NCBI GenBank assembly: GCA_028583605.1
Contig: CM053328.1
Coordinates: forward strand, 2,862,896 to 2,926,895
DNA: 64,000 bases
Direction: 5' to 3'
Source of the DNA: Dastarcus helophoroides
Taxonomy: Eukaryota > Arthropoda > Insecta > Coleoptera > Bothrideridae
Each line of letters begins with the position of its first letter. Positions within the stretch are counted from its first letter, which is position 1. Under the pieces are notes generated by a model that was not told the DNA's origin, did no database searches, and was given only the letters and a program-made list of their open reading frames with translations. The translations under genes and the position numbers were made by a program. Below are positions 1 to 64,000 of the stretch, in pieces.

Positions 1-200
1 AAATTTTTTTATAAACGTTAACATCTTAGAGGCTATAGAAACCGAGATAATTGCAAAAAAAATGGTTTTTAGGAAATTTGACCATGAATAATTTACTAAC
101 GGTTGACCATATAAAAAAATGTCTTAAACAAAACTTGTGGTAAATTTTATGCTCTACAGCATTTATAATAAATGTTAACATCTTTGAAGTTGCAGTGTTG
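1..200. repeat. ~155-bp satellite monomers (left edge)
   Basis: Part of an array of ~155-bp monomers that share the landmark GTTAACATC, here near positions 17 and 174. Two monomer types alternate. One has a 'ttgacc...aacggttgaccatat' segment and the other 'ttgatc...aactgttgggcatat'. The monomer is interrupted after 'gaagttgcagt' by the 15-bp minisatellite that follows. No coding potential is seen. Confidence 0.8.
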
Positions 201-704
201 GTGCGCAGTAGGTAGATGCGCAGTGGGTAGGTACGCAGTGAGTAGGTGCGCAGTAGGTAGATGAGCAGTGGGTAGGTGCGCAGTGAGTAGGTGCGCAGTG
301 AGTAGGTGCGCAGTGAGTAGGTGCGCAGTGTGTAGGTGCGCAGTAAGTAGATGCGCAGTGGGTATGAGCTCAGAAGGTAGGTGCGCAGTAGGTAAGTGCG
401 CAGTAGGTAGGTGCGCAGTAGGTAAGTGCGGAATAGGTAGGTGCGCAGTAGGGAGGTGCGCAGTAGGTAGGTGCGCAGTAGGTAGGTGCGCAGTAGGTAG
501 TTGCGCAGTAGCAAGGTGCGCAGTAAATAGGTGCGCAATAGGTAGGTGCGCAGTAGAAAGGTGCGCAGTAGTTGGGTGCGCAGTAAGTAGGTGCGCAGAA
601 GGAATGTGCGCAGTAGGTAGGTGCGCAATAGGAGGGTGCGCAGTGGGTAGGTGCGCAGTAGGTAAATGCGCTGTAGGTAGGTGCGCAGTAGGTAGGTGCG
701 CAGT
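201..704. repeat. 15-bp minisatellite array 1
   Basis: About 33 copies of a 15-bp unit, consensus GTGCGCAGTAGGTAG, with point variants. Fifteen is a multiple of three and the unit lacks stops in several frames, so long spurious ORFs of (RCAVG)n on the plus strand and (YLLRT)n or (TAHLP)n on the minus strand appear. They lack any non-repeat domain and are not annotated as genes. The array interrupts a satellite monomer exactly between 'gttgcagt' and the 'aaatttgatcttaaataat' segment. Confidence 0.9.
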
Positions 705-1762
705 TTTTAAATATTTGATCTTAAATAATTTACTAGCTGTTAGGCATATGAGAAAATATTTGTTACAAAATTTGTAGCAAATTTTTTGCTTTATAATTTC
801 TATCATAAACGTTAACATCATACAAGCTATAGAAACCGAGATAATTGCAAAAAAATGATTTTTAAAAAATTTGACCTTGAATACTTTACTAACGGTTCAC
901 CATATAAAAAAATGTCTGCTACAAAACTTGTGGCAAATTTTATGCTCTACAAATTTTATAATAAATGTTAACATCATTGAAGTTGCAGTAACCGAGATAA
1001 TCGAAAAAAACCAATTTTTGTAAATTTGATCTTAAATAATTTACTAACTGTTGGGCATATGGGAAAATATTTGTTACAAAATTTGTCACAAATTTTATGT
1101 TCCACAAATTTTATTATAAACGTTAACATCATAGAAGCTATAGAAACCGAGATAATCGAAAAAAACCATTTTTTGTAATTCTGATCCTAAAAAATTTACT
1201 AACTGTTGGGCATATGAGAAAATATTCGTTACTAAAGTTGTCAAATTTTATGCTTTTCAATTTTTGTTATAAACGTTAACATCATGGAAGCTATTGAAAC
1301 TGAGGTAATTGCAAAAAACTGATTCTTAGGAAATTTGACCTTGAATAATCTACTAACGGTTGACCATATAAAAAAAGTTTTCGAACAAAACTTGTGGCAA
1401 ATTTTAAGCTCTAAAAATTTTTATTATAAACGTTAACATCATAGAAGCTATAGAAACCGAGATAATTGCAAAAAACCAGTGTTTGTAAATTTGATCCTAA
1501 AAAATTTACTGTTGGGCATATGAAAAAATAATTGTTACTGAAGTTGTGAAATTTTATGCTTTACCATTTTTATTATAAACGTTAACATCATAGAAGCTAT
1601 AGAAACCGAGATAATTGCAAAAAAATTGATTTTTAGGAAATTTGACCTTGAATAATTTACTAACGGCGGACCATATAAAAAATGTCTTAAACAAAACTTG
1701 TGGCAAATTTTATGCTCTACAACCTTTATAATAAATGTTAATATCTTTGAAGTTGCAGTGTT
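705..1762. repeat. ~155-bp satellite array between minisatellites 1 and 2
   Basis: Roughly seven monomers with GTTAACATC landmarks near 811, 967, 1122, 1275, 1432, 1581 and 1737 (spacing 149-157 bp). The stretch 706-1190 is a near copy of 11697-12175, which flanks minisatellite array 3. This indicates duplication of a larger unit containing both repeat types. No gene is seen here. Confidence 0.85.
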
Positions 1763-2269
1763 GGTGCGCAGTAGGTAGTTGCGCAGTAGGTAGGTGCGCA
1801 GAAGGTAGGTGCGCAGAAGGTAGATGCGCAGTAAGTGAGTGCGCAGTAGGTAGGTGCGCAGTAGGTAGTTGCGTAGTAGGTAGTTGCGCAATAGTTAGGT
1901 GCGTAGTATGTAGGTGCGCAGTGGGTAGGTGCGCAATAGGTAGATTCGCAGTAGGTAAATGCGCAGTAGGTAGGTGCGCAGTAGGTAGGTGCGCAGTAGG
2001 TAGTTGTTGCGCAGTAGGTAGTTGCGCAGTAAGTAGGTGCGCAAAAGGTAGGTGCGCAGTGAGTAGGTGCGCAGTGTATAGGTGCGCAGTAAGTAGATGC
2101 GCAGTGGGTAGGAGCGCAGTGGGTAGGTGCGCAGTAGGTAAGTGCGCAGTAGGTAGGTGCGCAGTAGGTAGGTGCGCAGTGGGTAGGTGCGCAGTAGGTA
2201 GGTGCGCAGTAGGTAGGTGCGCAGTAGGTAGGTGCGCAGTAGGTAGGTGCGCAGAAGGTAGATGCGCAT
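1763..2269. repeat. 15-bp minisatellite array 2 (left part of a split array)
   Basis: About 34 copies of the 15-bp GTGCGCAGTAGGTAG unit. It starts at the same point of the satellite monomer as array 1 (after 'gaagttgcagtgttg'). It ends abruptly at a non-repeat junction near 2270, the 3' end of the inserted LINE. Array 3 at 10658 continues it. Confidence 0.9.
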
Positions 2270-3175
2270 TGTCTAGTGTTTTACGTACTCACCCGCCTTT
2301 TCGGCATATAGCACGGTCCAACAATGACGATGAACTTTTACGGAGGCTATCAGTTACGCTGATAAGTCGCGTCGCCACGAGGGGTCAGCTATTCCAGTTG
2401 GCTCCTCGCGTATGCAGGTCGCGGATGACCGCTACTGGTTGAGCCAAGTGCCGCACGCTACTGACTGACGTCAGTTGTCTGAGGAAAACGTGCATGTACA
2501 GCGGTTACTAGTAACCGTGTGGGCCCGCTCAACCCTCGCCCAGCATTCGGGCAACCACATGCCATTACGAGGCCTATCTCAGTTTGGTCGATGGGACTAT
2601 TTGGAAAAAATAGCAGGATTGCTTTACGGTCGTTCAAATTCGACCACCCGTAGTGCTCATGTTAAATAGGTCATAGAGTTGAAACACCTGACGTGAATCA
2701 TAACAGACACTCAACTATACGGTGGCGTTCGTTTTCGCTCTTTATAGCGTACGAATTTTCGCGCATCGTAAGTGCATCATTATCAAAATCCACTGCTCAC
2801 TTTTGATCCCTGCATGATCCTGGCCTGAGCGAGGTCATTTGCGCTAACGGCAGTCATGGTGCACCAAGCATGAGGCCTTGGCCTCTGCAGGGTGCACCGG
2901 CGACCGATGACTACCGCATGTTAGTTTGCATTGCCGACGAGGTCGGTTAATGCCAAAAGAGGAGGCGGTATGCATAGGGCTCCAACAGTTGGAAGGCTGT
3001 GCATGTTTTACGTGCGCCTTTCCTACACCAGTCCCCGGAAGTTCAAAGTTGGGCATGCGGCACCCATCTCGTTTTGAGTATAGGTGCCACCCTTCCCCTC
3101 ATCAGCCGGTTTGACCGAGTGTAAGTGGATAGCGCCAAGGGAGGAGGAAGTTCCTCTCGTTTTAATGGCGGGTCT
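2270..3175 (-). other. 3' region of the R1/LOA-group LINE
   Basis: Non-coding stretch between the ORF2 stop and the junction with the minisatellite. Its base composition matches the LINE and not the AT-rich surroundings. It has no poly(A) or short tandem tail at the 3' end (plus strand 2270). No independent gene is seen; short ORFs here are random. Confidence 0.6.
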
Positions 3176-6100
3176 CTATTCCTCATTATTGGGGATAAGA
3201 CGCTCAGCCATCTCATTGAAAATCTCGACCTCCTCCGCCGTAGTGTTTCTGGTAACCATAAATGGATACCGTTGTTCAAGTGTACGCTGTTGGTTGATGA
3301 ACCAATCACGTGCATTTTGCCTACTTACAAGTGGGCAATCGTTCAAAACATGAGAGGCCGTTTCTTGCGTCCCGACCTGACATTCGCAATCGCCGTTTGT
3401 CTCTCCAAGTCGAAACCTGGCTAGATAGGCGTTAAACGGGCCGTGTCCCGTGAGCAACCAAACCGCCTTAGGGTTCCAACCCAGCCACTTTTCTTGGGCA
3501 AGAGGAATATGGGTGAAGGTATGTCTGCCTGTCGTCCCCCTTACCCAAGCGGTCTGCCATTCAGCTATGGCCAGATTTTGAGCCACACGCTTCCGAGTAG
3601 GCCTTGAGACGCTGTTAGGTGCCTCAATGGTGGCTACCCTTCCGCGTGCAGCTTTTTTCGCAGCGCGGCTGGTAAGCTGTAGGCCCCTATCATTGCGGCC
3701 AGTTATCCAGAGAGCAACGGTAGTCCCCCTGTCAGTTTCCAGCATCCTTAAAGTATGCTCTATGGATTCCGGTAGGGGGCCGTTTCTATTTCTAATTGAG
3801 TTCAGAACAATTCTGGACTCAAAAAGTATATTTAAGGCTTCGCCATCGCGTACCAGAATTTGGCACTCTCGTACAGCCAAGTCAATGGCCCATAGCTTAG
3901 CCTCGTGCATTGTGACGGAGACATGATGTCTCCAATGCATTGTTCGAATTGGCTTACCATCCCTATGAGCCGTCATTGCTGACGCAATAAATTGGGGGCC
4001 TTTCGAGATATCCGCGCTTATCCATAGCCCCTCTCTGTGGCGCACGTTGTCCACTGGGGCCAGGTTTGCACATGGTCTCTTTGGCTCCCCCGGATGCGCT
4101 CTAAACCTAGGTTCGAGGTTGCCCTCGTGCTCAGGTCTTAATGTTTGCTGCCAGATTCGGTGTCTGGCACCAGCTTCTAGGTGTAGAGGCATACAGCCCG
4201 CCAGTACTTGCACTGCTGCATTTGGCGCCGTCCTATAGGCCCTTGTTATGGCTAGCATAGCGGGCCTCTGGGCGGCGACCAAGTGTTTTTGGATCCTAGT
4301 GTCACGGCTCTTGGCTCCCCATATCTCCCATGCATACAGGAGGGCGGGTTAAATCGCCCCCCGATAGATCTCACGGTAGATCCAAGGACGCGCACCTCAG
4401 GTCTTACCCGCCAACATTAGAGCTCTGTGGCTCATAGCAGCAACTTTCTTCCTGACATGCTTGGCATGCTCCACCCAGTTTCGCTGACCGTCAACCACCA
4501 CCCCTAAGTACTTAATTGCACTCGTTGGGGTGATGGTGAAATCGTCAAGGCGAATCACTGGTTCTCTCAATATTGCCCGTGCCTTTGAGAACAACACTTC
4601 GGTTTTCTTTGGGGCGTACTGGAGCTTATGCATACTTGCCCACTCATTGCAGGCTGCCCAAACTCCAGTCCAGGCGCGTTCGATTTTCCCAGCAGACGGT
4701 CCCATATTATAATCAGTTGATCGTCCGCATAGGCTTGGACGGCGACCTCGACGGACCTGTGAGTAATCCATCGCGGCGAACTAGTCCTCCATAATGAGGA
4801 GCCAAAGGATCGGGCCAAGACACGATCCCTGTGGGCATCCTCTATTTACTTGGATTTGGGTTCCGCATGAGCTGACTGTTCTGTTGGTGAAAAAGTCTGC
4901 AACTGCCCGTCCTAAGTCGCCTGGGCATCCGCATTCGGATATAAGCTCAATTAGGCGGGGGTACCATGCAGAGTTAAATGCATTCTTGATATCAAGTGCA
5001 ATCGCGACCGCATGCACCCCTCTTGTCGTTGCCCTATCGAGAGTCTCAACTGCCCTCCCTAGGGCGTCCGCGGTACTTCTTTCCTTACGAAATCCGTATT
5101 GTCTATTCGACAAACGTCCACTTGACTCTAGGTAGTGCGACAATCTTTCCGCCAGAACTTTGTCTAAGACTTTACCGATTGTTGGTAGAAGGCATATGGG
5201 CCGTAGCCCGCCTCCCGGCTTTGACAACCAAGTTACTTCTGCCGTTTTCCAAACTGTCGGAAATGTCCCCTCCCGCAGACACTTCATGAAGACTAGTGCC
5301 GCTCTGTCCCCCACTAGGTCTAGAAGCGACACCAGCCCCGCAACCGGGAACCCATTCGGTCCGGGTGCCTTATTTATTGGCTTGCCCTCTCGGGTTTTCC
5401 TCAACTCGTCGACGACCGTCACAGCCAGGTCGCGGTCAGGATTCCATCTGGGAACGTGGTTCCTGATTTCCTCGTTAACCGCGTTATCCGGCTGGAGCCT
5501 GTCGTCGGGAAAGTATTTCCCGAGCAGAGCTTGAGCCGTTTGTGTTCGATTTTGCGTCCAAGTTCCGTCTGGGCGCTGCACGGAAGACCATTGTGACGTG
5601 CCGCGTTTTTTGGAGATCATCTTGTAAACCAATCCCTATGGATCTCTAGGGTCAGTGCTACTGATTAGCTCCCTAAAAGATCGGATCTTGGCGTCCTTGA
5701 TTTTCTTCCGCAATTCGCGCTTTAGTGTTCGGTGTGTACCTACTAACACGGTCTTTCTGCCAGGATCCCGTTCCTTTTGAGCTAATCTCCTGGCCCTATT
5801 AACCTCTCGCTTTTTATTCTTGGTTCCACCAAGGTCGTGACCTGATGGGATTTTGGGCTAGCTGAGGCATGCTCTCTACACATGCTCTAATAGCTGTGTG
5901 TTGGATCAGTTCAGCCGCATCGTTTGCGTTCAATTGCCTAATGTGGTGGAGTTCAAGACTATTGAGTACTTCGGCATATCTGTCCCAGTTCGCTCTGGAG
6001 ACATCAAACTTGGTTCCCCTGATAGCACTTCCCTCGTGCGCTCCATTGGCGTCCGAGGACACCTCAAAGCTCACCAGTTTATGATCACTGAGCGTTTCGT

Positions 6101-6686
6101 CTTCCGAAACACGCCAGTTCGATACCTCCACGCTTTTGCTGAGTGTGAGGTCTATCCAGCTATGCCCGTTAACTGTTTCAAATGTCGGAGCGGAGTCCCA
6201 GTCATTTTCCACCGTTATGTTTGAGGCGGATATGGTCTCCATGACCACATCCCCTCTTACAATGCCGATATCATCACCCCCGGCTAACTGGCCCCATGCA
6301 GCGTTCCTGGCATTGAAATCACCGGCTACGACTAGGGGTAGGTCCCCTGCCGCAATTTCGGCTATTTTAACCAGCGTTTCCTCTAGTCTTTTCGTCCTCT
6401 CCACATAGACATTGGCGACCACTAGTTTCCCAATGGCCACCGTTATGATGCGGTCGCCACAAAACTGTTCCAGCTTGATAGAATCGTGCTGATCCCTCAC
6501 TAGCGTGACACATTTGGTGCTTGAGTCACCATACGCCCTCCAACCCTGTGTGGGGGGAATGGCGCTGTATGGCTCTTGAACCAGTATCACGTCAGTGCCG
6601 TTTACCTCAGCCCTTCGACGAAGAAGGTCTACGGCCTCGCGGCCGCGTCCCGTGTTCAATTGTAGGAATTTTAGTGAACTGGGCAT
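3176..6686 (-). pseudogene. LINE ORF2: APE endonuclease-reverse transcriptase-RNase H-like, broken
   Basis: The start is the ATG at 6686, 24 nt after the ORF1 stop. The first open segment (6686-5814) is an APE-type endonuclease. It has LQLNTGRG at the N-terminus, VQEPY, GDFNARNAAWG, SWIDLTL and SDHKL, the usual active-site blocks. The frame shifts near 5815, and there is an in-frame TAG near 5636. The next segment (5632-4781) has reverse transcriptase blocks PGPNGFP, DIKNAFNSAW and GCPQGSCLGP. The YADD box lies in another frame (ORF 4818-4567), and the original frame resumes in 4771-4397, so at least two more frame changes occur. The last segment (4282-3176) has the R1-like YRTAPN...AGCMPL block. 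An RNase H-like stretch follows in which the expected 'DS' reads ES. A C-terminal CECQ...H...C knuckle closes the protein. Endonuclease and RT together place it in the R1/LOA group of non-LTR elements. At least four disruptions make it non-functional. Confidence 0.9.
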
Positions 6687-6710
6687 CGCTGCTATCGTTC
6701 CGCTATATTC

Positions 6711-8198
6711 CTAATTCGCCGGTCCCGAGCCCGTGGAGTATTGGGACGAGGTCCCGTGCTCCGACCCACAGGACTCGGCGTTGTTTTGTTTCTCACGGTG
6801 TGGGAATTCGACCTTACCTACCCGCTGTGGACCGCCCCTATTATGGCGGCGACGTATTGCCGCACGAGCGGGGTCACCTAGCAGCGAATGGCTCGTTAGC
6901 CCAATCGTGAGTTTCTGGAGCCCCATGACTATGTCATAGAGCCCTCGTTCAACTGCAAAAGTGTAGTTCTCCGACCTACCACTTTTGCTTTTCCTTTTAG
7001 CGAGGAATTGAAATTTACTCTCAAAATCCTCCTTATTAACCACCCTAGACAGATCGTCATTGAGATCATAGATGGCCTCTCGGAGATCTTCCCCGGAGTA
7101 ACCCTCGGTTACCCCGGTTACTATTACTCTGGGAGGGGCCTTTACTTTTCCGCCGATGACTTCAAAGTAACCCTTCGACCTGAGTATTCTCTCTAAGGCT
7201 TCTTTTTGATCTGCGTTATAGCTGATCAGTACCACACCCCCTTTATCGGGTACAATGACCCTCTTCCAGGGGCCCCCAATGTCCCTGGCGTCGACGACCC
7301 GGGAGATGAGTTTCCTCACCTCCACCGGCCTCCGTCCGCCACTGAGCACAATGGTGTTATAGCTTTTGTCGGGCTTTAATTCCTTGGGCTTGTGCTTTCG
7401 CTTTTCCTGGTGCTCCTCTTTGCCCTTCGGAGCCGACCGCGACAGGAGTTGAGGGGCACCAGCTTTAGAAACGCCTTGGAGGGCCGCTTCTTTGGCCGGC
7501 GCCTGCTTCTTCCCCTGTGTTGCCGTTATTTTGGCAACTGGGGATTTGGCTTTTTCAGCGACCCACTGCCTCCAGCCTTCCTCTTTGACCTTCAGAGCAC
7601 TGGCCGCCTCAGACAGGACCTGGCAGCTCTCCAGCACGGTTTCCAGAAGGGTTTTAACTTCCTCCTGCTCCGGTCTGTTGAACCGCACTCTCCCGCCGTT
7701 TCGGCGTGTGGTTGCCTTCGAAATTGTATCCGCGGCAGATCTGATGTCTGCCGCAGCTTGGCTTACCTCATCAATGATGAGGCTCGCCGTTTTGCGTTCA
7801 ATGCCTGATGGACCGGCTTCCGAACCTACGGCGAGTGCCTCCTTTACGGTTTTTACCCCGCTCGCGTCGCTTTCGGTCTTAGTCCAGGTCCTCGGCTTTT
7901 TGAAGGGGGCACCTGGCGCCTCTTTGGGGTCCAAAGATCTCTTTTTTCCCCTCGGATTTGCCGTGGTGTGTTCGATTGAGGGACCTACATACCTCTCGGT
8001 CTCTGGTGCCCCGTGTGGTTTCTTGACCTGCGTTGCGCAGATCGTTGTGCGTTCAAGTAGAACGATCGGAGGGGCTTGCGCTCTTCCTTCTCGTTCTTGA
8101 TTTGTCTTGCCTTCGGTTCCCGAGGGTACCGCAGGCAGTGATAGCTGAGTTTCCTCAGCTGTACGGTGTTCAATAACTATGTTTTGTGAAGAGCTCAT
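6711..8198 (-). CDS. LINE ORF1 (gag-like nucleic-acid-binding protein)
   Basis: One open frame of 495 codons from the ATG at 8198; a longer reading from a GTG at 8210 is possible. The N-terminal half is charged and low-complexity (KKRS, KKPRTW, EKRKHKPKELK). The C-terminal half from about residue 280 has a compact R1-type gag region: 'NTIVLSGGRRPVEVRKLI', 'VILISYN'-like strands, and 'PRVIVTGV'. The pair of CCHC zinc knuckles normally found at the C-terminus of R1-type ORF1 is not visible. After 'VMGLQKLTIG' the frame continues into a Ser/Arg/Gly tail, so an old frameshift probably removed them. The protein would coat LINE RNA. It lies 24 nt upstream of ORF2, as in other two-ORF LINEs. Confidence 0.75.
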   Translation of the reverse strand: MSSSQNIVIEHRTAEETQLSLPAVPSGTEGKTNQEREGRAQAPPIVLLERTTICATQVKKPHGAPETERYVGPSIEHTTANPRGKKRSLDPKEAPGAPFKKPRTWTKTESDASGVKTVKEALAVGSEAGPSGIERKTASLIIDEVSQAAADIRSAADTISKATTRRNGGRVRFNRPEQEEVKTLLETVLESCQVLSEAASALKVKEEGWRQWVAEKAKSPVAKITATQGKKQAPAKEAALQGVSKAGAPQLLSRSAPKGKEEHQEKRKHKPKELKPDKSYNTIVLSGGRRPVEVRKLISRVVDARDIGGPWKRVIVPDKGGVVLISYNADQKEALERILRSKGYFEVIGGKVKAPPRVIVTGVTEGYSGEDLREAIYDLNDDLSRVVNKEDFESKFQFLAKRKSKSGRSENYTFAVERGLYDIVMGLQKLTIGLTSHSLLGDPARAAIRRRHNRGGPQRVGKVEFPHREKQNNAESCGSEHGTSSQYSTGSGPAN

Positions 8199-8210
8199 AT
8201 TAGTTTCCAC

Positions 8211-10657
8211 GAGTAAATGACACAGTTAGTCGCACCCAGTTTTGTCTTTCTAGGTAAAGTCACTGATACTGTACAGGTTGACAGTTCCTGCACAGGTTGG
8301 TGGTTCGCGGTCATGCATTTACTCCCCTGACCTTGCAGCCCCTCGGCACCTATCCGTTTTCTCTTCCGACCTTAGGCATAGGAGGTTTGTTTGCGAAGTT
8401 TCCTTCCTGGGGTTTTCTCCCCGCAAGCCGGCCGGTTAAGGCAAGCTCACCGTTGGTGTCCCCACTCCGGAATTTCTTCCGTAGAACTCTCAACTCCGTA
8501 CGGTCAGTGGATTTTCTGCATTCGAAGATACAGAGCATCCACCGTGGCCCTTTTAGCCTCCGTTGGAGGCCCCAGGAACCTTTTCCGGCATGTGGTCTTG
8601 GCCAGGCTCGACCACTCCAGCATTCTGCTATAAGGGCTGGGCATGGACCCCAGACCTTCTGGCGGTCTCCTCGTTCAGCGGTCGATTCCCGAGCATGAGG
8701 TGTTGATTCCTCGCTCCGCAGATCTTTCCTCTGAGGGCGAACCTGCCTTTTGTTCTGGGTATCCACCATACCCCTGGTTGCAGTTCCAAAAATAATTTTG
8801 GCATAAAAAAGGCCGACGAGGCAACAGCTGATAAGTCAGCTAGTATACCTCGCCGGCCGAATAATTTTGCAAGCTGCTTCACTGCCTGTTTCCCCAAGTC
8901 CTAGGACCATTATAGGAAAGTGAGCATGTGTTGCAGCTCGCCCCTTCGCCCCAACGTCTGTTCACGCAGGTTTTGCGCCAGCTCCTGCCCCGGGGCTCAT
9001 CGTGGCTTGCCGAGTGCAGGTCTAGTACTAATTTAGCGCCCAGACATTGTTGTGGAGTGATGGAGTGAGACTCCCTCCCACCCTTTGACGCGATAACGCA
9101 GAAGACGACATCCGCGCTCGCACCCCGGGGGGAGGGAGAGTCCCTGTATAATGAGTGATCGGACATGTCGGGCCGAGTCCAATAGGCACCCGGTGTTCCC
9201 CATAGTGGGGACGTATACCAGGCGCCCCGTTCTCTCCTTCGTCCTCTCTATCTCATTATTCGGTCTAAGTCTCGAAAGACAGCTATGACACTACCGGATT
9301 CCAAAATATCGCCCTGTGGCCGTCCTCCGCCTGGTCGCGCTACGGTGTGCTCGATCGGGCGACATGCGCATTTCGTGTTGTCGCACTGTCTGCATCCTGC
9401 ACCAGGAAGACTCACGACAGTCGTCTGTCGGGTCTCTCACGGGTGTTCCAGATATCGCGACTAGTGCAAGCGCTTGGAAACACGCAGCCCCGTCGGTTCC
9501 GATTGGCGTCCAATCTGCATGAGAGACGAGCTCGACGGTTTGATATGCAAATGCCTCATACCATGAGCCAGCAGATTAAATCTCTTTTGGACGTACACCC
9601 TTTTGTTATCCAATCCGACCATTCGAAAGCGGGGCCCGTGGGACGCCCGTCTCAGGTCACAACTCTTCATGGTCAACACTCTTCCGGCGGGTTTGGGTTA
9701 CACCCTCCCCCGTTAGAAAGTGGTAGAACCGTTGATAAGGGGCTGCTCCTTTGAGGGGCGCCAGGGTTCCAAATCACCTCTTGGACGTAAGAGGAAACCG
9801 TACTTCGCTTTTTACCATCGAAAGACCCGCTAACGATACTGGTCTTAAACTCTGGGCTTTTGGCTGCCCTAGTGGACGCACCCAGTTCTCCAGGGTTCTC
9901 CCATCTTGGATAGGCCTTTTAAACCGGGCATCTGCCGCCGTGGACACGTCAAGTCCCTGAAATTCGAACTCCATCTGTTTTGGAGTCACTAATCTCCGGC
10001 TCATTGGAGTTGTGGCACTTAGACAGACAGCGAGTGCTTTCTTTGCGGCTTTTACCCCGCTAGCGTCGCCTGTCCACCCTCGTACCACCCCATTCACCCA
10101 TCTGCCAAAGCATCAGGCGACCTCATCCGGCGGAGGCAAGCCACCGCCTTTTGAAGCGCCATACTGAACCTTACTTTCTTCTCGGCTTCACATGCTTTGT
10201 TCGGTTTTCTCGATGTGCCACAGCACTGGTGTTAATTGCCACTTTGCGTCCTGAGATTAACCCTGGGTTACGCTATGCCAGGTTTCCCTGTAGGCGCCCT
10301 TCCAGCCACTGGCTGGGCAGGCTGATCCAACAGGGATAAGAGATAGGTATGTCAGCCTTCGCTCAACGGGAGTCAGCTCTGTCTAGTGTGTGCTGGAACT
10401 GAGCGATCGAGCGATACACAAGCAAGCGACCCTTAGATCATTGGCACCCGCCCAAGCCCAGTTCGGTCGATGTTTGGTCGACAAGGCCTAATGAGCGCAG
10501 AAGTCCAGATCTCCGGGGGCACCATTGACGTCTCTTTAGCGTGTCCCACTCTCACCTCTAGGAGGTGCTCAGCAAACATCATATATTTATGATGCTGTTC
10601 GGGGCGTGTACGTTACTTTATTGCAGCGTTACACGTGGCAGCCCCCCGACAAGAGCG
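8211..10657 (-). other. Long 5' leader of the LINE with a second degenerate ORF1 fragment
   Basis: About 2.4 kb between the left end of ORF1 and the upstream junction with the minisatellite. The segment about 10100-9774 encodes 'DASGVKAAKKALAVCL', which matches ORF1 'DASGVKTVKEALAVGS' (nucleotides 10029-10075 against 7830-7880). It is therefore a decayed second copy of the ORF1 N-terminal region. A GC-rich hairpin (GGCCGACGAGG...CCTCGCCGGCC with an inner AGCTGA/TCAGCT stem) lies at 8811-8859. Other ORFs here show no recognisable domain. Confidence 0.55.
8811..8859. other. GC-rich hairpin in the LINE leader
   Basis: An 11-bp stem with one mismatch (GGCCGACGAGG against CCTCGCCGGCC) encloses a second short stem (AGCTGA/TCAGCT with a TAAG loop). 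On the minus strand it is followed by TTTTTTAT. It could be a structured leader element; no function is shown. Confidence 0.5.
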
Positions 10658-11696
10658 GGTAGATGCGCAGTAGGTAAATGCGCAGTAGGTAATTGCGCAG
10701 TAAGTAGGTGCACAAAAAGTAGGTGCGCAGTGAGTAGGTGCGCAGTGAGTAGTTGCGCAGTGTGGGTAGGAGCGCAGTATGTAGATGCGCAGTGGGTAGG
10801 AGCGCAGTATGTAGGTGCGCAGTAGGTAGGTGCGTAGTGGGTAGGTGCGCTGTAGGTAGGTGCGCTGTAGGTAGGTGCGCATTGGGTATGTGCGCAGTAG
10901 GTAGGTGCGCAGAAGGTAGATGCGCAGTAAGTGAATGCGCAGGAGGTAGGTGCGCAGTAGGTAGGTGCGCAGTAGGTAGTTGCGTAGTGGGTAGGTGCGC
11001 AATAGGTAGATGCGCAGTAGGTAAATGCGCAGTAGGTAGGTGCGCAGTGGGTAGGTGCGCAGTAGGTAGTTGCGCAGTAGGTAGTTGCGCAGTAAGTAGG
11101 TGCGCAGTGAGTAGTTGCGCAGTGTGTAGGTGCGCAGTAAGTAGATGCGCAGTGGGTAGGAGCGCAGTAGGTAGGTGCGCAGGAGGTAGATGCGCAGTAC
11201 CAAAGTGCGCAATAAATAAGTGCGCAAGAGGTAGGTGCGCAGTAGTTGGGTGCGCAGAAGGAATGTGCGCAATAGGTGGGTGCGCAGTGGGTAGGTGCGC
11301 AGTAGGTAGTTGCGCAGTAAGTAGATGCGCAGTGGGTAGGTGCGCAGTGAGTAGTTGCGCAGTAAGTAGATGCGCAGTGGGTAGGAGCGCAGTATGTAGT
11401 TGCGCAGTAGGTAGGTGCGCAGTGGGTAGGTGCGCAGTAGGAGATGCGCAGAAGGTAGATGCGCAGTAGGTGAGTGCGCAGTATGTAGGTACGCAGTAGG
11501 TATGTGCGCATTAGGTAGTTGCGCAGTAGGTAGTTGCGCGGTAGGTAGGTGCGCAATAGGTAGGTGCGCAGTAGTTAGGTGCGCTGTAGGTAGGTGCGCA
11601 AAAGGTAGGTGCGCAGTAGGTTGGTGCGCAACAGGTGGGTGCTCAGTGGGTAGGTGCGCATTAGGTTAATGCGCTGTAGGTAGGTGCGCAGTAGGT
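10658..11696. repeat. 15-bp minisatellite array 3 (right part of the split array)
   Basis: About 69 copies of the 15-bp unit. It begins abruptly at the LINE 5' junction and ends in the same satellite context as array 1 ('aaatttgatcttaaataatttactagctgtta'). With array 2 it forms one array of about 100 units cut by the LINE. Confidence 0.9.
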
Positions 11697-12175
11697 TTTG
11701 TAAATTTGATCTTAAATAATTTACTAGCTGTTACGCATATGAGAAAATATTTGTTACAAAAGTTGTCACAAATATTTTGCTTTACAATTTCTATTATAAA
11801 CGTTAACATCTTACAAGCTACAGAAACGAGATAATTGCAAAAAAATGATTTTTAAAAAATTTGACCTTGAATACTTTACTAACGGTTCACCATATAAAAA
11901 AACGTCTGCTACAAAACTTGTGGCAAATTTTATGCTCTACAAATTTTATAATAAATGTTAACATCATTGAAGTTGCAGTAACCGAGATAATCGAAAAAAC
12001 CAATTTTTGTAAATTTGATCTTAAATAATTTACTAACTGTTGGGCATATGGGAAAATATTTGTTACAAAATTTGTCACAAATTTTATGTTCTACAAATTT
12101 TGTTATAAACGGTAACATCATAGAAGCTATAGAAACCGAGATAATCGAAAAAAACCATTTTTTGTAACTTTGATC
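11697..12175. repeat. ~155-bp satellite, copy of 706-1190
   Basis: Three monomers nearly identical to 706-1190, including private variants ('acaagct', 'ttgaatactttactaacggttcacc', 'tgtctgctac'). At about 12175 the satellite changes abruptly to a different AT-rich repeat. Confidence 0.85.
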
Positions 12176-13710
12176 AAATTTAAGGAAAAAAAAAGTAAGA
12201 AATTTAAGGAAAAAATGTAAAAAATTGAATGTTAAACCAAATAAGAGAAAAATCGAAGTTTCAACAAAGCTAAACATTTTTAAAAAACTTTTCGAATTTT
12301 CGAGTTTAAAAATTTTGAGCGATTAAAACAGTGAGGAAAATCCAAAATTCATTTAAAAAAACTGAGTTTTAATCTAAAACTTCGAGAAAAATTCAATTCA
12401 AACACGAAATTTCTAAAAAAAAAAAAGATAAACCAAAATTTTTAAAACAGAACATCTTTCATGATTAAAGTCGAAATTTCCTGGTTAAAACTGAAATCTG
12501 GTCAACGTCAAATTATCGTTTTCTCAAACTTTGATCTTAGAATTTGAAATTTCGAGAAAAAGGCGAAAACGCCCTCGAAATAAACCCGTTATTTTTATTT
12601 TAAAAATGAAATTTAAGGAAAAAAAAAGAAAGAAGAAATTTAAGGAAAAAATGTATGTTAAACCAAATAAGAGAAAAATCGACGTTTCAACAAAAGCTAA
12701 ACATTTTTAAAAAACTTTTCAAATTTTCGAGTTTAAAAATTTTAAGCGATTAAAACAGTGGGAAAAATCCAAAATACATTTAAAACAACCGAGTTTTAAC
12801 CTAAAACCGAGAAAAATTCAATTCAAACACGAAATTTCTAAAAAAAAAAAAGTTAAACCAAAATTTTTAAAACAGAAAACCTTTCATGATTAAAGTCGAA
12901 ATTTCCTGGTTAAAATTGACAATCTGGTCAACGACTTTTATTTTACAAGTTTTTTAAATTAGATTAGCAGTTTCAAAGTTACGTACGCATCTAAAGCGAG
13001 TTTGTACGAATTTCATAAAAGAGGCCAAAAAAAATGCCCCTTTTTGGCCCACAATTGTTGCTATACCACTGCACTAAGTTTGAAGTTTTGAGTATCCAGT
13101 TATCCAGAATTTAATGCTCCATTTTTAAAAAACTTTTGAACGATTAAAATAGTGGGGAAAATCCAAAATTCATTTAAAAAAAACTGAGTTTTAACCTAAA
13201 ACTTCGAGAAAAATTCAATTCAAACACGAAATTTCAAAAAAAAGTCAAACCAAAATTTTTAAAGCAGAAAACCTTTCATGATTAAAGTCGAAATTTCCTG
13301 GTTAAAATTGAAATCTGGTCAACGTCAAATTATCGTTTTCTCAAAATTTGATTTTAGAATTTGAAATTTCGAGAAAAAGGCGAAAACGCCCTCGAAATAA
13401 ACCCGTTATTTCTATTTTAAAAATGAAATTTAAGGAAAAAAAAAGAAAGAAGAAATTTAAGCAAAAAATGTATGTTAAACCAAATAAGAGAAAAATCGAC
13501 GTTTCAACAGAAGCTAAACATTTTTTAAAACTTTTCGAATTTTCGAGTTTAAAAATTTTGAGCGATTAAAACAGTGGGAAAAATCCAAAATACTTTTAAA
13601 ACAACCGAGTTTTAACCTAAAACCGAGAAAAATTCAATTCAAACGCGAAATTTCTAAAAAAAAAAGTCAAACCAAAATTTTTAACCAGAAAATCTTCCGC
13701 ACAAAGTCGA
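12176..13710. repeat. AT-rich repeat block, inverted partner of 21880-23180
   Basis: Several imperfect copies of a unit of about 400 bp or more, with landmarks 'gaaatttaaggaaaaaa', 'taaaccaaataagagaaaaatc' and 'gagcgattaaaacagtg'. Starts are near 12177, 12608, 13128 (partial) and 13430. A distinct segment at 12990-13122 ('gcatctaaagcgag...tggcccacaattgttgctata') recurs in reverse complement at 21885-22020. No gene is seen. Confidence 0.8.
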
Positions 13711-13836
13711 AATTTCAATGTCAAAATCTCGTTTATTCGAAGTTTTGATTTCAGAATTGAAAATTTCGAAAAAAAAATAGTGAAAACCTCGGTACAAATA
13801 AACTCTACATTTTTATTAATGTTAAATGAAATGATT

Positions 13837-13936
13837 AAAAATTAAGATGAAACTGAAGGAAAAAAATCAGTGTTAAACTAAATGGGTCTCATTTAGTTTA
13901 ACACTGATTTTTTTCCTTAAGTTTCATCTTAATTTT
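13837..13936. repeat. Near-perfect 47-bp inverted repeat (hairpin)
   Basis: The arms 13837-13884 and 13889-13936 are reverse complements with one visible mismatch, separated by only about 5 nt (GGTCT). Such a hairpin may be a recent fold-back duplication, or may give a long double-stranded RNA if transcribed. No mature small-RNA features can be judged by eye. Confidence 0.85.
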
Positions 13937-14480
13937 TGGTCTAAAAATCGAAATTTCAACAAAAGTTAAACATTTTTAAAAAACTTAGAATTTTTCAGTT
14001 TCAAAATTTGAAGAGAATTAAAACAGTGAAGAAAATTCGAATTTTATTAAAAAAAAATTAGCTTAAAATCTAAAATTGAGAAAAATCCAATTAACACGAA
14101 ATTTCTAAAAAAAAAAGGATATAATTATCAAATTGCATCAAATTCGAAATTTCATGTCAAGTGAAAATTTTGAAAGAAAAACCGAATTTTCAAAAAAAAA
14201 GTGGATTGGAAGTTTATCAAAATTTGGTGCTTAAAATTGAATCAAATGCGCTACAACTTGCAATCAGGGTTCAAGAGAACGATTGTCTTGGTCATGCCAG
14301 AATAATCTGATATTTTTGTTTTCGAAAGCCCTAAAAAATCGCCTTTTCGCTCTAATCGTTAACAGAAGGTTACTGAAGTTTAGAATTGTTAAAGGAGTAA
14401 CTGGCGAAGAAAACGCCAATAAAACATGAATAGAAATATTAATACCGTAACGAAATGTAAATTGTAAAATTTAGTACGTA
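13937..14480. other. AT-rich stretch, no gene seen
   Basis: Low-complexity repeats like those before it, up to about 14230. Sequence that looks unique follows, leading into the promoter-like region. No ORF with a recognisable domain is present. Confidence 0.5.
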
Positions 14481-14552
14481 AGCAATTTTTTTAGAAAGAT
14501 CTGATAAGGAAAGCGGCCGCGATAATGAAGCAAATGGCAGATAAGCGCTCCA

Positions 14553-14760
14553 GAAATTTCAGCAAACGATAAGACCCTCTGCTGGATTTTTCTAGAACCC
14601 GGAAGCGAAAACTATAAAAGGCGGTCGCGTTTCCCTCGAGTCAGTCAAAAGTCGGTGTAGTTAGTGAAGTCAGTGTAATTAGTGAATTAGTAGTTAGAAG
14701 TGAGTTAATTACTCAGTTGTAGTGTTCCGAGTTTAGTTTGGAACTAAAGTGGTTTATAAT
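14553..14760 (+). promoter_or_regulatory. Heat-shock-type core promoter and leader without a recognisable gene
   Basis: On the plus strand there are two heat-shock-element dimers, GAAATTTC (14553-14560) and TTCTAGAA (14590-14597). A TATA box, TATAAAAG, follows at 14613-14620. An arthropod initiator, TCAGTC, lies at 14641-14646, with its A at 14643, 30 bp from the TATA box. The downstream 100 nt is a purine-rich leader made of AGTGAAGT/AGTTAGAAGTG-like words, resembling Hsp70-type leaders. The first ATG with fair context (14763) meets stop codons at once. The 79-codon ORF at 14749-14985 has no known domain. This could be a heat-inducible non-coding RNA, a decapitated hsp gene, or a chance arrangement. 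Confidence 0.55.
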
Positions 14761-14870
14761 TCATGGCGTAATAATCATTTCGAACTGATAACGCGTAACA
14801 GTACAAAGAAAATACACAGAACATTTAAAATGGGATGTCAAAAAAAAGATAATGCAACTTTTTATAAATA

Positions 14871-14876
14871 TTTATT
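14871..14876 (-). promoter_or_regulatory. Candidate polyadenylation signal of STRAP
   Basis: TTTATT on the plus strand is AATAAA on the minus strand, about 195 nt after the STRAP stop codon. It is the clearest signal in the expected place. In an AT-rich region chance matches are common. Confidence 0.4.
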
Positions 14877-15070
14877 CAAGACATTAAAACAAGGTATAAA
14901 TAGGCAGCAAAAAACGCAAGTCTACTTTCCACATAATCATGAAAAGTACTACTCTCCAAGACTTTTTTTTTCGAATAGACCATAGAAATGTATCACATAC
15001 ATCATACCAAATGACGACGTTTACGTATAGTGAAATGAAAAAATAGATTCAATAAAAAAAAAACAACAGT

Positions 15071-15273
15071 TCAATTAGCTTGGACTTCTTTGGGAGGCGA
15101 AAGAACTTCGTTGTTTGCTTGTGGACCATCGAAACATTTCCAAAGCCCGTAGGTTTTACCCACGGTGGTCTGCCACAACCTTAGCGTACCGTCTTCAGAG
15201 CCAGAAGCATAGAGTTCGCCGTCCGGCGAGAATTTAACACAGTGGACCGGACCGAAGTGACCTTTGAAGGATT
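15071..15273 (-). CDS. Strap: STRAP exon 5 (C-terminal WD repeat and tail)
   Basis: The last coding exon. It begins after an acceptor (tttattttag) and encodes [20 protein letters not shown], the WD40 block [24 protein letters not shown], and a short tail ending VQAN before TGA at 15071. This is the most conserved part of STRAP; the human protein has nearly the same residues here. The tail is much shorter than in vertebrates. The five exons sum to 987 nt including the stop (328 residues), slightly below the ~350 of the human protein, and the reading frame is kept across every junction. STRAP is a cytoplasmic and nuclear WD40 adaptor that joins the SMN complex (snRNP assembly) and modulates TGF-beta receptor signalling. 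That role is known for the family and not tested here. Confidence 0.95.
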
Positions 15274-15397
15274 CTAAAATAAAACATGATAAAGTACGAA
15301 ACTTCGGCGTGTGGAATACTTTAATACTCATAACTAATGTATAGAAAAGGGGATGACATTAATTTTGGCAAATTATATTAATTTAAATCAAGTAATA

Positions 15398-15822
15398 TAC
15401 AGGGTGTTACAAAAGTCCGGGCCGCTACTTCAGGAGCATATTCTACACATTAAAATAGGAAAAATGTTGAAATACATTTTTTTCTTTAAATTGCCTCCTA
15501 ACGGAGATATGACCATTTAAAGATGGCGCCCCTAAAGTGATTTTTTTACTACAAAAAGTTAACGGTTAGTAGCAAAGTCATGAAACTGGGCAAGCAGTTA
15601 AAGAATTGGATTAGGCATATTCTCATGTAACATATTTTTTAAATAAGCAGTAGCGTGGTGTGTAGGGGGTTGCCCGCGATTATTTTTTGCCGTAACTTTT
15701 TTGTATCGCAATATTTCGACACAAAAGTGCCATAATCGTAAAAAGCAACATTTTTTATACAAAAAAGGTACTCTTTCTCAAAGTCGCTAAAAGTAACCGT
15801 TTCCGAGAAAAAGGCGTTTAAA
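15398..15822 (+). repeat. Left terminal inverted repeat of the DD41D element
   Basis: Reverse complement of 17211-17634 with few differences. It ends at 'gcgtttaaa'. Long TIRs like this can fold into a stable hairpin if transcribed through, as they would be in the STRAP pre-mRNA. Confidence 0.9.
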
Positions 15823-16039
15823 TAATCCTATCCCGTCTTCGAAATTCTAACTAATTTGTATAAGAAAAAATAAGTTGGTCATGCAAACTGATCGTAAAGA
15901 AAACAATTGTACTTGACAATATCTGCCAGAGATTGACGTTGTGTCACTGATAAAATTTGGTCGTAAGCTGTAAACTTTAGCAGTTTTTGTTGTCAATAGT
16001 AAGTGTAGTAGTTTTTTAACTTTTCATTATTTTGATAAA

Positions 16040-17111
16040 ATGGACTATTCAAATCAAGAAATGGCCGATATGCATTTAATGTACGGGCTTGCAAATTGTA
16101 ATCGTGCTGAAGCAAGACGGCTTTATGCTGAACGTTTTCCTAATAGACACCTACCAGGAGAAAAATTGTTCCAGAAAATTCATGCTCGTTTATGTGAAAC
16201 AGGAAATTTTGTTTTCAAAGACGAACGTGTTGGAAGGCCAAACGCAGAAGTTGCTAATTTAGAGGAGCGTGTGCTTCAGCGAGTTGAAGAAGATCCATGT
16301 GTCAGCACTAGACAACTTGCTTTAGCCGAAGGAGTAAATCACGTAACTATCTGGCGAATTTTGAAATTTTACCAATTTTACCCCTATCATTTTCAAAGAG
16401 TGCAAGGGTTACTTGCTGCAGATTATCCTCCAAGAATAGAATTTTGCAACTGGCTATTGCATAAGATCGCTGAAAATGAGAACTTTCCATCGCTCATATT
16501 ATTTACGGACGAAGCGGGTTTTACCAGAAACGGGATACTTAACTTTCACAACATGCATCAGTGGCAAGTTGAAAATCCCAATGCAGTTATTCAGTCGAGA
16601 CATCAGCAACATTTTTCACTTAACATTTGGGGAGGAATAATAGGGGACTCTATAATTGGACCGTTTTTTTTTACCTCATAGGTTAACAGGAGCATCATAT
16701 AGACATTTTTTGCAAACAGAGTTACCCGGGTTACTTGAAAATGTTCCACTCATAACAAGACAGCGAATGTGGATAATGCGCGATGGGGCACCTGCCCATT
16801 TTAGTGCAGTTGCTAGGGAATTTTTGAATAACAACTATCATCAACGATGGATAGGTCGAGGAGGTCCGATACCATGGCCAGCTAGGTCTCCTGACCTCAA
16901 CCCACTCGATTTCTACTTATGGGGACATCTAAAGCAGATCGTCTACTCCACACCAGTTGACAATATCAATGATATTCGTGAACGAATTGAAAATGGGTTC
17001 AACCAGATTCACAATACACCAGGCATTTGCGAAAGAGTAAGGAGTTCCCTTAGAAGACGAGCCGAGCAATGTATTGCTGCAGGGGGCAGTAATTTCGAAC
17101 ACTTGCTTTGA
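16040..17111 (+). pseudogene. DD41D mariner transposase, single frameshift
   Basis: The first part (16040-16681) starts at ATG and holds the N-terminal helix-turn-helix DNA-binding region (MDYSNQEMADMHLMYGLANC, RLYAERFPNR). A second HTH follows (STRQLALAEGVNHVTIWRIL), then the first catalytic Asp in LILFTDEAGF. The second part (16656-17111, in another frame) has IMRDGAPAHFS with the second Asp and SPDLNPLDFYLWG with the third. There are 41 residues between the second Asp and the Asp of PLDF, giving the DD41D signature of rosa-like elements. The break lies in a run of T near 16663-16672, so a single-base slip in the homopolymer explains it. A sequencing or assembly error is an alternative. Everything else in the gene looks intact. 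Confidence 0.9.
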
Positions 17112-17210
17112 TTTTTTTTTCTTAATTTTGTACTATTTTTATATCAATGCAGTTAGTAGTGGATAAATTAGAAATTTGCAAAACGAATTCTAATAAATGC
17201 AACAATTTTG

Positions 17211-17634
17211 TTTAAACGCTTTTTTCTCGGAAACGGTTACTTTTAGCGACTTTGAAAAAGAGTACCTTTTTTGTATTAAAAATGTTGCTTTTTACGATTA
17301 TGGCACTTTTGTGTCGAAATATTGCAATACAAAAAAGTTACGGCAAAAAATAATCGCGGGCAACCCCCTACACACCACGCTACTGCTTATTTAAAAAATA
17401 TGTTACATGAGAATATGCCTAATCCAATTCTTTAACTGCTTGCCCAGTTTCATGACTTTGCTACTAACCGTTAACTTTTTGTAGTAAAAAAATCACTTTA
17501 GGGGCGCCATCTTTAAATGGTCATATCTCCGTTAGGAGGCAATTTAAAGAAAAAAATGTATTTCGACATTTTTCATATTTTAATGTGTAGAATATGCTCC
17601 TAAGTAGCGGCCCGGACTTTTGTAACACCCTGTA
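17211..17634 (-). repeat. Right terminal inverted repeat of the DD41D element
   Basis: Mirror of 15398-15822, ending ...ACACCCTGTA next to the TA target duplication. Confidence 0.9.
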
Positions 17635-18210
17635 TAAGTTTTAGATTTAGTAAGTCTAGATTAAGGGAAATCAGAACTACGTACAGGTAACCTTGTGTAC
17701 CTCTGTAGATAGAGTATTTTCTGGTAAATAAATAAATAAAAATAAACTGCATTAACAATGAATATAAAAAATTCCGCGATATTTGAATAAATCGCTGTTG
17801 CGCATGTAAAAGAGTCAAACTGTTGTGAAAATGAGTTCAAATCGTTTTCATATATAATTTTGAAGTTACTGTCGTTCCACCAAAGTTACTGTCGTTGTTT
17901 AAAGGTGGCTAAATCATTCGGAGTATAATTAACTGTGTCAATTGTGCTCGTCAGTCAAAAGTCAAAAATCTAAGTCCGAGGTCATATGCAAACTGAGTTA
18001 TGTTGTTTTCTCCAATTTTATTTTTGACTTTAGACCCCATTTACACGTGCAGCAGCGAAATATTTGGCCAGATCAGGTTTTGCTTTTCAGCATCGTGGAA
18101 TTTTTTCCTTTTTATTGTTGTATTTATTGTTAATACAGTTTATTAGTTATGAATGATAAACTAGATCATCCTTTAGTTAACATTGCTTTCAAGTTAAAAA
18201 AAAATCTCAC

Positions 18211-18460
18211 CGATTTCATTTCCAGTGGTGTAGTCAAATTTATAGACTTTTAAGTCGTCACCTCCAGCGACAAAGATACTTTTGTCGGGATTTAATGATG
18301 CCGAGTTTACCGTTGTTGGCATTGTAATTTCTTTAATGTTATTCAAACTTTCGGAATCCAGGAATACTACCCGATTGGAATGGGTGATTGTTAAAATTGT
18401 ACCATCTCTTGAAACTTCTAAACTATTTGGTGTGGAGGGAAAATCGAGCTTTTGAACTTC
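18211..18460 (-). CDS. Strap: STRAP exon 4 (central WD repeats)
   Basis: A 250-nt exon between an acceptor (tttttcag, plus strand 18461-18462) and a donor (GTGAGA, plus strand 18205-18210). It encodes EVQKLDFPSTPNSLEVSRDG, then HSNRVVFLD and TVNSASLNPDKSIFVAGGDD, ending in KFDYTTGNEI. This corresponds to the STRAP block between WD repeats 4 and 6. It starts on a codon boundary and ends after the first base of a codon, which exon 5 completes to Glu. Confidence 0.93.
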
Positions 18461-18680
18461 CTGAAAAATAATGCTATATTAGGACATTAATCATTAATAT
18501 ATTACGACATTAATCATTAACTTGATTATTAAAATGCCCTGACATGTATCAGTAATTCTATTTTAATCATTGTAGTTCGGTAGTTCGATGAGACCAGAAA
18601 TAAAATAGTCAACGCTCCTTTTCAGTGATGAAAATGAAATTTTTCCAAAAATGTCACTTTCAAGGAATGAACCAATTTTA

Positions 18681-20700
18681 TTTATTTATTTATTTATTTA
18701 CTCGTTCCAACAGACTTAAGTCTATAGTGGAAAAATACCTACATACTTAAAAATATAGCATGATAAAAATAAGAACCTAATAATTTAAATGGTATTACAT
18801 AAAAAAAGAAAATGTATAACAAATAAAGAATCCTAATAAATAAAAATAACAGAAATAAAAATAAAATAAAAGGAATCCAATAATTTGGTGTACAGAATTA
18901 ATATTAATTTATTGAATAACAATACTACGTAACTCTAAGTAACTGTCTTTTTATACGCGGAGAACTTAAATTGTCAAGAAATATATCTATGTTTTGCGGA
19001 AGGCTATTAGACAAGCGAATGCATCGAAACAATGGGCTGTTATAATGGTGCAAAGTGGATGGGATAATATGAGAAAATGCCATGGGATAGCGTGTGTTAG
19101 GTCGCGGAACATGAAAGTCAATTTGTCGCAACAAATCCTCGGACCTTATTTTACCAGTAACAATTCTTTGAAAAAGTATTAAGCAGTGCATATTTCTGCG
19201 GCTGGTTAAAGGTACTTCATTGACCATATTTAGCAGCCACCAATAATCACAGTTCCGCTCTGGATAATTTCCATACATTTTAAGAAATACATATTTTGCA
19301 AATTTCCTATTAATTCCTTCCAGCAGATTGTTGTAATTTTCATAGTAAGGACTCCAGACCTGACAACAGTACTCGAGTTTAGACCTTACTAGCGAATAAT
19401 ATAATGTTTTTATACAGTGAATGCTTGTGAAGCCTCTCGTGTTTCTAAATACAAAACCTAATACTTTTGTGGCTTGCCTCCAAACTTGTAAAATATGAGG
19501 TATAAATGTGAGCTGCGCATCCATAATAACTCCCAAATCAGTCATTTGGGTGCATCTGTCAATAACTTGGCCCTCGATCAAATAATGACAATTTATAGGA
19601 TTCTGAATCCTGGAGAAGGTTAATATTTTACATTTCTTTTTATTGAGTGCCAGTCCATTACAGTCACACCAATTTGCAGAGAATCCAAATCATCTTGCAA
19701 AATAGAGCAATCATTTACGTTCGTTATTATTTTAGCAATTTTTAGGTCATCCGCGTATATAAAAGTTCTACATTTAAAACCTACAACTACATCATTAAAG
19801 AAGATATTAAACAATAATGGACCAAGGTTGGAACCTTGTCCTACTCCGCTGGTTGGAAAGTAAGGGTTAGATCTAAATCCACCGTATGACACAATTTGTT
19901 GTTTATTGGTTACAGTCGATTTTATTAAATTAACTAACGAGCTACTTAAACCAAATAGACGCAATTTCTTTAACAGTATACAATGATGAACTTTATCGAA
20001 TGCTTTCGACAAATCTGTGTATATCGCATCAACTTGTAATCGCTTATCAAGAGCATTCGATACATATTGCGTAAATTCCATTAAGTTTGTAGTAGTCGAT
20101 TTGCCGATTACGAATCCATGTTGTTCTGCTGTTAAATTAGAAAGACTTGGATGATTTAATGCATCATATATAACACACTCAAAAAGTTTAGCGACATTCG
20201 ACATCAATGCCACTGGTCTATAATTTTTTATATCCGCTCTATCGCCAGATTTGTGTATGGGTATGATGTATAAAGTTTTCCATTGGGTGGGAACCAAACA
20301 AGAATTTAAAATTAGATTAAAAATATGTTTCAATGGTAAGATCAGGAAATTGATGCAATCGACAATCAAAAAAGCCGGTAATTCTGGATAAACTGCTGAA
20401 ATTCGATTCGACATTCATATTTAATTTCTCTTCTTAATTGCTTCAATAAATTAAGGTGGTATAGAGATTTCGATTTTCTGTAAATATTCCAGTGTTTATT
20501 CTTATTATGGATTTTCTGAATTATGCTTTTGGTGAACCAAACTGGATAATTTTTCTGACGACCTTTTTTCGAACATAACGGTACGTGCTGCACGAATATA
20601 TCATATAATTTGTTAAAAAACTGATCGCTTGCAATTTGAGGATCAGATATATCTAAAATTGATGTCCAGTTTATATTCGCTATAGATAGATAAACAATAG
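18681..20700 (-). mobile_element. 5'-truncated Jockey-like LINE with target-site duplication
   Basis: ACCAATTTTA occurs at both edges (18671-18680 and 20701-20710), a 10-bp target-site duplication. The 3' end is a short (AAAT)n tail, read as TTTATTTATT at 18681 on the plus strand. Only the distal part of ORF2 is left. The endonuclease and the whole 5' part are missing, as expected for incomplete reverse transcription. Confidence 0.88.
18925..20690 (-). pseudogene. Jockey-like reverse transcriptase, truncated and broken
   Basis: The segment 20690-20366 encodes the linker before the RT (CSKKGRQKNYPVWFTKSII). The segment 20414-19620 encodes the RT core, with IIPIHKSGDRADIKNYRPVA, AFDKVHH (first catalytic Asp), SGVGQGSNLGPLLFN and YADD. 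The segment 19581-18925 encodes the conserved C-terminal domain (SKLEYCCQVWSPYY, ERNCDYWWLLN, NTRYP, LSNSLP). Frame changes occur near 20400 and 19680. The join near 20400 also seems to lack about 100 residues compared with intact relatives. An RT of the Jockey/CR1 assemblage is clear; the exact clade is not certain. Confidence 0.88.
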
Positions 20701-20810
20701 ACCAATTTTAAAAAAGAAATAAACCAATTTTAAACAAGAAATGGACATTTTTGAAAACATTTTCTTCAGTTGAATACAAATTTTCTGTTTGTTGCATTGA
20801 AATGCAGAAC

Positions 20811-21010
20811 TTGTCCCCTGAAACCAAGAAAAATTAAAAAACACAACAAAGGTCGCTTTTAAGCGTTTTGACAGCCAAGTTATCTTCAGAGAAAAAAAAC
20901 TGAAGATGACAGCTTGGATGTCGAAACGCGTTAGAGAAACCTTTGTCGTGTTTTTTAATCTTTCTTGGTTTCAGGGGACAATTTCTGTATTTCAATTTTT
21001 GAAGATAACC
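20811..21010. repeat. Hammerhead-like repeat, head-to-head pair
   Basis: Two copies of the ~143-bp repeat face each other. The left copy is inverted from about 20811 to 20889, and the right copy runs from about 20892 to 21010. The right copy retains the head CTGAAGA (from 20900), a stem II with one mismatch, GAAA and ACGCGTT, then the conserved body ('tttgtcgtgttttttaatctttcttggtttcagggg' in part). The left copy has lost the GAAA (it reads CAAAA). Confidence 0.8.
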
Positions 21011-21879
21011 ATTCCACCAAACTTATATTTGTTGTATGTCAGGAGAGGGCAAGTGCCCCACCTTGCCCTATTCTACCTACGTCTATGCTTCAAAGTTGAC
21101 TTTAAATTTAAACTGTCGACTTTGTTTCTGAAATTCTTTAAAAGAATCTTTTCCACGTTAAAAGTTCAAATTTGAACTCTCGAGATTAAAATTCCAACTT
21201 TAAATGATAAATCGAAATCGAGGTGAATTTAGTGGGGACAAATTTTACGAATAAAGTCAAAATGTTAAAACAAAGAGAGGCAAAGTTAAAATTTTGTAGT
21301 TAAAATTATAATTTTGAGAAAAAAAAAATGAAAATATCGAAATTTAGAGAATGGAATTAGAAAGTTGAGAAAACATTCCAAGATTCTAAGAAAACAATCA
21401 AAATTATTATTCTTTTAATTTTGGATACTGGGCCAGTGAAATTAGGTTTTTTTTTTGGTGAAATCCCTAATTCTGCAGTTTTTAAGTAAAAATACACATT
21501 ACTAAGCCAGCAGGTTTTTTTTATCCCTGAGTTTTTTAGAATGATTGTTGTTGCTCTTCCCCACCCCCTTCTTAAAGAAAACCTTGCCTATGCTCATGTC
21601 CAAGATATTTCATGAATCGTAGAAATTATGTTTTTTTTTTCATTAAATTGTTTGACATTTTCTTTTCCAAAATTTTTACGTAAAACAGTAGAGCTTAGGC
21701 GGAAAATCAGGCCTTTATTTGATGTTAAGTACCAGTATTCTGAGTTTGCACGGTCTCAGGAGGTGAACTTAATTTTGAGCCCAAAAAAACCGCGAAATTT
21801 TTCCACCCTTTTGCATTTTCCAGTGATACCTCTTAAACAATGCTTCTTACGAAATAAATAGCTATTACAAGAATTGTAG

Positions 21880-23180
21880 AGCATTAAATTCTGGACAACA
21901 TGGATACTCAAAACTTCAAACTTAGTGCAGTGGTATAGCAACAATTGTGGGCCAAAAAGGGGCATTTTTTTTTGGCCTCTTGTATGAAATTCGTTTAAAC
22001 TCGCTTTAGATGCGTACGTAACTTTGAGACAGCTAATCTAATTTAAAAAACTTGTAAAATAAAAGTTGGAGAGAGTTGGAGAGCTGATTACCACTTTCAT
22101 GTCTTGCTTTTGCAGAAATTGAAATACAGGACTTGTCCCCTGAAACCAAGATTTTTCTTGTTTTAAAAATTTTGGTTTAACTTTTTTTTAGAAATTTCGT
22201 GCTTGAATTGAATTTTTCTCGAAGTTTTAGGTTAAAACTCAGTTTTTTTAAATGAATTTTGGATTTTCCTCACTGTTTTAATCGCTCAAAATTTTTAAAC
22301 TCGAAAATTCGAAAAGTTTTTTAAAAATGTTTAGCTTTTGTTGAAACGTCGATTTTTCTCTTATTTGGTGTAACATACATTTTTTCCTTAAATTTCTTCT
22401 TTCTTTTTTTTTCCTTAAATTTCATTTTTAAAATAGAAATAACGGGTTTATTTCGAGGACGTTTTCGCTTTTTTCTCGAAATTTCAAATTCTAAAATCAA
22501 AGTTTGAGAAAACGATAATTTGACGTTGACCAGATTTCAATTTTAACCAGGAAATTTCGACTTTAATCATGAAAGACTTTCTGTTTTAAAAATTTTGGTT
22601 TAACTTTTTTTTTAGAAATTTCGTGTTTGAATTGAATTTTTCTCGAAGTTTTAGGTTAAAATTCAGTTTTTTTAAATGAATTTTGGATTTTCCTCACTGT
22701 TTTAATCGCTCAAAATTTTTAAACTCGAAAATTCGAAGTTTTTTAAAAATGTTTAGCTTTTGTTGAAACTTCAATTTTTCTCTTATTTGGTTTAACATTC
22801 AATTTTTTACATTTTTTCCTTAAATTGTTTCTTACTTACTTTTTTTTCATTAAATGTCATCTTTAGAATAGAAATAAAGGGTTTATTTCGAGGACGTTTT
22901 CGCTTTTTTCTCGAAATTTCAAATTCTAAAATCAAATTTTGAGAAAACGATAATTTGACGTTGACCAGATTTTAATTTTAACCAGGAAATTTCGACTTTA
23001 ATCATAGAAAATGTTCTGCTTTAAAAATTTTGGTTTGACTTTTTTTTGAAATTTCGTGTTTGAATTTAATTTTTCTCGAAGTTTTAGGTTAAAACTCAGT
23101 TTTTTTAAATGAATTTTGGATTTTCCCCACTGTTTTGGTTTAACATTTAATTTTTTAGATTTTTTCCTTAAATTTCTTGC
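21880..23180. repeat. Inverted copy of the 12.2-13.7 kb repeat block
   Basis: The reverse complement matches the landmarks of 12176-13710 in order ('cactgttttaatcgctcaaaa', 'gatttttctcttatttgg', 'cgataatttgacgttgacc'). The distinct 'gcatctaaagcgag' segment is included. Two tandem units are present. Confidence 0.8.
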
Positions 23181-23181
23181 A

Positions 23182-23320
23182 GACAGGACTTGTCCCCTGA
23201 AACCAAGATTTTTCTTGATTTGAGGGGACAAGTCCTGTATTTCAATTTTTAATCTTGCTTGATTTCAGAAGACAAATTCTTTACGTCAATTTTTGAAGAT
23301 AACCAAGGTTTCACCAAATC
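23182..23320. repeat. Fragments of the hammerhead-like repeat body (fold-back)
   Basis: 'acttgtcccctgaaaccaag' is followed at once by its inverted counterpart and then a diverged second body ending 'gaagataaccaagg'. No ribozyme head is present. A similar headless fragment lies near 22110-22160. Confidence 0.7.
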
Positions 23321-23708
23321 GCTCTTGCAACAAAAACAACACGAGAATAAGAAGCAAGACTAGAACAAAAAATTCATGAAATACTAGTTAAGAGAGAAGC
23401 TTCATTTAATTAATAAATAATATTAGTACTTTAGTCGTCTGTACCTTCCAGATTGGTTCGTTTTAAATAAAAGTTTTTATGAAGCGGGTTTGTTTTAGGC
23501 AAATTTTCGTATTAGGCAAGTTTTATTTTAGACGAAAGGTTATATTAAGCAGATTCGTTATAAGCAGACATCACTGTTCTCAGGAAATTTCATCATTTAG
23601 AGCAGGGATGAGCAAAACGTGGCCGGCGGGCCTAAGCTCTATTGTTTTACATAAAAATTTTGGAAAAGAAAATGTCAAACAATTTAATAAAAAAAAACAT
23701 AATTTCTA

Positions 23709-23851
23709 GTTTTTCTCTGAAGATGACAGCTTGGCTGTCGAAACGCGTTAAAGCAACCTTTGTTGTGTTTTTTAATTTTTCTTGGTTTCAGGGGACAAGT
23801 TCTGTGTTTCAATTTTTGAAGATAACCAAGGACCAGTCCGTTCCATCAAAA
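23709..23851 (+). mobile_element. Single 143-bp hammerhead-like retroelement with target-site duplication
   Basis: ATAATTTCTA flanks the unit on both sides (23699-23708 and 23852-23861). The related inverted arm at 21620-21629 has the same site once, so the insertion and its exact ends are directly visible. The unit starts GTTTTTCT. It then has CTGAAGA (23717-23723), a bulged T, the stem II GACAGC-TTG-GCTGTC (23725-23739), GAAA and the palindrome ACGCGT (23743-23748). The body and the 3' end 'ccatcaaaa' follow. Confidence 0.85.
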
Positions 23852-23911
23852 ATAATTTCTACGATTCATGAAATATCTTGGACATGAGCGAAGGCAAGAT
23901 TTTCTTTAAGA

Positions 23912-23931
23912 GGGGGGGGGGGGGGGGGGGG
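23912..23931 (+). repeat. Homopolymer of 20 G
   Basis: An uninterrupted G20 tract in the right arm of the inverted duplication. The partner arm has only a short C-rich stretch near 21560. Either a mutational expansion or an assembly artefact is possible. Confidence 0.9.
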
Positions 23932-24020
23932 CAACAACAAACACTCTAAAAAAACTCGCGGGTAAAAAAGAAAACCTGCTGGCTCAGTAATGTGTATTTT
24001 TACTTAAAAACTACAGAATT

Positions 24021-25160
24021 GGGGATACCGCATTTTCAAGTTAAAGTCAAAATTTTAAAAAATCCTGATTTAATATGATAATATTAATAATATTAAGAAA
24101 AAACCTCTTAGAGAACTTTAAGAAATGTCGAAAAAGTGGAAATGTAAAAGAGACGAAATTTCCAAAAGGAATTTTTTCTAAAAAGAGTTGTGATTTCCAG
24201 AATAAGTCGAATTCAGGTATAAAAAATGCAACTTTAAAAATAATGATTTCAGATTTTTTATTTTATTTCAATTTTGTCATATGTTTGAAATTTTTCAAGA
24301 AATCTTTATTCAAGATTTCCTAAAAATATTCCTCTCAGATTGTTTAAATTTCTATTAAAATTTCGATCCAATTAAAAAAAAATAAACGAATTTAGTGAAA
24401 AAGTCGAAATCTTTGGAAAAAATTCCATTATAAATGAAAATGTCCAGAAGCAGATAAAATTGAATTTTGAGTTGAAGTGGAAAATAACATGAATTTTGGA
24501 CAAGTTGAAATTACCGGGAATAGAATTTAAATCAGTAAAAACAAAGACTTCGAATAAAATCAGGATTTTTGAAAATTACGTTACAAATTACAAAAAAATA
24601 TTAAACTTTCTAGGAAATATTCCAAATTTACAAAAGAATGTCCCATTTTAAGAGGAAAATTTAAAAAGTTCAATAAATCATATTGAAAATAAAAACCTAA
24701 TCTTTCTAAAAAACTCGAGAAATATGCAAAATTAGAAAAAATATTAAAATTTTCAAAGATCTAATTTTGTGAAAAGACGCAATTTTTAAAACAAATTCCA
24801 ACTCTGAGAAAGAAAAATCGCAAGATTCAAAAACATTGTTCTCAAAATTTAAAATTCAGTAAAGATGTTGAATATACAAGAAATCTTTTTCTCGAAATCC
24901 CCAAAAATATTTTTCGCAAAAACAGAAACGTGAACATTTTCAGAACCATAAAACCATTTGATCTAAAAGTCGTAGTTTATTGAAAAAGTCCAAAAGGTAG
25001 GATTTTGAAAACAAAATCGAAATTTCGACAAAGACACATTTTGAGGAACAGCCGAAGTTTAGGTAAAAGACTATTGTGGAAAAATTCGAAATTTTGAAAA
25101 AAAAGACTAATTTACCAAAAGAAAGAAAAAATTTATTGAGATATTAAATGTTTTTTTTTT
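24021..25160. other. AT-rich degenerate repeats, no gene
   Basis: Purine-rich on the plus strand, made of variants of 'gaaattt', 'cgaaat' and 'aaaaagtcg'. ORFs are short and low in complexity. Confidence 0.5.
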
Positions 25161-25395
25161 CAATTTATTTAACATTTCTTCGGCCCAGTTTGGAAATATT
25201 TAAATTTTTATGGTTTGTTGACAATTTTATAAACAGTTTTTGAAATGCGACTACGTGATATTTAAATTTATTGAAAACGTCACTTCATGACAGTTCACGT
25301 AGTCGCATTTCAAAAACTGTTTAGAAAATTGTCAACAAACCATAAAAATTTAAATACTTCCAAACTGGGCCGAAGAAATTATAAATAAATTGAAA
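25161..25395. mobile_element. Fold-back MITE-like element
   Basis: Two arms of about 100 bp (about 25161-25253 and 25294-25395) are near-perfect reverse complements. They include 'ttcggcccagtttggaa', 'tggtttgttgacaatttt' and 'gaaatgcgactacgtga', around a ~40-bp centre. There is no coding capacity. It resembles a non-autonomous DNA transposon; the superfamily is unknown. Confidence 0.8.
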
Positions 25396-26640
25396 AAACC
25401 TAATATTTCCGGTCAATAAGGGTCTACCATGAAGAATAGAAATATTAAATATCGGATATTGAGATAAAAATCAAGATTTCCTGAAAACGGCAAATTTTAG
25501 GGAAACCAGTCAGAATTTCTGAAAAAAATCAGAATTCTAAAAGATAGAAATTTTTAGTAAATGTTCAGAAAAATATCGGAATTTGAAAAAAAAATTCGAG
25601 AAAACTTTGAAATGGACAAAAAATTGTTCAAAGAAAATCAAGTTAAAAAAAAAGTCAAAAAATAATTAATCAAAACCCCAAGAAAAAGACGATATTGTAA
25701 GAGAAATTTTGCACAAAAAAAAACTAAAACTAAAAGATCTAAATTTTGAGGAAAAGCATTTAATCTTAGTGAAACTTCGAAATTCAGAAAAAGTAAATTT
25801 TAAGAGAAAAATCGAATATTTATTTTCTCTGAACTCTCTGCACGAGTCAGAGGAAGACAGGCTCCCTACCTTGCCTCAACAGACGTTTCAGAAAATATCA
25901 AATATTGTGATAACACATCGAAATTTTAACAAACAAGTTGAAACTACCAGAAATTTGGATAAAAAAGAGTTGAAATTTACAAAGAAATTTTTGCCCTTTC
26001 ACAAAAATTTTAAATTTCTAAAAAATATCAATTTCTGTCAAAAGATCAACCAGATTTCGAAAAAAGGCAATTTCAATAAACAAGCTGAAATTTTCAGAAT
26101 CAAAAAAAAAGACGAAATTTTCAGGAAAAGTCGAATTTCGAGAAATGACGAAATTTCAAGAAATGACGAAATTTCAGGAAAAAAACGAGGAACTTTTAAA
26201 TTCAAACTTTTGACAGTCATATTTGATAAAAAAAGGCAAATTTTATAAATAAATACAAAATTTTAAAAGAAAAAGTCAAATTTTGTAAAAAAATATACAA
26301 AATTTGAGAAAAAGGTAGAAGTTTCGAAATGTTTCAAGGAAAGGATGAATTCTGAAGATTTGGAAACTCCTCCAATTGAATACATACAAATTTTCAGTTT
26401 GCTACATGAACTAAGGGGTGCAAGCGCCCCAGCATTCATATTTTTCTCACAAGCGGTCCCCGTAAATTTTTGGCCTTGAATTGGCCCGCTGTAAAAAAAG
26501 GTTGTTTGATTTAGAGAATAAATTTGGGAAATAATGTTCTAAAAGTGAAACGAAAAATCTGTAATTTAGTGGAAATTGTGACCGTCAATTATTTACATTA
26601 AGATTTCTTAGTAATTTTAATTAACAAGTATTATCATGGA
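25396..26640. other. AT-rich degenerate repeats, no gene
   Basis: The ORF at 25709-26248 is a Lys/Phe/Asn-rich reading of the 'cgaaattt' repeat. It has no domain and is not called as a gene. Confidence 0.5.
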
Positions 26641-26644
26641 AGAT

Positions 26645-26870
26645 GCTCGCGGGAATTAATAGGGTTGATTCCTCCAAGGACAAGATTCTTGAGGCATACA
26701 AGACAGTCGGAGGCAGCCTGTGCGGTCCAGCTTGACATAGCGAGGACTTTCGTCTACGAAGAGACTTTTTTCGATATAACTTCCAAGCTATGGAATTCGT
26801 TACTGAAAGGAATTTTCCCCAAAAATTACAACCTATCCTTGTTTAAGAAGGCGGTTTATCGCATATATGT
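26645..26870 (+). pseudogene. C-terminal fragment of a LINE reverse-transcriptase ORF
   Basis: Encodes LIPPRTRFLRHTRQSEAA...QLDIARTFVYEETFFDITSKLWNSL...IFPKNYNLSLFKKAVYR. This pattern (basic His/Arg stretch, then 'R.F.Y..TF....LWNSLP..IF....L..FK') is the usual C-terminus of Jockey/CR1/I-type LINE proteins. It has no upstream RT domain. The reading frame runs on into the 3' repeat below. Confidence 0.7.
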
Positions 26871-27088
26871 AATACTTCTATATGGCGTGTTGTGTATAAT
26901 CGCCACTACAAAATGCGTTGTCAAAAAGGTGAGATGAAAGTATGTCGTACTCTTTGGAGTACAAGCATTTATTCAATTATAGCGGGAACAGATGACAAGA
27001 TGGGCGGGAACACTAATAAATGAATGACAACAAAGATAACTGACGAGAAGCGGGATTGGTTAATAAATTCTGTCCTCCAAAAAGACAA
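26867..27088 (+). repeat. LINE 3' end copy 1 (partner of 31257-31481)
   Basis: A ~220-bp segment beginning 'gtaatacttctatatggcgt' and including 'ctttggagtacaagcattta'. It is nearly identical to 31257-31481 in the same orientation. It follows the RT C-terminus directly and is probably its end plus 3' UTR. Confidence 0.75.
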
Positions 27089-29960
27089 ACATACAGGATC
27101 GGCCAGTACACTATTTCGGTCTGCTTGTCAATGAGAACGACAAAGCAAACTTCTGATATGAGGCAAGACGGAAAGAGAAACTAAATCGGCAGAGATACCA
27201 CATGGTAATTCATTTATGTGTATCTCCTTCATTATGACCGGGATAAATCGCTTCAGCGCTTCTTCGATTTAACAATTGGGAGAATGATAAGGGTACATGT
27301 GTAGCGCACGTCACCTGGCATCGATTGGCATTATTTCTACATGGACTTACGACTGGACCGAATCTGCATTAAATAAATCATCCTCTAGTAATCCGTCCGT
27401 CGCGGGCGTAAGGAGCATACAACGCATACGGGCGGCACTATCGAGGAGGCGGCAATAGGCATGTAGTCGGGGATTTAATCCAAATTAAAAATACTTCAAA
27501 ATCGAATTTTCCGAACTTTTAAACTCAAATATTTCATATTGTTCCTTAAATTGTGACAGTAATCCGAAAATGTTAGTCAAAAATTCGCGGAAAAAACCGA
27601 AGTTTCTAGTTTTTTCAGTTAACACTCAAAAAAAAGTAGAACTTCAAAAAAAAATTTAAAATCTCTTGAAAAAAAAACGAAGTTTTGAGTTTATGCCAAC
27701 AATTTAAGAGAAAAAGTAAAAATTTAAAATAAGAACTCGAAATTTTGTGAAAAAAAAAATTTGTAAAATTTTAAAAATAAAGGAAAAATCTCCCCAAAAA
27801 GACAAACTAGCTTATAAATTTAGTTTTCTTGAAGATAATAAAAAAGTATAAATTTAATACTTAGAATTTAGGAAATAACTTCCAGCAAAAAAAAAAGAAA
27901 TTTTTAGCAAAATGTTTGGATGAAACTCGACAAAAAAGTAAAACATTAAAAAAAAATATTTTAAAAATGTTCGGCACTTTGAGAATAAAATTGAAGATTA
28001 ATCGCGAGTCCAACCGCTACTTTGATACACGCTTCACTATCGGCCAAAAAAAAGTGTTTTCATTAATTTTACATAAAATAGGCCGTTTGTTAATTTATAA
28101 CGTTTCTAAAAATGTGTAAATTCGGTGGTAATTAGTTAATTGTTAAACAAAAGCTACTAACTAAATTCCTTATGTGGAGATCTTATGGCAAGATTAAGTT
28201 GTATACTAATAGGAAAACTTGCAATGTTTTTAACTGTCATAACATTATAATTTAGATATTAAATATACTATCTAAACTATTAAGAAATTTAATTTTTTTT
28301 AGGTTTTTCATGGTTTAAAAAATTAATAATTACGAGATTGATTATAACAATTATAAATATCGCAAAATTACAATAATATTAAGTATAGTTGCCTATAAAA
28401 CCTTAGCGAAAGGAAAAAAAACATATTAGCAACTTTAATAATTATTATTCTACTTGGAATCTAAACGAAAAATCTAAAACTTTATGTAAATCATTTTTTC
28501 CAGCAGATTTTTTTTCTTTTACAGTTTTAGATGATTTGGTCAATTTGTGAAATTTTTGAATTAATATTTAATAACATAATAAAAAAGAATTTTACTTGCT
28601 TTGTTTTTGAAATAATTGCGAAAAACTGGACTGTTTTTTTCAAATCTTTAATTGTTAATAACAGCGGCAATTGTTTATGTGTCGATATTTAGATCCAGAA
28701 ATTCGGACTTTTTTCTCAAAATAAAAAACTATAAATTTCCAGAAAAGATAAAACTTCGAAGAAAATAATTAAAATTAAGCAACATTAGTCGAATAATGTT
28801 GTATAAAATTTTACTTTTTTCTTTGAAATTTGAAGTCTTAATTTCAAATTTTAAAACTGATATTTATCGAATTTAAATACAAACTTTGGTTGCTATTTCT
28901 GCAACTTTGAATTTATAAAGGGATCATTTTGTAAAGAAAGAAAAAATCTGAGAAAAATACACCATTCGTTGAAAATTCAAAAATGTTTAAACAAATTTCT
29001 GGAGTTGAGAAATTTGAGTTTAGACTGAAAATTTTAACAAAAAAAAAGTGTAATTTTCGAGAAAGCATACTTTTTTAAAATATAAATATTCTAGACATTA
29101 CGAATTTTTTCTGAAATTTCATAAGTTATTTAAATTTAAAGATTTTTATTTTTTGACTTAAAATTTTGACCTTTAATTCAAATTTCTAGAAAAAAAAAGG
29201 TTGAATTTTGAAGTCAAAATTTAAACTTTGCATTTCTTAAAATCCAAACTCCAAATTAAAAACAAAACAAAAATATTACATTTCAATCAAGAAAACACTC
29301 AACATTTAGACATTTTTTGGGGTGAAATTGTGAACTTTTTTTGGAAATTCTTTTTTTTTCTCGAAATTTAAACATTAAATTAAAAATGAATTATGAATTT
29401 TCGACTTTAAAGACGAATTTTTTTCAATTTTTAAACTCAATTTTTCAATGTTGTTGCAATTTTAAAATTGCGACAAATATGAGAAAGTGTTACTTTAAAA
29501 ATGTGAGAAAAAATTTGAAATTTTGATAAGAAACTTTCTGAAAAAATCAAAATTTTGGAAAAATTTTAAATCTTATAAAAATAAAAAACCAGAGATTTAG
29601 AGTTAAAACTATTATAATTTTAATATTTTGAGAATACATTTCAAATTCTTTAAGGCACTTTTACTTTCTTATAAAATTCCTAAAGTCGATTTTTTACATT
29701 AAATTCAAACTTTTAATCTTGTTCTTGAAATTCGTTAAGAATGGTTTCTGAAATTTCGATTTTCAATTCGAATTTCCGAATTTTAAGTCAAACTTTCAAA
29801 AATAAGTTAGATTTTTGAATTCAATCATTTTTTTAAATGAAAATTAAAATTTTAATTAGTTTAAATGATTGTCTTGACATTTTAAGAAAAAAAAATGAGA
29901 TTGCGAAAAAAGTCTACATTTTAAGGTCATAATTTTAGAAAAGAGTAGAATTTCGAATAT
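27089..29960. other. Unique then AT-rich intron sequence, no gene
   Basis: 27089-27480 is higher in GC and looks unique. It begins with an inverted copy of the 'gaccgaaatagtgtactggc' motif also found near 30109 and 31222. 27480-29960 is AT-rich and degenerate. No convincing exon or ORF is present. Confidence 0.5.
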
Positions 29961-29964
29961 AAAC

Positions 29965-30140
29965 TCGAAATGCGGACGCATGGGTTCTCATAATTTGATA
30001 AGAGATTCGGTCGAACAGTATTAAATTTATTGAATCGTCCAACAATTTCCACTCTTAACCATCTTCTTACAGAATTCGAGTAATTAATTTGTCTTTACAC
30101 ATCCAGCTGACCGAAATTATGATGTATTGGCCAACTCGGG
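29965..30140 (+). repeat. Subterminal segment shared with 31085-31255
   Basis: A diverged direct repeat. 'gacgcatgg...tcataatttgataag' and 'gaccgaaat...tattggcca' recur at 31085-31255 in the same order, and a third, inverted copy of the end motif lies at 27088-27118. It probably belongs to the mariner-like element whose ORF follows at once. Confidence 0.55.
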
Positions 30141-30785
30141 ATGTTATTGTTATTCGATTCAGAAGAAAAAGTGCCAATTATTAAGTGGTATTTAACCTCC
30201 CAGAGCGGTGAAGAATTCGTTGGGCGATTCGCTTTTTCCTACGAAGATCGACCAATACCTGATGCAAAGACGGTGTTAAATATCGTCCACAAATTTGAAA
30301 AATCGGGATGCATAACAGGTTGTAATAACAAGTGTTGTTTGGAAGCGCGTCAACCTGAATGTAACAGGCCATTATCCGACGAAAGAATGGCTAAGGAGTT
30401 AGCTGTATTGCATTTGTCGAAGCAAAATGAACCTTGTTCTAGTGAACAGATCGCAGAAGAAGTTAATGTGCCATCGCGAACAGTGCGAAATAGAAATGGG
30501 TACAACTGTTATAAAGTTTCTGAAACCCAAGAAATATTTCCTGAAGATCGATACAAACGTCTTGAGTTTTGTGAGTCTATGAGAGAAAAAGTTGATGTCG
30601 ATGGACATTTCTTAACCCACGTACAAGAAAGACCATGTAATTTAGACCATTTACGGGATCGAATTGTAGAAGTCCTAGATAATATTTCTCCTGAGATGTT
30701 GGCACGCGTAAGAACTGAATTTTACGACAGATTAGGTTATTGCGAAACACCAGGAGGGAACATTTTTGAACCACTTATTACATAA
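30141..30785 (+). pseudogene. Mariner-like transposase lacking its catalytic core (open ORF)
   Basis: A 214-residue open frame. Residues 1-75 match the N-terminal HTH region of insect mariner-like transposases (EEKVPIIKWYLTSQSGEEFVGRFAFSYEDRPIPDAKTVLNIVHKFEKSGCI). Residues 85-150 contain the second HTH and linker (MAKELAVLHLSKQNEPCSSEQIAEEVNVPSRTVRN, FPEDRYKRLEFCESM). At about residue 155 the protein jumps to the C-terminal tail (NLDHLRDRIVEVLDNISPEMLARVRTEFYDRLGYC). The whole DDE/D catalytic core is missing, yet the frame stays open through the join. It could bind DNA but not cut it. An internally deleted relic is the simplest reading; a retained DNA-binding repressor is possible. Confidence 0.75.
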
Positions 30786-31256
30786 GCATTTTTTCTTCCA
30801 TTTTTTTGTTGAATCATTTTTTAAGTTTTTAGTTTAGATTGTCATCACACCGGCTGATTATTTTTACACAGAGTTCATTTATCTTTTAGAATTTTTGTTT
30901 TATTTTTCGTGAGACCCGGTTGATTAAAGAAAACAAAATCGTAAAGTATCTGCAATTATTTTCATACTTTTTAGGGTGTAAAATAATTGTAGAATCAATT
31001 AATAGGTAAAGATGTATTTTCCATTTAAAACGACACTCTTTTATCGAGCTCCGATAAGGTTCTGATGCAATATCTACAAGACAGGTGTGCAGTTTGCAGC
31101 GAATGCGTGGTCATGATTTGATAAGCGCGTCTATCGAGCAATATATTGAAACAGTGTAAATCATACCATCCTTCTCTTTCCTTACAAAATTTTGATATGT
31201 TCCTTGTTCTTTACACGTTATAGCAGACCGAAATAGTGTACTGGCCGATACGGTAT
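30786..31256. other. Intron sequence with second subterminal repeat
   Basis: AT-rich DNA to about 31085, then the diverged copy of 29965-30140 that ends with the 'gaccgaaatagtgtactggc' motif at about 31222-31245. No gene. Confidence 0.5.
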
Positions 31257-31545
31257 GTAATACTTCTATATGGCGTGTTGTGTATAATCGCCACTACAAA
31301 ATATGTTGTCAAAAAGGTGAGATGAAAGTATGTCGTACTCTTTGGAGTACAAGCATTTATTCAATTATAGCGGGAACAGATGACAAGATGGGCGGGAACA
31401 CTAATAAATGAATAACAACAAAGATAACTGACGAGAAACGGGATTGGTTAATAAATTCTGTCCTCCAAAAAGACAAACATATATATCCATCGTGCTTTTT
31501 GAACACAATCAAAGGTACAAAACACGCCATATAGAAGTATTACAT
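31257..31545. repeat. LINE 3' end copy 2 with inverted terminal match
   Basis: 31257-31481 copies 26867-27088. At about 31520-31545 the first ~25 bases return in reverse complement (TATGTAATACTTCTATATGG and further). The piece can therefore fold back and looks like a 290-bp element with inverted ends. The right part, read on the minus strand, is another LINE C-terminus (...HLCNTSIWRVLYL). It lies 144 bp from STRAP exon 3. Confidence 0.7.
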
Positions 31546-31688
31546 AGATGGTTTATCGCCATGTATCCTTGTTTCCGCATCCTACTCGTAGTGCTTTGAA
31601 GGCATAATAGAGTTAGCGAGTGGATTAAACTTATTAAAAAAAGCCAAGTTAGCCAGCGAAATCCTTCTTTGCTAGCGAGCCAATGTAC

Positions 31689-31813
31689 CTTTCCTGTTGA
31701 TCTGTCCCAAACTCGCAACGATTTATCATCAGCAACGGACACTAAATGCGTATCATTCCTAAAAAACAAAACGTGCCTTATCCCCCCAGTATGACCACTG
31801 TAAACCTCCGCAC
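31689..31813 (-). CDS. Strap: STRAP exon 3 (WD repeat)
   Basis: A 125-nt exon with acceptor tttttag (plus strand 31814-31815) and donor GTACAT (plus strand 31683-31688). It encodes AEVYSGHTGGIRHVLFFRNDTHLVSVADDKSLRVWDRSTGK, a typical WD40 repeat (GH dipeptide, final WD) of STRAP. The first codon is completed by exon 2. The ORF running beyond the donor is intron sequence. Confidence 0.93.
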
Positions 31814-31866
31814 CTAAAAACAAAAAAAAATTAGCAACTCGTCGATTGATACACGACGTATCTCAC

Positions 31867-32160
31867 TACTCGATTCCGGTTTATTCAAATTGAAGACCTT
31901 AACGAGCTTCTCGTTGCTGCCGGTGACTATGAAGGCGCTATCGCTGGAAAAATTGACGCTTTTGACGATGTGATTGTGTTGGAAGGAGCGCAGCTCCTCG
32001 CCCGTCACAGCGTCCCAAACTTTACAGGTGAAATCGGCGGCGCCGCTCGCCGCCTTCGTCGCGTCGCTGTTCAGTGCTACGCCCCATACCGCCCCCTTGT
32101 GACCTTCGAATGTGCCTATCCAATCCCCGGTGTCACCTTGTCGCAACATTGGTTTCCCAT
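31867..32160 (-). CDS. Strap: STRAP exon 2 (WD repeats 1-3)
   Basis: A 294-nt exon preceded by an acceptor (aatctttcag) and followed by donor GTGAGA. It encodes DGKPMLRQGDTGDWIGTFEG, HKGAVWGVALNSDATKAASGAADFTCKVWD, and KHIVK-like NHIVKSVNFSSDSAFIVTG. The DGKPMLRQGDTGDW stretch is diagnostic of STRAP. The exon is separated from exon 3 by an intron of only 53 bp, in contrast to the 10- and 13-kb introns on either side. Confidence 0.95.
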
Positions 32161-34204
32161 CTGAAAGATTAAGAGAAGTTTTAAGGATGATTACCCATCA
32201 CGAATAATTGAAAAAAAAACATAGTTTTTGGGTTTTGAAAGTATTCTTTAATTTAATTGATTTTTTTAAATTGATTTTAATTTTAATTGTTATTGTGTTA
32301 TTTCATAACATTCTAAGTTCTAAATCTTGCTTTAAATTTAATTTATTTCGTCACTTTGAACACTATCTTCAATATATTAATAATTTTTAAACAAAAAAAA
32401 GAATAGATTCCAAATGTTTCTCTCTTCAAGAAAAAATTGATCATCAAACAACCAAAAGGTACAAAAAAATATTTTGTTTAAAAAGCGTTTACGATTTTAA
32501 TATACAGAGTGTAACAAACACATAGTACACTTCCCCACTTTATTTTTAATTAATAAAGAACCAATGTTCCAATATGTCCCAAAAATGTACTTATAAAACG
32601 TCAATTTTTGAGATCAGCCTATTTTTGGCGGTTCCGCCAAAAATAATACCAACTTCTGATGCAAAATCCTGTGAATTATTACGTTTTTGGAATATATACA
32701 ATTTTCTGAAAATAATGGCATAAATCAGGACTTTTGAAGTATTTCGTTGGGCGCATTTTATTGGTTTAATTTAGAGTCTAGAGGATCATGCTTCACCCTA
32801 ATTAAACCTAATCTAGCCAACACATTAGCACTACAAATAGTCAAATCACGTCAAAAAAGGTATTTCACTTTTTTTTCACGTGTCGTTATTATTGCCTTAA
32901 AGCTAGTTAACGTCAAATTGTTTTTATTTACTTTTCACAGAGATCTGAATGATCTTAAAATTAATTAAAACCGAATGTTTTGCATTTTTTTCACAACAAT
33001 GTTTGTTCAGTGTAAATAGAGGTAAAGTGTTTGTGATTTCAAAACAACTGTTTTAATAAATTCATATGGTAATTAGCATGACATAAAAAATTAATAGCTT
33101 TTATCAAAATTTTCGAAAACAACATTTTGTCCCAACAAAATGGAATTATTACAGCCCCAAAGGGTAACTGCATTATAGTCGACTCCCGCTAAAACGACTG
33201 GAACTCATTTTAAAGTTTGACTTAACACCTTTTACACGTGCAGCAGCGAAACAGTAGGAAAATTTTAGAAAAAACTGGAAATTTGAAATTTCCAACAATG
33301 TCAAAAATATTACCCATTCTCAATTGTTTTTAAAGTGAGAATTTTAAAGAAATCGAAAATTTGAAAAATCGAAATTTTTAAAAATAGTCGAAGCTACCAA
33401 AAGTAGAAATTTTTATGTGTCGAGATTTTAGAAAAAATAATTTTCAAAATAAATTGGACATTTTAATAAAGACGCAATTTTTAAAAAATTCCAAATTTTT
33501 GAAAAAGTTGACATTTTTAGAAAAGGCGTGATTTTCTAGAAAAAGCGAACTTTTACAGTCAAACTTAAAAATGTTAAATTTTGAAAAAACTCGAAAATTA
33601 AAAAAAAAAGCCCAAAATTTTGAAAAAAATCAAACATGAGGGTGAAACAGTCGAAATTGAAAAAATATCGAAATTTTAATAAGCAGTTAAAATTTCCAAG
33701 AGCAGTTCGAATTTTCAAAAAAAAAAAGGTCGAAATTTTGAAGAAAATATCAACATTGTCAAAAAATTTAAACAAACACTCGAGTTTCTGCCAACATTTT
33801 CAAAAAATTTAAACAAACACTCAAAAAGTAGAAAATATTTTCACAAAAGTTATAATTTTTAGGAACATCGAAATTTTAGAAAATATTAATCGAAATTTAA
33901 AAGAGAAATGTCAAATTATTACAAAAAAAAAAACCGAAATTTTCACACCTAAGTCGAAATTTTTAGAAAAATAACAATTATAGAGTTGAAATTTTGAAAA
34001 AAGTTCTTCTTGCAGTGCCTATTTGCTCCCAATGTTGTCGACTAGCATGACTATTATTACTTTATTATATTATATATTATATTAGAAAAAAAGTTAAAAT
34101 TTTGAAAAAAAAATCAAAAATATGAAGTCCAAATTTTGAAAAAAGTCGAAATTGAAAATATGTCGAAATTTTTATAGAAAATAAAAATGCAAAAATATAA
34201 AATT

Positions 34205-36260
34205 TTAGAAAAAAATTCAAACAAAAGAAAAAATGTTCAAAAAAAGTCGTAATTTTTAGAAAAGTTAAAATTTTGGAAAATATTCCCAAAGTTTCGAAAA
34301 TGCTCCAAATTTCGAAAAAATGTCGCGAAGAAAATGTCAAATTTTCACCAAAAAAAAAAACCGAAATTTATGACAAATTTACACACCGAAATTAAAATTT
34401 TTAGAATAGTCGAAATTCTAGAGTCGAAATTTTCAAAAATATTTCGTTTGAATTTTGAAAAAATCCAAAATTTAAAAAACATAACATTTTGAAAAAATGA
34501 AAAATGTTAAGTCAAAATTTCTAAAAAAAAGGCGGAATTTTTAACGAATTTCGGATTTAAAAAAAAGAGTCGAAATTTCGGAAAATGTTGAAATTTCGGA
34601 GAAGTATTTAAAACAAATTCGAACGCTCTAAAATGTTTTTAAAAGTCGCAATCTTTAGAAATGTGAAAATTTCGAAAAATAAATCTGAGATTCCGAAAAG
34701 CACTCAAAATTTCAAAAGAAGTCGAGATTAAAAAATGTCAAATTTTCATAGAAAATCGAGATTTTCAATAAGCCTGAACACTGAAGTCAAAATTTTTAGA
34801 AAAGTCGACATTTTCAAAAAAAGTTGACCTTTTGAAGCGGTTGATTATTAAACAGAAATATGAACTCCTCATCATTATTTCAAGAAAAAGGTCGAAACTG
34901 AAAACAATTTAGAAAAAAATTCAAACAAACGAAAAAATGTTCAAAAAAAGTCGTAATTTTTAGAAAAGTTGAAATTTTGGAAAATATTCCCAAACTTTCG
35001 AAAATGCTCCAAATTTCGAAAAAATGTCGCGAAGGAAATATTGTCAAATTTTCACAAACAAAAACCCCGAAATTTATGACAAATTTATAGACCGAAGTCG
35101 AAATTTTTAGAATAGTCGAAATTTTCAAAAACACTTCGTTTAAATTTTGAAAAAATCGAAAATTTAAAAAACATAACATTTTGAAAAAATTAAAAATGTT
35201 AAGTCAAAATTTCTAAAAAAAAGGCGGAATTTTTAACGGATTTCGGATTTTAAAAAAAAGACTCGAAATTTCGGAAAATGTTGAAATTTCGGAGAAGTAT
35301 TTAAAACAAATTCGAACGCTCTAAAATGTTTTTAAAAAGTCGCAATCTTTAGAAATGTGGAAATTTCAAAAAATAAATCTGAGATTCCGAAAAGCACTTA
35401 AAATTTCAAAAGAAGTCGAGATTAAAAAATGTCAAATTTTCATAGAAAATCGAGATTTTCAGTAAGCCTACACACTAAAGTCAAAATTTTTAGAAAAGTC
35501 GACATTTTCAAAAAAAGTTGACCTTTTGAAACGGTTGATTATTAAACAGAAATATGAACTCCTCATAATTATTTAAAAAAAAGGTCGAAACTGAAAACAA
35601 TTTAGAAAAAAATTCAAACAAACGAAAAAATGTTCAAAAAAAGTCGTAATTTTTAGAAAAGTTGAAATTTTGGAAAATATTCCCACACTTTCGAAAATGC
35701 TCCAAATTTCGAAAAAATGTCGCGAAGGAAATATTGTCAAATTTTCACAAAAAAAAAAACCCGAAATTTATGACAAATTTATAGACCGAAGTCGAAATTT
35801 TTAGAATAGTCGAAATTTTCAAAAATACTTCGTTTAAATTTTGAAAAAATCGAAAATTTAAAAAACATAACATTTTGAAAAAATTAAAAATGTTAAGTCA
35901 AAATTTCTAAAAAAAAAGGCGGAATTTTTAACGAATTTCGGATTTAAAAAAAAGACTCGAAATGTCGGAAAATGTTGAAATTTCGGAGAAGTATTTAAAA
36001 CAAATTCGAACGCTCTAAAATGTTTTTAAAAAGTCGCAATCTTTAGAAATGTGGAAATTTCGAAATATAAATACGAGATTCCGAATAGCACTCAAAATTT
36101 CAAAAGAAGTCGAGATTAAAAAATGTCAAATTTTCATAGAAAATCGAGATTTTCAATAAGCCTGAACACTGAAGTCAAAATTTTTAGAAAAGTCGACATT
36201 TTCAAAAATAGTTGGCCTTTTGAAATGGTTGAATATTAAACAGAAATATAAACTCTTCAT
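34205..36260. repeat. Three tandem copies of a ~700-bp AT-rich unit
   Basis: Landmarks such as 'aaaaaaagtcgtaattttta', 'gaaaatgctccaaatttcg', 'aggcggaattttta' and 'gaacgctctaaaatg' recur in order with a spacing of about 704 and 693 bp (34245, 34949, 35642). Copies 2 and 3 are more alike than either is to copy 1. Confidence 0.85.
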
Positions 36261-39200
36261 AACTATTTTCAAAAGAAGGTCGAAACTGAAAAGAATTTTG
36301 AAATTTTTGTAGAAAGTCAAAAATTCCAAGAAAGGTTAAAATTAAAAAAAAAATCAAACCTTATTAAAATCGACATTTTCAAAAAATTGGAACTCTTGAA
36401 GAAAAAATAAAATTTTCAAAAAGTAACAATTTTTAGTAAAGTTAAAATTTTGGAAAACCGTTTTAAGACATGGAAAGTACTCAAAATTTTTAAAAAATGT
36501 AGAGATTTAAAATTGGTTAAACTTTGACAAAAAAGCCGAAATTTTGAGTTTACTAGCCCATAGGGTGAAATCCAACTTTTTAGAAAAGTCGAAATTCCAA
36601 AATCGAAATTTTTAAAAAAGTCAAAATTTTAAAAACAGTCAAAATTATAATTTTTTAAAAAAAAGTGGACATTGGAAAATGTAGAAAATTAAAAATTACA
36701 AGATAGAAGATTTTACAAATAAGAGTCGAAACGTTTTGAAAAAAAAAAGTGGAAATTTGTTAAAAATTTCATGAAATAATCCAAAATTTTGACAAAGTAA
36801 ACATTTAAAAAAGTCAAAAATGTGAGTCAAAATTTTCAAAAGGTCGAAATTAGAAAAAATTTGCATTTTTTGAAAATGAGTATTGCATTTTCATAGAGTT
36901 TTCGGGACGTAGAATAAGAATCTGAAAACCAAGCTGAGCTACGACTATCCGTTCGCGAGATACAAGCCTCGAAATTTTCCAAGGTCAAAATTCAAAAGTT
37001 ATTATTTAAGATTTAAAGGTACCCTATCAGCTAGATTTCGTCCCGTAGATTACGAATCCGAAAACCAAATTGGGCTACGACTTCTGGTTTGCAAGATATG
37101 AGAGTTTAAAGTTACCAAAAAAGTTCAACGGGGAGGGGGGGGGGGCTTCTTACAAAACTTGAAAAAAATTGCATTTTTTGAAAATAAGTTTACTGCATTT
37201 TCATAGAGTATTCGGGACGTAGAAAACGAGAAATGTCAAATTTTCACACAAAAAGCTAAAATTTTTGATCACTCGACACACTGAAGTCGAAATTCTAAAG
37301 CGGAAATTTTCATTAAAAGCTAAAATTTTGGAAAAAAGTCGCAATTTAAAAATTTGAAAAATGTCGAGATTTAAAAAAGAAAAATGTCAAATTTTCACAA
37401 AAATGCTGAAATTTTTGATAAGTCTACATACTCAAGTGGAACTTTTTAGAAAAGTTAAAACTTTAGAGCCGAAATTTTCAAAAAAAGTTGAATGTTGAAA
37501 CTTTGAAAAAATTCGAAATTTAAAAAAACACCCGAAATGGAAAAAATGTCGAAATTTTAATAAAAAATTAAAAATTTTAAGAGAAGATTGTAAAAAAAGT
37601 AATAATTTTTAGAAAAGCTAAAATTTTGGAAAATGGACTATAATTTTGAAAATACTCAAAATCTTGTCGAGGTAAAAAAAAAGTAAAAATTTTAGAGTCG
37701 AAAGTTTCAAAAAAAGTCGTAAAACTTTAAAAAATCGGAAAAAAAGTTAAAATTTTGAAAAAAGTAAAAAATATAAGTCGCGATTTAAAAATATAAGTCG
37801 CGATTTAAAAATAAAGTCGAAATTTTAACAGAAAGTTAAAAATTCCAAGAAATAGGATTTTCAAACAAAAAGAGTCGAAATTTTAACAGAAAGTTAAAAA
37901 TTCCAAGAAATAGGATTTTCAAACCAAAAGAGTCGAAATTTTAAAACAAATTTCAAATTCTGAAGAAATGGAAACTTTCTAAAAATTCGAATACTTGAAA
38001 AAAATTTGAAACTGAAAAAAAGGGTAAGATTTTGAAAATATTTAAAATTTAAAAATAAAATGTCGAGATTAAAAAATAACGAAAGATATTGTCGAATTTT
38101 CAAAAAAATAAGTTGAAATTGAAAAAGTCTACACACCGAAGTCGACATTTCTAGAAAAGTGGAAATTTTAGAGTCGAACATTTCAAAAATAATTAAGTCT
38201 TGAAAAAAGAAATTTTGAAAATTTCCATTCTTCAAAAAGGTTCAAATTTTGGAAATAAAAAATAGGAAGTCAGAATTTTCGAATAAAAAAAAAATCTAAA
38301 TTAGAAAAATGTTTAATTTTAACAGAAAGCTAGATTCCGAAATATAGGATTTTCAAACAAAAAGGAGTCGAAAATTTTAAAGAAATTAACATTTGTAAAA
38401 AATTCGAACACTCGAAGAGTAGAAGATAAATTCAAAAAAAATTGTAATTTTTAGAAAACTTGAAATATTGGAAAATGGGGTAAGATTTTGAAAACACTCA
38501 AAATTTCGATAAAATTTCGAGATTTGAAAATGGTTATGTTTTCACATTTTCACAAAAAAAAGCAGACATTTTCGACAAGTCTACACACCGAAGTCGAAAC
38601 TTTTAGAAAAGTCGAAATTCTAGAGTCGAAATTTTCAGAAAAGTTCAAATTTTGGAAATAATTAAAAATATGAGTTCAGAATTTTCAAAAACTAAAGTCA
38701 AAATTTCAACAGAAAATTAAAAACTCCAAGAGATAAGATTTTCAAAAAAAATTCAAAATTTTGAAGAAATGGACATTTTCGAAAAATTCGAACACTTGAA
38801 GAATAGAAATAGTTTCAACAAAGCCGAAATTTTTAGAAAACTTGATATTTTGGAAAATAGTGCAAAATTCTGAAAATACTCAAAATTAAAAATTAATGTC
38901 AATATTTAAAAAAAAAACGAAAAATGTCACTAAAACAGTTTAAATTTAAAGTCGACACACTTCGTCGTAATTTTTAGAAAAATCTAAATTTCAAAGTTAG
39001 AATTTCCAAAAAAAAATAATTTTGAAAAAATCGCAAATATTCATAAAATTCGAAATTTTAAAAATAGTGAAAATTTTGAAAAGGTCAAAAATATGTCAAA
39101 ATTTTCAAAATTGGAAAAATATCGAAGAGAAATAAAATTTTTCAAAAAGTCGAATTTTGATAAAATATCATATTTTCGAAGAAATGGAAGTTTTGGAAAA

Positions 39201-40811
39201 ATTCGAACATTTGAAGAAATGAAAAAATTTGCAAAATAATATTAAAGTTTCGAAAATACTCAAAATTTTGAAAAATTATCGACGATTTTTTATAAAAGGT
39301 CGAGAAAAGTTGTTAAATTTTTACAAAAAACAGCCGAAATTTTGGATAAATTTACACACTGAAGTCGAAACTTCTAAAAAAGTCGAAATTTTAAAGTTGA
39401 AACATTTTAGAGTCAAAACAATTAAATCTTGAAAAAAGCTGAAAATTTCGAAATTTTCGAAAAAAGCCGAAATTGGAACAATGTCTAAATTTTAACGAAA
39501 AGTTAAAAATTTAAAAGTAGATTCTCAGAGCCGAAATTTTGAAAAAAAAAAATTAATGTCAAGATTTTGAAAAAAATGAACACTTTCAAAATATTCGCAC
39601 ACTTGAAAATAAGAAAATACATATCTCAAAAAAGTTATAATTTTTGAAAAAGTTAAACTTTTGGAAACTAATCTTAAAATTTCGAAAGTACTCGAAATTT
39701 TGAAAAAATGCCGATCGACATTTTTTCTTTGTTAAGAAAAATGTCAAATTTTCACAAAAAAAAAACAAAAATGTTCGATACATCTACACATTGAGAAACC
39801 CGAAAATTATCAGAAGAGTCAAAATTTTCAAAAAAAAACCAAATTTTGAAGCCAGAAAATTTGAAAAAAGCTTGAATAATTGAAATTTCGAAAATATTAA
39901 TCTTAACATTTAAAACGAAATCGAAATTTAGAAAAATCGGCGTTTTCAAAAAGTCGAAAATTTGAAAAATTATGAAAAAAGTTGTAATATAAAAAAAAGT
40001 CGAGAATTTCAAAAAAAACCTACAAGGACGAAGAAATTTTGAAAGTCAAAGTTTTCAAAAGAGTGAAGACTTTGAAAATTCGAAATTCTGCTAAAGATCA
40101 AAAAATCTTGAAATTTCGATAAAAAATAGAAATTTTGAAACGTTTAAAATTTCGAAACGAAATCGAAATTTTGAAAACATTCAACTTTTAAAAAAAATTG
40201 ACATTTTTCGAAACAAAGTAAGATTTTTGAGTGGAAATTTTGAACAAACGTCGAAAAAAGGTCAAGAGTTTCAAAAGAACCGTTGGAAAAATCCAAATTT
40301 TGCAAAATTGAAATCTTCAATAAAAAAATCGAAAATTTCAAAAAGGTAGGAATTTTGGAAAAAGTCGAGATTTAAAAAGTAGAAATTTTTAGAAGAACGC
40401 AAAGTTCGACATTTTGAACAAAAAAAATCGAAATGTTGGAAAGAGAAAATTCAATCACAGTTTAAAGAACGGTTGAAACTTCGACAAAAAAGTTGAGATT
40501 TCAAATTAATATTCAACATTTTCAGCTTCCTAAAAGTTACCCTTTAAAGTCAAAATTTCCAGAAAAGAGTACGTAAACGTGCTGAAATTTCACAAAAAAA
40601 TATTGAGACGAAAGTTTAAAAACAGTTGAACAAATTTAACTTGGAATTTTCAATATTTTTGCTTAAAACTTCGAATTTTAAAATCAGAATTTCTGTGACA
40701 ATGAAAATTTCTCTAACAGACAAAATTTCTAACTTTTTTTCATACCTCTTGGCATTTTATTCAAAATTTCAAGTTTATTTTGGAATTTCTGTTTATTTTC
40801 TTAAAGCTATT

Positions 40812-41010
40812 GAAATACAAATCTATTCCCTGAAACCAAGAAAGATTAAAAAATACAAGAGAGACATCCCTCTGTAGATGATAGCTTGACTATCGAAACG
40901 CGTTAGCCAACAACCTTTGTTGTGTTTTTTAATCTTTCTTGGTTCCAGGGGACAAGATTTGTATTTCAATTTTTGAAGATAACCAAGGACCAGTTCGTTC
41001 CACCAAAATT
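40812..41010 (+). repeat. Hammerhead-like repeat with short inverted partner
   Basis: An inverted body fragment (about 40812-40862) faces a plus-strand unit. That unit has the head CTGTAGA (from 40872, one core base altered), a stem II GATAGC-TTG-ACTATC, GAAA and ACGCGT, and a full body ending 'cgttccaccaaaa'. The flanks share TTCTTAAA with mismatches around it, a weak candidate for a target duplication. Confidence 0.75.
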
Positions 41011-42263
41011 CTTAAAACTGCGACGAAAATTCAAGTCTAATCCCAGGAAAAATGCGCTGAAGGATGATTTTTAGAATGTTCAAGAAAAAAAAGATACCTG
41101 GTGTTTAAAATTAAAATTTTAACTCTTAATGTAAAAATCTCGAGTTTAACACTGACATGTACAATTTAAAATCGAAAAAATTGGGATTTCTGCTTAAAAA
41201 AAATTGGCTGAAATTAACTATAAAGACGAAATTTTAAGAAGAACTTCGAAATAATTTAAAGTAATTTTTGTTTCGTTTGATTCAATTTTAATATTGATTC
41301 GATATAAGACTAGACAACAACAATCATGCTGAATTTTTAATTTCATAATTACGATTGGATACATTCAATTTATTTGATCTTCGTCATTAATTCTAATTAC
41401 GGTCATAACAACAAATTCTAGTAAACACAGAGTAATAATAATAATTGAACAATGTTCAACAGTACTCAGAAGATACATTGTTAAAGTTCATTTAGTTTAA
41501 AATTTAAAAAATATGTTTGTATTTTGATAAATAAATTCAAAACAAAATAAACAAGTTTATTTTTATACATTTATTATCGTAGATGCATACACCTGAATGT
41601 ACGATTGAAGCATTGATCAAAAATGTAAAAAATATACAGGAATAGAACCAAATAAAGTTGTTATTATGACCAGGCTACAAGTACTCAAGAACTGAATTTT
41701 CATGCACTCGGATTTTGAATTTAATTAATTCTTGAGCAGCCGAAGTATGTACGTTAACACGTATCCAGAAAACGACTTCTTGCTTATGTATTAAATATCA
41801 CAGTTTCCATTATATTATGCATTTACGCAAATGGAAATCTAACACTGAATGTATCCAAAAGTTACGTGGTTCCCAATATTTTGGTTGATTTAATCAACGG
41901 TGGATATACAGATAATACGGCACATAAAAGTTAACTGTAATAAAATTTTATTGCTTTTCAAAATGCCGACACATTTTTAATTTTTAAAAGTTAGTCTATT
42001 TTCTATATATATTATTATTTACATCACTGTTTACTTTTTACATCTACAAAGACTAAAAGAAAGTGGTAACCTACAAAAAAGGATGTGTTCCATATAATAT
42101 GCAAATGTAAAAAACACATAGGAAGATTATTGAACAACGACCTTCTACGTCTACAAAAATTAAAGGACAACACTCGCACAAGATTTTAATTAAGAAAAAA
42201 TCAGGCCAAGGTGATGATTTTGGCTTGGCAAGGTAAAAAAAATACATGCTACACACAACTCAC

Positions 42264-42378
42264 CTTTGCACGCCGATATTAGAAAATAACCGCTTTCGGT
42301 AACTGAACTGAAGTCCAAATGAACGACTGGTCGAGTGTGTCCACTACATGTTAATGGGGTTTGTCTTAAATTTGCCAT
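42264..42378 (-). CDS. Strap: STRAP exon 1 (start codon)
   Basis: The ATG at 42378 opens MANLRQTPLTCSGHTRPVVHLDFSSVTESGYFLISACK. This is the family's N-terminus almost residue for residue (human begins MAMRQTPLTCSGHTRPVV). The exon ends one base into the Asp codon at donor GTGAGT. Sequence context and homology fix the start. The 5' UTR and promoter should lie just above 42378; I see no TATA box there. Confidence 0.95.
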
Positions 42379-43319
42379 TTTCAGGTCACAGTTTTAAATA
42401 ACCACCACATACATTCGAGTTCAGCGATGAACTGAATTTTGTTGACAGACCGTCTGACGTTTTAATGCGTGATTGTACTTGCGACAGTCGTACCAACGGA
42501 AAATGGATGGCCTTAGCCGGCGTTAGTCTAACCAGTCTGGTCTAGTCCAAATGACATTACAAGTTTATTATTTTTCTGCAAATTTTTAGTAATGAAAGTT
42601 GACAATACTTCAAAACATTTTTTGAATATGACATTTTAAATTACGATATCACCTTGATACCTGAACTTGAAGCTCCTCTAATTTTAGATAAATATGCACT
42701 GAACTTCTAATTTTGTAGTGGTACTAGAACTATTAATATTTAGGCGTGGCAACGCTGATTATTGTAGTTCTATGTTCTTAAAATCCTACCCAAATATCAT
42801 TAAAATGTTTGATTTGTTATCGGTTGTTTTGAAAGTGATTTTTTTATATTTGAGGTCAATTTCCACTGAAACTTATTAAATTGTTAGTAATTGTGGTAAA
42901 AATAAAATGGAAAATATGTAGTTCGATTATTTCTGCCAAACAATCCCTAAAATATAGGCAACACATTAAAACGGTTTACACGTGAAGCCACCTTTAGTCC
43001 TGGTAACTGATTTGTTTCATTTTTGGATCCTTATTGACTCGTAGCAAGGCGTAGAAAGGATTACAATTGAAAATAATAAAAATTTCAGAAACAGCGCCTA
43101 GTTTCACGGAATTTTTCTCTCGAAATTAGGACTTTTATTTCGAAATTTCGACTTTAAACATGATATATCGCCTTTTTCTCGAAATTTCGATTCTAATCTC
43201 GGAATTTAGAGTTTAAACTTGAAACTGGACTTTTTTTCCCTAAATTCCGATGTTAAATTAGAAATATCGACTTTATCCTTAAAATTTGGGCTTTAACCTA
43301 GAATTTTGAACTTTTTCTC
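42379..43319. other. STRAP upstream region
   Basis: Looks unique to about 43060 and is the probable promoter area, with several short CG-containing words around 42420-42540 (for example 'ccgtctgacgttttaatgcg'). After that AAATTTCGAC-type repeats begin. No second gene is seen. Confidence 0.4.
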
Positions 43320-46300
43320 AAAATTTCTATACTCTATGGTTTAGTGAGGCAGTGCGTTCCACCGTACCCCTTTCAAAATAATGTCAACGGTTGGCAGTGG
43401 GGTGCGTTCAGTATTTTCTATTTTTAATTACCAAAATTTCGACGGTTTTTTTGAAATTTCGACTGTTTCCATAAAATTTTGACTGCTTTCTTGAAATTTC
43501 GACTTTAATTCTCGACATTTCGAATTTAACGTCGAAATTTCAACTTTTTTCTCAACATTTCTATAATCTATGGTTCCGTTAGGCAGATGACAGTTGCGTC
43601 CCATTACACTTCATTCAAAACGTTATTGAAAGTTGGCAGTAGAGTGCGTTCATTATTTTCAATTATTAATTACTAAAATGCTGACTGTTCTTTTGATATT
43701 TCGACTGTTTAATTAAAATTTCGACTTTTTCCTTAAAAATTCGACTTTAAATCTTCGAGTAAATCGAGTTTTGTCAAAATTTCGACTTTTTTCTCGATAT
43801 TTCTATTATCTATGGTTCAATTAGGCAGATGACAGTTGCCTTCCACTACTCCCCTTTACCGATAATATTATCGGTTGGCAGTAGCGTGCGTTCAGTATTT
43901 TCTATTATTAATTACTAAAATTTTGATTGTTTATTTGATATTTCGACTGTTTTCTTAAAATTTCGACTGTTTTCTTAAAATTTCGACTGTTTTCTTAAAA
44001 TTTCGAATATTTTCTCGACATTTCTACATTCTATGGTTCAGTTGGACAGATGACAGTTGCGTCCCACTACACCTAATTCAAAACAATATTGATAGTTGGC
44101 AGTAGAGTGCGTTCAGTATTTTCGCTTATTAATTACTAAAATGCTGACTGTTCTTTTGATATTTCGACTGTTTTCTTAAAATTTCGACTGTTTTCTTAAA
44201 ATTTCGACTGTTTTCTTAAAATTTCGACTGTTTTCTTAAAATTTCGACTGTTTTCTTAAAATTTCGACTCTTTTCTCGACCTTTCTATGATCTATGGTTC
44301 AGTTAGATAGATGACAGTTGCGTCCCACTACACCTCATTCAAAACAATACTGACCGTTGGCAGTAGAGTGCGTTCAGTATTTTCTATTATTAATTACTAA
44401 AATTTTGACTGTTCTTTTGATATTTCGACTGTTTTCTTAAAATTTCGACTGTTTTCTTAAAATTTCGACTGTTTTCTTAAAATTTCGACTGTTTTCTTAA
44501 AATTTCGACTGTTTTCTCGACATTTCTATAATCTATGGTTCAATTAGGCAGATGACAGTTGCGTCCCACTACTCCCCTTTCCAGATAATATTGTCGGTTG
44601 GCAGTAGGGTGCGTTCAGTATTTTCTATTATTAATTACTAAAATTTTGACTGTTTTTTATATTTCGTCTGTTTTCTTAAAATTTCGACTTTTTTCTCGAC
44701 ATTTCTATAATCTATGGTTCAATTAGGCAGATGACAGTTGCCTTCCACTACTCCCCCTTTACCGATAATATTATCGGTTGGCAGTAGCGTGCGTTCAGTA
44801 TTTTCTATTATTAATTACTAAAATGCTGACTGTTCTTTTGATATTTCGACTGTTTTCTTAAAATTTCGACTGTTTTCTTAAAATTTCGACTGTTTTCTTA
44901 AAATTTCGACTGTTTTCTTAAAATTTCGACTGTTTTCTTAAAATTTCGACTTTTTTCTCGACATTTCTATAATCTATGGTTCAATTAGGCAGATGACAGT
45001 TGCGTCCCACTACTCCCCTTTCCAGATAATATTGTCGGTTGGCAGTAGGGTGCGTTCAGTATTTTCTATTATTAATTACTAAAATGCTGACTGTTCTTTT
45101 GATATTTCGACTGTTTTCTTAAAATTTCGACTGTTTTCTTAAAATTTCGACTGTTTTCTTAAAATTTCGACTGTTTTCTTAAAATTTCGACTGTTTTCTT
45201 AAAATGTCGACTCTTTTCTCGACATTTCTATAATCTATGGTTCAGTTAGGCAGATGACAGTTGCGTCCCATTACACTTCATTCAAAAACGTATTGAAAGT
45301 TGGCAGTAGAGTGCGTTCAGTATTTTCTATTATTAATTACTAAAATGCTGACTGTTCTTTTGATATTTCGACTGTTTTCTTAAAATTTCGACTGTTTTCT
45401 TAAAATTTCGACTGTTTTCTTAAAATTTCGACTGTTTTCTTAAAATTTCGACTGTTTTCTTAAAATTTCGACTGTTTTCTTAAAATTTCGACTGTTTTCT
45501 TAAAATTTCGACTGTTTTCTTAAAATTTCGACTGTTTTCTTAAAATTTCGACTGTTTTCTTAAAATTTCGACTGTTTTCTTAAAATTTCGACTGTTTTCT
45601 TAAAATTTCGACTTTTTTCTCGACATTTCTATAATCTATGGTTCAATTAGGCAGATGACAGTTGCGTCCCATTACACTTCATTCAAAAACGTATTGAAAG
45701 TTGGCAGTAGAGTGCGTTCAGTATTTTCTATTATTAATTACTAAAATGCTGACTGTTCTTTTGATATTTCGACTGTTTTCTTAAAATTTCGACTTTTTTC
45801 TCGACATTTCTATAATCTATGGTTCAATTAGGCAGATGACAGTTGCGTCCCATTACACTTCATTCAAAAACGTATTGAAAGTTGGCAGTAGAGTGCGTTC
45901 AGTATTTTCTATTATTAATTACTAAAATGCTGACTGTTCTTTTGATATTTCGACTGTTTTCTTAAAATTTCGACTGTTTTCTTAAAATTTCGACTGTTTT
46001 CTTAAAATTTCGACTGTTTTCTTAAAATTTCGACTGTTTTCTTAAAATTTCGACTGTTTTCTTAAAATTTCGACTGTTTTCTTAAAATTTCGACTGTTTT
46101 CTTAAAATTTCGACTGTTTTCTTAAAATTTCGACTGTTTTCTTAAAATTTCGACTGTTTTCTTAAAATTTCGACTGTTTTCTTAAAATTTCGACTGTTTT
46201 CTTAAAATTTCGACTGTTTTCTTAAAATTTCGACTTTTTTCTCGACATTTCTATAATCTATGGTTCAATTAGGCAGATGACAGTTGCGTCCCATTACACT

Positions 46301-47955
46301 TCATTCAAAAACGTATTGAAAGTTGGCAGTAGAGTGCGTTCAGTATTTTCTATTATTAATTACTAAAATGCTGACTGTTCTTTTGATATTTCGACTGTTT
46401 TCTTAAAATTTCGACTGTTTTCTTAAAATTTCGACTGTTTTCTTAAAATTTCGACTGTTTTCTTAAAATTTCGACTGTTTTCTTAAAATTTCGACTGTTT
46501 TCTTAAAATTTCGACTTTTTTCTCGACATTTCTATAATCTATGGTTCAATTAGGCAGATGACAGTTGCCTTCCACTACTCCCCCTTTACCGATAATATTA
46601 TCGGTTGGCAGTAGCGTGCGTTCAGTATTTTCTATTATTAATTACTAAAATGCTGACTGTTCTTTTGATATTTCGACTGTTTTCTTAAAATTTCGACTGT
46701 TTTCTTAAAATTTCGACTGTTTTCTTAAAATTTCGACTGTTTTCTTAAAATTTCGACTGTTTTCTTAAAATTTCGACTGTTTTCTTAAAATTTCGACTGT
46801 TTTCTTAAAATTTCGACTGTTTTCTTAAAATTTCGACTGTTTTCTTAAAATTTCGACTGTTTTCTTAAAATTTCGACTTTTTTCTCGACATTTCTATAAT
46901 CTATGGTTCAATTAGGCAGATGACAGTTGCCTTCCACTACTCCCCCTTTACCGATAATATTATCGGTTGGCAGTAGCGTGCGTTCAGTATTTTCTATTAT
47001 TAATTACTAAAATGCTGACTGTTCTTTTGATATTTCGACTGTTTTCTTAAAATTTCGACTGTTTTCTTAAAATTTCGACTTTTTTCTCGACATTTCTATA
47101 ATCTATGGTTCAATTAGGCAGATGACAGTTGCGTCCCATTACACTTCATTCAAAAACGTATTGAAAGTTGGCAGTAGAGTGCGTTCAGTATTTTCTATTG
47201 TTAATTACTAAAATTTTGACTTTTTTTGATATTTCGAGCGTTTTCTTAAAATTTCGACTTTTTTCTTAAAATTTCGACTGTTTTCTTAAAATTTCGACTG
47301 TTTTCTTAAAATTTCGACTGTTTTCTTAAAATTTCGACTTTTTTCTCGACATATGGTTCCATTAGGCAGATGACAGTTCCGTCTCACTACTCCCCTTTAC
47401 CGATAATATTATCGGTTGGCAGTAGCGTGCGTTCAGTATTTTCTATTATTAATTACTAAACTTTTTACTGTTCTTTTGATATTTCGACTGTTTTCTTAAA
47501 ATTTCGACTGTTTTCTTAAAATTTCGACTGTTTTCTTAAAATTTCGACTGTTTTCTTAAAATTTCGACTGTTTTCTTAAAATTTCGACTGTTTTCTTAAA
47601 ATTTCGACTGTTTTCTTAAAATTTCGACTGTTTTCTTAAAATTTCGACTGTTTTCTTAAAATTTCGACTGTTTTCTTAAAATTTCGACTGTTTTCTTAAA
47701 ATTTCGACTGTTTTCTTAAAATTTCGACTGTTTTCTTAAAATTTCGACTGTTTTCTTAAAATTTCGACTGTTTTCTTAAAATTTCGACTGTTTTCTTAAA
47801 ATTTCGACTGTTTTCTTAAAATTTCGACTGTTTTCTTAAAATTTCGACTGTTTTCTTAAAATTTCGACTGTTTTCTTAAAATTTCGACTGTTTTCTTAAA
47901 ATTTCGACTGTTTTCTTAAAATTTCGACTGTTTTCTTAAAATTTCGACTGTTTTT
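43320..47955. repeat. Composite satellite: constant core plus 20-bp VNTR
   Basis: Sixteen copies of a core ('ctatggttcaattaggcagatgacag...gttggcagtag.gtgcgttcag...') lie near 43335, 43573, 43811, 44031, 44293, 44535, 44714, 44979, 45238, 45637, 45821, 46260, 46541, 46902, 47104 and 47346. Between them sit runs of the 20-bp unit TTTCGACTGTTTTCTTAAAA, from one copy to about 23 in the last run (about 47484-47945). Spacings fall near 160 + 20n bp. The core has two versions, one with the palindrome CCGATAATATTATCGG and one with 'cattcaaaaacgtattgaaag'. Confidence 0.92.
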
Positions 47956-49960
47956 CTCGAAATGCCTCCTTTTTTTTTGAAAATTTAGTTATTTTAGTTT
48001 TTTTTTCTAAAAATTTTGATCTTTTAGAACCTGAATGTGTAGAAGCCAATTAGATGTCGAGTTTTTATCGAAGTTTTAGAGAAAAATATGAAGGTCCAAG
48101 TTTGTATTCAGTATTTTCAGAAAAAATTCGCCCAAGAAATTCTTAAAATTTCGGACTTGTTCTCGAATTTTAAAATTACAAAAAAAAATCGATGAAATGC
48201 GTAAAATTTTAAGACGAAACTTAAATTTGTTGGGAAACGTTTTTCTTTCATAAATCGAACTTTTCCGAAATTTCGTTATTTTGCGTTTTTTTTTCTAAAA
48301 ATCCCGAGTTTTGATCGAAGTTTTAGAGAGAAATATTAGGGTTCAAACTTGAATTTAGTATTTTCAGAAGAAATTCGCCCAAGAAATTCTAAACATTTTG
48401 GGCTTGTTCTCAAATTTTAAAATTAGAATAAAAAATTCGATGAAATACATAAAAATTCATGATTTTTGTTGTGAAACGTTTTTCTTTAATAAATCGAGCA
48501 TTTTCGAAATTTCGTTATTTTGCGTTTTTTCCCCTAAAAATCCCGAGTTTTTAGAACCTAAGTGTCTAGAAGCCAAAAAAGTCTAGATTTTGAGTTTTAA
48601 TCGCAGTTTTAGAGGGAAATATTAGGGTCCAAGCTTGAATTCAGTATTTTCAGAAGAAACTCTCCCAAGAAATTCTAACAAAATTCAGGCTTGTTTCTCG
48701 AATTTTAAAATTAGAATATAAAATTTGATGAAATAGATAAAATTTCAAAACTAAAATTAAGTTTGTTGTAAAATGTTTTTCTTTAATAAATCGAACTTTT
48801 CGAAATTTCGTTATTTTGCGTTTTTTTTTCCTAAAAATCCCGAGTTTTTAGAATCTAAATGTCTAGAAGCCAAAAAAAGTCTAGATTTCGAGGTTTAATC
48901 GAAGTTTTAGAGAAAAATATTAAGGTCCAAGCTTGAATTCAGTATTTTTAGAAGATACTCGCCCAAGGAATTCTAAAAACTTCGGACTTGTTCTCGAATT
49001 TTAAAATTACAAAAAAAATTCGATGAAATGCGTAAAAATTCAAGACTAAACTTAAATTTGTTGTGAAACGTTTTTCTTTAATAAATCGAAGCTTTTTCGA
49101 AATTTCGTTATTTTGCGTTTTTTTTCCTAAAAATCCCGAGTTTTTAGAATTTAAATGTCTAGAAGCCAAAAAAAGTCTAGATTTCGAGTTTTAATCGAAG
49201 TTTTAGAGAGAAATATTAGGGTCCAAGCTTGAATTCAGTATTTTCAGAAGAAACTCGCCCAAGAAATTCTAACAAAATTCAGGCTTGTTCTCGAATTTTA
49301 AAATGAGAATAAAAAATTCGATGAAATAGATAAAATTTCAAAACTAAACCTAAATTTATTGTAAACTGTTTTTCTTTAATAAATCGAACCTTTTCGAAAT
49401 TTCGTTATTTTGCGTTTTTTTTTCTAAAAATCCTGAGTTTTTAGAATTTAAATGTCTAGAAGCCAAAAAAAGTCTAGATTTTGAGTTTTCATCGAATTTT
49501 CAGAGAAAAATATTAAGGTTCAAGCTTGAATTCAGTAATTTCACAAGAAACTCGTCCAAGAAATTCTTAAAATTTCGTGTGTGTTCTGGAATTTTAAAAT
49601 TAGAATAAAAAATTCGCTGAAATACATAAAATTTTAAACTAAACTTAAATTTGTTGTGAAACGTTTTTCTTTAATAAATCGAACTTTTTCGAAATATTTT
49701 GAGTTTTTTCGCTAAAAATCCCGGTTTTTTAGAATCTAAATGTCCAGAAGGCAAAAAAGTCTAAATTTCGAGTTTTGATCAAAGTTTTAGAGAAAAATAT
49801 TAAGGTCCAAGCTTGAATTCAGTATTTTTAGAAGAAACTCGTCCAAGAAATTCTTAAAATTTCGGGCTTGTTCTCGAATTTTAAAATTAGAATAAAAAAT
49901 TCAATAAAATAGATGAAATTTGTTGTGAAACGTTTTTCTTTAATCAATCGAACTTTTTCG
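47956..49960. repeat. Tandem array of ~290-bp AT-rich units
   Basis: About seven units recur with 'tttctttaataaatcgaac', 'cgttattttgcgttttttt', 'tctagaagccaaaaaa' and 'tccaagcttgaattcagta'. Starts are near 48240, 48480, 48777, 49075, 49372, 49670 and 49937. No coding capacity. Confidence 0.88.
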
Positions 49961-52193
49961 TTTCGACTTTTTCCTCGAAATTTCGACTTTTTCCTCGAAA
50001 TTTCAACTTTTTCCTCGAAATTTCAACTTTTTCCTCAACATTTCGATTTTAGCTTCAAAATTTCAACTCTAACCACCGCATTTTGAGAAAAAAAATTTAA
50101 AGGTCCAGAGAAGCTTTAAATTGGTAAAATTGTTCAAGACAACGAGAAATTGGGAGAGAAATTCGAACATTTTAAGAAAAATTTGTTCAAGATAACGAGA
50201 AATTGGAAGAGAAATTCGAACATTTTACGATAAACTTGAAATATTTTTGCTATAAAATGAGTTTGTAAATGACAAGTTCAAACATGGAATTTTGATAACC
50301 TTTTAAATATTTCAAGAATAAAGGTAGAAATGAATTTTTTTTTTCACAGATAATGTTTTTATTTTGGTACAAACTTTCTTACAAACATGAATTTTTCTCA
50401 AAATTTTGGGTTAAAACTAGTTTTTTTTACAAATTTAGAATTTTACCCACTGTATTAGTAACTTCAAATTTCTAAACTCGAAAATACCAAGAAGTTAAAA
50501 CCTCTGCTTTTTATTCAAATTTCGCCTTTTCCGCCAAATATTTAGTTTGGCATTTAGATTTTACTTTTTTTCCCCAAAATTTCAACTTTAGATTCAAAAT
50601 GTCGATTTTACTTTGATTTTAAGGTCAAACTGTCGAGTTTTTTTTCGAAATTTTGATGTCTAAGGTCAAAATTTCGCAGAAAAAAAAAGAAATTTTTTTA
50701 CTTTAATCGGCAAATATCAATCTTCATCGAGAAATGACTTTCATTACTTACGAAATTTGACTTTAATCGCGGAATTTCGGATTTAAATATATCGAATTTT
50801 TTACTTTAATTGCCACATTTCGAGAGAGAACTTTTTGTAGTTTATTCAAAATTTTGATCAATTTTCGAGTTTAAAAATGTCAACTCGGAATTTAATAAAA
50901 TTTGAAATTCTCAACGATTTGCTTAGAAATTGTAGAAAAATGAAAATTTCATTATTAAAGTTTAAACTTTAACAATCACTTTTCAATTCCAAGCAAAACT
51001 TAGACGATTAAAAAAAAATGTGGATACCTTTCTTTTCAAATTAAGGCTATTTTAATTTTAAAAAACTAAAAATTTCAAATTTAAACTTGGGAGAGAATGT
51101 AATAAAATTTGAAATTCTCAATGATTTGCTTAGAACTTCTAGAAAAATGAAAATCTCAGTATTAAAATTTAAACTTTAACAATCACTTTTCACTTCCACA
51201 AAATTTAAACGATTTCAAAAAATGTTGATACCTCTCTCTTTACATTTAGGTTATTTTTATCTTAAAAAACTAAACATTTTAAATTTGAACTTAGGATCTT
51301 TAAAATGTAATAAAAATTTGAAAATAACCTCGAAATGTCTTCTCCAAATTTCCTCAAAGCTTCAAAATGTTCAAAAAAGATTTGCAAGTTTGATAAAGTT
51401 GTTAATAGGTTTTGGTTTTTTTTTTTGTAATTTTGACGTTTATCATAAAATCTCTCATTTAAATTTCAATTGTTGTATTTTTTTCTAAAATTTCCATTTC
51501 AAACAAAAAATGTATTCTTTTTCCAAAAATTATGACTGTTTTCTTGATATTTACAATTTAATCTCTACATTCAAATGTATAAAAGAACCAAGTACTAAAG
51601 AGAGTTGTGATCTTGAGAAATTTTTACTTATGAATTTATAAATTGAGACAAAATTTCGATCTTTTCTCAAAAATTGACTTTTAACATATTTTCCTTTGTA
51701 GATTCGATTATTTTGAAATATTCCTAATTTTGAAAATTCCGAACTTTTTTCAAAATTTCCACTTTTTTTGAAAATTTCAACCTTTGTTCAAAACTTGAAC
51801 TATTTCTCAAAGTTTTGAGTTTTTTGAAAATTTCGAATTTTATTTTTCAAAAATTTCGACTTTTTTCGAAATTACGACGTTTTTTCGAAATTTCGTTTTT
51901 TCGAAATATCGACTTTTTTTCGAAATTTCGACTTTTTTTCGAAATTTCGACTTTTATGTAAATTTGACTATTTTTAAAAAATTCTATTTATTTTTTAAAA
52001 ATTTCGACTTCTTTAAAAAGTTGTAGTTTTTTAAAATTTCGTCTTTTTGAAATTATCGATCTTTTTTTCAGAATTTCTACGTTAGCTGAAAATTTCAACC
52101 CGAAATTTCGACTTTTCGTGTTTACTCTTTTTTCAAAATTTCAACTTTTTTTGAAAACTTCAACCTTTCTTCTAAGATTTCAACTTTTTTTTG
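49961..52193. other. AT-rich degenerate repeats, no gene
   Basis: Variants of 'gaaatttcgacttttt' on the plus strand. A short direct duplication at about 50880-51230 ('caatcacttttca', 'gatttgcttagaa') is visible. No supported ORF. Confidence 0.5.
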
Positions 52194-52445
52194 AATATTT
52201 CACCTTGTTGAGATAATAAGCCTTGTATATACGAATATATACAAGTTTTTACGATGCAATTGAAATCTAATTTCATTAGAATCTAATGAAAATTAGACTG
52301 CAATTGCAAAGTTCACGTAGATGAGGCAAAGCTTGTATCATCGCAACATCCATAGATACAAACGTCCTCGGCGTGACTTTACTTTCATCTAGTTTTGACA
52401 AATGACCAATTAAATGTTCTGTAATTAAACAGTTAAACGTGCTTA

Positions 52446-52506
52446 AAATTGAAAATATGTACAACCGCAACCATAGACTAGTTTCGACCTTCCTTGGCCT
52501 CATCAT
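52446..52506 (-). ncRNA. Degenerate hammerhead ribozyme (5' side lost)
   Basis: Read on the minus strand it has TGATGA, GGCC-AAGGAA-GGTC, GAAA, ACTAGTC and the 3' strand of stem I (TATGGTTGCGGTTGTACAT). The conserved C before TGATGA is A, and the 5' strand of stem I is absent. It therefore should not cleave. Confidence 0.8.
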
Positions 52507-52875
52507 GTTTAATTACAGAACATTTAATTGGTCATTTGTCAAAACTGGATGAAAGTAAAGTCACGCCGAGGACGTTTGTATCTATGGATGTTGCGATGCA
52601 ACCCGTGATACAAGCTTTGCCTCATCTACGTGAACTTTGCAATTGCAATCTGGTTTTCATTAGATTCTAATGAAATTAGATTTTAATTGCATCGTAATAA
52701 ACTTGTATATATTCGTATATACAAGGCTTATTATCTCAGCAGAGAGTAATGCTTCAATTAGCATGTAGCGAAAATGTTTGCGTAATAAACAATTAAAAGT
52801 CAGTTACAAGTCACCCAATGGAGGTTTACTCTCTTGGATACTTATACGACTGACTAACGGCTTTAAATTGGAAGT

Positions 52876-52946
52876 GTGTACAACCACCATACCATGCTGA
52901 TGAGGCCAAGGAAGGCCGAAACTAGTCTATGGTTGCGGTTGTACAT
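52876..52946 (+). ncRNA. Hammerhead ribozyme, type I, minimal stem III
   Basis: All conserved parts are present. The core is CTGATGA (52897-52903). Stem II is GGCC/GGCC (52904-52907 with 52914-52917) with loop AAGGAA. GAAA is at 52918-52921. Stem III is the tiny palindrome ACTAGT (52921-52926), with predicted cleavage after C52927. Stem I has an inner 6-bp helix (52891-52896 with 52928-52933, one G-U) and an outer helix of about 10 bp (52876-52885 with 52937-52946). An asymmetric internal loop separates them (ACCAT/TGC), as needed for the loop-loop contact of natural hammerheads. Palindromic minimal stem III is typical of hammerheads that act as dimers in Penelope-like retroelements. Activity is predicted, not shown. 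Confidence 0.88.
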
Positions 52947-53019
52947 ATTTTCAATTTTAAGCACGTTTAACTGTTTAATTACAGAACATTTAATTGGTCA
53001 TTTGTCAATATTTCACCTT

Positions 53020-56010
53020 TTTTCAAAATTGTGGCTTTCTCTTGAATCTTCGAATTTCTGTAAATTTCGATTTTTTTGAGGAATTCGCCTTTTCCTGAAA
53101 ATTTCGAAACTTATTTAAGGCGGCGGTCTGGTACTCTTAAAACGTCGAAATTCTTCGCTTGCCATTTTACAAACTACGTCAATACTATCGCTTAGAATTA
53201 AATGAAATTTGGTAATAATGTTTAGAAATGTTGGGGAATTCGGGCTTTGGAAGCAGATTTTTGATTTTTGTCTTAGTATTCCCACAAATGGGCGTACAAT
53301 TTGTCTCTTTTTTTGCCTGTTTTCAGAAGCGAATATCTCGGAAACTAAACGGAATTTGAAAAAAGTACTTCCAAAGCGCTAATTCGACATCCTTGCTTCA
53401 TAAGTTCTCCAAATTTGAAAACAAAATATTAAAAAATAAAGGCACCATTTGTAAAATGGGAGAGCGGTGTTTGGCATAAAAATTGCGCTTAGATTTCGGT
53501 TGCCCTCACTCAGATGAGGCAGGGTACGGAGACGGACGTGATGCGGAGCAGAGAAATTTTTGCCCCTTCCCCAATACGTTATCAACGAACGAAGTATCTT
53601 CGGCTTCCACAGCTCATATTTTTTTATCTAAGCACGGCAAATATATCATAATAATAATAATAAACAACATTAAAACATTTGTTCTACCAGAGTTTGAGCG
53701 TAAAATGAATTGTTTAGTATTTGTAGCTTACAATCATTTACTGAATATTTAATGGTTTTTGTTTTGATATGTTTAGAAGAATTTTTTTCTCTCCTAATTA
53801 ACATTTTTATATTACTCTTTGGAAAAATATAAATTGTTCAGGTAAATAAATGCTACGACAGATTTAAGAGAAAAAAAATTGATTTTATATTATTTAAATT
53901 GGAAATGCTATATTCTGCTAGCATCACTTGTAATCGAAAATCGACCAATTATATCTGCAAAGAACGAAATTGTTTTTCACATAATTAATTAATAGGTATT
54001 TAGATGCAGATATTTAGTCCTTATCTTGATAATAGGAGAAAATGCGTGGGAAAATAAAAATTTCAGCTCTGAAAATTTTGAATTCCTCGAAAATTTTGGC
54101 TTTTTTCAAAATTTCGATAGTTTTTTGAAAATCTACTTTTTTTTTGAAAATCTCAACTTTTTCCACAATTTCGACATCTTGAAACTTTGGACTGTTTTTG
54201 AAAATTATGAATTTTTTTGAGGAATATGATTTTTATGATAATTTCGACTTTTCCTTATTTAGTTTTGAAAATTTCGACCACTCACTAAATATTTCGACTT
54301 TTCTTGAGAATTCCTATTTTTTGATGCATATTTTCAACTTTTTTTTCAAAATCTCTAGTTTTTATTGAAGAATTTGACATTTTTAATTTCTATTTTTTTA
54401 ATGATTTCGACTTGGACATTTTAAAATTTCCAGTTATTTCAAATTCTCATTTAAAAAAAACCAAAATTTTGACTTAATTAGAAAATTGTAACCATTTCGA
54501 AATTTTCCTTTTTCTAAAGTAGTGCTATTTTTGGAATTTCCTAAATTTGTCAAAATTTCAACTTTTTCATCAAATTTTTATTTTGTTGTATATCTCGACT
54601 TCCTTTAAAAATATTTTGTTTTTTTTTTGACAACTTCGACATTTTAAAAAGGTGTACAAACAAATAATTCCGACAAGGTCAACATTTTCGAAAATTCGAA
54701 TTATTAGAAAAAAAGTCGAAATTATTAGAAAACCGAAACAAAAATAGTAACATTCCAAAACTCACGAATTAAAAAAAAAAGGCAAAAATTTTGTGGAAAT
54801 TTAGAAAAAAAGTTGTCCCAAAGTCAAATTTTTCGAAAAAAGTTGGAATTTTGAGAGTAAAACCGAAGTGCCAACAAAGAAGAATTTTCAGAGAAAATTC
54901 GCAATTTCGAGAAAAGACTGTGCTTCCGTATCTTTGTACAAAAGTTTATGTTAATTTTAAAGGAATTAACAGGAAACAAAAGGGTAAAAGGAAGCATTTT
55001 TAAGTCACCTATTTCTAACTATGTACTTTACCTGCTTAGAGAACTGAAAGAAGGAATACGTGTCAAAGGATTTTTTTAAAAGTTTGCAATTCGGTAGCCC
55101 AATTTTAAGATTTTCTCTCGAAATTTTGAATTTAAAGTTTAAACTATTCGAAGTTTCCCAGAGATTTTGAAATTGTATGGAAAACCTCCGCAAGAATATC
55201 GAATATTTCAATTTAAAATCAAAGTTTTGTGACTAATGGGAACTCGAGCACTTCCTTACATAAATCTCATTTTTTAAAAATCTGTTGTTATTTTTCAAAA
55301 ATTTCAGTTCAAATGTAAAATCGTTCTTTGTATCATAATTTAAAGAGAATAGTTGGAATTTTTTTTAAAATTTTGACTATTTTTTCAGAATTTCCAATCT
55401 AGATCTGAAATTGTTTTTTTGTTTGGACTTGCAATTCTATAAAGAAAAATTAAATTTTTAGCTTTTATTTTCCAGTCAAAATGAAAATAACAAAAAAAAA
55501 CTTATTTTTTAAATTTTAAAATAAACTAACATTTCAGATAAAAGTCGAAAAAAAATTATTTGGAAAAAATTCATGCAACGTCTATTTTAATTTCAAAATT
55601 CCGTGAAAAATTTTTAAATTTCTGGCATAATTTTGTTCAAAGTTTTTTCCAGAATTTTGACTTCTCAAATTCCGGAACCTAAATTCGAGTTTAAGAAAAT
55701 ATGAATTCTAAATTCGAACTAGAAAATAAATAAATAAAAATGAATAAAAATTGACATTTGAAAAACTGAAATTTCAGAAATCTTGTAATTTCCACTTTTT
55801 TTCTAGAAATTCTATTTTAAAGTCTAAGATTTGGGAAAATAATTTGAAATTTCCAATTTAAACTTTCTGATTTTTTTTCAGAATTTATTTAAATATATCC
55901 TTTTTTAAGTATAACATTTTCACTCATTTCTCGAAATTTTGTTTTTAAAAGTCTAAATTTTAACAGACTCTTTAAATAACATAAAATTTTGACATTTTAG
56001 TCGAAGTTTA
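53020..56010. other. AT-rich region, no gene seen
   Basis: 53110-53600 is a more complex stretch ('gcttgccattttacaaactacgtc', 'tcagatgaggcagggtacgg') that could be an old interspersed repeat. 53760-54040 looks unique. The rest is AAATTTCGAC-type repeats. The ORFs at 53379-53585 and 53483-53752 have no domain. Confidence 0.45.
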
Positions 56011-56023
56011 CAATTTTTCTCAA

Positions 56024-56327
56024 TTTTAGTGGAACAGACTGGTCCTTGGTTATCTTCAAAAATTGAAATACATAAATTGTCCCCTGAAACCAAGAAAGAT
56101 TAAAATCACAACAAAGGTTACTCTAACGCGTTTCGGCAGCCAAGCTATTATCTTCAGAGAGATACTGACTGAAACCAAGAAAGATTAAAAAAACACAACA
56201 AAGGTTGCTCTAACGCGTTTCGGCAGCCAATCTATCATTTTCAGAGAGATACTGATGGAAACGCGTTAGAGCAACCTTTGTTGTGTTTTTTAATCGTTCT
56301 TGGTTTCAGGGGACAATTTTTGTATTT
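56024..56327. mobile_element. 304-bp composite of three hammerhead-like units with 13-bp TSD
   Basis: CAATTTTTCTCAA lies on both sides (56011-56023 and 56328-56340). Inside are two minus-strand units in tandem (about 56024-56165 and 56166-56250) and one plus-strand unit facing them (about 56252-56327). The first unit has a complete head (CUCU/AGAG stem I, CTGAAGA, stem II, GAAA, ACGCGT). The second has a core change (CTGAAAA). The third has lost stem II (CTGATG fused to GAAACGCGT). Confidence 0.85.
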
Positions 56328-56340
56328 CAATTTTTCTCAA

Positions 56341-57586
56341 ACTCTCGACTTCATAATCTCAACATTTTGAAGTTGTTTCTTGGAAATTTGATTTTAGTCT
56401 GAAAATTTTGACTTTATTCTCCACATTTTGTTTCTGAAGTCGAAATTAAAGAATAGTTTCTATTTTTTTGAAAAATTTAAAAAGGTTCTAAACAAAATTC
56501 CGAATTTTTTTGAGAAATTTTGACTATCTTTTTGAAATTTTAATTTGTAATTTTAAACTCGAAATTTTCACTTCTTTCACAAAATTTTGGTCTTAAAGTT
56601 GAATAGTCGATTAGGTCTTAACATATTAAAGTTGTTTACTGAAATTTCGACTTAAATAACGAAATTTCAATTGTAATGCCTAAAATTAAGAAAAAAATAG
56701 TAATTTCAAGTGAAAACTTGAAACTGTAGATTTCGAAAAAGTTACCAATTTTAAAAAAATGTTAAAATTATGAGTTCTGAAAAAAGTCTACAATTCTTCA
56801 CGGGCAAAATTTCGAATTTAAATTTGCGATTTTGTTAAAATAATTCAAATTTTGTTTAAAATGGAAATTAGTAGATATAAAATCGAGAATGTTTAAAGAA
56901 TCTTCTCGGAATTTAAAAAAAAGGTCCATATAGAAAAAACAAATTGGGCAATTAAGACTTAATTTCACAAATAGAAGAAAAAAACCCTTTTAGGAAAATT
57001 AAGAATAGAAAAATAAAAGTTAAATGCCTAAATACAAAATTTAAAATAAAAACCAAATTTTGAGATAAAATCGATATTTATGAGTTACATCATGCTAAGA
57101 AAATCTACCGCACGGCCCTGAAGTCGAATTGGTAAAAAGTCAAATTTCGATAAATAAATCAAAAATCTCCGAAGAAAATAGTTTTCGGGAAACTTTCGTA
57201 TTTTTTGTTAAAATTTCAACAATCCAATCAAAAAAAAGTAAAATTTTCAAAAATATTTGTTAATTCTGTTTTAATTGTTTATCAAAGCGCGACAAAAAAT
57301 ACTAATTTAAGAAACAGGTCAAAATCTCCACTTGGAAGTTTGTAAACAAATATGTATACTAAACCAACTGCTATCAGCAACATGCACATTTCCTTAAGGT
57401 ATCCAAATGGATCGAGTTACACAGTGTCATATATCGGTAAAGTGACGCGAATTCGAACGACGTAAACCGAACTTCTTACTCAATTCCCCTTCGAAACCCC
57501 TTCCGTCTCTGTTCTCCTAACCCCCCTCAACAGGGCATTTAAATCCGAGAGCCAAATCGTACTTAGCGATTTACCAGACCCCCGCC
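56341..57586. other. AT-rich then unique sequence, no gene
   Basis: Degenerate repeats to about 57270. 57280-57586 looks unique and higher in GC. One minus-strand frame there gives a hydrophobic stretch (see rejected items). No supported exon. Confidence 0.45.
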
Positions 57587-57599
57587 TTAAGAGTCTGAC

Positions 57600-57914
57600 T
57601 TTGGTCGAACGGACTGATCCTTGGTTATCCTCAAAAATTGAAATACAAAACTTGTCCCCTAAAACCAAGATAACTAAATAGCTTGATAGCGAAGGCTTCC
57701 ACGGCCAGAGTCAGTACAGGGTATACTTCTTCCGGGATTGGACCGTGTCAAAGAACTACTAAAATTGTTGAATACTTTTAGTAGTTCTTTGACACGGTCC
57801 AATCCCGGAAGAAGTATATCCTGTACTTACTAAATAGCTTGGCTATCGGCGTTAGAGCAATTTTTTTTTAAATCTTTCTCGGTTTCGGGGGACAAGTTTT
57901 GTATTTCAATTTTT
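57600..57914. mobile_element. Hammerhead-like repeat insertion carrying a long hairpin
   Basis: TTAAGAGTCTGAC (57587-57599) and TTAAGAGACTGAC (57915-57927) form a 13-bp target duplication with one mismatch. The insertion has an inverted body at the left ('ggactgatccttggttatcc...'), a decayed head at the right ('agcttggctatcggcgttag', GAAA lost) followed by a direct body, and a 113-bp hairpin between them. Confidence 0.8.
57714..57826. repeat. Hairpin with 51-bp arms
   Basis: Arms 57714-57764 and 57776-57826 are reverse complements with about one mismatch ('gggtatac' against 'gtatatcc'), around an 11-nt loop. The arm contains 'ttccgggattggaccgtgtc', GC-richer than the surroundings. It is the inner part of the composite element above. 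Confidence 0.88.
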
Positions 57915-57927
57915 TTAAGAGACTGAC

Positions 57928-58571
57928 ATTTTAAATTGCGAATTTAAAACTGGCATTTTAAAGAGAATTAGATTACTGAAAAGTTAAAAAAAAAAGTCGA
58001 AATTTAGAAGAATTTTCGAGTTTGAAAACTAAGCATGGATTTTTGTGTAAAAGAACATAAATTTTGAATAAGTTTTAAGCAAAATATTTTTATTTTGTCT
58101 TATCGAGTCCAGTTTGTTAAATATCAAGTATCTTATTATTTAAATAAATAAAATGGTTTACTTCTATTTAAAAAAAATGTGTGATTTAAGGCGAGTTAAT
58201 AAGGATCTCAAAACGAAAAAGAATAGAAATTTTACGTAAAAACCTGATTTTTAACATTAAATTTCGAGAAAAAGAATACTTTAACGTTTTTGTAATTCGC
58301 GTACTATTAACATGGCAGCTCACCGGCCCCATGAAGCACGGTCTCCGGACATTTGCCCCCTTTACCCTTCCTATTTCGGTTGTCAAACAATAATATGAAC
58401 TTAACGACAGCTGAAATTGCGACATTTCTAACCAAACATAACTTTTTTTATCAATAAATAGGAAACGTTGTCAACAGTTTTTTTTTCAGAAAAGTTTTAT
58501 ACCTACATCAATTATAACATTTACAAAAATTACATTTAAAATCTTGATGAGCTGTTTAAAAAAATACCTAC
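57928..58571. other. Mmp intron sequence, no gene seen
   Basis: AT-rich. A somewhat GC-richer patch at 58290-58390 ('catggcagctcaccggcccc') shows no exon-like frame with splice sites that I can support. Confidence 0.4.
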
Positions 58572-58873
58572 TTCCAATATCTGTTGCCGCTGTAGAAATA
58601 CGTGTGGCCGTTGTGTCCCCAAACCATGGCGGCGTCCAATTTTTTGAGAGTGGCAGGCAGTCCGAGATCAGTCAGTGGCCTGGGATATCCACTTTCGAGG
58701 ATATTCCCGGTGAAAACGTAAAAAAGTTTTCCGATAAAGAACACGATCTTGTGGTCGGGACGTTCGTACACCGCATCGACGTGGGTGAGGTTGTGAGGAA
58801 GTCCTCTCCAAAGTCTTATGATCTCAGCTGGGTAACCAGGCAGCAGGCCTCGATCGCCGATTCGCCAAAAGTA
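58572..58873 (-). CDS. Matrix metalloproteinase exon: hemopexin blades 1-2
   Basis: A 302-nt exon with acceptor tttttag (plus strand 58874-58875) and donor GTAGGT (plus strand 58566-58571). It encodes YFWRIGDRGLLPGYPAEIIRLWRGLP, HVDAVYERPDHKIVFFIGKLFYVF and KKLDAAMVWGHNGHTYFYSGNRYW. These are hemopexin-repeat patterns (DA...., YF.G..YW). It continues in frame from the hinge exon. The exon ends after the second base of a codon, so at least one more exon with blades 3-4 and the closing Cys must follow. I did not find it in the window. Best match by eye is an insect Mmp, perhaps Mmp2-like, but the symbol is left open. Confidence 0.92.
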
Positions 58874-59595
58874 CTAAAAATGATATTTATTTAAAATATT
58901 TAGAAATCTCAATCATAAGAAATAGATAATTTAATTCAGAATTCAGCCAAGAGTCGGGCTCGCACACCAATTACTACGATGAACAGTCAATAAACCAAAT
59001 TAAATTATTTTTACTTATGTATGAATTTGAAATTTTATCCAAATTTTCTTGTGTTATAATTGAAAAATTAAAAAAAAAAAATGCTTATTTTCAGATACAC
59101 ACACTTTTTTATACAATCAATCCAAATATTTATGAAATTGATGACATAGGAGTGATAATGTCTTAGATAAAAACTATTCATTCAAGTGATGAATTTATAA
59201 GATCGCCTTGGAGAGCGCTAAGAGGTTCCATTCCAACCGTAATTAGTGTGTTGCGTGAACTAGTGCTAACTCCTAAAATATCTATCTATCTAACTATTAC
59301 GATATCGAAAAAACCTGCAGTTTTCCAATAAACTAAGGCCCAGTATTTACTAATCATATTAAAATTTAAATTTTATCTTGAGAAATCTAAGAGAACAGGG
59401 GGGATAGTCATTTCTGACACATTTTGAGCTGTATCTTTAGAACGATTTTTGGTTGATCTGTCAAAGTGTTACTTTCGCATCTTATTTATTCAAAAAGATT
59501 ACAATTTTCCGAGGCAAATGAAAATTATTTAGAAAGTTTTCTTTGAAATATGATTTGGATTAATGAGTTACACAGTATTCAGCTTAAACACTTAC
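58874..59595 (-). other. Mmp intron, no other feature
   Basis: A 722-bp intron with donor GTAAGT and acceptor tttttag. It is AT-rich and appears free of the AAATTTCGAC repeats. Confidence 0.8.
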
Positions 59596-60119
59596 AGCAT
59601 CCTTAAATATGAAGACCTCTCTTCTAATCACTGCGATGGCGTCGTAGCTTGTATCGCAAGTATTCGGGGGTGGTTGCCTCGTTGGTGATTCCTTAGGCGG
59701 ATAGTGCCCCCTTCTGGGTGGTTCGGGCCTTCTCGGGTATTTATCAGGATTATTAACAGGAGTCGCAAGCGTAGGTTTATGCGTTGTGTGGTAATGATAC
59801 TTTCTCGTAGGATGGTACTTATCGGGATATTTGCCACCATAAGGATAACGAGAATCTGGATCGTATTTTGGATAGTGAGGTTTCTTTCCTGGATGCATTG
59901 GTTTTCTTGGGTAATTGGGTGTTTCGTGATGAGGATAATATTGATGAGGTGTATACGGATTTTGTCCGTTTGGATAACGTGGATCGTATGGTCTTGGATG
60001 AGGTGGTCTCGTATAATAAGGTCTACGCGTTGTAGTTGTAGTTGTGGTGGTTGTTGTTGTGGGAGGCGTTGGTGGTCGATATGGGTTGATTCGGCCCCAT
60101 AACCTTTCTTCTCTAGCAC
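59596..60119 (-). CDS. Matrix metalloproteinase exon: hinge and start of hemopexin domain
   Basis: A 524-nt exon. It begins GAREERLWGRINPYRPP (end of the catalytic domain), then a run of about ten Thr. A ~110-residue linker rich in Pro, Tyr, His and Lys follows (PYYTRPPHPRPYDPRYP, HYPKYDPDSRYPYGGKYP, RKYHYHTTHKP), then PPPNTCDTSYDAIAVIRREVFIFKDA, the first hemopexin strand with the conserved Cys. Such an extended linker is usual in insect Mmps. The Thr run suggests O-glycosylation. Acceptor tttaatttag and donor GTAAGT are clear, and the phases match both neighbours. Confidence 0.92.
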
Positions 60120-60171
60120 CTAAATTAAAACGATGTTGGATGTCGAAATGTTTATAGCTTTAGAAACGTAC

Positions 60172-60339
60172 CATATAATGTTTGAATAGCTGTCTTGTCA
60201 TCATCTGGTAACTCGTAATCGAATCCGTTTTGTTCTATATCTTTGTACCAAGGATACATTAAGGCACTCTCGACTGATGAATGTGAAAGCCCCAGAGAAT
60301 GTCCGAATTCGTGGGCGGCTACATTGAAGAAGTTAGTTC
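60172..60339 (-). CDS. Matrix metalloproteinase exon: zinc-binding active site
   Basis: A 168-nt exon (acceptor cttttag, donor GTACGT). It encodes [21 protein letters not shown], with the HExGHxxGxxHS zinc-binding helix (catalytic Glu, three His). ALMYPWY follows, holding the Met-turn, then [18 protein letters not shown] closes the catalytic domain. The protein is a secreted or membrane-tethered Zn-dependent endopeptidase that cleaves extracellular matrix. The propeptide (Cys switch) and first half of the catalytic domain should lie beyond 60340; I see no such exon up to 64000, so the gene extends past the window on that side. Confidence 0.95.
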
Positions 60340-60800
60340 CTAAAAGTAATTAGAGATTTGTAAGTTTCCTTTTAATAAATCTAAGAATAAGACATAAATC
60401 TGACTGATTTGCTATCAAAGTTTCCACCTTTTGTGTCAAAAAAATCAAAGTTGCCACCTTTTGTGTCAAAAAAATCGAAACACGTGTCCGCAATATTTTG
60501 ATGATTAAAAAAGAGAGAAAATGCCATCATGTCAAAATTTTTTTTACAATTATTCCTTCTAATCGTGATGACATATTTTAAGCTTCCAAAAGAAGCTTCT
60601 CTTCTTAATTAAAAAACCAAGAACATTTACGGTTTACAATTATACATTAGGGCAACCTGGCAACCATATTATGAACGTGGGGGTCTTACCTAACCGATAT
60701 TAAGATAATAATTAAAATTAAACCAGTAATTTATCCAGTCTTACGTAATCAAACTAATTTTTAAATTCCTTTCTTCTCTTTTTCTACTACGTTGCTAGAA
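60340..60800. other. Mmp upstream intron, no gene seen
   Basis: Contains a direct duplication of 'caaagttgccaccttttgtg' around 60415-60465. No exon recognised. Confidence 0.5.
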
Positions 60801-60849
60801 TAAGGCAAGAGGGGACGCTTGCTTTGTTCTAGCTCATACACAACTGAGG

Positions 60850-63800
60850 GAACCTTTACCAAAAATATCTATTTTTTTTCTTCAAAATTCGTTTCCTTGA
60901 CATTTCGACATTTTCTCGAAATTTCGACTCTTTCTCAAAATGTATCTTCTTTTTCACAAAATTTGTCAACTATGGGAACCTTATCCAGAAATTTCCATAT
61001 TTTTCTTCAAAGATTCGTCCTCTGCTTGAAATTCCAACATTTTCTCGAATTTCGACATTTTCTCGAATTTTGACACTTCCTCCAATTTCGACATTGTCTC
61101 GAATTTCGACATTCTCTCGGTATTTCGACTCTTTTTTCAAAATTTGTCTTCTTTTTCAAAAAATTTGTCAACTGTGGGAGCCTTATCCAGAAATTCCCAT
61201 TTTTTTTTCTTCAAAGATTCGTCTTCTGCTTGAAATTTCGACATTTTCTCGAATTTCAAAATTTGATCGAATTTTGACATTTTCTCAAATTTTGACACTT
61301 TCTCGAATTTCGACATTTTCTGGAATTTCGGCATTTTCTCGAAATTTCTACTCTTTTCTCAAAATTTGTCTTCTTTTTCACAAAATTTGTCAACTGTGGG
61401 AACCTTATCCAGAAATTCCCATTTTTTTCTTCAAAGATTCGTCTTCTGTTTGAAATTTCGACATTTTCTCGAATTTTGACACTTTCTCGAATTTCAACAT
61501 TTTTTCGAATTTCGGCATTTTCCCGAAATTTCTACTCTTTTCTCAAAATTTGTCTTCTTTTTCACAAAATTTGTCAACTGTGGGAACCTTATCCAGAAAT
61601 TCCCATTTTTTTCTTCAAAGATTCGTCCTCTGCTTGAAATTTCGACATTTTCTCGAAATTTCTACTCTTTTCTCAAAATTTGTCTTCTTTTTCACAAAAT
61701 TTGTCAACTGTGGGAACCTTATCCAGAAATTCCCATTTTTTTCTTCATAGATTCGTTCTCTGTTTGAAATTTCGACATTTTCTCGAATTTCAAAATTTGA
61801 TCGAATTTCGACATTTTCTCCAATTTCGGAATTTTCTCGAATTTAGATGCTTTTTCGAATTTCGATATTTTCTCGAAATTTCGACTATTTTTTCAAAATT
61901 TGTCTCCTTTTTCACAAAATTTGTCAACTATGAGAACCTTATCCAGAAATTCCCATTTTTTTTCTTCAAAGATTCGTCATCTGCTTGAAATTTCAACTTT
62001 TCTCGAATTTCAAAATTTTCTAGAATTTCGACATTTTCTCGAATTTCGACATTTTCTCGAATGTCAATATTTTCTCGAAATTTCGACTCTTTTCTCAAGA
62101 TTTATCTTCCTTTTCACAAAATTAGTCAACTGTAGGAACCTTATCCAGAAATTCCCATTTTTTTCTTTAAAATTCGTCTTTTCCTCGAAATTTCGACATT
62201 TTCTCGAATTTTGACATTTTCTCGAATTTCGACATTTTTTCGAACTTTCGACTCCTCAAAATTTATCTTCTTTTTTACAAAATTTGTCAACTGTGGGAAC
62301 CTTATCCAGAAATTCCCATTTATTTCTTCAAAGATTTCGGCATTTTCTCGAATTTCGACTTTAAATTCGTCTTCTTTTTCCCAAAATTTGTCTTTTTCTT
62401 ATAAAATGTCGAAGGAATTTAAAAAATTGGACTTCTTTTATCAAAATCTGACTCCCAAGATTTGAATTCTTTTCCACAATTCTTCGTTTTTTTTTTAAAT
62501 TAGGCAATTTTCAAAATTCGGCTTTTTTGAAAATTTTGGCTTTTTTTAAATTTGAAATTTTCAGAAAATTTCGACATCAAAAAATCTTCATTTTTTACTT
62601 CAAATTCGTCCTTTCCTTGAAATTTCGACTTCTCAAATTTCGACATATTTCCGAAATTTCGACTTTTTTTAAAAAATTCGTCTTTGTTTTCACAACATTT
62701 ATCTTTTTTTTTATGAAATGTCGAATTTATTCCTAAAATTCGACTTCTTATATCGAACTCTGACTCCTAAAATTCGAATTTTTTAGCTCACAATTCGTTG
62801 TTTTTTTCGAAATAGAACATTTTTTAAAATTCGACTTTATTTTGAAAATTTGGACTTTTTGTAATTTGCAGAAAATTTCAACTTATCCAGAAATTTCCAT
62901 TTTTTTCTTCAAAATTCGTCCTCTCCTTGAAATTTCTACATTTTCTCGAATTTCGACATTTTTTTGACTTTTTTCTCAAAATTCGTCTTCTTTTTCACAA
63001 AATTTGTCTTTTTCTCATAAAATTTCGAGTTTATTTTTAAAATTCGACTTCTTTTATCGAAATCTGACTCCCAAGATTCGAATTTTCAACATTCGACTTT
63101 TTTTCGAAAATTTTGGTTTTTTTAAATTCGAAATTAGCAGAAAATTTCGACTTATCCAAAAAATTTCCATTTATTTCTTCAAAATTCGTCCCCCCCTTGA
63201 AATTTCGACATTTTTTCGAATTTCGACATTTTCTCGAAATATTGAATTTTTTGATTTTTTTCTTAAAATTCGTCTTTTTTCTAAAAAATTTGTCCTTTCC
63301 TTATGAAATTTCGAATTTATTCCTAAAATTCGACCTCTTTTATCGAAACCTTACTCTCAAGATTCGAATATTCAATATTCGACCTTTTTCGAAAATTTTG
63401 GCTTTTTTAAATTTGAAATTTGCAGAAAATTTCGACATTTAAAAATTTCATTTTCTTCTTCAAAATTTTCCGTCTCCTTGAAATTTCGACATTTTGTCGA
63501 ATTTCGATATTTTGTCGAATTTCGACATTTTCTAGAAATCTCAACCTTTTCACAAAATTTTTCCTTTTCTTATGAAATGTCGAATTTATTCCTAAAATTC
63601 GACTTCTTATGTCGAAATGTGACTCCCAAAATTCGAATTTTGTAGCTCACAATTCGCCGTTTTTTTACGAAATTAGGCAATTTTCAGAATTCCACCGTTT
63701 TTGAAAATTTTGACTTTTTAAATTCAAAATTTGCAGAAAATCTCGATTTTTCCAAAAATTTCCATTTTTTCCTCAAAATTCGTCCCCTCGTTGAAATTTC

Positions 63801-64000
63801 ACATTTTTTCAATTTTCGACATTTTCTCAAATTTCGACATTTTCTCAAAATTTAGAATTTTTTCTCAAGGTTTATCTTCTTTTTCACAACATTTGTCAAC
63901 TGTGGGAGCCTTATCCAGAAACTCCCATTTTTTTTTCTTCAAAGATTCGTCCTCTGCTTGAAATTTCGATATTTTCTCAAAATTTCGACTTTTTTCTCAA
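60850..64000. repeat. Tandem AT-rich units of ~130-230 bp
   Basis: The units share 'caaaatttgtcaactgtggg', 'aaccttatccagaaattccc', 'cttcaaagattcgtc' and variable runs of 'tttcgacattttctcgaat'. Landmarks lie near 60965, 61164, 61388, 61573, 61701, 61921, 62125, 62287 and 63894. Between about 62400 and 63880 the units are longer and more diverged. The Phe/Ser/Leu-rich ORFs are repeat readings. The array continues past the window edge. Confidence 0.88.

Follow-up and report, generated by a model that had tools for sequence, protein, structure and literature searches.

A hammerhead-bearing, retrozyme-like unit of Dastarcus helophoroides whose two-armed insertions pair two end sites

The stretch of Dastarcus helophoroides DNA analysed here (64,000 nucleotides, hereafter the window) harbors a sequence that resembles a hammerhead ribozyme. 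The question raised by this locus is whether the hammerhead is genuine and, if so, what carries it and how the carrier becomes inserted. An initial annotation, restricted to the motif, had described a complete type I hammerhead with a palindromic stem III of the dimer type, and both parts of that description hold. Positions 52897-52927 read CTGATGA, GGCC-AAGGAA-GGCC, GAAA, CTAG and TC, so that all core elements are present, and CUGANGA, stem II, GAAA, NUH and an open stem I follow one another in the correct order for a type I hammerhead. Because of this order, and of a GTC triplet that ends at 52927, cleavage would be expected after that position. Stem I is divided into two parts by an internal loop, as proposed, but the length first given to it, about 16 bp, was too low: the inner helix has 5 pairs (CCATG/TATGG) and the outer helix 16 (52870-52885 with 52937-52952).

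Table 1. Features of the hammerhead and of the insertion that carries it (positions in the window; u, position in the unit).
Feature	Position	Strand	Basis or remark
Type I hammerhead ribozyme, both stem I helices included	52870-52952	+	Core pattern, Rfam, fold
CTGATGA core	52897-52903	+	N7 = 52901, T in the window copy
Stem II GGCC/GGCC, loop AAGGAA	52904-52917	+	Core reading
Stem III palindrome ACTAGT	52921-52926	+	Predicted cleavage after 52927
Left target-site duplication, AATATTTCACCTT	52194-52206		Longest exact direct repeat at the element ends, 13 nt
Right target-site duplication, AATATTTCACCTT	53007-53019		Partner of 52194-52206
Inverted (left) arm, partial copy	52207-52505	-	Unit positions 392-465, then 0-235; outer end = site B
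Complete 466-nt unit (u0-u465)	52506-52971	+	Bounded by an exact 37-nt repeat
Tail, repeating the initial 37 nt of the unit	52972-53008	+	37/37 identical to 52506-52542; outer end = site A
Site A region	52530-52550	+	Outer ends after about 52540-52542, equivalent to 53006-53008; hairpin loop of the predicted circle
Site B region	52733-52750	+	Outer ends mostly after about 52738-52742; hairpin loop of the predicted circle

The bare core pattern is insufficient as evidence: it matches once in the window against 0.37 matches expected, and is present in 32 of 100 shuffles. When the stems are included (at least 4 pairs in stem I and at least 3 in stem II), the type I descriptor yields one match in the window and is matched in 7 of 300 first-order random windows. 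The predicted fold has a minimum free energy of -35.7 kcal/mol (z -5.7), and none of 200 shuffles is as stable. Stems and fold together rule out a chance motif. The early claim spoke of compensatory pairing; in the evolutionary sense this finds no support, as no compensatory stem changes were seen among the sampled copies, which show few stem changes of any kind. Compensation can therefore not be offered as proof of the fold, and in one diverged copy (L046) stem II appears, by eye, out of register. The suggested covariance search did return a match, with HH9 (RF02275) as the best Rfam model (27.9 bits; E 1e-4 when 801 bases were searched, 0.0086 for the whole window), but below the gathering score of 52. 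No family reached its gathering score in the 64-kb window, in an output that omits lower-scoring overlapping models of the same clan.

Stem III consists of ACTAGT only. When two copies are folded with RNAcofold, the ACUAGU palindromes pair as a double hammerhead at -76.0 vs 2 x -37.3 kcal/mol, a gain so small that energy hardly decides between monomer and dimer. In a sample picked with a ribozyme query, and biased for that reason, ACTAGT is retained in 56 of 57 rows, and all 52 full rows, drawn from 29 insertions, have an intact core. The only core position that commonly changes is N7, where any base is allowed; among 55 sampled rows it is C in 33 and T in 22. Outside this genome, one exact core pattern was compared with viral contigs and gave 0 matches. 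Judged from its sequence, the hammerhead is real, of a known kind, and by itself an ordinary further example.

The hammerhead lies within an insertion of 800 bp (52207-53006), in which an inverted partial copy is followed by one 466-nt unit and a tail of 35-37 nt, with a 13-nt duplication on either side (Table 1). This larger structure, including the inverted copy of its 3' part at 52395-52505, had escaped the initial annotation. The inverted arm begins within the hammerhead core, past the 5' strand of stem I and the first C of CTGATGA, and therefore contains no complete ribozyme. Compared with the direct unit it is identical at 293 of 310 positions, and the 17 differences include a 9-nt deletion. 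The last 2 bases of the tail also match the right duplication. Elsewhere in the genome, tandem copies of the unit are spaced 465-466 nt. Treated as a circle, the unit has a longest open stretch of 89 aa, and a carrier of 466 nt with no long reading frame is therefore retrozyme-like rather than a Penelope element itself. The predicted fold of the circular unit is highly stable (-153.6 vs -96.5 for shuffles, sd 5.4; 0 of 100 as stable), with 73% of the bases paired. The GC content of 52001-54000 is 0.325.

These properties resemble those of metazoan non-LTR retrozymes, for which the available part of Cervera and de la Pena 2020 (PMC7229834) describes type I hammerheads, short AT-rich tandem units, duplications above 4 bp, highly self-paired RNA and a non-autonomous mode of life, and names insects among the hosts. 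The element in the window has a small tandem unit with a type I hammerhead, a duplication of 13 nt, low GC and a highly self-paired RNA; its 466 nt lie slightly above the range of about 150-450 given in that part of the source. Circular templates are proposed for retrozymes in the same text. Head-to-head arms and two fixed ends were not met there: in the main text, the words 'inverted', 'orientation' and 'head-to' have 0 occurrences. The comparison with Penelope-like elements made at the outset is sound for the motif, as Penelope-like elements and amphibian retrozymes are both on record as having hammerheads whose helix III is weak or missing (available parts of PMC7761336 and PMC7229834, respectively); it does not extend to the carrier, which is no Penelope element. 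An insect repeat with a hammerhead is also found in the pDo500 family of Dolichopoda cave crickets, which differs in being described as satellite DNA (PMC2837043, by description only, from the part available).

Small hammerhead variants associated with Penelope reportedly, to go by a title, cleave as dimers. In a comparison by title only, the palindromic stem III found here fits such dimeric cleavage, while the long two-part stem I and a carrier lacking a Penelope frame set it apart (Lunse 2017).

Other features of the window were also recorded. A 15-bp repeat, with the sequence GGTGCGCAGTAGGTA in rotation, forms arrays at 200-704, 1763-2268 and 10658-11696, beside repeats of 154-155 bp. A GC-rich stretch at 3176-8225 (0.52-0.54 over 2001-10000) stands out in the AT-rich window and has LINE-like frames, with an RT domain at 4784-5635 and an endonuclease domain at 5817-6710; a second RT frame lies at 19623-20414. 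A 261-bp tandem repeat with 94% matches and 20-bp sub-repeats spans 44639-45480, with a looser part at 43916-44696. An inverted repeat at 57709-57831 has 61-nt arms, 93% complementary and one base apart, and matches the mir-4659 precursor below its gathering score (43.4 of 92 bits). The minus strand of 58571-58873 carries a hemopexin-repeat frame, which we take to be perhaps an exon of a matrix metalloprotease gene.

Whether the architecture seen in the window is a rule can be read from other insertions. A query of the ribozyme region was run against the 539-Mb genome, and the best 40 of 1495 first-look candidates, with 98-100% identity, were scored. These 40 matches correspond to the insertion in the window and 28 others, all of which were retrieved, so that 29 insertions were mapped: 19 two-armed (L014 doubtful) and 10 one-armed. 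The outward 3' ends, 48 in all, fall 24 times at site A (u28-44) and 18 times at site B (u227-244), with 6 elsewhere (one each in L009, L014, L019, L029, L034 and L036). Hence 42 of 48 ends lie within two windows 17 and 18 nt wide in a unit of 466; the windows were drawn after the ends had been seen, and ends were taken as BLAST reports them, a few extending some bases into the flank. One-armed insertions end at A in 7 cases, at B in 1 and elsewhere in 2. Duplications of at least 11 nt flank 19 of the 29 insertions, and the longest arms reach 1833 nt, nearly 4 units (L018).

The ends are not only fixed but paired. Each of the 15 two-armed insertions with a 12-14-nt duplication has one end at A and the other at B, and neither A+A nor B+B was found (0 each); by simple arithmetic the chance of such an outcome is 0.5^15, about 3e-5. 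The other 4 of the 19 two-armed insertions (L009, L014, L019 and L036) provide no clean fit, with an off-site end and duplications of 6, 3, 11 and 3 nt. Joining of the arms driven by microhomology was ruled out: junction microhomology showed no excess over a simulated null.

A second query, placed outside the ribozyme, gave 42 matches, window included, after scoring the best 40 of 171 first-look candidates, and the first 6 insertions other than the window were read. All 7 visible outward ends in these are at A or B, in a sample that favors B ends because the query itself ends at B. The single insertion with two visible ends (L070) is A+B. No duplication longer than 8 nt was detected in the 6 insertions (L073 has 7 nt and L075 has 8 nt; L070, L071 and L074 have none; L072 is cut off by the end of the retrieved stretch). 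Ribozyme copies, 7 in number, were seen in 5 of the 6 loci, in a search that needs CTGANGA and GAAA and to which broken cores are therefore invisible. Stem III is changed in one of the 7, which might speak for an inert hammerhead carried along as a relic. Against that interpretation stand the intact cores of the ribozyme-query sample described above, biased as it is, and we consider a relic improbable.

The reading we favor, with a probability of about 0.7, is that the unit is a non-autonomous retrozyme whose hammerhead processes its RNA and whose insertion is carried out by a Penelope-like enzyme with RT and GIY-YIG activities, priming on both target strands at two fixed loops. The motif, unit, tail, inverted arm, duplications and two end sites are observed directly, as are the A+B pairing within the sample and, in several insertions, variants common to both arms; that the ribozyme is active, that a circle forms, that a helper enzyme acts and in which order the steps follow is inferred. 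Multimeric transcripts would cut themselves, and the 466-nt monomer would be closed into a circle. A Penelope-like RT/GIY-YIG endonuclease would then cut the target DNA with a stagger of 12-14 nt, and each target strand would prime reverse transcription at its own hairpin loop of the same RNA, one strand at A and the other at B. Either cDNA could extend across more than one unit; the pair would finally be joined head to head, and filling of the gaps would leave the duplication.

An older proposal for Adineta Penelope elements, self-priming of one cDNA, would also produce inverted arms, and head-to-head copies with junction palindromes are so interpreted in the available part of PMC3846280. It does not account, however, for a second end that is fixed 200 nt away from the first or for the A+B pairing of all 15 insertions, and the unit positions at which arms begin are often unrelated (u392 and u0 in the window). 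We regard self-priming as decidedly improbable for this family.

If both strands were primed on one RNA, opposite arms of an insertion should resemble each other. We scored variants against the per-position majority, leaving out common sub-family positions. The Jaccard index of shared variants is 0.545 for opposite arms of the same insertion (44 pairs) vs 0.008 between insertions (2289 pairs), and the observed value was reached in 0 of 1000 permutations in which arms were reassigned among 16 two-armed insertions. All of the signal comes from five insertions (L018, L031, L023, L010 and L032), and the contribution of L023 is one 16-nt deletion counted as 16 positions. The variant u455 is present in 7 of 7 units of L018, and u122, u173 and u278 in 5 of 5 units of L031. 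L024 and L019 have no variants to compare, and in the remaining two-armed insertions the arm overlap is too short for comparison. No variant is common to both arms in L009, L017, L022, L028, L033, L036 or the window. The omitted sub-family positions show some agreement between arms, for instance u266 in L024 and L033, and u119 and u395 in the window. Since its arms have no private variant in common and differ at 17 of 310 positions, the window copy provides no evidence of a single template.

Long palindromes are prone to gene conversion, and arms might have become alike after insertion. Conversion would leave the ends, the duplications and the pairing unexplained, and the arms in the window have stayed different; we consider it very improbable as the source of the likeness.

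More serious is the possibility that the RNA copied is linear, a multimeric transcript from a homogeneous tandem array, with no circle and the rest of the model unchanged. Penelope RNA can be multi-copy, and unprocessed RNA is the main substrate in vitro (PMC11167929); arms of several identical units fit such a template equally well. However, every insertion would require a homogeneous source array of its own, and private variants are common to both arms also in short insertions, whose arms hold about one unit each (L032 and L023). In the ribozyme-query sample 39 of 48 arms span the cleavage site, a weaker objection as an uncut multimer would span it too. We judge a linear template rather unlikely.

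If the unit depends on a helper, the same genome might encode it. A GIY-YIG search gave 91 matches among the 150 scored, the best of 1070 first-look candidates. Thirty loci were retrieved, 10 of which make up one family. An RT match lies upstream of GIY-YIG on the same strand in two members, L066 (37.5 bits) and L043 (28.1 bits, just below the Pfam cut-off of 29.6). In this family, copies end at either of two points separated by about 37 nt, resembling the published Penelope tail (PMC11167929 and the available part of PMC3846280). Where both ends of a two-armed copy are visible, in L038, L040, L061 and L068, there is one of each, within about 10 nt, which is in favor of our model; L041 and L053 have short inverted pieces that end elsewhere.

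An autonomous partner with the sequence of the unit was discarded. Comparison of the unit with the 30 GIY-YIG loci and 3 longer ones detected no sequence shared with an RT/GIY-YIG frame; only L040, L042 and L046 match the unit, none of them as the end of a Penelope frame. The match in L046 is an old copy split by another insertion. The Rfam hammerhead search covered 20 of the 30 loci and gave no match in them, although the L046 relic also escaped it. The unit is probably moved by a Penelope-like enzyme with which it shares no sequence that we could find. The old relatives in L046 (1227-1334 and 2039-2168, the split copy) and L040 (2579-2798) are 68-77% identical to the unit, and the family is therefore long-lived.

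A separate observation concerns 56020-56335 in the window, which matches many loci of an 18-member GIY-YIG group (among the matches listed). Its minus strand carries CTGAAGATAATAGCTTGGCTGCCGAAACGCG, which resembles a hammerhead core with extra bases and has close variants in 9 of the 30 GIY-YIG loci. Two pieces of 57633-57914 (57633-57670 and 57867-57914) match the ends of 56020-56335.

The element inserts in Penelope fashion without being a Penelope element. It has the inverted arm, short tail and duplication of Penelope-like elements, in which pLTRs, an inverted pLTR and a 30-40-nt tail are described (PMC11167929 and the available part of PMC3846280), and differs from autonomous ones in lacking an RT and GIY-YIG reading frame and in end sites 200 nt apart vs 30-40. 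For the Penelope enzyme of Anolis, reverse transcription begins within a stem loop rich in A and C, both target strands are cut and extended, and the 30-40-nt tails match two start sites (PMC11167929); sites A and B likewise lie in predicted loops. Site A is located 81 nt past the predicted cleavage site, and its Anolis counterpart, by subtraction, 85-92 nt (PMC11167929). Several findings count against our model: the four two-armed insertions without a clean fit, the insertions whose arms have no variant in common (the window copy included), the absence of longer duplications in the second sample and the lack of excess microhomology at the junctions. To these the Anolis system adds that, in vitro, the ribozyme is dispensable for insertion, unprocessed RNA is the main substrate, and the start site shows no strand difference (PMC11167929).

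A further speculation, to which we give somewhat less than even chances, is that a dimeric Penelope-type enzyme grips one small circular RNA by hairpins A and B. Each subunit would copy from its own cut strand at its own hairpin, round the circle once or more, and the outcome would be a palindrome of several units, bounded by site A at one end and site B at the other.

What is new is not the ribozyme, whose kind is known, but the paired two-site rule. This rule was not met in the literature searched, including PMC11167929 and the available parts of PMC7229834, PMC4918200, PMC7761336, PMC3846280 and PMC8490949, and no paper combining Penelope, head-to-head copies and hammerheads was found there. 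The work cited above had proposed circular templates for retrozymes and had seen two start sites with two-strand extension in vitro for one enzyme. What Dastarcus helophoroides adds is a retrozyme family whose insertion follows a rule that makes the mechanism more precise. If the dimeric arrangement is true, it would explain the old puzzle of the inverted arms and tails of Penelope elements, and such insertions would be genomic footprints of a circular RNA template. In a genome with so many copies (1495 first-look candidates, the best 40 scored), with readable ends, arms and private variants, both ideas can be tested by counting.
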